In this document: positions 1 to 41,087 of the stretch, in pieces
How positions within the stretch are numbered: position 1 is the stretch's first letter
How the letters are laid out: each line of letters opens with the position of its first letter
Source: Haloarculaceae archaeon
GTDB taxonomy: Archaea; Halobacteriota; Halobacteria; Halobacteriales; Haloarculaceae
Length of the DNA: 41,087 nt
NCBI GenBank assembly: GCA_018609945.1
Contig: JAHENO010000184.1
Location: 1 to 41,087, forward strand
Direction of reading: 5' to 3'
Position numbers and translations under genes: made by a program
The notes under the pieces: model-generated
Databases searched by the model: none
Seen by the model: only the letters and a program-made list of their open reading frames with translations
Told to the model about the DNA's origin: nothing

Positions 1-82
1 ACGGCACGGGCACGCGGCGTTCGAGACTCCTCGTGACCCGACGGATGTGGTGTCGCGCCCGGCGAGTTGCGGCGCCCATGCG

Positions 83-1480
83 CTACTCCAGGGCGTTCTT
101 GACGCGGTCGATCCCGTCGGCGACGGCCTGCTGTGGGTCCTTGCTGCCGGCAACGGCCTGTGAGAGTTCCGTTCCCCAGTTCTGAACCGCCTGGGTGGTG
201 CCGGGAACGTTCGGGAATGGCTTGGCGTTGGAGATGATCTCAGCCTGCTGTTCGAAGAAGGTAGGGTTGGACTCGACGACCTCGTCGTCGTCGATGACGT
301 CGCGGGCGGTGGGCGATCCGCCGTTGAGCATCCGCTGTTTGCGAGTGCCGAAGGACTCGGCCCACTCGATAAACCGCCAGGCGGCCTCTGTACGGCCCTC
401 GTCGAGACTCCGGGGGAGTGCCCACGACCAGCCGCCGAGGGGCGGGGAGCTGCCCGCGACCGGTGCGAAGCCCAGATTCTCGCCGGCGTCGGTGTTGCCC
501 GCGAGGATTGGATACAGGACGTGGTAGGTGAACATGCTGAAGGCGTCACCGTTGCCGAGGAACTCCATCGCTTCGGAGAACTTCCACTGTTTGGAGGCCT
601 CCGGTGCGGCATTGTTGAGCATGTCGATGTAGACTTCGAGGGCCTCGACCGCCGTGTCCTCGTGTTCGTCGACCTTGACCTCGCCGTCCGGCGTCGCGAA
701 GGTCCCACCCAGTCCCTGGAAGTAGTTCATGTACTCGTCGTTGATGGGGATGCCCCGCTGGCCCTGCATGGCTGCCCCGTAGAAATCGACCTCACCGTCG
801 TCGTCGGTGTCCCGGGTCAGGAACTTCGCCAGGTCGACGTAGTCCTCTACGGATTCCGGCCGGCCGAAATCACCGTCATACTCGGATTCGAGGTCGGAAT
901 CCTCGAGGACGTCAGTCCGGTACATCATCGCGTGGGCGTAGTGGAAGAAGGGAACGCCGTAGGTGGTATCGTCGTACGTGGCGGTTCCGGACCAGACGGG
1001 GTCGAAGTAGACGTCGGGATCGATGGCGTCACTGTCGGCAATCCTCTCGTCGAGGGGTTGAGTCAATCCCCCTTCGGCGAAGTCGCCGATCCAGTAGATG
1101 TCCTGGATTGCGACGTCGAAGTCGGGGTCGTCGGACTGCAACTGCGTCGGGATTTTTTCCTGGAGTGTTTCGTAGGAATCAGTCGTCATTTCGGCCGTGA
1201 TGCCCGTCTCCTCCTCGAAATCCTCGAGGAGGGGTTCGAGGGCGGCTGTGTCGGGAACGTTCTCCTGGACGATGGTTATCGAGTCGGGCATCTCGACGCT
1301 GCCGCCGTCGCCGGCGCTGGCCCCGTTGCCGCTGCAACCGGCGAGGCCCGTCAGCCCGGCCACCCCCAACGCGCCGGCCGATTTGAGCATCTGCCGACGG
1401 CTCCGGGGCACCCGCGAGCCCAGCCGCCGTGGTTCCGTCTCCGGTTCCTCCCGTGCCAGTGAATCGCCTCTCTCACTCAT
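83..1480 (-). CDS. ABC transporter extracellular solute-binding protein (family 1 type), Tat/lipobox signal
   Basis: 465 aa ORF; N-terminal SRRQMLKSAGALGVAGLTGLAGCSG (RR motif plus lipobox Cys); SBP-like body (TAALEPLLEDFEEETGI..., GGWSWALPRS). Confidence 0.88.
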   Translation of the reverse strand: MSERGDSLAREEPETEPRRLGSRVPRSRRQMLKSAGALGVAGLTGLAGCSGNGASAGDGGSVEMPDSITIVQENVPDTAALEPLLEDFEEETGITAEMTTDSYETLQEKIPTQLQSDDPDFDVAIQDIYWIGDFAEGGLTQPLDERIADSDAIDPDVYFDPVWSGTATYDDTTYGVPFFHYAHAMMYRTDVLEDSDLESEYDGDFGRPESVEDYVDLAKFLTRDTDDDGEVDFYGAAMQGQRGIPINDEYMNYFQGLGGTFATPDGEVKVDEHEDTAVEALEVYIDMLNNAAPEASKQWKFSEAMEFLGNGDAFSMFTYHVLYPILAGNTDAGENLGFAPVAGSSPPLGGWSWALPRSLDEGRTEAAWRFIEWAESFGTRKQRMLNGGSPTARDVIDDDEVVESNPTFFEQQAEIISNAKPFPNVPGTTQAVQNWGTELSQAVAGSKDPQQAVADGIDRVKNALE

Positions 1481-1702
1481 TGTATGACCCTCTGGCGGTG
1501 TCGATAGTGGCGTCCGGGTATGAGGAATGAAGGCAGTCTTAATAAAACCTTGGTGAGTGTGTGGGATGTTGACACGAGCCAGTCCGTTGCCGGATGGCTG
1601 TCACCGATAGCCGTCAGAATCTGCCAGGAAGGCAGCGCGATACGCCACGTCAGCGGGAGCGTCCGAAGTTTTATTTTCGGTTTCCTCGAATTGGCTCCTC
1701 GT

Positions 1703-2482
1703 ATGTCAGTCATGGAGAGACTGCGCCTGGACGGGCAGACAGCCATCGTGACCGGAGCGAGCAGGGGCATCGGCCGAGCTATCGCCGACGGCATGGCCGA
1801 GGTCGGTGCGAACGTCGTCGTCGCGAACCGCAGCGAAGAGCCCGGGAGGCAGGCCGCCGCGGAACTCGCAGACGAGCACGGCGTCGAGACGCGCTGGATC
1901 GAAACCGACGTCGCCGACGAGGCGTCGGTCAGGAAAATGATCGACGAGACCGTCGATACCTTCGGAACAGTCGACGTGCTGGTCAACAACGCGGGCGTCG
2001 TCTCGTTGCACCCGGCCGAGGACATGCCGACAGACGATTTCGAGCGGATCATCGAGGTCAACCTCACTGGCGCGTTCCTCTGTAGCAAGTACGCGGCCCG
2101 GGAGATGAAAGACAGCGGTGGGGGCAGCATCGTCAACATCTCCTCGATGTCTGGCAAGATCGCCAACTACCCCCAGGGCGAGTCCCACTACTGCGCCTCG
2201 AAGTCCGGCCTCGACGGGTACATGACGCAGGTCGCTTCCGAGTGGGCCGAGTACGGCATCCGCGTCAACAACATCAGCCCGGGGTACATCCTGACGGACC
2301 TCAACCGCGAGTACGTGGAGGCCAACCCGGAGATGGCCGAGACGTGGAAGGCCAACATGGTGATGGACGAGTTCGGCACACCGGAAGACATCGCACCGCT
2401 GGCGGTCTACCTCGCCTCCGACGCTGCTTCCTACGTCACCGGCGAGGACATCGTAATCGACGGCGGATACACGGTCAGGTGA
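1703..2482 (+). CDS. Short-chain dehydrogenase/reductase (SDR)
   Basis: TGASRGIGRAIA, NNAG, YCASKSG motifs, C-terminal ASYVTGEDIVIDGGYTVR; start MSVMERL at 1703 preferred over the upstream extension in the ORF track. Confidence 0.93.
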   Translation: MSVMERLRLDGQTAIVTGASRGIGRAIADGMAEVGANVVVANRSEEPGRQAAAELADEHGVETRWIETDVADEASVRKMIDETVDTFGTVDVLVNNAGVVSLHPAEDMPTDDFERIIEVNLTGAFLCSKYAAREMKDSGGGSIVNISSMSGKIANYPQGESHYCASKSGLDGYMTQVASEWAEYGIRVNNISPGYILTDLNREYVEANPEMAETWKANMVMDEFGTPEDIAPLAVYLASDAASYVTGEDIVIDGGYTVR

Positions 2483-2515
2483 GTCACCAGCGTCGGTGTA
2501 AAACTGGCCGCTGGG

Positions 2516-3274
2516 TTACCCGCCAAGGTCGTCGATAAGGGTGACCTCAAGATCTGCGAGGCGCTCGCGGAGGTCAGACGGGACGTCCGCGTCGGTGACC
2601 ACCGAGTCCAAAGCCGAGAGGTCGCAGAACCGAACTAGGCTGTGGCTGTCGAACTTCGTCCGGTCGGCGACGGCGACGACTCGCTTGCTGCTCGTGACGA
2701 GCAACTCTTTGATGCGCGCGGCGTCGTGGTAGGCCGTCGTCAGCCCGGTTTCGTCGATGCCCTCTAGCCCCACGAACGCGAGGTCGAAGTTCAGCCGCTC
2801 GATGGCTCGCTCGGCCAGCCTCCCGGTCAATCGCTGTTGGTCCATCTCGAACTTGCCGCCCGTCAGCCTGACCTCGGCAGCCGTCTCCCCGAGTTCGTAG
2901 GCGATGATCGGGTGGACGGTCACTGCGGTGAACGATAGGTCCTCCGGGACGCGGCGGCTCACTTCGAGGGTCGTCGAGCCCGAGTCGAAGGCCACCATCT
3001 GTCCCTCGTGGATTTCCTCCACGGCCCGTTCCGCGATGGCTTGCTTGGCGTCCTGGTTGCGGACGGAGCGGTTCTGGTATTCGGTGACACGGTTGACGAC
3101 CGGCATCGCACCGCCGTGGGTCCGCTCGATGCGGTTTTGTTCGTCCAGTTCGTCGAGATCCCGCCGTATCGTCGTCTCCGAGACGTCGAGTTCCGCCGAG
3201 AGGTCCTCCACACGACACCCATCCCGGGCGGTGACGAGTTCGACCAGCCGCCGTTTCCGCTCTTCGGGCAGCAT
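2516..3274 (-). CDS. DeoR/GlpR-family transcriptional regulator
   Basis: N-terminal MLPEERKRRLVELVTARDGCRVEDLSAELDVSETTIRRDLDELDEQ HTH and DeoR sensor domain (DSGSTTLEVSR, AVADRTKF); start at MLPEER. Confidence 0.92.
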   Translation of the reverse strand: MLPEERKRRLVELVTARDGCRVEDLSAELDVSETTIRRDLDELDEQNRIERTHGGAMPVVNRVTEYQNRSVRNQDAKQAIAERAVEEIHEGQMVAFDSGSTTLEVSRRVPEDLSFTAVTVHPIIAYELGETAAEVRLTGGKFEMDQQRLTGRLAERAIERLNFDLAFVGLEGIDETGLTTAYHDAARIKELLVTSSKRVVAVADRTKFDSHSLVRFCDLSALDSVVTDADVPSDLRERLADLEVTLIDDLGG

Positions 3275-3377
3275 CCTTTCCGTATGGAAAGCCGCAAACT
3301 CACATATTCCTTTCCCCCGTCGGGGTCTTTCCGGCCATGGCGTGACATCCCACCGCCACTGTCCTGACCGGCGGTAC

Positions 3378-3385
3378 ATTTATAT
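3378..3385 (+). promoter_or_regulatory. Putative TATA box upstream of the FGGY kinase
   Basis: ATTTATAT about 30 nt upstream of the start region; spacing fits an archaeal promoter. Confidence 0.5.
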
Positions 3386-3411
3386 GCCACTCACAAGCAG
3401 GAATTCTCACG

Positions 3412-4926
3412 GTGGTCCGTTCCATGTTCATCGGCATCGACACAGGTCACACGAACGTGACGGCTGTGGCGTTCGACGCGGACTGGTCGGCAGCTGCCGA
3501 ACACGCCATCGAGGCGGGGATGGAACAGCCCGCGGACGGGTGGCTCGCCATCCCCATCCAGGAGCGCTGGGACGCCGTCCTCGAGTGTCTGCGCGGGGTG
3601 AGGAACCGGATCGACGAGCCAGTCCGGGGGATCGGCCTGGCTGGCGCAGGCGGGGGTCTCTACCCACTCGACGCCGACGGCCGGCCCGTCAGGGACGGCA
3701 TCCCGGCACTGGACGAGCGCACCCGGGGTGGGCTGTTCGACCGCTGGAAGGAGGACGGAACGCGACGGCAGGTCTCGGAGATAACGGGTATCCCATTGCC
3801 ACCCGGTGGTGCACTCGCTACCCTCCGGTGGCTCAAGGAGAACGAACCCGACAACTACGAGGCCATCGAGCACGTGCTCAACCACAAGGACGCCGTCCGG
3901 TACAAGCTCACCGGGGAGCTGGCCAACGAAATCAGCGACGCCTGCTTCAGCTTCACCAACTACCGCACACAGACCTACGACGACGAACTGTTCGAGCTGG
4001 CCCGCGTGGTCGACAAGAGCGACGCCTTGCCGGAGCTTCTCCCGAACACCTACGACATTGCCGGCCACACGACCGCGGAGGTCGAACGGGCGACCGGGAT
4101 TCCGGAGGGCACTCCGGTCGTCGCGGGCGGCCACGACGCCTGCGCGAACACACTGGGTGTGGGCGCACTGGGTGCCAATACCGTCACCACGGCGGGTGGA
4201 ACGTGGTCGCTGTCGACGATGGCCATCGAGGACCCGGCGGTCGACCTGGACCGGTGGTGTTGCGAGGGCTTCCTCGAAGCGGGCAGCTACATGCTGGAGA
4301 TATCGATGCCGACGGGAACCATCTCGCTAGACTGGTTCGTAGAGGAGTTTTGCGAGCCGGAGCGTCGGCGAGCTGAGCGCGAGGACAGGAGTGTCTGGGA
4401 CGTCATCGAGGAGTCTATCGAGGACATCGAGACGAACGCGTTGTTCCACCCCTTCCTGTTCGGCAACCCGTGGGGTTACATGTACAAGGACACGGCGTCG
4501 GGGAGTTTTACGGGGCTGCGTCCCTCCGATGGCCGCGTCGAGATGCTCCGGGCAGTCTACGAAGCCATCGCCTTTATGCACCGCTGGCAGGTCGACCTCT
4601 TCGACGAGGCTTTCGGAGTCGAGGAGGTCCGGTTTACCGGTGGCGCGGCCCGCAGTGATTTCTGGGCAGGCATGTTCGCCGACGTCATGGACAAACCGGT
4701 CGTGACCACGGCGGTCGACGAGTCTGGCTGTCTCGGCGCGGCACTGCTCGCAGCAATCGGCGTCGGCGAACTCAACGACCTCGCCGGCGCTGCCGATGTC
4801 GTGACGATCGAGGAAACATACCGGCCCGACGAACTCGACTACGACCCGAAGTATTGCACCTTCCGGGCGCTGACCGACCCTCTCACGGCCGTCTGGGACG
4901 CCCATCGTGATCTCCGGAACCACTGA
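3412..4926 (+). CDS. FGGY-family carbohydrate kinase (xylulokinase-like)
   Basis: GIDTGHTNVTAVAFD, VAGGHDACANTLGVGALGANTVTTAGGTWS, VRFTGGAARSDFWAGMFADVMDKPV; GTG at 3412 or ATG at 3424. Confidence 0.9.
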   Translation: MVRSMFIGIDTGHTNVTAVAFDADWSAAAEHAIEAGMEQPADGWLAIPIQERWDAVLECLRGVRNRIDEPVRGIGLAGAGGGLYPLDADGRPVRDGIPALDERTRGGLFDRWKEDGTRRQVSEITGIPLPPGGALATLRWLKENEPDNYEAIEHVLNHKDAVRYKLTGELANEISDACFSFTNYRTQTYDDELFELARVVDKSDALPELLPNTYDIAGHTTAEVERATGIPEGTPVVAGGHDACANTLGVGALGANTVTTAGGTWSLSTMAIEDPAVDLDRWCCEGFLEAGSYMLEISMPTGTISLDWFVEEFCEPERRRAEREDRSVWDVIEESIEDIETNALFHPFLFGNPWGYMYKDTASGSFTGLRPSDGRVEMLRAVYEAIAFMHRWQVDLFDEAFGVEEVRFTGGAARSDFWAGMFADVMDKPVVTTAVDESGCLGAALLAAIGVGELNDLAGAADVVTIEETYRPDELDYDPKYCTFRALTDPLTAVWDAHRDLRNH

Positions 4927-5386
4927 CTGATATTCCAGTATCCCGATTGACCACTCTACTCACAGACCCGGTAGCCACACTCATCGCGCCCGAAGCCTCT
5001 ACCGCAGAGATGAAATATTTTTTTATTGACTTAATTCAAAAATATATAAACGGAAATATACTGCAGTATCTAAGCCCACCCCCACCATTCGACGGCCCCG
5101 GATTGCCTATAAAAAATAATGATGGTCTGAATAGTCGTGAATTCTACATCTTGTGAGTGAGTTTGTCTTCTATAATTTTATTTTATATATGCAGAAATAT
5201 AACTACGACTTTCGAATATCGCGCGTAAGGTTACACTCATAGGAATGTAATACGAATCGTGAACAGTGAGTCAGAGAGATGCGTGATTCTTCTTGCGGGT
5301 ATAACCGCCAACCACGTTTCAATTCGGTAATTTACACTCGCAATCTCGACGGCACAGTTACTATCTGGATTCCTCCTCTCGGGAGC

Positions 5387-5395
5387 TTTATTATT
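5387..5395 (+). promoter_or_regulatory. Putative TATA box for the aldolase gene
   Basis: TTTATTATT about 25 nt upstream of ATG 5417; fits a leaderless transcript. Confidence 0.5.
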
Positions 5396-5416
5396 CGGGG
5401 CCACGAGCCACCGGCC

Positions 5417-6199
5417 ATGACGCTGGATACGACCGACGGCGTGATCGTCGCACTGGACCACGGCCTCCACTGGGGCGTCTTCGAGGGGTTCGCGGACATC
5501 GAATCCACGCTCCGATCCGTCCTGGCGGGTGAGCCCGACGGCGTGCTGGCGAGCGTGTCGATACTCCGCCAGTACGGGGACCTCCTCGCGGAGTATCCAG
5601 GCGTGACGCAAGTGGGCACGCTGGATCTGCTCTACGACTCGACCGTCCCCGGGGAGCGTGCCGACGACGAAATCCACGTCCAGGCGTTCGATGTCGAGGC
5701 CGCAAAACGGGTCGGCGCCGACGCCGTGAAGGTCTGTGTCGTCTACGGTCGCGAGGACCCCGCGGTTCTGGCGAACAACGCAACCTTCGCGGCTGACGTA
5801 GCCGAGACGGCCCGACACCACGGACTCTCCCCCGTCCTGGAACCCGTGCTGTGGGGCGACCGAATCGAGAACGACACGGACCCGGAACTGATCGAACACG
5901 CCGCTCGCCTCGCGGTCGAACTCGGTGCCGACGTCCTGAAACTATACAATCCCGGCCCGGCAAAACTCTCCGAGATCGTCGACCACGCCCCGTGTCCGGT
6001 CTACGTCGCGGGCGGCCCGGGCGGCGAGAGCGACCGTTCGGTACTGGAGACGACGGCCGGCGCTGTGGAGGCGGGTGCGTCAGGGGTCATCTACGGCCGC
6101 AAGGTCTGGCAACACGACGACCCCGCGGGGATGGTCGAGGCTCTCGACGCTGTCGTCAACGACGGCGCCGCGGTCGTGGACGCGCTGGAGTACCTGTAG
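5417..6199 (+). CDS. Class I aldolase family protein (FbaB/DeoC/LacD/LsrF-like)
   Basis: VALDHG, GADAVKVCVVYG, GADVLKLYNPG, CPVYVAGGPGG, GASGVIYGRKVWQHDDPAGMVEAL; start ATG 5417. Confidence 0.85.
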   Translation: MTLDTTDGVIVALDHGLHWGVFEGFADIESTLRSVLAGEPDGVLASVSILRQYGDLLAEYPGVTQVGTLDLLYDSTVPGERADDEIHVQAFDVEAAKRVGADAVKVCVVYGREDPAVLANNATFAADVAETARHHGLSPVLEPVLWGDRIENDTDPELIEHAARLAVELGADVLKLYNPGPAKLSEIVDHAPCPVYVAGGPGGESDRSVLETTAGAVEAGASGVIYGRKVWQHDDPAGMVEALDAVVNDGAAVVDALEYL

Positions 6200-6349
6200 A
6201 GTCCAGCGGCGCCGTCGGTCCGGGTCCGCGGCGTACCTGTCCCCAACGGTCGTAGTCTACCATCCAGTCGGCTATCCTTTCTAGGGTTGCCTCCTCGTCC
6301 CTGCCAAGATCGACAGCGTCGGTGGCTGTCGATCCGACCTCGGAGGGAT

Positions 6350-8398
6350 TTACCAATCTTCGATGTTCCTGGCGAAGTCGTAGCCGTCTTTCACTGCGTC
6401 CGCGAGTTCACCAGGTGTCTTCGCGTCCCCCAGAACGACGGTCTTCACGCCGGCGTCCCAGAGGTCGTTCGCGAGTTCGTCGTTGGATTCGTACCCCACG
6501 GCACTCACGATCTTGTCGCACGGAACGGATTCGTCTCGCCCATCTGTCTGGAAGATCAATTGCCCGTCGTCCACTCGTCCGGGAGTCGCGTCCGTGTAAA
6601 TCGTGACGCTATCCTCCACAGATTCGATGGGGAGGTTCTCCTGTCCCTCGAGTTTCTCGCGCAGATGCATCATGTAGATTGGCTCTGCGTCCGTCGCAAT
6701 GTCCGAGTCCATCGCGAGCATGACGACATCGTTGCCGTTCTCGATGAGATGCAACGCAGTCTCACACCCGACGGTTCCACCGCCGATCACGACCACGTTC
6801 TCGTTTGCGGACACGTCCACGGCACCACCGAGCACGTCATCCGCAGAGACCCCCGGGCCACTGCCCGGAATATCGGGAAGGCTGGGACTGGATCCGGTAG
6901 CCACAGCAACCACATCAGGGTCCGTCGCCGTCACGTCGTCAACAGTAGCTTGCGTGCCGAGCCTGACGTCTATTCCGTCCGTCTGGGCAACTTTCCGCCG
7001 TTCCCACTCCATGAAGTCCTCGAGGGTATCCTTCTCGGGTGGCACACTGTGAACCAACAGGTGGCCGCCCAGCACCTCGTTTTCCTCGAACAGCGTGACG
7101 CTGTTCCCTCTCCCGGCCGACCGCCAGGCTGCTTCCATCCCGGCTGGACCGCCACCGACGACAGCCACATCCAGCGGCTCGTCCACGGGACCGAGGTCGT
7201 CGCCGTACCTGATTTCCCTGCCCATCACGGGATTGACCGTACAGGCAGCGGGTTTGTCCTCGAACAATCGCTGGGTACAGTAGTTACAGGAAATGCAGGG
7301 CCGTATCTCGTCCAGCCGCCCGTCCCGACTCTTCTTGGGCCACTCCGGATCGGCCAACAGCGTTCGAGCCATCGCCACCATGTCCGCCTGCCCGTCCTGT
7401 AGAATCCGCTCGGCGGTCTCCGGTGTGCGGATCTTGCCGACGCCGCTGACTGGAACGTCGACGGCATCCCGAACGGCCTCCGCGTGATGGATCCTGTAGG
7501 CCTCCTCCTGTGCCCACGGGTAGAAAATCGTCGGCATCACCTCGTAGATCCCGGCAGTGATATCGAACCAGTCTATTCCCTCGGTTTCGAGTTCCTTGCA
7601 GATCTCGACTCCGTCCTCCAAGTGGTATCCCTCCTCGATGTACTCCTCGACAGTGATCCGTAGCGCGACCGGGTAATCGTCCCCGACCTTCTCTCTGACG
7701 TTCCTGATGACCTCCCTGGGGAACCGCAGGCGGTTCTCGAAGGAGCCACCGTACTTGTCACCCCGCTTGTTGGTGTACGGTGACATGAACTGCTCGATCA
7801 GGTAGCCGTGTGCCCCGTGCAACATGACGCCGGAGAACCCGGCCCGCTTGACCCGTTCGGCCGCGTCGCCGAACCGCTCGACCATTTCCTCGACTTCCTC
7901 CGTCTCCATCGCCCTGGGCTCGTTCCGCATGAACTTCTCGGTCACCTCAGACGCGGAGATCGGCTTCCGATCGGCCACGTCGGGTTCCTGGTTCGCGTCC
8001 AAGAAGTGTGGCGCCATCTGCCGACCAGCGTGATGGATCTGGACGAACGTTTTGACACCGTAGGATTGCATCTCGTCGTTCAACGCCGCCCAGCCGGGGA
8101 TGTGCCTGTCGTAGGATATGTTCTTCTGGTTGACGGGACTCTTGCAGGTATCCCAGTCGACGGCAGACGCACCGACGACGATGGTCCCGACACCACCCTT
8201 CGCTCGTTCCATGTAGTACTCGATCAACCGCTCGTTGATCTCGCCCTCGGTGTACCCCGAGAGGTTCGTCTGCATCGGCGCCTGGACGATCCTGTTCTTC
8301 GCCCTGATGTCACCGATCTCGACTGGCGAAAACATCTTCTCGAACCCGCCACTCCCGTACCCCTCTGTCCCGGATCCAATTTCACTGTTTTTTGCCAT
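6350..8398 (-). CDS. Old yellow enzyme / 2,4-dienoyl-CoA reductase-like FMN/[4Fe-4S]/FAD oxidoreductase
   Basis: N-terminal OYE barrel (FSPVEIGDIRAKNRIVQAPM, GVMLHGAHGYLIEQFMSPYTNKRGDKYGGSFENR), CISCNYCTQRL..CTVNP Fe-S region, VAVVGGGPAGMEAAWRSAGRG dinucleotide fold; start at MAKNSE. Confidence 0.9.
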   Translation of the reverse strand: MAKNSEIGSGTEGYGSGGFEKMFSPVEIGDIRAKNRIVQAPMQTNLSGYTEGEINERLIEYYMERAKGGVGTIVVGASAVDWDTCKSPVNQKNISYDRHIPGWAALNDEMQSYGVKTFVQIHHAGRQMAPHFLDANQEPDVADRKPISASEVTEKFMRNEPRAMETEEVEEMVERFGDAAERVKRAGFSGVMLHGAHGYLIEQFMSPYTNKRGDKYGGSFENRLRFPREVIRNVREKVGDDYPVALRITVEEYIEEGYHLEDGVEICKELETEGIDWFDITAGIYEVMPTIFYPWAQEEAYRIHHAEAVRDAVDVPVSGVGKIRTPETAERILQDGQADMVAMARTLLADPEWPKKSRDGRLDEIRPCISCNYCTQRLFEDKPAACTVNPVMGREIRYGDDLGPVDEPLDVAVVGGGPAGMEAAWRSAGRGNSVTLFEENEVLGGHLLVHSVPPEKDTLEDFMEWERRKVAQTDGIDVRLGTQATVDDVTATDPDVVAVATGSSPSLPDIPGSGPGVSADDVLGGAVDVSANENVVVIGGGTVGCETALHLIENGNDVVMLAMDSDIATDAEPIYMMHLREKLEGQENLPIESVEDSVTIYTDATPGRVDDGQLIFQTDGRDESVPCDKIVSAVGYESNDELANDLWDAGVKTVVLGDAKTPGELADAVKDGYDFARNIEDW

Positions 8399-8516
8399 CG
8401 TCTTGCCTCCTGTGCAACGGGATACCAAACGCTATTAAATTTTGTGGCGAGGCTGGCCGTTCGAGACGATCCGGGTCGTTTTTTCCCTGACGGTGCTCGA
8501 TTACCGAGCCGACCAA

Positions 8517-8527
8517 AATATTAAATA
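8517..8527 (+). promoter_or_regulatory. Putative TATA box for the PEP-hydrolase-like gene
   Basis: AATATTAAATA about 30-39 nt upstream of ATG 8556. Confidence 0.5.
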
Positions 8528-8555
8528 AGGGTTCGGTTCTCGGTAAGAGTTGGAT

Positions 8556-9389
8556 ATGAAGTACAGCAGAGACGAAACCCTCGAACGGCTCCGGTCGACA
8601 GTGGAGAACGGCGAACCGATCATCGGCGCGGGCGCCGGCACCGGGATGTCGGCGAAGTTCGCAGAGCGCGGGGGTGTCGACCTCCTGATCATCTACAACT
8701 CCGGGCGCTACCGGATGAACGGCCGGGGGTCGCTTGCTGGCCTCCTTCCCTACGGCGACGCCAACGAGATCGTCCTCGATATGGGCCACCAGGTGCTCCC
8801 GGTCGTCGAGGACACGCCCGTCCTCGCGGGGGTCAACGGCACCGATCCCTTCCGCGAGATGGAGGTGTTCATCTCCGAGCTGAAAACTCGCGGGTTCTCC
8901 GGGGTGCAGAACTTCCCGACGGTCGGCATCTTCGATGAGGATTCGACGTTCCGGGCGAACATCGAGGAGACCGGGATGGGCTACGACGAGGAAGTCGACA
9001 TGATCCAGGAGGCCAGCGAGCAGGGGATGCTCACCTGTCCGTACGTCTTCACCGAGGAAGAGGCCCGCGAGATGACCGAGGCCGGTGCCGACGTCGTCGT
9101 CTCGCACATGGGCCTGACAACCTCGGGGGACATCGGTGCCCAGACCGCGCTGGATCTGGAGACGGCCGCCGAACGTGTCCAGGCCCACCACGACGCCGTC
9201 AAGGAGGTCAACGACGACGCGCTGGTCATCTGTCACGGCGGCCCCATTGCCTGGCCCGAGGACGCCCAGTACGTCCTCGACAACACCGAGGGCGTCGTTG
9301 GCTTCTTCGGCGCCTCCAGCCTCGAACGGCTTCCCACCGAGGAAGCGATCGAGAATCAGGCACGCGAATTCAAGGCCATGGACCTATGA
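8556..9389 (+). CDS. Phosphoenolpyruvate hydrolase family / TIM-barrel signal-transduction-like protein (homologous to the Tm-1 C-terminal half)
   Basis: PIIGAGAGTGMSAKFAERGGVDLLIIYNSGRYRMNGRGSLAGLLPYGDAN...GVQNFPTVGIFDE typical of this family. Confidence 0.85.
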   Translation: MKYSRDETLERLRSTVENGEPIIGAGAGTGMSAKFAERGGVDLLIIYNSGRYRMNGRGSLAGLLPYGDANEIVLDMGHQVLPVVEDTPVLAGVNGTDPFREMEVFISELKTRGFSGVQNFPTVGIFDEDSTFRANIEETGMGYDEEVDMIQEASEQGMLTCPYVFTEEEAREMTEAGADVVVSHMGLTTSGDIGAQTALDLETAAERVQAHHDAVKEVNDDALVICHGGPIAWPEDAQYVLDNTEGVVGFFGASSLERLPTEEAIENQAREFKAMDL

Positions 9390-9808
9390 GCGAGTACTTC
9401 GTCGAACCCGAAGATGTCGAGACCCAGGTGTTCGACTGGGGCATGCTGAAGTGGCAGAGCACGCCCGAAGTGACCGGTGGCGAGCGGTTCAGTGCCGGCG
9501 TCGTCAGACTCGAACCCGGCAAGGGACACGAACGGCACACCCACCCCGACAGCGACGAAATCCTCTACGTGATCAGCGGCGAGGGCAAGCAGGAGGTCGC
9601 CGACGAGACTCGCGAGATCGAGGCCGGCGACATGGTCTTCGTCCCCGAGGGCGTCGAACACGGCACCTGGAACACCGGCTGGGAGACGCTGGTCCTCCTG
9701 GCCGTCTACGCCCCGCCCGGACCCGAGGAAGTGCTCGCCGACCTGCCCGGATGTGAAATCGTCCCGCCCGGCGAACTCCCCACGGACGAGGCGACCGGAG
9801 GTGACTGA
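9386..9808 (+). CDS. Cupin-domain protein
   Basis: RLEPGKGHERHTHPDSDEILYVISGEGKQEV...GDMVFVPEGVEHGTWN double-stranded beta-helix motifs; 4-nt overlap with the upstream gene. Confidence 0.9.
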   Translation: MSEYFVEPEDVETQVFDWGMLKWQSTPEVTGGERFSAGVVRLEPGKGHERHTHPDSDEILYVISGEGKQEVADETREIEAGDMVFVPEGVEHGTWNTGWETLVLLAVYAPPGPEEVLADLPGCEIVPPGELPTDEATGGD

Positions 9809-9811
9809 CTG

Positions 9812-11038
9812 ATGGCAGTCGTCATCGTGGGCACGCTGGATACGAAGGCCGAGGAGATCGGCTTCGCCCGGGACGTGATCGAGACCCAGGGCGTGGACGT
9901 CCACCTCGTGGACACGGGCGTCATGGACGACCCGGAGATCGACCCGGACACGCCCGCCAGCGACGTGGCAGAGGCCGGCGGCACGACCCTCGAAGCCCTC
10001 CGTGAGGCGGGCGACCGTGGCGAGGCCATCGAGGCCATGGGTCAGGGCGCCGCCGAGATCGCCACGCACCTCCACGAGGAGGGCGTCCTCGATGGTATCC
10101 TCGGACTGGGTGGCTCGGGCAACACCTCCGTCGCCACGGAGGCCATGCGCGCGCTGCCCGTGGGCGTCCCGAAGCTGATGGTCTCGACGGTCGCCTCCGG
10201 CGACACCGAACCCTACATCGGGACGCGGGATCTGGCGATGATGTACTCGGTCGCAGACATCGAGGGGCTGAACCAGCTTTCCCGGGCGGTCATCGCCAAC
10301 GGCGCGCTGGCGATGGTGGGCATGGTCGCGAACGACCCCGACGTCGAGGTCGAGGACCGCCCCACGATCGCCATCACGATGTTCGGGGTCACCACGCCCT
10401 GCGTCCAGACCGCCCGCGAGTACCTCGAGGAGCGTGGCTACGAGATCATCGTCTTCCACGCGACCGGCACGGGCGGGCGCGCGATGGAGAGCCTCATCGA
10501 GGAGGGCATCGTCGACGGCGTCCTCGACGTCACCACGACCGAATGGGCCGACGAGCACGTCGGCGGCGTGCTGTCTGCTGGTCCCGACCGCCTCGACGCA
10601 GCAGCCGAGGCAGGCATCCCGCAGGTCGTCTCCACCGGCGCACTGGACATGGTCAACTTCGGGCCACGGGACACCGTCCCCGAGGAGTTCGAAGGTCGGC
10701 AGTTCCACATCCACAACCCCCAGGTGACGCTGATGCGGACCACCCCCGAGGAAACCGCCGAGATCGGCGCAATCATCGCCGACAAACTCAACGGGGCGAC
10801 CGGCCCGACCGCGCTGGCCCTGCCCCTGCATGGCGTCTCGATGATCGACGTCGAGGGCGAGGACTTCTACGACCCCGAGGCCGACCGGGCGCTGTTCGAC
10901 GCGCTCCGCGAGGGTATCGACGACGACATCGACCTGCTGGAACTGGAGACGGACATCAACGACGAGGAATTCGCCGAGACGATCGCCGGGAAACTCGACG
11001 CATACATGCGCGAGGCTGGCGTCGGTCCCGAGGACTGA
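9812..11038 (+). CDS. UPF0261 / Tm-1-like ATP-binding domain protein
   Basis: VVIVGTLDTKAEEIGFARDVIETQGVDVHLVDTGV, GLGGSGNTSVATEAMRALPVGVPKLMVSTVASGDT, FHATGTGGRAMESLI. Confidence 0.9.
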   Translation: MAVVIVGTLDTKAEEIGFARDVIETQGVDVHLVDTGVMDDPEIDPDTPASDVAEAGGTTLEALREAGDRGEAIEAMGQGAAEIATHLHEEGVLDGILGLGGSGNTSVATEAMRALPVGVPKLMVSTVASGDTEPYIGTRDLAMMYSVADIEGLNQLSRAVIANGALAMVGMVANDPDVEVEDRPTIAITMFGVTTPCVQTAREYLEERGYEIIVFHATGTGGRAMESLIEEGIVDGVLDVTTTEWADEHVGGVLSAGPDRLDAAAEAGIPQVVSTGALDMVNFGPRDTVPEEFEGRQFHIHNPQVTLMRTTPEETAEIGAIIADKLNGATGPTALALPLHGVSMIDVEGEDFYDPEADRALFDALREGIDDDIDLLELETDINDEEFAETIAGKLDAYMREAGVGPED

Positions 11039-11617
11039 CGCGAACCCTTTCTGTCCGGTCGTGGCACTCGTCTCATCCGCAGGACAGATAGCAGGGATAC
11101 GATCATGACGGCCACATCGACGTAATGGGAATCGATTGCTGTCTATAATGACGCGATTATTGTAACTTTTAGAAAATATCTGAGCAGGCATATTATCGAG
11201 ATAGGGTATTTTTCGACGTTCCAGAACGAACAGGTAGTAATAGCCCTGATGATAGTGATGGTTGGACGGTTTTACTGTAACCTGCGATCAAGTATAACGA
11301 ACAGAGAATTCCTCTACGTGATCGTTGATTTCGTCGAATCAATTACGACAAGCGACAACCACTAAAGTACAATTTATGTCGAAATAACATAATTGATATT
11401 ACATAGTAGGTAACCTTTCACGTGCTGTAGTTGTAATTTCATTTACCGTTTCGGGCCGTGGCCACTGATACTGACTGCTGTAGCCATTTCCCAGGTCGAG
11501 CGCCCGATGTCGTGTGGTCGATCCGGCAATGCACGACAACGGTCATTACGAGCAAAAGAAGAGCCCGCCGTAGCCTCGCGTGACTCGGCTCTCTGTTCCC
11601 CGCCAGCCCGGCAGTTG

Positions 11618-12913
11618 CTACAGGCGCTCCCAGAGGCGCTGGCTGGCCTCGCCGACACGCTGCATCTCTGCCCGGGTTACGCCACTGACGCCCTCGCCGC
11701 GCTCGTACGCCACGTCCCCGCCGACGATGGTTCTCGTGACGTCTCCCCGACTGGCTGCGCTGACCACGTAGTAGGGGGCGCTGCCGGACAGCACGGGATT
11801 CGGCCCGAGGTCGAGGGTGACGAAATCGCCGCGCTTGCCTTCCTCGACGCTTCCCACACTGTCGGCCATGCCCAGGACCTCCGCCGACCCGATGGTCGCC
11901 CACTCTAGCGCGTTCGCCATGTCGAAGCCGCTCGGATTGGACTGCTTGAGTTTGTGGATGCCGACAGCCGAGCGCATCGTCTCGAACATGTCGGGGTCCC
12001 AGCCGTCGTCGCCGATGCCGATGGTCATGTCCTCGTCCTGCATCTTCTCGACGTTCGCGATGCCGACAGCGTTGTTGATGTTGGAGTAGGGGTTGTGCGC
12101 GACTGCGACGTCGTTGTCGGCCAGGATTTCGAGTTCCCGTTCCGTCGAGTGGACGCAGTGGGCCGCGATGACGTCCGCGTCGAGGAAACCCATCTCCTCG
12201 AGGGCCGGGACTGGCCGTTTCCCGTAGTCTTCGATAGCGCGGTGTACGTCCACGAGTCCCTCTTCCAGGTGTATCTGCACCGGGCGGTCGTCTTCGAGGG
12301 CCCGCTCCGTGGTCGCCTCGACCACGGACTCGGTGTTCGTAAAGAGGGTGTGCAGGCAGTAGTGTCCCGCCACGCGCTCGTATTCGTCTTCGCCCCCGCG
12401 GACGAATTCAGTGTTCTCCTCGAGGCCGTCCATCGCCTGCTCCTCGGAGTTGCGGGCGGTCTGCTCGAAGGTGATCATCCCGCGGATCGGCGTGGCGTCG
12501 ACGCCCTCGGCGACGGCCTCCAGGCCACCGGGAAGCGTGTTCGGGCCGGAGTAGTTGTCACAGAAGGTCGTCACGCCGCTTTCGAGCATCTCGACGCAGG
12601 ACCCGAGCGCCGAGAGGCGGGCGTCCGCTTCGGTGAAGGCCTCGTCCACGCGCCACCAGATGTCCACGAGGGCCTCGTAGAAACTCTCCGGGGCGACGTC
12701 CAGCGGCGCCCCGCGGATGGGCAACGCGTACATGTGGGTGTGGCAGTTGACCAGCCCCGGGATGACGACCTCGTCGCGGGCGTCCACGTCGGCGTCTCCC
12801 GCGTAGCCGTCGTCGATGTCGACGACCTCGCCACCGTCGACGACGACGTGACACTCCTGTCTGACCTCGCGCTCGTCGTTCATCGTGACGAGCGTGCCGG
12901 CGTTCAGTATCAC
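11618..12913 (-). CDS. ssnA: SsnA/TrzA-type amidohydrolase
   Basis: VVIPGLVNCHTHMYALPIRG...WWRVDEAFTEADARLSALGSCVEMLESGVTTFCDN; VIAAHCVHSTEREL; NPYSNINNAVG; context with ygeY/yqeB/selD-like genes. Confidence 0.8.
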   Translation of the reverse strand: MILNAGTLVTMNDEREVRQECHVVVDGGEVVDIDDGYAGDADVDARDEVVIPGLVNCHTHMYALPIRGAPLDVAPESFYEALVDIWWRVDEAFTEADARLSALGSCVEMLESGVTTFCDNYSGPNTLPGGLEAVAEGVDATPIRGMITFEQTARNSEEQAMDGLEENTEFVRGGEDEYERVAGHYCLHTLFTNTESVVEATTERALEDDRPVQIHLEEGLVDVHRAIEDYGKRPVPALEEMGFLDADVIAAHCVHSTERELEILADNDVAVAHNPYSNINNAVGIANVEKMQDEDMTIGIGDDGWDPDMFETMRSAVGIHKLKQSNPSGFDMANALEWATIGSAEVLGMADSVGSVEEGKRGDFVTLDLGPNPVLSGSAPYYVVSAASRGDVTRTIVGGDVAYERGEGVSGVTRAEMQRVGEASQRLWERL

Positions 12914-12973
12914 ACACCTCCAATCTCCGCCAGTCTACAAAACTACTTTGGTCGGTCCGACGCACGGTGAGGT

Positions 12974-14311
12974 ATGGCCGATACACTCGTCACCGGTGCT
13001 GACTTGGTCAGTCCGAGCGGCGTTCGGCGGGCCGACATCGCTATCGATGACGGCGAAATCGCCGCTGTCGGACAGGACCTTCCCCACGAGGCGGGGGACG
13101 TGATCGACGCCGACGGCATGGTGGCACTTCCCGGTATCGTCGACGTCCACAACCACATGCACGACGACGAACTGTTTCCCGACGGCATCGACTTCGCCTC
13201 CCAGACGGCCAGTGCTGTGGCAGGCGGCGTGACGACGGTCGTCGAACTCCCCACGCAGACCCCGGTCACGACGCCCGAGGTGTTTCTCGAGAAGCGCGAG
13301 GCCTGCGAGGAACTCGCACACGTCGATTTCGGACTGGTCTGTGGGAACGTCCAAGACGCAGACATCGACATCGAGGGGATAATCCGGGAGGGCACGCGGG
13401 ATTTCAAGACGTTCACTGCCGACCCCTATCTCGCCGACGACAGGACCATCGTCGAGTTGATGGACCGCGTCGGCCGGGCGGGCGGGAAGGTCCGTGTCCA
13501 CTGCGAAACCCAGGGGATCATGGACCACGCACGTGCCCGGATCGAGTCCGACGACCCCGAGGTTTACATGGACTCGCGCCCTGTCGAAGCGGAACTCGAC
13601 GCCATCACTCGCGTCGGGTACTTTGCCGAGTATGCGGACTGTCCGCTCCACGTCGTCCACGTCTCCAGCGGGAGCGGCGCACGCGAGGGTGCACGCTTCA
13701 GGGCCCGCGGCGAGGTGCCCGTGACGCTGGAATCCTGCCCGCACTACCTCGCCTTCTCTAAAGAAGACGTCGCCGAGAAGGGACCCTTTCTCAAGGTCAA
13801 CCCCAGTCTGAAATCGCCCGAGGAGGTCCAGCGACTCTGGGACGCCGTCCGGGACGGCACCATCGACCTCATCGCCAGCGAGCACTTCCCGACCTACCGG
13901 GAGAACAGGGAGCGCGGGTGGGAAAACATCTGGGAACCGTACGCGGGACTCCCCTCGATCGAGACGATGCTGGAGTTCCTCGTCAGCGAGGGTGTCCACG
14001 AGGGCCGACTCTCCTGGCCGCGCCTGTGCGAACTGGTGTGTGCCCGTCCCGCCGCGGAGGCGGGCGTTTTCCCGCGAAAGGGACTCGTCCGCGAGGGGAC
14101 CGACGCAGATATCGTGCTCCTTCGCGAGGAATCCTGGACCGTCTCCGCCGACGACCTGGCGTACAACGGTGGCTGGACGCCCTACGAGGGTCGGAAGTGG
14201 ACCGCACGGGTCGATACCGTCATCGCTGGCGGTGCAATTGCCGCCCGTGACCACGAGGTGCATTCGGAACCCGGCGACGGCGAGTTCCTCCACCGGGGTC
14301 CGCGAGGGTGA
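12974..14311 (+). CDS. Dihydroorotase/dihydropyrimidinase/hydantoinase-like cyclic amidohydrolase
   Basis: ALPGIVDVHNHMHDDEL, GGVTTVVELPTQTPVTT, HVVHVSSGSGAREGARFR, CPHYLAFS; DHOase/HyuA family architecture. Confidence 0.88.
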   Translation: MADTLVTGADLVSPSGVRRADIAIDDGEIAAVGQDLPHEAGDVIDADGMVALPGIVDVHNHMHDDELFPDGIDFASQTASAVAGGVTTVVELPTQTPVTTPEVFLEKREACEELAHVDFGLVCGNVQDADIDIEGIIREGTRDFKTFTADPYLADDRTIVELMDRVGRAGGKVRVHCETQGIMDHARARIESDDPEVYMDSRPVEAELDAITRVGYFAEYADCPLHVVHVSSGSGAREGARFRARGEVPVTLESCPHYLAFSKEDVAEKGPFLKVNPSLKSPEEVQRLWDAVRDGTIDLIASEHFPTYRENRERGWENIWEPYAGLPSIETMLEFLVSEGVHEGRLSWPRLCELVCARPAAEAGVFPRKGLVREGTDADIVLLREESWTVSADDLAYNGGWTPYEGRKWTARVDTVIAGGAIAARDHEVHSEPGDGEFLHRGPRG

Positions 14312-14340
14312 CGGCATCCGAGAACTGCGACGTCGCGTCC

Positions 14341-14348
14341 TTTTTATA
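14341..14348 (+). promoter_or_regulatory. Putative TATA box for the PLP-enzyme gene
   Basis: TTTTTATA about 26 nt upstream of ATG 14371. Confidence 0.55.
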
Positions 14349-14370
14349 GCCACACGGAATTGTACACGAT

Positions 14371-15630
14371 ATGGCGATGGAGCACGTCACCACCCTGGAG
14401 TGTACCCTGTGTGGCGCGGAGTACGACCCCGGGCAGATCATCTACACGTGTGACAACCACGAGGGGACACGAGGCGTACTGGAAGTAAAGTACGACTACG
14501 AAGTCGTCCACGAGAACTTCGACGCGGACCTCGACGGGACGATTCCGTCCCAGTGGAAGTACGAGGCGTTTCTCCCGGTGGACGACGAGGCGGACCCGGT
14601 CACCCTCAACGAGGGCGGATCCGACCTCTTCGAGGCACCGACGCTCAGCGAGGAACTGGGCGTGGAGACGCTGGTCAAAGACGACGGCCGCAACCCCACC
14701 GGCTGTTTCAAGGACCGCGCTTCCTCCGTGGCCGTCACCAAGGCCCGCCACGCCGGCCGCGATATCATCACCTGTGCCTCGACCGGCAACGCCGCCGCGT
14801 CGCTGTGCGGGTACGCCGCGCGCGGCGGACTGGACTGTCGCATCTTCGTTCCGGGGTCGGCGCCGGAGGGCAAGCTCGCACAGCCGCTCGTCTACGGTGC
14901 GGACGTCCTCGCCGTCGAGGGGACCTACGACGAGGCCTACGACCTGAGCGTCGAGGTCACCGAACAGTACGGCTGGTACAACCGCAACGCCGCGATCAAC
15001 CCCTTCCAGGTCGAGGGCAAGCGAACCGCCGGCCTCGAACTCGCGGAGCAGTCCCTGGTCCGGGGCGACATCCCCGACTGGGTGGTCTTCTCGATGGGCG
15101 ACGGCTGTACGATCGCGGGTGCCTGGAAGGGACTCCGGGAGTTCCACGAACTCGGCTTTGTCGACGAGGCCCCGCGGATGCTCGGCGTACAGGCCGAGGG
15201 TGCGACCGCCATCCACGATACCTTCCACGGCTCCGACGACGTCTCGGACGTCGCCGAGACGATGGCTGACTCCATCGCCGTCGGCGTCCCCCGCAATGTC
15301 GTGAAAGCCTGCCGTGCGCTCGAAGAGAGCGGCGGGACCTCGGTGCTGGTCTCGGACGAGGACATCATGGCAGCCGAGGTCCTGCTCGGCAGCACCGAAG
15401 GAATCTACGCAGAGCCCGCAGCCGCGGCGCCAGTCGCGGGCGTCCAGGAAGCGCGGGACCGGGGCATCATCGATAGCGGCGATACCGTGGTCGTGGCCTC
15501 GACCGGATTCGGGCTGAAGGACACCGAGGGTGCAAAACAGGCGACCGGTGGCGTCGAACGGATCGATCCGGACATAGCGGAGGTCGAACGGCTGTACGGG
15601 ACCGCAGAGCGGGCCGCTGCAGACGACTGA
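14371..15630 (+). CDS. Threonine synthase-like fold-type II PLP enzyme
   Basis: N-terminal CTLCGAEY..YTCDNH zinc-ribbon-like region; KDDGRNPTGCFKDRASSVAVTKA PLP-Lys region; ITCASTGNAAASLCGYAA. Confidence 0.87.
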   Translation: MAMEHVTTLECTLCGAEYDPGQIIYTCDNHEGTRGVLEVKYDYEVVHENFDADLDGTIPSQWKYEAFLPVDDEADPVTLNEGGSDLFEAPTLSEELGVETLVKDDGRNPTGCFKDRASSVAVTKARHAGRDIITCASTGNAAASLCGYAARGGLDCRIFVPGSAPEGKLAQPLVYGADVLAVEGTYDEAYDLSVEVTEQYGWYNRNAAINPFQVEGKRTAGLELAEQSLVRGDIPDWVVFSMGDGCTIAGAWKGLREFHELGFVDEAPRMLGVQAEGATAIHDTFHGSDDVSDVAETMADSIAVGVPRNVVKACRALEESGGTSVLVSDEDIMAAEVLLGSTEGIYAEPAAAAPVAGVQEARDRGIIDSGDTVVVASTGFGLKDTEGAKQATGGVERIDPDIAEVERLYGTAERAAADD

Positions 15631-15646
15631 CCGGGACCGCCAGCTG

Positions 15647-16114
15647 TTACGAACTGAGAAAGTCGTTCAGTATTGCGAATTCGGCCGGCGAGAGGATAAC
15701 CTCGGTCGTCACACCATCCACACCGTCGAAGGTATCGTCCAGTGTGAGGACGGTATTCACCTCGTCGCCGAGGGCGACATCGGCATAGTAGCCGTCCCAG
15801 GCGTCGATGTCCAACTCCGCACTCCGCGCGAGTGCATCCCTGACGTCGGTCTCCGACATGCGTTCGCGCCAGTCTACCCGCTTCGAGTCCATGAAATTCA
15901 GCATCATGTCCGCGGCCGTCGCGTTATCGAACCCGTAGTAGCCGGTCAGGACCGCGTGTGAACCGAGGACGACGGGATACGGAACGACGGCGTCGATATC
16001 ACCGCGTATTGCCTCCCGGAGACAGGACAGCGCCCGGTCGCTGACCGGGGTGTCGGCGTGTGCGAGTGCGACGACGCCGACGTCTATCAGATACGGTCCA
16101 TCCGGCTTACTCAT
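15647..16114 (-). CDS. PIN-domain (VapC-like) toxin
   Basis: YLIDVGVVALAHADTP, acidic residues and C-terminal TLDDTFDGVDGV typical of PIN ribonucleases; start MSKPDG, overlapping the antitoxin by 8 nt. Confidence 0.78.
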   Translation of the reverse strand: MSKPDGPYLIDVGVVALAHADTPVSDRALSCLREAIRGDIDAVVPYPVVLGSHAVLTGYYGFDNATAADMMLNFMDSKRVDWRERMSETDVRDALARSAELDIDAWDGYYADVALGDEVNTVLTLDDTFDGVDGVTTEVILSPAEFAILNDFLSS

Positions 16115-16394
16115 GCTGATACTCTCCGCCCTTGACACCGTCGCGGATGCGCTGGGCGTGTTCCCGTGCAATCGGGTGGAGGTCGTCCTCCGGGGCTACC
16201 TGGTCGGGGTTCCTGGACGCCGAGTCGATGAGTTGCTCCATCCCCTCGATGATCGCCTCGGGGTCGTCCTCTGGCTCGACGACCGCTCTCCCGTCTTCGG
16301 CACGCACCTCGACCTCCGTTCCCGGGGTGACGCCGAGGCGCTCGCGCACCTCCTTCGGGAGAACGATCCGTCCCTTGTCGTCTACTGTCGGCAT
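16107..16394 (-). CDS. AbrB/MazE-family antitoxin (swapped-hairpin DNA-binding)
   Basis: MPTVDDKGRIVLPKEVRERLGVTPGTEVEVRAEDGRAVVEP classic AbrB domain. Confidence 0.9.
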   Translation of the reverse strand: MPTVDDKGRIVLPKEVRERLGVTPGTEVEVRAEDGRAVVEPEDDPEAIIEGMEQLIDSASRNPDQVAPEDDLHPIAREHAQRIRDGVKGGEYQHE

Positions 16395-16437
16395 GCTCCC
16401 ACAATAGGTGGGAAACGACGTAAACCTTCGGGCGTCG

Positions 16438-17475
16438 CTACATATAGCCGTCCGCGAACTCGTCGATCATCAGCTCGGGGTCGTCACCCAGCGGGTAGAG
16501 GATGGGGCACTGGCAGCCGTTCTCGGCGTACTCGCGGACCTTCTGGCGGCACTCCTCGGGCGTGCCGCTGGCGGTCAGTTTCCGCACGACGTCGTCGGGG
16601 ACGAGGTGCATACCCTCCTTGATGTCCTCCTTGTCGGCGGGCCAGCCGCCGATGGCCTCTCCCACCTCGTCGATGAGGTCCTGGCTGACGCCGCTCGCTT
16701 TCATGATGTGGGGTTGCTGGCCGAGGTACTGGGTGATGAGTTCCCGCGCGTTGTCCAGTGCCACGTCGGCGTCGTGGTCCATCGAGCAGACCACGAGCTG
16801 GGGGCGGTCGACGTCCTCCAGGGATCGGTCGCCCCGCTCGGCACCCGTCTCGAGTGCGTCGAGTGCCTTCTGGTTGTACTCGGGGCTGACAAGGTAGTTC
16901 AGCACGACGCCGTCGGCGAAGTGGCCGGTGAGTTCGAGCATCTTGAAGCCTGTCGCGCCGACGTAGACGGGGACGGTGCGGGGGCCTGCGTCGCCGTGGA
17001 CCACGTCGAGTTCGACGTCGCGCATCTGGACGAACTCGCCGTCGTAGGTGACGTTCTCCATGTCCAGGAGGTCCTGGACGACCTCGACGCACTCGCGCAT
17101 CGCGCGCAGGGCGCCGCTACGGTCGATGCCGACCTTCTCTGCGAGGGGGTCCCACCAGGCGCCGATCCCACAGAGGATACGGTCGGGACCGGCCAGTTCC
17201 TCCAGGGTGCTCATCGTCTGAGCGATGAGCGCCGCGTTGCGCGTCCAGTTGTTGATGACGCCCGAGCCGATCCTGATGTCGTCCGTAACCGCTGCGTAGG
17301 CAGCCATCGGCGTGATGGCGTCGCGGGCGAGGCGGGACTCTGCCTGCCAGACCTCGTCGAAGCCCCGTTCCTCCGCGTACTGGACCAGCTCCATGTTCTC
17401 GCGGATGGAGTGTTTGTCCTGGAGATACATGCCGACGCGGTCGCCCCTGTCACTGACTCGCTTACTGTCGCTCAT
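16438..17475 (-). CDS. LLM-class F420/flavin-dependent oxidoreductase (5,10-methylene-H4MPT reductase-like)
   Basis: [81 protein letters not shown]; start MSDSKRV. Confidence 0.9.
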
Positions 17476-17636
17476 GGAACCGTCCGGAAAATACACGCAG
17501 GGCAGACATATAACTATGGGCCGGCGGAAATATCGCGGGTTGACACGACCGTAGCCGCCGGGCACAAGCTTTATCGCCCGGCCCGGAGTCCCACAACGTG
17601 CACACCGTAGCGGCATAGTCAGGAGTGTCCCCACAG

Positions 17637-18653
17637 ATGCAAACAGACCTTCGCGGCAAAGATCTCATCACGGTACAGGAGCGGAGCAAAGAGGAACTGA
17701 CGTCGGTGCTCGACGTGGGTGACCAGCTCAAAGCCGAGTTCGCCGCAGACCAGTGGGCCCACTTCGGTGCTCTCCAGGGGTACTCGCTGTTCGAGCTCTT
17801 CTACAACACCTCGACGCGGACCCGTTCGTCCTTCGAGGCGGGCATCAACCAACTGGGTGGCTACCCCCACATCATGTCGCCCGACCAGCTCCAGCTCGAA
17901 CACGGCGAGTCGGCCCGCGAGACGGCGAAGGTACTCTCGCGGTACGGCCACGCCCTGGCCGTCCGCGTACTCGGTGCTGCCGTCGACTTCGAGTACCCGA
18001 AAGGCACGGAGATCATGCGTGACTACCAGTCCGGGGCCGACATCCCCGTCTACAACATGCAGTGTGACACCTATCACCCGTGTCAGACGCTCGCAGACCT
18101 CCAGACGGTCCGGGAGCGGAAAGGCTCCATCTCCGACGTGCACTTCACCATCTCGTATGCGTACGCGCCGGAGGTCCGCCGTCCCGTGAGCGTCCCACAC
18201 TCCTCGATTCTCGGGTTCACGAAGATGGGTGCCGACGTCACCCTCGCCCACCCCGAGGACATCGACCTCGACCCCGAGATAGTCGACCAGGCCCGGGCGA
18301 ACGCCGACCGTGCGAACGTCGATTTCACCGTCGAACACGACATGGAGCGGGCCTTCGCGGACGCGGACGTGGTCTACCCGAAACACTGGGTTTCCTACAA
18401 GGTCGGCGAGCGCGGGACAGAGGAAGAAAAAGAGATCCACGACCAGCACACCGACTGGATCTGTGACGAGGCGATGCTCGATCACGCCGAGGACAACGCC
18501 ATCTACATGCACTGCCTGCCGGCAAAGCGAGGGTACGAGGCGACCGACGCGGTCATGGACGGCCCGCAATCGGTCATCTACGACCAGGCCGAAAACCGGA
18601 TGCACGCCCAGAAGGGTCTGATGTTGCTGACAATGGGCGGCCGCGGCTGGTAA
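17637..18653 (+). CDS. ygeW: YgeW-like carbamoyltransferase (aspartate/ornithine carbamoyltransferase superfamily)
   Basis: [84 protein letters not shown]; adjacent carbamate kinase as in yge clusters. Confidence 0.85.
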
Positions 18654-18654
18654 G

Positions 18655-19728
18655 ATGGCCGACGACTCCTCCCCGGAGACCGGGCCCGAGTCGGAGACAG
18701 CCTACGAGCCGATCGGACCGGAACCGAACTTCGACCTCGACGTGAAGGCCCCCGAATTCTGGGGGTCGCCCCGTGAGAAACCACTCTGTGTCATCGCACT
18801 GGGTGGAAATGCGCTCGTCCCGCCCGGTGCCGAGGGGACCTTCGAGGAACAGATGAACGCAGTCGAGCGGACCGCCGAGTGCATCGTGGACGTGATGATC
18901 GCCGGCTACAAGGTGGTGCTCACGCACGGCAACGGCCCGCAGGTGGGGGCACTGCTGCTCCAGCAGGAACAGGGGGAACCGCCCGCACAGCCCCTGGAAG
19001 TCTGTGGGGCCATGTCCCAGGGCCAGATCGGGTACATGCTCTCCCAGCACATGTACCGCCAGCTCGAACGGAAGTGGAAACACGTCCCGGTGGCCTGTCT
19101 CGTCACGCAGTCGATAATCGACCCCGACGACCCCGCGCTGGAGGAACCGACGAAGCCGGTCGGCCCGTTCGTCGACGAGACCAAAGCCGAGGAGATGCGT
19201 GCGGCGGGGATGACGGTAAAGAAGGTCCGGGACACCGGCGGCCGGGATTTCCGCCGGGTCGTGCCGTCCCCGGAGCCGAAAGGGATCGTCGAGGAGGTCC
19301 CGGTCAAGCGACTGATCGACCAGCGCGACCTCGTGATCTGTGGCGGCGGTGGCGGCGTCCCGGTCGAACGGGACCGCGGGCACATCGACGGTCACGACGC
19401 AGTCGTCGACAAGGACCTGCTCACGCAGGTGATCGGACAGACCCTGGACGCGAACAACCTGGTGATTCTCACCGACGAGGACGGCGTCTACGTCGACTAC
19501 GGGACCCCGGACGAGCGCCTGCTCGACGAGGTTCGGAGCGACGACCTCCGGGAGTACCAGGACGGCGGACAGTTTCCCGAAGGGAGCATGGGGCCGAAAG
19601 TGGAGGCCGCAATCCGGTTCGTGGAGGGCCAGTCCCGCCGCGAGCGAAAGGCTATCATCGCCTCCCTGGACGACGCGCTCGACGCGCTCGAAGGTGAGGC
19701 CGGCACGACTGTCGTCGCGGCCGAGTGA
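18655..19728 (+). CDS. arcC: Carbamate kinase
   Basis: CVIALGGNALVPPG, VVLTHGNGPQVGALLLQQE, VICGGGGGVPVERDRG, DKDLLTQVIGQTLDANNLVILTDEDGVYVDYG. Confidence 0.95.
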   Translation: MADDSSPETGPESETAYEPIGPEPNFDLDVKAPEFWGSPREKPLCVIALGGNALVPPGAEGTFEEQMNAVERTAECIVDVMIAGYKVVLTHGNGPQVGALLLQQEQGEPPAQPLEVCGAMSQGQIGYMLSQHMYRQLERKWKHVPVACLVTQSIIDPDDPALEEPTKPVGPFVDETKAEEMRAAGMTVKKVRDTGGRDFRRVVPSPEPKGIVEEVPVKRLIDQRDLVICGGGGGVPVERDRGHIDGHDAVVDKDLLTQVIGQTLDANNLVILTDEDGVYVDYGTPDERLLDEVRSDDLREYQDGGQFPEGSMGPKVEAAIRFVEGQSRRERKAIIASLDDALDALEGEAGTTVVAAE

Positions 19729-19730
19729 GA

Positions 19731-19755
19731 GGACAGGACAGGACAGGACAGGACA
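19731..19755. repeat. Pentanucleotide tandem repeat (GGACA)x5
   Basis: ggacaggacaggacaggacaggaca immediately after the arcC stop codon. Confidence 0.95.
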
Positions 19756-19782
19756 GATAAAAATACGTTCGCCGGTCCTCGC

Positions 19783-21012
19783 CTACAGTTCCAGTCCGAG
19801 TGCCGCGTAGACGTCACAGGCGCGAACGACGTTCTCGACGTCCACGCGTTCGTTCGCGGCGTGTGCCCACTCCTCGCGGGAGGGTCCGAATCCGATCGTC
19901 GGAACCCCCGCGACGCCCATCGTGTAGTTGCCGCTCGTGGAGAAGGTCCACTTCCTGATCTCGACGTCGCTGTCCAGCACTGCGTCGACGACGTCGTGTG
20001 TTTCCTGGACGAGCGGGTGGTCCTCCTCCAGTAGCCAGGTCGGGTAGTACTTCTTCGACTCCATCTCGTAGCCCGTCCACGTCGGGCGGTCGAACGTGAG
20101 CGTCTCGACGGCGGCATCGACCTCGTCGCCGTACTCGTTTCTGGCCGCCTCGATGGCGTCCTCGAGTTCGGCGTGGGCCGTCTCCTCGTCTTCGCCGATG
20201 GTGAGTCGGCGGTCGACGTATATCGTCGCTCCCGCCGGGACCGCGTTGTTCGACGGGGTGTCGACCTCGACGTTCGTCGCTGCGATGGTGCCGGCCCCGA
20301 GGAAGTCGTGCTCGTTCGTCTCCGCGTTCAGTTCCTCGATACGGTCCAGAATCTCGGCGGCGTGGTACAGTGGATTGACGCCACGCTCGGGTGCGCTTGC
20401 GTGACACGAGGCCCCCTGGAGGTCGATCCGCAACTCGCAGCGCCCGCGATGGCCTCTCTTGACGTCCATCTCGGAGGCCTCGCCGATGACGACGGCCTCC
20501 CAGTCGACGTCCATCGCACCGAACACGTACTTCATCGCGTGGCCCTCGCTGACCTCCTCCATCAGTTCGCCCGTCACGTAGACGTCGTGTTTCGGGGTGA
20601 GATCGAGATTCGCCAGCGCTCCCCCGCCGTAGACCATCGCCGCCATCGCGCACTTCATGTCCGCGGTGCCCAGCCCGTACATCTCGCCGTCCGTGATGTA
20701 GGGCGTGTACGGGTCGGCGTCCCACTGGTCGATGTCGCCGTAGCCCACCGTGTCGATGTGCGAGTTGAAGATGACCGCGCCGTCCTCGCGACCCTCGATG
20801 ACCCCGTGTACGTTCCCGAACTCGTCGATGAAGGCGTCGTCGAAGCCCAGCGTCTCCATTTCGGCGAGGACGCGTCTGGCGACTTCTTCCTCGTCGTCGC
20901 CGACCGTCGTCGCAGAGGGGATTGCGACGATGTCCTGCAGGAACTCGATACACTCCTGGCGATGGTCGGCGACCCACTCACGGATGGCCGGCTTGGCGTC
21001 TGCGAGGCTCAT
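19783..21012 (-). CDS. ygeY: YgeY-family selenium-metabolism-linked M20 hydrolase
   Basis: IPSATTVGDDEEEVARRVLAEMETLGFDDAFIDEFGNVHG, FNSHIDTVGYGDIDQWDADPY, LGTADMKCAMAAMVYGGGAL, KRGHRGRCELRI; start MSLADAK. Confidence 0.86.
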   Translation of the reverse strand: MSLADAKPAIREWVADHRQECIEFLQDIVAIPSATTVGDDEEEVARRVLAEMETLGFDDAFIDEFGNVHGVIEGREDGAVIFNSHIDTVGYGDIDQWDADPYTPYITDGEMYGLGTADMKCAMAAMVYGGGALANLDLTPKHDVYVTGELMEEVSEGHAMKYVFGAMDVDWEAVVIGEASEMDVKRGHRGRCELRIDLQGASCHASAPERGVNPLYHAAEILDRIEELNAETNEHDFLGAGTIAATNVEVDTPSNNAVPAGATIYVDRRLTIGEDEETAHAELEDAIEAARNEYGDEVDAAVETLTFDRPTWTGYEMESKKYYPTWLLEEDHPLVQETHDVVDAVLDSDVEIRKWTFSTSGNYTMGVAGVPTIGFGPSREEWAHAANERVDVENVVRACDVYAALGLEL

Positions 21013-21107
21013 GGCGATGGACGTACGTTCAGTTGACGGGGATATAAAGACTGCGAGCCAGGGCGGACACTCGAACGTTTCAAGTCGGCAGGTCCGCAGC
21101 AACAGGT

Positions 21108-22340
21108 ATGGACGACCTCCGTATTGACGGACAGCGTCTGCGCGAGCGGTTCGACGCGTTCAACGAAATCGGCGCGACCGAGGCCGGCGGTGTCGACCGG
21201 CCGGCGCTCTCGGACGCGAACCGGGAGGCCCGCGACAGACTCCTCGACTGGTTCGAGGAGGCCGGTCTGTCGGTGACAGTCGACGAGATGGGCAACATCT
21301 TCGGCCGACGTGACGGGAACCGCGAGTGTCTCCCACCCGTCCTCTTCGGGTCACACGTCGACAGCCAGTACAACGGCGGCCGTTTCGACGGTGTGGTCGG
21401 CGTCCTCGGTGCACTGGAAGTCGTCGAATCCCTGAACGACGCCGGCAGACGGACCGACCGGCCGCTGGAGATCGTCTCCTGGACCAACGAGGAGGGTGTG
21501 CGATTCCAGCCGGACCTGCTTGGAAGCGGCGTCTTTGCCGGGAAATTCGACACCGAATTCGCGCACTCGCGGGAGGACCAGGCGGGCAAGACCGTCGAAG
21601 AAGAACTGGAACGCATCGGCTACAAGGGCGACCGACCCTGCGAGCCCCGGGATATTCACCGGTATTTCGAGTTACACGTCGAGCAGGGACCGTACCTCGA
21701 CGACCGGGATCTGTCCGTGGCGGCTGTCGAGGGGGTCTTCGGGTTCTCGTGGCTGGAGGTCACCTTCGAGGGCAAGGCCGACCACGCCGGGCCCACGCCG
21801 ATGGATTCCCGCCAGGACGCGCTCGTCGGTGCCAGCGACGTGGTGGCTGCGGTGCGTCGGCTCACCGCCACAGGGGGCGATGACCTGGTGGGAACCGTCG
21901 GGAGCGTGGACGTCTGGCCGGATTCGATCAACGTCATCCCCGAAGTCGTCGAGTTCACGGTCGACCTCCGGTCGGCCGACGACGCGGTCGTCGACGCTGC
22001 CGTCGAGCGCGTGAGAGACGAGATCGAGTGGGCAGCGACGCGCGAGGGACTCGACTACGACTGCGAGGAACTCATGCGGGTCGACGCGGCCACCTTCGAC
22101 GACGACTGCGTCGGGACGGTCCTGGCGGCGATGCGGGAGGCCGGGTACGAGGAAACGCAGTTGACGAGTGGTGCGGGCCACGACGCGAGCTATCTGAACG
22201 ACGTCTGTCCGACCGCCATGATCTTCGTTCCGAGCGTCGACGGCGTCAGCCACCGCGAGAGCGAGTTCACCGAGTGGGAGGATGTCGTCGCCGGCGTCGA
22301 CGTTCTCGGGCGTGCAGTGGTGAAATCGGCCACGGTGTAA
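21108..22340 (+). CDS. M20-family amidase (N-carbamoyl-L-amino-acid hydrolase / allantoate amidohydrolase type)
   Basis: LLDWFEEAGLSVTVDEMGNIFGRR, LFGSHVDSQYNGGRFDGVVGVLGALEVVE, SWTNEEGVRFQPDLLGSGVFAG, FELHVEQGPYLDD, SGAGHDASYLNDVCPTAMIFVPS. Confidence 0.92.
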   Translation: MDDLRIDGQRLRERFDAFNEIGATEAGGVDRPALSDANREARDRLLDWFEEAGLSVTVDEMGNIFGRRDGNRECLPPVLFGSHVDSQYNGGRFDGVVGVLGALEVVESLNDAGRRTDRPLEIVSWTNEEGVRFQPDLLGSGVFAGKFDTEFAHSREDQAGKTVEEELERIGYKGDRPCEPRDIHRYFELHVEQGPYLDDRDLSVAAVEGVFGFSWLEVTFEGKADHAGPTPMDSRQDALVGASDVVAAVRRLTATGGDDLVGTVGSVDVWPDSINVIPEVVEFTVDLRSADDAVVDAAVERVRDEIEWAATREGLDYDCEELMRVDAATFDDDCVGTVLAAMREAGYEETQLTSGAGHDASYLNDVCPTAMIFVPSVDGVSHRESEFTEWEDVVAGVDVLGRAVVKSATV

Positions 22341-22376
22341 ACGCTTTTACGCGTCGATGGACTTGGTGGGTGTGGT

Positions 22377-23711
22377 ATGATACTCTCGGGAACCGTCGTC
22401 CCAGATTCGTCTACGCTTCTTGCCGACGGTGCTATCGTGGTCGAGGGGTCGGAGGTCGCTGCGGTCGGTGACCGCGGTGACATCCTCGACCGCTATCCCG
22501 ACCACCGCGAGGAGCGCTACGACGTCCTGGTACCGGGGCACGTGGGCGCCCACATCCACTCGGTCCAGAGTCTCGGGCGGGGCATCGCAGACGACACGGA
22601 ACTGCTCGACTGGTTGTTCGACTACATCCTCCCGATGGAGGCGACGCTTACGGCCGCCGAGATGGAGGTCGCCGCCAAACTGGGCTACCTGGAACTGATC
22701 GAGAGCGGGACGACGACGGCCATCGACCACCTCTCGGTCGCACACGCCGACCGTGCCTTCGAGGCGGCAGGCGAGATGGGCATCCGTGGGGTGCTCGGGA
22801 AGGTGCTGATGGACCAGCGCTCGCCGGACGGTCTGCTCGAAGACACCGACGACGCCCTCGCGGAGTCCGAACGACTCATCCGGGAGTATCACGACACCCA
22901 CGGCGGGCGGATCCGGTACGCCGTCACGCCCCGCTTTGCCGTCTCGTGCACCGAGGCGTGTCTGCGGGGTGCCCGGGAACTGGCTGACAGATACGATGGC
23001 GTGCGGATCCACACACACGCCAGCGAAAACCGGAGCGAGATAGCGACCGTCGAGGAGGATACCGGGATGCGGAACATCCACTGGCTCGACGAGGTAGGAC
23101 TGACCGGCGAGGACGTCGTACTCGCACACTGTGTCTGGACCGACGACGAGGAGCGCGAGGTCCTGGCCGAGACCGGGACCCACGTCACGCACTGCCCGTC
23201 TTCGAACATGAAACTCGCGAGCGGTATCGCACCGATCCCCGACTACCTCGACCGGGGGATCAACGTGGCGCTGGGCAACGACGGACCGCCGTGCAACAAC
23301 ACGCTCGACCCCTTCACCGAGATGCGCCAGGCGAGCCTCCTCGGAAAGGTCGACTGTCTCGATCCGACCGTGACGCCCGCGGCGACCCTCTTCGAGATGG
23401 CCACGATAAACGGCGCGAAGGCGGCGGGATTCGACCGGCTGGGAAGACTCCGCGAGGGCTGGCGGGCCGACATCGTCGGCCTGACGGTCGACGTCACGCG
23501 TGCGACACCGCTGCACGACGTGCTCTCGCACCTGGTCTTTGGCGCACGGGCCTCGGACGTGCAGTTCACGATGGTCGACGGCGAGGTGTTGCTGTCGGAC
23601 GGGGAGGTGCAGGTCGCGGACGCCCCCGCCATCCGGGCAGAGGCCCAGCGGATTGCGGAGAGTCTCGACCTCGAAGAGGCCAGAGAGAGCGCACAGCAGG
23701 TGAAACCGTAG
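22377..23711 (+). CDS. TrzA/SsnA/chlorohydrolase-type amidohydrolase (possible nucleobase deaminase)
   Basis: VPGHVGAHIHSVQSLGRGIADDTELLDWLFDYILPMEATLTAAEMEVAAKLGYLELIESGTTTAIDH; HTHASEN; VLAHCVW; HCPSSNMKLASG; LGNDGPPCNN. Confidence 0.87.
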   Translation: MILSGTVVPDSSTLLADGAIVVEGSEVAAVGDRGDILDRYPDHREERYDVLVPGHVGAHIHSVQSLGRGIADDTELLDWLFDYILPMEATLTAAEMEVAAKLGYLELIESGTTTAIDHLSVAHADRAFEAAGEMGIRGVLGKVLMDQRSPDGLLEDTDDALAESERLIREYHDTHGGRIRYAVTPRFAVSCTEACLRGARELADRYDGVRIHTHASENRSEIATVEEDTGMRNIHWLDEVGLTGEDVVLAHCVWTDDEEREVLAETGTHVTHCPSSNMKLASGIAPIPDYLDRGINVALGNDGPPCNNTLDPFTEMRQASLLGKVDCLDPTVTPAATLFEMATINGAKAAGFDRLGRLREGWRADIVGLTVDVTRATPLHDVLSHLVFGARASDVQFTMVDGEVLLSDGEVQVADAPAIRAEAQRIAESLDLEEARESAQQVKP

Positions 23712-23756
23712 GCCTCTGTTTGGGATTGTGCGGACAGAGGGAGCGCCAGCGAGAGC

Positions 23757-23763
23757 ATTTATT
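23757..23763 (+). promoter_or_regulatory. Putative TATA box for the tusA-like gene
   Basis: ATTTATT about 28 nt upstream of GTG 23788, matching a leaderless start. Confidence 0.5.
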
Positions 23764-23787
23764 GTGGCCCGTCACGAATCGGGCACC

Positions 23788-24054
23788 GTGGAACTCGATG
23801 TCAGCGGCCTGGTCTGTCCGCAGTCCTCCGCCGTCGTCCGCCGGTGTCTGGCGGAACTAGACCCGGGTGAGGAACTGGTCGTCACCGGGGACTATCCGCC
23901 AGCAGAGCGGAGCATCCGCAGGTCCTGTTACAAGCACGGCTTCGAGGTCAGGGAGGGACCGCCGACGGAGGATGAGACCGAATTCTCGCTCCGGATCGTC
24001 GTCACGGAATCCTCGTCACTGGGCGGCGAGCGCCAGTCCGAGCGCGAAGCGTAG
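23788..24054 (+). CDS. TusA/SirA-like sulfurtransferase-family protein, paralogue 1
   Basis: From GTG 23788: MELDVSGLVCPQSSAVVRRCLAELDPGEELVVTGDYPPAERSIRRSCYKHGFEV. Confidence 0.83.
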   Translation: MELDVSGLVCPQSSAVVRRCLAELDPGEELVVTGDYPPAERSIRRSCYKHGFEVREGPPTEDETEFSLRIVVTESSSLGGERQSEREA

Positions 24055-24116
24055 TGGCGTCGGTGGCTTGTCCGGGAGGCCAAACTTTCGAGTGCTGGCG
24101 GGAACGAACTCGGACA

Positions 24117-24539
24117 ATGCCGGTCCGTGGACGGCCACTTTCAGTCTGGCTCCTGGGGGTACTGCTCGGGCAGCTTTCGGTTCGTGGATTCGTCGGCGGT
24201 GGTGCCCTCGTGGTAGACCATTCCGGCAGAATCGTCGGGACCTCGACCACCCCACTCGATACTATCCCGGTCAGTGACTTCCTCGTTCCCGGTCTCGTCC
24301 TGATTCTCGCGTTCGGTCTCTTGCCTGCGAGCGTCTGCTACGGCCTCTATGCGGGCCGTCGGTGGGCATGGCTGGCAGCTATCGCTGTCTCGCTGGCACT
24401 TCTACTGTGGATCGTCGTCGAGGTACTTCTCGGTTTTTTGCGGCCAACAGTGTTCCTGAACCTCGGGACGGCGATCGGTATCGGCGGAGTCGCGATGTAC
24501 CCGGCAGTTCGACGTGACCTCCGTGGCGCGAGGAAGTAG
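24117..24539 (+). CDS. Small hypothetical membrane protein
   Basis: Several hydrophobic segments (SVWLLGVLLGQLSV, FLVPGLVLILAFGLLPASVCYGLYAG, WAWLAAIAVSLALLLWIVVEVLLGFL); no recognised family. Confidence 0.55.
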   Translation: MPVRGRPLSVWLLGVLLGQLSVRGFVGGGALVVDHSGRIVGTSTTPLDTIPVSDFLVPGLVLILAFGLLPASVCYGLYAGRRWAWLAAIAVSLALLLWIVVEVLLGFLRPTVFLNLGTAIGIGGVAMYPAVRRDLRGARK

Positions 24540-24568
24540 CCTCTCCAGCCCCGTCTCGGCTGGAATAA

Positions 24569-24584
24569 TTGGCACGGGTGCCAA
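24569..24584. promoter_or_regulatory. Palindromic candidate operator abutting a TATA-like element
   Basis: TTGGCAC-GG-GTGCCAA perfect 7-bp arms, followed by CC-ATTATAAG (24587-24594). Confidence 0.5.
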
Positions 24585-24728
24585 CCATTATAAGTGACGC
24601 TGTACATATTCCACGAACGAGGCGGTGCGTCCTCGACCGACTACTGTCCGGTTGCGCTCGTCCGGACTGCCGGACGCGGGCGGTCGGACGGCTGTCGGTC
24701 GGGTGCGCGAAGTAACGGAGGGATACTC

Positions 24729-25259
24729 GTGGAAATCGAACTGAATATAAACGGAACGCCGACGACGATGGAGGCCGACGAGGAGGAGGACCTGGCGACA
24801 GCACTGCGGGCGGCCGGGTACAAGGGCGTCAAGTGTGGCTGTGACGGCGGCGTCTGTGGCGCCTCGAAGGTCATCATCGACGGCGAGGCGCGGATGGCCT
24901 GCGGAACCCCCGCCCGGGAGGCCGATGGCAGCGAGATAGAGACCATCGAGAACCTCGGCACTCAGGAAGACCTGCACCCGATCCAGCAGTCCTTCGTCGA
25001 CCACTTCGCGGTCCAGTGTGGGTTCTGTATCCCGGGGATGATCATGGAGGCGAAGGACCTCCTCTCGGAGAACCCCGACCCCTCCGAGCGCGAAATCCGG
25101 GCGGCCATCGACGACAACGTCTGCCGGTGTACGGGCTACCAGAAACCGGTCGAGGCGATTCGCGACGCGGCCGGCCGACTCGACGGCGGGGCCGTCACGA
25201 CCGACGGGGGCAACGCGAGCAACGAGGACTCCCCGACCGGAGGTAATTACAGTGACTGA
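24729..25259 (+). CDS. [2Fe-2S] small subunit of molybdenum hydroxylase 1 (CoxS/XdhC-subunit type), atypical Cys motif
   Basis: VEIELNINGTPTTMEADEEEDLATALRAAGYKGVKCGCDGGVCGASKVIIDGEARMACG...QCGFCIPGMIMEAKDLL...DDNVCRCTGYQKPVEAI; GTG start; 8-nt overlap with the large subunit. Confidence 0.88.
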   Translation: MEIELNINGTPTTMEADEEEDLATALRAAGYKGVKCGCDGGVCGASKVIIDGEARMACGTPAREADGSEIETIENLGTQEDLHPIQQSFVDHFAVQCGFCIPGMIMEAKDLLSENPDPSEREIRAAIDDNVCRCTGYQKPVEAIRDAAGRLDGGAVTTDGGNASNEDSPTGGNYSD

Positions 25260-27690
25260 CAACGATACGCGACCCGACGGCGGCACAGCGTCCCGCGCGG
25301 ACGCCGACGCGGAGGTAGACGACATCGAGGGTTCGCTGGACGTCGACGAGCCCGCGAACAACCGACTCGACCCCGAGGAGCGAAAGAGCGTTTCCCGGCC
25401 GACGGAGAAACACGACGACCGCAAACTCGTCACAGGGGAGGCGAAGTACACCGCCGACTACGACGAACAGTTCCCGGATCTGGCCCACGCGTCGGTGGTG
25501 CGCAGCGACATCCCACACGGACGGGTCGTGGATATCGACACGAGCAGGGCCGAGTCGATAGACGGCGTACTGGCCGTCCTGACGCCCTGGTCAGAGGAGG
25601 TTCCGGACACGAAGTACACCAGTGCCGGCCAGTCCTACCCCGAACCCAGCCCGTGGGACATGAACGTCCTCAACGACAAAGTGCGGTACGTCGGCGACCC
25701 GATCGCGGCAGTCGCCGCTGAAGACGCCGAGACGGCCGAGGCCGCAGCCGAGGCGGTCGAAATCGAATACGAGGAACACGAGCACGTCCTCGACGCCGAG
25801 GCGGCCTTCGACGAGGACGCCCCGCAACTGTTCGATCCCGATGACGTCGAGAACAAGATCGTCGGTCACGACTACGAGCGCAACCGGATGTCCCACATCG
25901 GCGGGACGCTGGGTAACGTCGACGCCGCCTACGACCGCGATGACGTCCACGTCCACGAATCGGAGTGGGAGACGATCCGCCAGTCCCACGCCCAGGTCGA
26001 ACTCCACACCACCCTCGCGTACACCGACGAGGACGACCGGAAAGTCGTCATCACGAGCACCCAGGTACCGAACCACACGCGCCGGCAACTCTCGCACCTG
26101 TTCGACATCCCGATCCGCGACATCCGCGTCAAGAAACCCCGCGTGGGCGGCGGGTTCGGCGGCAAGCAGGCGATGGTCGTGGAACCGATTCCGATGGCGC
26201 TGATGCTCGCCACGGGACGGCCCGTCATCTACGAGGCCACCCGCGAGGAGGAGTTCCAGGCGATGCGCTCGCGCCATCCCATGGCGGTGTGTGCCAAGAG
26301 CGCGGTCACCGAGGACGGCGACATCGAGGCCCTGGAACTGTACGCCCTCTCGAACACCGGTGCCTACGGGAGCCACGGAATGACAGTGGCCGGCAACGTC
26401 GGGAGCAAGCCCATGCCGCTGTACTCGAAGGTCGAGAACGTGCGCTTCGAGGCCGACGTCGTCCACACCAACACGCCCCAAACGGGCGCGATGCGCGGCT
26501 ACGGCGCCCCCCAGGGCACGCTCGCGCTCGAAGGACACCTCGACGAGGTTGCCCGTGACCTGGGTCTGGACCCCATCGAACTCCGACAGGACCACTACAT
26601 GGAGGAGGGCGACCTCGACGAGATCGCCGGGATGATGGGCGGCGAGGGCGCGGAGCGGGTCATCCGCTCGTGTGGCCTAGACGAGTGTGTCGAGCGCGGC
26701 ATGGCGGCCATCGGCTGGAACGAGATCGAACAGCCCGACGCCGAGCACCTCCACCGCGGCGTCGGGATGGCCCTCTCGGCACAGGGGACCGGCGTCGCAG
26801 GCGACGAACTCGGCGGCGCACAGATCATGATGAACGAGGACGGCTCCTTCCACCTGATGGTGGGGGGCGTCGACATCGGCACGGGAGCCGACACCGCCTT
26901 CGTCCAAATCGCCGCCGAGGTGTTGGGCTGTGCCGAGCAGGACATCGTCGTCAAGACCTCCGACACGGACAACACGCCCTTCGATTACGGCGCCTACGCC
27001 TCCTCGACGACGTACATCAGCGGCCGCGCGGTCAAGAAGGCCGCCGAGGACGCCAAGGAGAAGATCCTCGAGTGGGCCTCGCGGATGCTCGACGAACCGG
27101 CAGCGAACCTCGACACGGCGGGCGGCGAGGTCTACAGCGAGGAGACGGGCGCGTCGGTCACCCTGGAGGAGGTCGGCTACGAGTCGGTCTACGGCGACGA
27201 GACGCGCGAACACATCCTCGGACAGGGCACCCACAGCACCGACGAGAGCCCGCCACCGTTCGCCGCGCAGTTCGCCGACGTGACCGTCGACGAGCGAACC
27301 GGGGAGTTCGATGTGAACAAACTGGTCGTCGCCGTCGACTGCGGCGTCGCGATCAACCCGGGGATGGCAGAAGGCCAGATCGAGGGTGCCAACCACATGA
27401 GCTACGAGATGGCGACCAACGAGGGCATCACCTTCGACGAGGATGGCCGCGCCGAGGTGTCCGACTACGACGACTACGAGTTCCCCACGGCCGCCGAGTC
27501 GCCGCCCATCGAGTCGATCCTCGTCGAGACCCACGAGCCGACGGGTCCCTTCGGGGCAAAGTCCGTCGCTGAAGTGCCCACGAACACGGTGCCGCCCGCG
27601 CTCTCGAACGCGGTTCGTGACGCCGTCGGGGTCCGGATCACGGAGATGCCCATCACCGCCGCGAAGATACGCGAGAAACTCTCCGAGTGA
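25252..27690 (+). CDS. Molybdenum hydroxylase large (Mo-binding) subunit 1 (XdhD/CoxL superfamily)
   Basis: KLVTGEAKYTADY, VGGGFGGKQAMVVEP, GAMRGYGAPQGTLALEGHLDEVARDLGLDP, GAYASSTTYISGRAV, EPTGPFGAKSVAEVPTNTVPPALSNAVRDAVGVRI. Confidence 0.93.
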   Translation: MTDNDTRPDGGTASRADADAEVDDIEGSLDVDEPANNRLDPEERKSVSRPTEKHDDRKLVTGEAKYTADYDEQFPDLAHASVVRSDIPHGRVVDIDTSRAESIDGVLAVLTPWSEEVPDTKYTSAGQSYPEPSPWDMNVLNDKVRYVGDPIAAVAAEDAETAEAAAEAVEIEYEEHEHVLDAEAAFDEDAPQLFDPDDVENKIVGHDYERNRMSHIGGTLGNVDAAYDRDDVHVHESEWETIRQSHAQVELHTTLAYTDEDDRKVVITSTQVPNHTRRQLSHLFDIPIRDIRVKKPRVGGGFGGKQAMVVEPIPMALMLATGRPVIYEATREEEFQAMRSRHPMAVCAKSAVTEDGDIEALELYALSNTGAYGSHGMTVAGNVGSKPMPLYSKVENVRFEADVVHTNTPQTGAMRGYGAPQGTLALEGHLDEVARDLGLDPIELRQDHYMEEGDLDEIAGMMGGEGAERVIRSCGLDECVERGMAAIGWNEIEQPDAEHLHRGVGMALSAQGTGVAGDELGGAQIMMNEDGSFHLMVGGVDIGTGADTAFVQIAAEVLGCAEQDIVVKTSDTDNTPFDYGAYASSTTYISGRAVKKAAEDAKEKILEWASRMLDEPAANLDTAGGEVYSEETGASVTLEEVGYESVYGDETREHILGQGTHSTDESPPPFAAQFADVTVDERTGEFDVNKLVVAVDCGVAINPGMAEGQIEGANHMSYEMATNEGITFDEDGRAEVSDYDDYEFPTAAESPPIESILVETHEPTGPFGAKSVAEVPTNTVPPALSNAVRDAVGVRITEMPITAAKIREKLSE

Positions 27691-27727
27691 CTCCCGGCCG
27701 GAACCTCTCCGGGAAAGCTATTTGTGG

Positions 27728-27743
27728 CACGTGACACCACGTG
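27728..27743. promoter_or_regulatory. Two CACGTG boxes spaced 10 bp, upstream of ade
   Basis: CACGTG at 27728-27733 and 27738-27743, just 3' of a TATA-like GCTATTTG. Confidence 0.35.
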
Positions 27744-27801
27744 TGGCTATGCGATTGCGACAGTGTAGCACATCGAGTTCGGCCCGTCCGGAGGCTGGAT
27801 C

Positions 27802-29493
27802 ATGAGTAGTGACGAGGTGGATCTGGTGGTGCGGGGGACGCTGGTGAACGTCAACACCGGCACGCTGTCGAACACGGCGGTCGCGGTCGACGACGGCGAA
27901 GTCGTCGCACTCGAGGAGCGGCCTGCCGAGCGCGAGATCGAGACGGAGTACATCACGCCGGGGCTGATCGACGCCCACATGCACGTCGAGTCGTCGATGG
28001 TCACACTCCCGCGGTACGGCGCGGCGGTCGTACCCAAGGGCGTCACGAGCGTCATCCACGATCCCCACGAAATCGCGAACGTCCTGGGGGCCGAGGGCGT
28101 CCGGTCACTCATCACCGACGCCGCCCACACGCCACTGAAAGCGCGCATCACGGTTCCCTCGTCGGTGCCGGCGTCCCACCTCCAGGACGGCGGCGCGACC
28201 GTCGACGCGGCCGCAGTGGCCGACCTGCTCGAGGAAGACATCGTGACGGCGCTGGGCGAGGTGATGAACATCCCAGGCCTGCTGGCTGGCGACGAGGAAG
28301 TCCACGCCAAGATTGAGGCCGCCCGCGAGCGCGGATTGACCGTCGACGGCCACGCGCCCCGCGTCACCGGGAGTGACCTCCAAGAGGTCGCACGCTACCT
28401 CGACAACGACCACGAGAGCATCGCCCTCCCGGAGGCCCGCGAGAAGGTCGAGGCCGGGATGCGCGTCTACCTCAGAGAGGGGTCCGCGAGCAAGAATCTC
28501 GAGGACCTCGTGGCGCTCGTCGACGAGGTCGATTCCCGGCGGCTCTCGCTGTGCACGGACGACCGGGACGTCGTCGACCTCGTGGAGCTGGGCGGCGTCG
28601 ACTACGTTGTCAGGAAAGCGATAGAACTGGGCGTCGATCCCGTCGAAGCCGTCCAGATGGCGACGCTCAATACAGCCGAGAGCTACGGGCTGCCCTTCGG
28701 TCGCGTGCAACCGGGCGCACCCGCCGATCTGGTGTTGCTGTCCGACCTGCGGTCCTGGGACGTCGACCACGTCGTCGTCGACGGCGAGGTCGATCCGACC
28801 GCGGGCGCCGGCGAACCGCCAGCCTCCGAGATCGCGACCGATACCGTCGCCTTCGACCCCGTCGACGCCGCCGACCTCGCGATCGAGCACGCCGGCCCCG
28901 GCCCGGTCGACGTACGGGTGGTCGACGCCGTCGGCGGACTCCAGACGGCCCGCATGGAGGCTACGGTCCCCGTCGAGACCGACGACCCTCCCGCCGGGAC
29001 GCGTGGCGTCCTCGCGCCGGACAGGGAGTCGGACGTGCTCCCGATGGCGGTCATCGAGCGCCACGGCGGCGATGGAGGCATCGGTCGGGGGTTCGTCCAC
29101 CGGCTGGGCCTCGCCCGTGGCGCGGTCGGGTCGACTGTCGCCCACGACGCCCACAACTGCATCGTGGCCGGGATCAGCCACGAGGCGATGGCACGCGTGG
29201 CGAACCACCTGCGGGACATCGAGGGTGGCGTCGCGGCCTACGATCCCGACCAAGAAACGGTGATGTCGCTCGCACTTCCGGTGGCGGGCCTGATGTCGGA
29301 CGCCCCGCTGGCCGATGTCAAGGAACGCTTCGAGGCGGTCGAGGATCTCGCGCGTGACATCGGGCTGACCCACGAGGGCGGGCTGATGGAACTGTCCTTC
29401 CTCGCGCTGGAGGTCATCCCCGAGTACCGTTTGACCAACAACGGCCTCGTCGATGTCGAGGCCTTCGACTACGTCGATGTATTGGCCGACTGA
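27802..29493 (+). CDS. ade: Adenine deaminase
   Basis: YITPGLIDAHMHVESSMVTLPRYGAAVVPKGVTSVIHDPHEIANVLG, CTDDRDVVDLVELGGVDYVVRKAIELG, GRVQPGAPADLVLL, HRLGLARGAVGSTVAHDAHNCIVAGIS. Confidence 0.95.
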   Translation: MSSDEVDLVVRGTLVNVNTGTLSNTAVAVDDGEVVALEERPAEREIETEYITPGLIDAHMHVESSMVTLPRYGAAVVPKGVTSVIHDPHEIANVLGAEGVRSLITDAAHTPLKARITVPSSVPASHLQDGGATVDAAAVADLLEEDIVTALGEVMNIPGLLAGDEEVHAKIEAARERGLTVDGHAPRVTGSDLQEVARYLDNDHESIALPEAREKVEAGMRVYLREGSASKNLEDLVALVDEVDSRRLSLCTDDRDVVDLVELGGVDYVVRKAIELGVDPVEAVQMATLNTAESYGLPFGRVQPGAPADLVLLSDLRSWDVDHVVVDGEVDPTAGAGEPPASEIATDTVAFDPVDAADLAIEHAGPGPVDVRVVDAVGGLQTARMEATVPVETDDPPAGTRGVLAPDRESDVLPMAVIERHGGDGGIGRGFVHRLGLARGAVGSTVAHDAHNCIVAGISHEAMARVANHLRDIEGGVAAYDPDQETVMSLALPVAGLMSDAPLADVKERFEAVEDLARDIGLTHEGGLMELSFLALEVIPEYRLTNNGLVDVEAFDYVDVLAD

Positions 29494-29572
29494 TACTGCC
29501 GGCTATAACTTCGTGAGGATATTCGACCACCCGCGGGGTCGAAATTCCTCATGGGCTTGTAGCCGGCAGTAT
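29493..29572. repeat. Nested inverted repeat / long hairpin at the ade 3' end
   Basis: Outer arms ATACTGCCGGCTA (29493-29505) / TAGCCGGCAGTAT (29560-29572), perfect 13 bp; inner arms TGAGGATATTCGACC (29514-29528) / GGTCGAAATTCCTCA (29537-29551) with 2 central mismatches; loop ACCCGCGG. Confidence 0.9.
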
Positions 29573-29668
29573 GAGGTTCGAGCCGGGACAGCTTTCACCG
29601 GGTTCGCGAATCTTCGTACCGAGAGTAATTACTAAGTACCAGTTCCCGCAATTGGACACGTTCCAGCG

Positions 29669-30829
29669 ATGGACGAGTCAACAACTGGCGTGGACAGGCG
29701 AAAGGTTCTCCGAACGCTCGGCGCAGCTGGCATCCTCGGACTGGCTGGCTGTGGCGGCGACGGCGGGGGCGGTGACGGTGGCGATGGAGGCAGCGAGGAT
29801 GGTGATGACAGTAGCGACGGCAGTGACGGGAGCGATGGCGGCTCCTCCGACGGCGGCGGCATGGACTCGATCAACGCCCACTGGGTGTACATTTCGGAGA
29901 TCGGCGACCTGGGCTGGTCGTGGGCACACAACGAGGGCCGGAAAGCCGTCGAAGAGGAGTTCGACTCGGTGAACACTGACTATACGGAGGCAGTCCCGCC
30001 CGGCGAATCGGAACGTGTCTTCGAACAGCTGGCCGGCGGCGATACCGACCTCGTTTTCGGGACGACCTTCGGCTACCAGGACCCGATGTTCAAAGTGGCG
30101 GAACAGTACACCGATACGATTTTCGAACACGCGACGGGGTTCCGGACCCGCGAGAACATGGGTCGGTACATGGGGCGCATCTATCAGCCCCGGTACCTGG
30201 CTGGCCAGGCCTGCGGGATGGTGACCGAGAACAACAACATCGGCTACGTTGCGGCGTTCCCGATCCCGGAGGTCGTCCGGTCGATCAACGCGATGACGCT
30301 CGGTGCACGCTCGGTCAACCCCGACGCGACCTTCAAGATCCGGTGGGTCAACGCGTGGTTCGACCCGCCGACCTCCCAGGAGGCTGCGAACTCACTGATC
30401 GACGAGAACTGCGACGTCATCGCCCAGGAACAGGACTCCCCGGCAGCGGTGAAAGCTGCCGCGGACGCCGGCGTCTGGGCCTCCGGGTACAACGCGCCGA
30501 TGGGCGAGTTCGGCGGCGAGAAGTACCTGATCTCGCCGATCTGGGACTGGGCCGAGTTCTACGTCCCGGAGACCCAGGCAGTCCTCGATAGGACCTGGGA
30601 GTCCGACTTCTTCTGGGGCGGCATGGAGACCGGCGTCCCGACGCTCGACGAGTGGGGACCGAACGTCCCACAGGAGGTCAAAGATACTGTCGCCTCGACC
30701 GAGCAGGAGATCCTCGATGGGTCACTCGACATCTGGGAAGGGACCAAATTCGAGGGCGAGAGCGACGAGTTCCTCTTCCAGGAGATGTCAAGCTTCGTCG
30801 AGGGCGTTGAAGGCGAAGTGCCCGAGTAG
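29669..30829 (+). CDS. BMP-family ABC transporter substrate-binding lipoprotein (nucleoside type), Tat-exported
   Basis: VDRRKVLRTLGAAGILGLAGCGG signal plus Gly/Asp/Ser linker; INAHWVYISEIGDLGWSWAHNEGRKAVEEEF, DLVFGTTFGYQDPMFKVAEQY typical of BMP/PnrA proteins. Confidence 0.9.
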   Translation: MDESTTGVDRRKVLRTLGAAGILGLAGCGGDGGGGDGGDGGSEDGDDSSDGSDGSDGGSSDGGGMDSINAHWVYISEIGDLGWSWAHNEGRKAVEEEFDSVNTDYTEAVPPGESERVFEQLAGGDTDLVFGTTFGYQDPMFKVAEQYTDTIFEHATGFRTRENMGRYMGRIYQPRYLAGQACGMVTENNNIGYVAAFPIPEVVRSINAMTLGARSVNPDATFKIRWVNAWFDPPTSQEAANSLIDENCDVIAQEQDSPAAVKAAADAGVWASGYNAPMGEFGGEKYLISPIWDWAEFYVPETQAVLDRTWESDFFWGGMETGVPTLDEWGPNVPQEVKDTVASTEQEILDGSLDIWEGTKFEGESDEFLFQEMSSFVEGVEGEVPE

Positions 30830-30850
30830 GCACCCGAAAATCGATTGTCT

Positions 30851-31231
30851 CTATTCGTTGGTCGCGATGGCTTCGACCTCGATGGCCGCGCCCTTCGGCA
30901 CGTTGCCCACCTCGATGGCGCTCCGTGCCGGCGGGTCCTCGTCGAAAAACTCCGCGTAGGTCTCGTTCATCTCGTCGAAGTCCTCGATGTCCTGCAGGAA
31001 GATGGTCATCTTGAGGACGTCGCTCATGTCCAGCCCCTCGGCGGCGAGGATGGCTTCGACGTTCGAGAGTGCCTGTTCGGTCTGGACGGAAACGGGTTCG
31101 TCGTCCAGCAGTTCCCCGTCGGTCGTGAGGGGCAACTGTCCGGCAGTGAAGAGGATGTCGCCGTTGGTCGTCGCCTGGCTGTACGCACCCACTGCGGCGG
31201 GCGCGTCGTCGGTACTGATTGTCCGTTTCAT
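30851..31231 (-). CDS. ridA: RidA/YjgF/UK114-family protein
   Basis: DDAPAAVGAYSQATTNGDILFTAGQLPLTTDGEL...LSNVEAILAAEGLDMSDVLKMTIFLQDIEDFDEMNETYAEFF. Confidence 0.93.
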   Translation of the reverse strand: MKRTISTDDAPAAVGAYSQATTNGDILFTAGQLPLTTDGELLDDEPVSVQTEQALSNVEAILAAEGLDMSDVLKMTIFLQDIEDFDEMNETYAEFFDEDPPARSAIEVGNVPKGAAIEVEAIATNE

Positions 31232-31409
31232 GTGCGAGCCGTCGTGGGCCGGTGTCTTGAAACCCGATGTTCAGTGTGTCGGACGCTTTTGTGCCTCGCA
31301 CGACCCCCGGCCCGACCGCCTCCCGTACTCGTGGGGACGACCACCTGTGTTTTTACCCCTGGAACGAAAAGCAGTCCCAACGCAATCCCGGCAACGGGGA
31401 GGTCCCACA

Positions 31410-31916
31410 GTGCAGGTCGAACTCCAACTCAACGGCGAAATGAACACGTTCGAGGCGTCGAAGACCGACAGCCTGCTCGACGTTCTCCGGAAGAACGGCT
31501 ACACGGGTGCCAAACGCGGCTGTGACACCGGTGCCTGTGGCTTCTGTACGGTCATCGTCGACGACGAACCACGGAATTCCTGTGTGATCCCGGCCGCAAA
31601 GGCCGACGGGAGCACCGTCGAAACCATCGAGGGACTCGGCTCCCAGACGGACCTCCATCCGGTCCAGGAAGCCTTCGTCAACCACTCGGCGCTGCAGTGT
31701 GGCTTCTGTATTCCGGGGATGATCATGCGCTCGAAGGCCCTCCTCGAGGAGAATCCGAGTCCCAGCAGAGCGGAGATCCGCGAGGGCCTCTCGGACAATC
31801 TCTGTCGCTGTACCGGCTACGAGAAGATCATCGACGCCGTCGAGGACGTAGCGGGCAGTGCGGCGGGCCAGTCGGGTGATTCCGCGGTCGTGACGGATGG
31901 CGGTGGTCCGGAATGA
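31410..31916 (+). CDS. [2Fe-2S] small subunit of molybdenum hydroxylase 2 (canonical motifs)
   Basis: From GTG 31410: VQVELQLNGEMNTFEASKTDSLLDVLRKNGYTGAKRGCDTGACGFCTVIVDDEPRNSC...QCGFCIPGMIM...DNLCRCTGYEKI; ATGA overlap with the large subunit. Confidence 0.93.
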   Translation: MQVELQLNGEMNTFEASKTDSLLDVLRKNGYTGAKRGCDTGACGFCTVIVDDEPRNSCVIPAAKADGSTVETIEGLGSQTDLHPVQEAFVNHSALQCGFCIPGMIMRSKALLEENPSPSRAEIREGLSDNLCRCTGYEKIIDAVEDVAGSAAGQSGDSAVVTDGGGPE

Positions 31917-34351
31917 GCACTCCCGACGACACTGACGACGGTGACGAACCCGAACGGCTGGACGGTGGCGTCGTCGACCTGCAGGACCCCGACGAGTCGC
32001 TGGACCTGGGGACCTCGCTCTCCGACCGGGAGAACATCACGACCGACCAAGAGAAATACGACGCCCGGAAGATCGTCACGGGCGAGGCCCGGTACACGGC
32101 AGACTACCGCGACCGCTTTCCCGAACTCGCCGAGGCCAGGATCGTCCGGAGCGACATCCCCCACGGCCGGGTGATCGACATCGATACGAGCGGGGCCGAG
32201 GAGATGGACGGCGTCCACGCCGTGATCACTCCCTGGGACGACGTCGTTCCGGACACGCTGTACTCGCCGTCCGGCCAGTCCTATCCGGAACCGAGCCCCT
32301 GGGACACGCGCGTGTTGCGTGAACACGTGCGGTTCGTCGGCGACCCCATCGCGGCGGTGGCCGCCGAGGACAGGGACACCGCCGACCGCGCCGCACGGAA
32401 ACTGGCTGTCGAGTACGAGGAGTACGACGCAGTCTTCGACATCTGGGAGGCCACTCGGCCCGACGCGCCACGGCTGTTCGACGATAGCGAGGTCGAAAAC
32501 GAGACGACCGGCGCGGACTACGAGCGCAACCTCGAATCGCACTTCGAGGGCGAACTCGGAAATCCCGAACGCGTCTTCGAGGCGACAGGCGACGAACAGA
32601 TCCTGGAGACCGAGTGGGAGACGCCATACCAGTCACACTGTGTCCCCGAACCCCACACGTCCATCGTCTACACCGACGAGGACGACCGCTACACCGTGAT
32701 CACGGCGACGCAGGTGCCCTACCACACGCGTCGGCAACTCTCACACGTCTTCGACGTGCCGATCCGGGACGTTCGCGTGGTGAAGCCCCGGGTCGGCGCC
32801 GGATTCGGATCGAAACAGGAGATGGTCATCGAACCCATCGCCCTGGCGCTCCACCGGAAGGCCGGGCTCCCGGTCAAACTGGAGTGTACCCGCCAGGAGG
32901 AGTTCTACGCGATCAGGAACCGCCATCCGATGGCGTTACAGTTCAAAACGGCAGTCGACGAGGACGGCAACCCCCGGGCGATGGACCTCTACGTCCGGGA
33001 AAACTCCGGTGCCTACGGGACCCACGGCATGACCGTCGCGAGCAACGTCGGGACGAAGGCGATGCCGCTGTATCCCCGCGTTCCGCACATGCGCTTTGCT
33101 GGCGACGTCGTGCACACGAACCTCCCGATGGGAGCCGCACAGAGGGGGTACGGCGCACCACAGGGGATGTTCGTGGTCGAGGCCCACCTCGACGAACTGG
33201 CGCGCCGTCTCGGCGAGGATCCCGTCGAATACCGGAAACGCCACGCCGTCCGCGAGGGCGACACCGACCGCGCCGCGGCCATCCTCAAGGACGGCGACCG
33301 TTTCGAGCGAACGATCCGGTCGTGTGGCATCAGGGAGTGCATCGAACGGGGTGCCGACGCCATCGGGTACGACGACATCGACCAGCCCGGGGCCGAGCAC
33401 CTGCACCGCGGCGTCGGGATGGCGCTCTGTGCCCAGGGCAGCGGCGTCGCGGGGAAGGAACTCGGTGCTGCCCAGCTCAAGATGAACGAGGACGGCAGCT
33501 TCATTCTCCAGGTCGGTGGCGTCGACGTCGGCAGCGGCAACGACACGATGTTCACACAGATTGCGGCGGAGACGCTCGGCTGTGAGCCCGACGACATCGT
33601 CGTCAAGTCCTCCGATACCGACATCGCGCCGTTCGATTACGGTGCCTACGCCTCCTCGACGACGTACATCAGCGGCCGCGCGGTCCAGAAGGCCGCCGCG
33701 GACGCCCGCGAGCGACTCCTCGAGTGGGGCGGGCGGCTGTTGGAGGAACCGGCGGAGAACCTGGCGACCGGTGGCGGCGAGGTCTACAGCGAGGAGACGG
33801 GCGCGTCGGTCACCCTGGAAGAGATCGGCTACGAATCGATCTACGGCGACGAGGACCGCGAGCACATCATGGGCCAGGGTCACCACGCGACCGACGAGAG
33901 CCCGCCACCCTTCGGCGCGCAGTTCCTCACGGCCGTCGTCGACGAGGAGACCGGCGAGTACGAGATCGAGGAGATGGTCTTCGCCGCCGACTGCGGTGTC
34001 GCGATCAACCCACCGCTGGTCGAGGGGCAGATCGAGGGGGGCGTCCACATGAGCTACGAGTTCGCGACCAGCGGGACCCTGTCGTTCGACGGGGAGGGCA
34101 ACCCGGAGACGCTTGGATTCCGCCAGTACGGGATGCCCCGGCCGGACGAACAGCCCCCCATCGAGTCGATCATCGTCGAAACGCACGAGCCGACTGGCCC
34201 CTTCGGCGCGAAATCGATCGGCGAACTCCCCACCAACGGCGTGCCGCCAGCGCTCTCGAACGCCATCCGTGACGCAGTCGGGGTTCGGCTGACGTCGCTC
34301 CCCATCGAGGCCGAGGACGTGAAGGCTGCTCTCGACGAACAGCCGGACTGA
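31913..34351 (+). CDS. Molybdenum hydroxylase large (Mo-binding) subunit 2
   Basis: KIVTGEARYTADY, VGAGFGSKQEMVIEP, GAAQRGYGAPQGMFVVEAHLDELARRLGEDP, GAYASSTTYISGRAV, EPTGPFGAKSIGELPTNGVPPALSNAIRDAVGVRL; co-linear paralogue of 25252-27690. Confidence 0.93.
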   Translation: MSTPDDTDDGDEPERLDGGVVDLQDPDESLDLGTSLSDRENITTDQEKYDARKIVTGEARYTADYRDRFPELAEARIVRSDIPHGRVIDIDTSGAEEMDGVHAVITPWDDVVPDTLYSPSGQSYPEPSPWDTRVLREHVRFVGDPIAAVAAEDRDTADRAARKLAVEYEEYDAVFDIWEATRPDAPRLFDDSEVENETTGADYERNLESHFEGELGNPERVFEATGDEQILETEWETPYQSHCVPEPHTSIVYTDEDDRYTVITATQVPYHTRRQLSHVFDVPIRDVRVVKPRVGAGFGSKQEMVIEPIALALHRKAGLPVKLECTRQEEFYAIRNRHPMALQFKTAVDEDGNPRAMDLYVRENSGAYGTHGMTVASNVGTKAMPLYPRVPHMRFAGDVVHTNLPMGAAQRGYGAPQGMFVVEAHLDELARRLGEDPVEYRKRHAVREGDTDRAAAILKDGDRFERTIRSCGIRECIERGADAIGYDDIDQPGAEHLHRGVGMALCAQGSGVAGKELGAAQLKMNEDGSFILQVGGVDVGSGNDTMFTQIAAETLGCEPDDIVVKSSDTDIAPFDYGAYASSTTYISGRAVQKAAADARERLLEWGGRLLEEPAENLATGGGEVYSEETGASVTLEEIGYESIYGDEDREHIMGQGHHATDESPPPFGAQFLTAVVDEETGEYEIEEMVFAADCGVAINPPLVEGQIEGGVHMSYEFATSGTLSFDGEGNPETLGFRQYGMPRPDEQPPIESIIVETHEPTGPFGAKSIGELPTNGVPPALSNAIRDAVGVRLTSLPIEAEDVKAALDEQPD

Positions 34352-34389
34352 CGACCCGACAGCCGCTCCCGGCGAACGGGACGGCTGAA

Positions 34390-34449
34390 AACCGTTGGCC
34401 ACACAGCCAGTCGGACCCCCACGAGGAATCGGTCGGAGAGCCAACGGTT
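34390..34449. promoter_or_regulatory. 10-bp inverted repeat flanking the tusD promoter region
   Basis: AACCGTTGGC (34390-34399) / GCCAACGGTT (34440-34449), right arm abutting a TTATC TATA-like element about 30 nt upstream of ATG 34478. Confidence 0.45.
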
Positions 34450-34477
34450 ATCTGGCGTCGGTGCGTTCCGGGCACGT

Positions 34478-34849
34478 ATGGCGCACCTCGGATTCCTGTT
34501 GACGGGCGGACCGTTCGACAGCGAGCGGTGGCGGACGGCCTACGAGATGGGCCGGGCGGCGCTCGACGCCGGCCACGAGGTGACCTACTTCCACTACCTC
34601 GATGGGGCGCTCGTCCCGGTCGCTGGACAGGAGTTTCCCGACTGCTCGGACACCGGCCTCTACGACGAGATGCCGGTCGAGAAGTTCCGCGAACTCGTGG
34701 CCGACGGTGCCGAGGTCATCTGCTGTGGCCTCTGCGTCAGCGCCCGCGGAATCGACGCCGAAACCGACTACCCGGAGGGCGTCGAAATCGGTCTCCTGCC
34801 CGATCTGGCGGATATGCTGGGAACTGCAGACAGGGTGATCTCGCTATGA
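34478..34849 (+). CDS. DsrE/TusD-like sulfur-relay protein
   Basis: MAHLGFLLTGGPFDSERWRTAYEMGRAALDAGHEVTYFHYLDGALVPV... ADGAEVICCGLCVSARGI (conserved Cys motif of DsrE/TusD). Confidence 0.82.
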   Translation: MAHLGFLLTGGPFDSERWRTAYEMGRAALDAGHEVTYFHYLDGALVPVAGQEFPDCSDTGLYDEMPVEKFRELVADGAEVICCGLCVSARGIDAETDYPEGVEIGLLPDLADMLGTADRVISL

Positions 34850-34868
34850 ACCCGGGGGTGAGTCCCAG

Positions 34869-35222
34869 ATGAAACGGGACGTGCTCGTGATGCTCACCCG
34901 TGCCCCCTACGGCCGCGTTCACGTGCCGGAGGGCCTGCGGGCCGCCCGCGGCGTGGCGGCCGGATTCGATCGTCACGACGTGACAGTGGCGTTCGTCGCG
35001 GACGGCGTCTACGCCGCCCGGGAAGCGGTCGACCGCGAGGCGCTGAACATGCCCGGCCACATCGCGGACCTGCTCGCCGAGGACGGCGAGATGGTCGTCG
35101 ACGAGGCGGCGATGGCTGCACGCGATGTCCGGCCGGCGGAGATCGCCGGGGACATCGCCGTCGAGTCGGGCGAACGGATAGCCGACCGCGTCCGCGCTGC
35201 GGACCACACACTGGATTTCTGA
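34869..35222 (+). CDS. DsrF/TusC-like DsrE-superfamily protein
   Basis: MKRDVLVMLTRAPYGRVHVPEGLRAARGVAAGFDRHDVTVAFVADGVYAA; located between TusD-like and TusB-like ORFs. Confidence 0.75.
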   Translation: MKRDVLVMLTRAPYGRVHVPEGLRAARGVAAGFDRHDVTVAFVADGVYAAREAVDREALNMPGHIADLLAEDGEMVVDEAAMAARDVRPAEIAGDIAVESGERIADRVRAADHTLDF

Positions 35223-35224
35223 CA

Positions 35225-35482
35225 ATGCTCTATCTCGTCGACGAACCGATGGCAGACCTCGCGTTCCGGACGATTGCCGGTGACGAAGATCCGCGTATCG
35301 CACTGATTCAGGACGGTGTGTTGCTGGCATCCAGGGCAGCCGCGGAAGTCGATGCCCCCATCTACGCCGTCGCGAAAGACGTCGAGGTCAGAGGCGTCGA
35401 CCTGCCGTCGGAGATAGAGCCCGTCCCGTACGACACATTGATAGAACTGGTCGTCGAACACGAAACCAAGTCGTTCGTATGA
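35225..35482 (+). CDS. DsrH/TusB-like protein
   Basis: 85 aa MLYLVDEPMADLAFRTIAGDEDPRIALIQDGVLLASRAAAEVDAPIYAVAKDVEVRGVDLPSEIEPVPYDTLIELVVEHETKSFV; ATGA overlap with the following gene. Confidence 0.75.
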   Translation: MLYLVDEPMADLAFRTIAGDEDPRIALIQDGVLLASRAAAEVDAPIYAVAKDVEVRGVDLPSEIEPVPYDTLIELVVEHETKSFV

Positions 35483-37059
35483 ACCTCTTCGAGGACGTCT
35501 CCGAGATGGTCGCCGACGGCAAGCCTGCGGCCATGCTGACAGTCGTCGACAAGGAGGGATCTGCGCCCCGTGACGTGGGAACGCGGATGGTTGTCACGGA
35601 AGAGTCGGAGCACGGCACAATCGGCGGGGGCACCGTCGAGAGCCTCGCCGTCGACGAGGCCCGCGCGGTCCTGGCCGGCGAGGCCGAACCGGGCGTCCGC
35701 ACCTACGAACTCGACCCGGACGGGAACACTGGCATGGTCTGTGGCGGGAAAATGGACGTCTTCGTCGACCGCCTCGAGGTCCGACCGCGCCTCTACATCG
35801 CGGGCGGTGGCCACATCAGCCAGGAACTCGCGCCGCTTGCCGACCGGCTCGGATACGAGATCACCGTCGTCGACGACCGCGAGGAGTACGCCGATCCCGA
35901 CCTGTTTCCCGATACTGCGGACGTCCTCCACGGGAACTACGGTGACGTGCTCGCGGACCTGCCGATGACAGCGGAGACGGCCGTAGCGGTCGCGACACGG
36001 AGCGGGACATTCGACCAGCAGGCCGTCGGTGCGGCTCTCGACGGCGGCGCCGGCTACGTCGGGCTGGTCGCCAGCGACCGCAAGGCAGAGCGCGTCCTCG
36101 ACTCGCTCGCGGATGACGGCTACAGCCGCGCCGCTCTGGCTCGCGTCCGGGCGCCCGTGGGGCTCGACCTCGGCGGCGGCAGCCCGCCGGACATCGCGCT
36201 CTCGATTCTCGCCGAGATCCACCGCGACCGCCACGACGCCACGGGCGACTCCGAGAACGGGCTGGACCTCGACGACCTGGTCGTCGTGCGCGGCGGGGGC
36301 GACCTGGGGAGTGGGGTCGTCTACCGGCTCCACGCGGCAGGCTATCCGGTCGTCGTCACCGAGGTCGGGGAACCCACAGTCGTCCGTCGCGCGGTCGCGT
36401 TCGGGACAGTGATGTACGAGGACTCGGTCACCGTCGAGGGTGTCACGGGCCGCCGCGCCGAGTCCGTCGACGAGGCCGTCACCATACTCGAGGCCGGTGA
36501 CGTGCCCGTCATCGAGGACCCCGACGCGACAGTGGCGGAGGAACTCGACGCCGCAGTGGTGGTCGACGCCATCATGGCGAAGGGCAAGACCGACACCGGC
36601 ACCCGCCGCGGGGACGCCGACGTCGTGATCGGACTCGGCCCGGGATTCGAGGCCGGCGAGGACGTCGACGCAGTCGTCGAGACGGACCGCGGGCACGAAC
36701 TCGGCCGGGTTTTCTACGAGGGGACTGCGAGCGCCTACGACGGAACCCCGGGCGAACGCCGTGGTTACACCACCGAGCGCGTGTTGCGGGCCCCAGCAGC
36801 GGGTCAGTGGGAGACTGCGGTCGAAATCGGGGACGTCGTGTCCGCGGGGGCGGTCGTCGGCTCCGTCGGTGACCGGCCCGTCAGAGCCGAGATCGACGGG
36901 CTCGTTCGTGGGCTCGTCCACGACGGCGTGTCCGTCTCCGAGGGCGCGAAACTCGGCGACGTCGATCCGCGGGGGGCGGCCGTCGATCACGAGAAAATTT
37001 CCGACAAAGCGCTCTCGCTGGGCGGTGGCGTGCTGGAAGCCGTGTTGCGGTTGCGATGA
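35479..37059 (+). CDS. yqeB: XdhC-family Moco-maturation protein fused to YqeB (EF2563-type SDMH accessory protein)
   Basis: N-terminal XdhC (AAMLTVVDKEGSAPRDVGTRMVVTEE, GTIGGGTVES, NTGMVCGGKMDVFVD, LYIAGGGHISQELAPLADRLGYEITVVDDR); C-terminal YqeB-like (LVVVRGGGDLGSGVVYRLHAAGYPVVVTEVGEPTVVRRAVAFGTVMYEDSVTVEGV, VVDAIMAKGKTDT, VIGLGPGFEAGEDVDAVVETDRGHELG). Confidence 0.9.
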   Translation: MNLFEDVSEMVADGKPAAMLTVVDKEGSAPRDVGTRMVVTEESEHGTIGGGTVESLAVDEARAVLAGEAEPGVRTYELDPDGNTGMVCGGKMDVFVDRLEVRPRLYIAGGGHISQELAPLADRLGYEITVVDDREEYADPDLFPDTADVLHGNYGDVLADLPMTAETAVAVATRSGTFDQQAVGAALDGGAGYVGLVASDRKAERVLDSLADDGYSRAALARVRAPVGLDLGGGSPPDIALSILAEIHRDRHDATGDSENGLDLDDLVVVRGGGDLGSGVVYRLHAAGYPVVVTEVGEPTVVRRAVAFGTVMYEDSVTVEGVTGRRAESVDEAVTILEAGDVPVIEDPDATVAEELDAAVVVDAIMAKGKTDTGTRRGDADVVIGLGPGFEAGEDVDAVVETDRGHELGRVFYEGTASAYDGTPGERRGYTTERVLRAPAAGQWETAVEIGDVVSAGAVVGSVGDRPVRAEIDGLVRGLVHDGVSVSEGAKLGDVDPRGAAVDHEKISDKALSLGGGVLEAVLRLR

Positions 37060-37062
37060 GGG

Positions 37063-38094
37063 TTACAGCCGAACGGGGTCGATCTCGGGCTCTCTCAGTC
37101 GGACGCCGGTTCCGTCTGTGACCCGCCCGACCTCGCGGACGAAGACCCCTCTCTCGGCGAATTCGTCTTCGAGTGTGGCTGTGTGCTCGGGTGACACGGC
37201 GATCAGTAATCCGCCGCTGGTCTCGGCACTTTCGCCGTCTTCCAGTCCGTACCCGAACAGCCGCGAGAGTGCGGGCGTGCCGTCGATGACCGGCAGCCGC
37301 GTTATCTCGACACCGACGCCGGAACGGCTGCCGAGCACGCGTGCCTCGCCGCAGAGGCCGAAGCCGGTCACGTCCGTCGCCGCGGTGGCGTACGCCCGGG
37401 CCACGCGCGCAGCGTCGCGGTTGGGTGTCGTCATCCAGTCGAGGGCGTCCGCGGCTATGTCCCCGATCCCTCGGTCGGTCACGTCGCGGACACTGTCACC
37501 GAACTCGCCGTTACGGACGCGGTGTGCACCCATCGCGGGCTGTGTACCCAGTGGCTTCGTCAGGTAGAGCCGGTCGCCCGGCTGTGCGCCAGCGGTCGTC
37601 ATGAACTGCCCGGGGTCGCCCGTGGCAGTGACGGCACCGCCAGCAATCGGCCACGGGTTCATGGTCGTGTGTCCGCCCGCGACGGTGCCCTCGACGTCCT
37701 CCAGCACGTCGGCCATGCCCGCGATGATCGCGGGCGCGCAGTCGGTGATCGCCCGGGGCAATGCGAGCACGACCATGCAGGTCAGGTTCTCCGTTGCACC
37801 GGTCGCGAACGCGTCGCTCGCGGCGTTGCACGCGGCGACGCGGCCGAAGTCGTAGGGATCGTCGGCGATCGGCGTGAAGAAATCCACCGTCCCGACGAGC
37901 GCGAGGTCCTCGCGGAGTCGTCTGGCGAAGGCGTCCTCGCCGACGCCGAACAGCAGGTCGTCGTCCGCCCGGTCCAGGCCTGCCTCCCGGAGTAGCGCTT
38001 CCAGGTCTCCTTGCCCGACCTTGCACGAACAGCCGTGCAGTTCCGCGAACTCGGTCAACGGCGGGTTCTCGCTTTCCTCCATGTCACCCGTCAT
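37063..38094 (-). CDS. selD: Selenide, water dikinase (selenophosphate synthetase)
   Basis: LTEFAELHGCSCKVGQGDLEALL, VGTVDFFTPIADDPYDFGRVAACNAASDAFATGA, GGHTTMNPWPIAGGAVTATGDP, RLYLTKPLGTQ, TDVTGFGLCGEARVL; start MTGDMEESE. Confidence 0.95.
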   Translation of the reverse strand: MTGDMEESENPPLTEFAELHGCSCKVGQGDLEALLREAGLDRADDDLLFGVGEDAFARRLREDLALVGTVDFFTPIADDPYDFGRVAACNAASDAFATGATENLTCMVVLALPRAITDCAPAIIAGMADVLEDVEGTVAGGHTTMNPWPIAGGAVTATGDPGQFMTTAGAQPGDRLYLTKPLGTQPAMGAHRVRNGEFGDSVRDVTDRGIGDIAADALDWMTTPNRDAARVARAYATAATDVTGFGLCGEARVLGSRSGVGVEITRLPVIDGTPALSRLFGYGLEDGESAETSGGLLIAVSPEHTATLEDEFAERGVFVREVGRVTDGTGVRLREPEIDPVRL

Positions 38095-38327
38095 TCCGAG
38101 GCAGCCTCGTCGGTCACCGTGATCGTCAACTCGAAGTCCTCGCCACCGTCGCTCTCCCCCGAAACCTCGAAGCCGTGTTTCCTGCACGTGCGGCGGAGGT
38201 TCTCCTCGGCGGGTGGATAGTCACCCCGGACGAGTAGCTGCTCGCCCGGGTCGAGATCTCCGAGCCGGTCCCGGACGATCAGCGCCGGCCGCGGACAGAC
38301 CTCGCCGGTCACGTCGACCCGTTCCAT
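38091..38327 (-). CDS. TusA/SirA-like sulfurtransferase-family protein, paralogue 2
   Basis: MERVDVTGEVCPRPALIVRDRLGDLDPGEQLLVRGDYPPAEENLRRTCRKHGFEV; CPxP motif; 4-nt overlap with the selD start. Confidence 0.9.
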   Translation of the reverse strand: MERVDVTGEVCPRPALIVRDRLGDLDPGEQLLVRGDYPPAEENLRRTCRKHGFEVSGESDGGEDFELTITVTDEAASE

Positions 38328-38401
38328 GTCCTGCGATACTGCTCGCTCCCCGATAACAGTTTCTCCCGAAGGCTCTTTGTCGGGGCCGCGTTTGTCGACT
38401 C

Positions 38402-39160
38402 ATGGATCTCGCGGGTGCGCTCGGTCTCCGCAATCGAGAGCTTGTCGCCTTCGTCGGCGCGGGCGGGAAGAAAACGGCGATGGCTCACCTCGTCGACGTC
38501 GCCCGCCGCCGGGACCTGTCGGTCGGATACACGACCACGACGCACACGCCACCACCTGCGGACCTGCCACTGGTAGTGGCAGAGGCCGGGGAGCTGCCGG
38601 CGGCGCTGGGGACTGCGCCCTCGCCGGTCGCCTTCGCTTCCCAGCGGGTGTCGGACCCCGAGCGGGCCGCACAGAAGGTCCGGGGATTCGAGGCGGGCGT
38701 TCTCGATGACCTCTTCGAATCCGCCCGGTTCGACTGGCTCCTGGTGAAAGCCGACGGCGCACGGCGCCGCGAGTTCAAGGCGCCCGGCCGGGACGAACCC
38801 GTTATTCCGCGTTCCGCAACACAGGTCCTGGCCGTCGCTTCCGTGCGCGCAATCGGCGAGTCGGTGGCGGCACCGACCGTTCACCGACCCGAACGCGTCG
38901 CTGCCATTGCCGGCATCGACGTCGGCGACGTCCTCACCACCGAGGTGGCGGGCCGCGTCCTGGCCAGCGACGAGGGCGGACTGAAGGGTGTGCCATCCGG
39001 GTCGACGGTGACGCCACTGATTAACAAGGCTGACACCCACTCACAGCGGGACCGAGCGAGAGACGCAATCCGGGAGGCACTCGCGAGGTCCGACCGGCTG
39101 GACCGGGGGCTGGTAACCTCCTTCGAGCGGGACTACTGCGAGGTCGTCGAGCCGTCCTGA
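38402..39160 (+). CDS. yqeC: YqeC-like putative selenium-dependent hydroxylase accessory protein
   Basis: LVAFVGAGGKKTAMAHLVDVARRRDLSVGYTTTTHTPPP, WLLVKADGARRREFKAPGRDEPVIPRSATQVLAVASVRAIGE, PLINKAD. Confidence 0.9.
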   Translation: MDLAGALGLRNRELVAFVGAGGKKTAMAHLVDVARRRDLSVGYTTTTHTPPPADLPLVVAEAGELPAALGTAPSPVAFASQRVSDPERAAQKVRGFEAGVLDDLFESARFDWLLVKADGARRREFKAPGRDEPVIPRSATQVLAVASVRAIGESVAAPTVHRPERVAAIAGIDVGDVLTTEVAGRVLASDEGGLKGVPSGSTVTPLINKADTHSQRDRARDAIREALARSDRLDRGLVTSFERDYCEVVEPS

Positions 39161-39176
39161 CCGGTATGCTCCGGAG

Positions 39177-40157
39177 TTACTCGGTCTCGCGGCTGTAGGA
39201 TTGCAGCAGGGCGGAGGGGACCGCGAGCTGGTCGGTCTTCGTTCTCGCGACCGTGTACGAGAGGACGGCAATCGTCGCGAGGTAGGGGTAGGTCGCCATG
39301 ATCGTCGGGTGGAACAGGAAGTTCAGGACGGGATTGAGCAGGTCGGCGAGGGGCGCCCCGGCTCCGAGCGTCAGTTCGAGGCTCTGGGAGCGCAACTGGA
39401 AGGCGTCGAGGAGTCCGAACAGGTACGCCCCGACGAAGACCCGGCTCGGACGCCACTGTGCGAAGATGACGAGCGCGACCGCGATCCAGCCACGCCCGGC
39501 GGTCATCCCTGGCACCCAGAGTTGGGAGAACGACAGCGAAAGGTGTGCACCGGCCGCGCCAGCGAACGCCCCGCCGACGAGGACGGCCAGATACCGCCGC
39601 CGGAAGACGTTGACGCCCATGGTGTCGGCCATCTCGGGGTCCTCGCCGACGGAGATGGTCTCCAGACCGAGATTGGTCCGGAACAGGAAGTACCAGGAGA
39701 CCGGGATCAACAGGATTGCGAGGAAGTCAGTCGCGGTGCTCTGGAAGAAGGCCGGGCCGATGATCGGGATCTCGACGAGGACGGGGATACTCATCTGCGG
39801 GAACCCCGAGATGGAGTTTTCGACCCACGACTGGCCGAAAAACGTCGTCAACCCCGCCCCCAGGAGCGTCAGCATGACGCCACTGATCACCTGATTGGAC
39901 TTCAGCGTGATACAGAGGAACGCGTGGATGAGCGCCAGGAGAACGCCGAGTCCGGTTCCGACCAGGAAGCCGAGCCAGTAATTGCCCGTGACGACTGTGG
40001 TGGCGAAGCCGCCGAGTGCGCCCACGAGCATCATCCCCTCGACCCCGAGGTTGAGGACGCCGGCGCGCTCGCTGATGACCTCGCCGAGGCCGGCGAGGAT
40101 GAACACGGTGGCCGCCCGGACCGTCGCGTCGAGCAGCCCCGCGATGAATCCCGTCAT
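39177..40157 (-). CDS. ABC transporter permease (nucleoside/BMP-associated, YufQ-like)
   Basis: ATVRAATVFILAGLGEVISERAGVLNLGVEGMMLVGALGGFATT; multi-TM; overlaps the preceding permease. Confidence 0.9.
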   Translation of the reverse strand: MTGFIAGLLDATVRAATVFILAGLGEVISERAGVLNLGVEGMMLVGALGGFATTVVTGNYWLGFLVGTGLGVLLALIHAFLCITLKSNQVISGVMLTLLGAGLTTFFGQSWVENSISGFPQMSIPVLVEIPIIGPAFFQSTATDFLAILLIPVSWYFLFRTNLGLETISVGEDPEMADTMGVNVFRRRYLAVLVGGAFAGAAGAHLSLSFSQLWVPGMTAGRGWIAVALVIFAQWRPSRVFVGAYLFGLLDAFQLRSQSLELTLGAGAPLADLLNPVLNFLFHPTIMATYPYLATIAVLSYTVARTKTDQLAVPSALLQSYSRETE

Positions 40158-41087
40158 CAGTCACCCCCCGCCGGCGTGCCCGGCGCACCACTCGTCTGGC
40201 CGCCGAGCGAGATGTCGACGCGGTAGCGTTTGAAGAACTCGGCCGTGATCAGAAAGAGGATGATGAGCGCCTGGATTACCTCGACGAGGGCTGCTGGCAC
40301 GCCCAGCGCCACCTCCATGCTCGATCCGCCGACGATGAGCACCGAGAAAAAGATCGCGGCGAGCAACACCTTGAACGCGCCGTTCCGTCCGAGCAGGGCG
40401 ATGACGATGGCAGTAAAGCCGTATCCCGGCGCGAAGTCGGCCCGCATCCGGCCCTGGACGCCGGCGATGTCGCTGAGTCCGGCGAAGGCTGCCAGCGCAC
40501 CCGCCGCGACGAACACGAGTACGTAGACCTTGTACTTGCTCATCCCGGCCTGCTGTGCGGCCTCGGCGTTCGACCCGACGAACGTGATCTCGAAGCCCAG
40601 ACGCGTCTTGGTCACGACGACGTACATCAACACGACCATGACCACGGCCAGGAGAAGCCCGGCGTGGACGCCGAGTCCGAACAGGTCGGGGATCGTCGCG
40701 GCCGCGGGCAGCTGCTCGGTCTGGGGGAAGTTGCCAGCCCCGCCCTGCATCGGCCCGCGGAGGAGATACTCCTTGAAGTTCAGGGCGACGAACGTCAGCA
40801 GCAGCGTCGTGATGATCTCGTTGATGTTCCACCGCGCCCGGAGCCAGCCGGGGATGCCCGCGAAGACGGCCCCGGCCGCGGCAGCAGCGAGGAACATCGC
40901 CGGCAGGAGGAGGAACGCCGGCCACGAGAGTGTGATCCCGACCCAGGTGCCGGCGAGCGCACCGATGATCAGCTGTCCCTCCGCACCGATGTTCCAGACC
41001 CCGGCCCGGAGGGGGAGATACACTGCGAGCCCGGTCAAGATAAGCGGGGCTGCCTTCTTGCCGACTTCGGTCAGGCCGAACTCGGTG
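40157..41087 (-). CDS. ABC transporter permease (nucleoside/BMP-associated, YufP-like), N-terminus truncated by the window edge
   Basis: Frame is open to the right edge (..TEFGLTEVGKKAAPLILTGLAVYLPLRAGVWNIGAEGQLIIGALAGTWVG..), so the true start probably lies outside the window. Confidence 0.88.
   Translation of the reverse strand, partial: TEFGLTEVGKKAAPLILTGLAVYLPLRAGVWNIGAEGQLIIGALAGTWVGITLSWPAFLLLPAMFLAAAAAGAVFAGIPGWLRARWNINEIITTLLLTFVALNFKEYLLRGPMQGGAGNFPQTEQLPAAATIPDLFGLGVHAGLLLAVVMVVLMYVVVTKTRLGFEITFVGSNAEAAQQAGMSKYKVYVLVFVAAGALAAFAGLSDIAGVQGRMRADFAPGYGFTAIVIALLGRNGAFKVLLAAIFFSVLIVGGSSMEVALGVPAALVEVIQALIILFLITAEFFKRYRVDISLGGQTSGAPGTPAGGD

Follow-up and report, generated by a model that had tools for sequence, protein, structure and literature searches.

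A TusDCB-type gene trio coupled to xdhC-yqeB is a strong candidate for the selenium-delivery step of the haloarchaeal selenium-dependent molybdenum hydroxylase trait

Three small genes related to tusD, tusC and tusB run into the xdhC-yqeB fusion gene of the window (the whole 41,087-nucleotide stretch of haloarchaeal DNA analyzed here), and their co-occurrence with SelD and YqeB over 400 Halobacteria genomes is not due to chance. Membership of this trio in the haloarchaeal selenium-cofactor trait, that of the selenium-dependent molybdenum hydroxylases (SDMH), is strongly supported, making tusDCB strong new candidates for the missing step of selenium delivery. We favor, at a probability of roughly 0.5, a mechanism in which a TusDCB-type complex relays a chalcogen, most likely selenium, from TusA to the molybdenum cofactor bound by XdhC.

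Results

A DsrE-DsrE-DsrH trio within a known locus

The locus in the window (Table 1) is the known SDMH locus, the trait having been described by Haft & Self (2008) and Zhang et al (2008), first from Haloarcula marismortui pNG700 (pNG7236-7246). The H. marismortui locus likewise presents an xdhC-yqeB fusion, an orphan selD, a TusA/SirA-like gene, yqeC and hydroxylase genes, and the trio's exact position is occupied there by DsrE, DsrE and hypothetical genes, in the gap between the yqeB fusion (249609-248032) and the hydroxylase (250677-252842). The SDMH descriptions in these two papers make no mention of a DsrE-DsrE-DsrH trio, and we found no link of DsrE/Tus proteins to SDMH in the open-access literature.

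Table 1. Genes of the SDMH locus in the window, with the profile matches that identify them
Feature	Position	Strand	Profile support
Molybdenum hydroxylase [2Fe-2S] subunit; true start within ORF, ~31.4 kb	30987..31916	+	Fer2, Fer2_2
Molybdenum hydroxylase large subunit, XdhA-like, presumed client	31913..34351	+	MoCoBD domains; XdhA-type NCBIfam 601 bits, under equivalog cut-off
TusD/DsrE-like protein, 123 aa, invariant C83-G-L-C86 loop	34478..34849	+	PF02635 74 bits (cut-off 22.7)
TusC/DsrF-like protein, 117 aa, without conserved Cys	34869..35222	+	PF02635 35.4 bits
TusB/DsrH-like protein, 85 aa, without Cys	35225..35482	+	PF04077 33.3 bits (cut-off 24.4)
XdhC (N-terminal) + YqeB (C-terminal) fusion	35479..37059	+	PF02625 XdhC_CoxI, PF13478 XdhC_C, TIGR03309 351.7 bits (cut-off 220)
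YqeB part of the XdhC-YqeB fusion	36280-37053	+	TIGR03309
SelD, selenophosphate synthetase, ATG 38094 start proposed	37063..38094	-	TIGR00476 253 bits (cut-off 125)
TusA-like carrier, 78 aa, CPxP Cys11 + invariant Cys48	38091..38327	-	PF01206 60 bits
YqeC, selenium cofactor biosynthesis protein	38402..39160	+	TIGR03172 175 bits

An earlier, sequence-only reading of this DNA had proposed three consecutive DsrE-superfamily ORFs, and profile searches bear this out, with the coordinates and gene order it gave, returning DsrE, DsrE and DsrH, all above the Pfam gathering scores; the narrower TusD, TusC and TusB equivalog models give 19.8, 26.5 and 36.9 bits, well short of their cut-offs of 89.25, 94.15 and 49.2. 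The AF2 model of the TusD-like protein, which is modest (pLDDT 67) and was used for its fold class alone, matches YchN (1jx7), DsrE (2hy5_A) and Sulfolobus DsrE/F (3mc3), while the TusC profile matches DsrF (2hy5_B, E=1.2e-6) and the TusB profile TM0979 (1rhx, E=3.3e-7). The YqeB half of the fusion yields an AF2 model of pLDDT 94 with a C-terminal biotin-carrier-like domain.

The start of xdhC-yqeB overlaps the end of tusB by 4 nt (ATGA, 35479-35482), as had been noted, and ATGA is found at this junction in 31/31 loci; tusD and tusC are separated by a 19-nt gap in the window versus a 4-nt overlap in the other 30. The 4-nt overlap also claimed for tusA and selD (38091-38094) holds provided that selD begins at ATG 38094; the mechanical ORF runs to 38187 with an upstream GTG start.

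Distribution among Halobacteria

The Pfam DsrH model recovers just 3 of the 31 TusB-like genes, and the census therefore relied on a profile specific to this family (A3). SelD, YqeB and the TusB-like protein prove to occupy an identical set of 31/400 Halobacteria genomes, the last being found in all 31 SelD/YqeB-positive genomes versus none of the other 369; the naive chance of identical sets (~1e-46) is left aside, as genomes are not independent. The positive genomes are spread over 10 of the 87 genera. All these genes lie together in an island, often on a megaplasmid, so common inheritance could account for some of the co-occurrence; in Haloarcula hispanica the locus is on NC_015944. SelD has no other known client in these genomes, neither SelU nor SepSecS (TIGR03167, TIGR03531) scoring above cut-off in any of the 31.

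Conserved cysteines and comparison with sulfur-transfer systems

The TusD-like protein has four cysteines, C56 and three within a loop (C82, C83 and C86), of which C83xxC86 (CGxC) is invariant and C82 is Ser or Val in two relatives. TusB-like proteins contain no cysteine in any of the 31 genomes; the TusC-like protein has none in the window and non-conserved ones only among the 31. The proposal that TusD alone carries conserved cysteine thus stands, and so does a cysteine-free TusB; for TusC, absence of cysteine applies to the window, and the single active cysteine that had been predicted becomes a C83/C86 pair. C83 aligns with Cys78 of E. coli TusD (MAFFT), with a register that is uncertain by one CxxC. 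Further invariant residues are Cys88 of XdhC (31/31, within a CGG motif), Cys11 (CPxP) and Cys48 of TusA, and the Cys-x-Cys-Lys motif of SelD. A cysteine acceptor in YqeB was rejected; no cysteine is invariant across haloarchaeal and bacterial YqeB, and haloarchaeal Cys 513 is Ser in the window.

The trio shares its three families and its D-C-B (E-F-H) order with TusBCD/DsrEFH (E. coli 2d1p, A. vinosum 2hy5), and in both cases the D/E subunit alone has the active cysteine, Cys78 being the only one needed for transfer in the characterized complexes (PMC3397948). Three differences are apparent: haloarchaeal TusD has CxxC where the known complexes have the single Cys78, the haloarchaeal genomes have no DsrC/TusE partner, and the TusB-like protein, having no cysteine, lacks DsrH Cys20. 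The latter residue is essential in vivo in A. vinosum, and its absence here weighs against a selenium relay. In R. capsulatus, NifS4 sulfurates the cofactor on XdhC, whose conserved cysteine is suspected of serving as carrier or ligand (PMC2997495); haloarchaeal XdhC has the same domains and an invariant Cys88 equivalent to R. capsulatus Cys82, but forms a fusion with YqeB and shares its operon with tusDCB, there being no desulfurase gene in that operon.

Relationship to YedF and to other archaeal trios

At the YqeB loci of 69 bacteria we saw no tusDCB (using haloarchaeal profiles and one YedF sequence, a search that remote DsrE relatives could escape), and C. difficile is among the many lacking it; the trait as a whole can therefore do without the trio. 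Some bacterial YqeB loci instead have YedF (a TusA+DsrE fusion) or TusA beside selD, as in E. faecalis, where the slot by selD is filled by a YedF with CGAC. The haloarchaeal counterpart would be TusA plus the CGLC-bearing TusD-like protein: both systems combine a CPxP TusA with a CGxC DsrE-type domain next to selD within an SDMH locus. In Halobacteria, however, the two domains are separate genes on opposite strands, TusC and TusB subunits are added, and TusDCB is coupled to xdhC-yqeB rather than to selD. YedF has been reported absent from archaea (PMC5322559); it is the nearest NCBIfam model (TIGR03527) to the TusA-like protein, at 32.5 bits versus a cut-off of 110, and leaves the TusD-like protein unmatched.

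The description "split YedF/Tus-like", offered by the sequence-only reading, is functionally apt but fails as a statement of descent. The local match between TusD and YedF is weak (hhalign probability 12%), so that literal YedF ancestry was rejected, and the best structural matches are those of a DsrEFH-type trio. Non-halophilic archaea of the same phylum (loci L157-L160) have neighboring DsrE, DsrE and DsrH genes, with CPRC in the TusD-like protein of L158 and L159, and none of these genomes has SelD above cut-off; the trio must therefore have a selenium-independent use elsewhere, and the haloarchaeal one more probably goes back to a recruited archaeal TusDCB than to a split YedF. As CxxC occurs in these TusD proteins outside the selenium trait and in YchN, we regard CGxC as supporting but not diagnostic. 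The bacterial loci without the trio, the SelD-free archaeal trios and the possible co-inheritance of the island are likewise counted against a selenium relay.

Discussion

Selenium insertion into molybdenum hydroxylases has been described as the least understood selenium route, the mechanism from selenophosphate to cofactor not being known; C. difficile growth on xanthine and urate needs both yqeB and selD (PMC11448449). We infer that relay of selenium to the XdhC-bound cofactor is the best mechanism for the trio, over sulfur delivery or redox protection. The TusD-, TusC- and TusB-like proteins would form a DsrEFH/TusBCD-type complex that reacts solely through the CGxC loop of TusD; this loop would receive a chalcogen, most likely selenium, from the selD-linked TusA-like carrier and hand it to the invariant Cys88 in the XdhC half of XdhC-YqeB. 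An oxo ligand of the bound cofactor would then be exchanged, ahead of insertion into the neighboring molybdenum hydroxylase. Complex formation, direction of transfer, acceptor and identity of the atom (selenium rather than sulfur) are all predicted, and the fully specified route, a dedicated TusA to TusD CGxC to XdhC Cys88 relay carrying selenium as protein-bound perselenide to the cofactor of XdhC-YqeB, is put forward more tentatively.

The foremost alternative is a sulfur relay, in which TusA and TusDCB bring sulfur to the XdhC-bound cofactor, or else supply dithiolene or Fe-S assembly, for the same hydroxylases, with SelD and YqeB handling selenium separately. Characterized TusBCD/DsrEFH complexes all carry sulfur (PMC3397948), XdhC is known as a chaperone of cofactor sulfuration (PMC2997495), and translation of tusDCB is coupled to that of the fusion at its xdhC end. 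Against this, in a subset of 201 Halobacteria genomes 86 have XdhC, and 66 of these are without YqeB, TusB-like protein and SelD, which argues that the trio follows the selenium trait rather than XdhC, and the window's own genome holds two further XdhC genes versus one TusB-like gene; ordinary sulfuration therefore does without the TusB-like protein. Taken with the exact match of the trio to SelD, this leaves a sulfur relay unlikely.

A redox or quality-control role, with the TusD CxxC as a dithiol reductant or as a holder of selenide/perselenide that averts build-up of free selenide, outside cofactor delivery, seems rather improbable. Dithiol redox sites typically carry a CxxC, YchN (structurally the best match of TusD) has one, and Lin et al suggested selenium redox or detoxification for the CGXC of YedF (PMC5322559); yet the strict coupling is to xdhC-yqeB and not to selD-tusA, and 31/31 genomes retain TusC and TusB, for which a simple dithiol would have no use.

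That tusDCB is merely carried on a mobile island, with no role in the trait, would fit the patchy distribution of the cluster and its frequent location on megaplasmids, but is very improbable given how the locus is maintained. The order tusD-tusC-tusB-xdhCyqeB is kept in 31/31 loci along with the 4-nt overlap, despite variation in spacing and in the flanking hydroxylase genes, and persists even where the latter are not next to it (L060, L062-L065); at L079 tusD-tusC is rearranged, yet kept within the cluster. TusD is among the best-conserved proteins (mean column identity 89%), and single genera hold both complete carriers and complete non-carriers (e.g., G104 versus the other g3 genomes).

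Finally, an E. coli-type tRNA 2-thiolation relay, for all that its protein families are those of TusABCD, is very unlikely and was rejected along with DsrAB-type sulfur metabolism: tRNA thiolation should be general, whereas the trio tracks SelD/YqeB in 31/400 genomes, and DsrC/TusE (PF04358), the usual acceptor of TusBCD/DsrEFH, is absent from 31/31 genomes.

With its chalcogen-transfer trio translationally coupled to XdhC-YqeB, this four-gene unit offers defined proteins and cysteines for study in culturable, non-pathogenic archaea, Haloarcula hispanica and H. marismortui among them, and a TusB-like gene beside yqeB is a marker that coincides with the trait throughout the Halobacteria surveyed. 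If the selenium relay is correct, it would supply the step that is missing on the way from selenophosphate to the selenium-molybdenum cofactor, and would give TusBCD/DsrEFH complexes, known as sulfur carriers, their first dedicated selenium use.

The DsrE-type trio and its operon

The three consecutive ORFs assigned to the DsrE superfamily by the sequence-only reading all exceed Pfam curated cut-offs (DsrE, DsrE and DsrH), but none reaches the NCBIfam equivalog cut-off for its Tus counterpart (TusD, TusC or TusB). The ATGA overlap that it had seen between the third ORF and xdhC-yqeB is present at the tusB stop, as is the 4-nt tusA/selD overlap on the other strand.

Genes in and around the tusD-tusC-tusB locus (window positions)
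Feature	Position	Strand	Remark
SsnA-like aminohydrolase, allantoinase-like, threonine-synthase-like PLP enzyme, carbamoyltransferase, carbamate kinase, YgeY, hydantoinase/carbamoylase, 5'-deoxyadenosine deaminase, adenine deaminase	within 11618-29493		
Second TusA-family gene	23728-24054	+	PF01206, 47.8 bits; adjoins first hydroxylase pair
First hydroxylase pair, [2Fe-2S] and molybdopterin subunits	24594-27690		
BMP/PnrA-type substrate-binding lipoprotein, two BMP-type permeases	29669-30829, 39177-41038		flank locus
Second molybdenum hydroxylase pair, [2Fe-2S] and molybdopterin subunits	30987-34351		upstream of trio
tusD-like, DsrE	34478-34849	+	Pfam 74 bits
tusC-like, DsrE	34869-35222	+	Pfam 35 bits
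tusB-like, DsrH	35225-35482	+	Pfam 33 bits
xdhC-yqeB	35479-37059	+	ATG overlaps tusB stop as ATGA
selD	ATG at 38094	opposite to trio	4-nt overlap with tusA stop
TusA-like gene	beside selD	opposite to trio	
yqeC	beyond selD/TusA-like gene	+	

All 31 loci from Halobacteria positive for YqeB, SelD and the TusB-like family keep one arrangement: tusD-tusC-tusB-xdhCyqeB, then selD-tusA on the opposite strand, then yqeC, with ATGA at every tusB/xdhC junction. Spacing between tusC and tusB is 1 to 8 nt, and a 4-nt overlap joins tusD to tusC in 30 of the 31, the window being the exception (19 nt apart). The four-gene unit is still intact where the hydroxylase genes lie at least 5 kb off (L060, L062-L065), and a scan of genome contigs recovered it in 8 more haloarchaeal loci whose flanks were long enough, from organisms partly overlapping the earlier ones. 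A Halodesulfurarchaeum MAG (L079) has tusD-tusC at 7943-8549, about 5 kb downstream of yqeB, at a contig end.

Most relatives, like the window, have two separate hydroxylase pairs; in the window, no gene next to the second pair was recognised as an FAD subunit. L056, L066 and L081 likewise have a second TusA, some kb away from the locus, and in Haladaptatus halobius (L071:12530-13576) a cysteine-synthase-family gene, moeA and a YgfJ-type nucleotidyltransferase gene lie downstream of yqeC. The region preceding the locus looks like an island for Se-linked purine/ureide catabolism, paralleling the E. coli ygeW-ygfO region, its YgeY scoring over its own cut-off; the flanking BMP-type proteins are probably a nucleoside or purine importer.

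The locus itself is already known: it was first described on Haloarcula marismortui pNG700, and the available parts of those papers list an orphan SelD, an XdhC-YqeB fusion, YqeC, a TusA/SirA-like gene and hydroxylases (Haft & Self, 2008, PMC2276186; Zhang et al, 2008, PMC2432076), with the trio unmentioned in those parts. The public H. marismortui record annotates it (250575-249606) as DsrE, DsrE and hypothetical, between a hydroxylase and yqeB. Open-access searches found no literature tying DsrE/Tus to selenium-dependent molybdenum hydroxylases or to haloarchaeal YqeB. The trio within this known trait is new in detail, real and conserved.

Co-occurrence with the selenium-cofactor trait

Across 400 Halobacteria genomes (87 genera), scored over cut-off for YqeB and SelD and by a family-specific profile (A3) for the TusB-like protein, the three sets are identical, the same 31 genomes in 10 genera, a co-occurrence that the sequence-only reading had proposed to check; these genomes are not independent, and the gene set forms an island that is frequently megaplasmid-borne. 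Carriers and non-carriers occur together in some genera (in g3, for example, G104 lacks all three and other members carry them). XdhC alone is not tracked: of 86 genomes with XdhC_C over cut-off (in a subset of 201), 66 have neither YqeB nor a TusB-like gene. SelD is an orphan in all 31 carriers, since neither SelU nor SepSecS exceeds cut-off in any; DsrC/TusE, the usual TusBCD/DsrEFH acceptor, is absent from all 31. We put at roughly 85% the probability that TusDCB is a working part of the selenium-cofactor trait.

Candidate relay residues

The expectation of a lone conserved Cys in the TusD-like protein held in part: TusB-like proteins contain no Cys and TusC-like proteins no conserved one, but TusD has an invariant pair (C83-G-L-C86 in every copy examined). 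The preceding C82 varies (Ser in L080, Val in L079; VCGLC versus CCGLC). In an alignment with E. coli TusD, C83 falls opposite Cys78, the register being uncertain within CxxC. The TusD structure model is of modest confidence. In A. vinosum and E. coli transfer needs DsrE/TusD Cys78 alone, although in A. vinosum DsrH Cys20 is also important in vivo (PMC3397948). The CPxP noted from sequence in the TusA-like protein is present, with its C11 and also C48 invariant, as are the SelD C-x-C-K and XdhC C88; YqeB has no invariant Cys. XdhC-type proteins have one conserved Cys (R. capsulatus Cys82), a suspected sulfur carrier or Moco ligand (PMC2997495), to which C88 would, from its motif, correspond.

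The predicted YqeB structure (AF2, window 36280-37059, pLDDT 94) has a Rossmann-like N-terminal part with no good PDB match and a biotin-carrier-like C-terminal domain (5gu8, TM 0.78 by target), in agreement with the AccB resemblance of C. difficile YqeB (PMC11448449).

Chalcogen delivery to XdhC-YqeB with selenium as the main atom stands at about even odds; a sulfur relay by TusDCB, or a redox or holding role, is less probable. SelD makes selenophosphate, and Moco sulfuration on XdhC is established in R. capsulatus. In C. difficile, growth on xanthine and urate requires yqeB and selD (PMC11448449). For selenium delivery, the TusA-like protein would take Se as perselenide, or from a desulfurase or selenocysteine lyase; the TusD CGxC would receive it, with TusC and TusB, judging by their family, as scaffold; and XdhC-YqeB, translated with TusB, would accept it at C88 or close by, at the presumed Moco site, replacing the oxo ligand before insertion into the hydroxylase.

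Relation to YedF

The archaeal selenium-cofactor trait has been placed in Halobacteriales only, and archaea stated to be without YedF (Lin et al, 2015, PMC5322559). Flanks of about 69 bacterial YqeB loci yielded no tusDCB (haloarchaeal profiles plus one YedF query, of limited sensitivity); several had selD with TusA or YedF. The E. faecalis order is mocA-sclA-selD-yedF-DUF3343-yqeC-yqeB. Because E. faecalis YedF, by selD, joins a CPxP TusA domain to a CGAC DsrE domain, TusA and TusDCB occupy its functional slot in haloarchaea. To that extent the sequence-only idea of a split, archaeal YedF/Tus-like relay stands, but the splitting is less likely: against simple descent from YedF speak non-halophilic archaea of the same phylum (L158, L159) that have a tusD-tusC-tusB trio with a CPRC TusD in genomes without SelD over cut-off. 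Next to their trio lies a gene bearing a C-x2-C-x4-C type Fe-S motif. Since the trio exists in such SelD-less archaea, whose proteins the haloarchaeal TusD profile matches at E down to 7e-18, the more economical reading is that the selenium-cofactor operon recruited an archaeal TusDCB.
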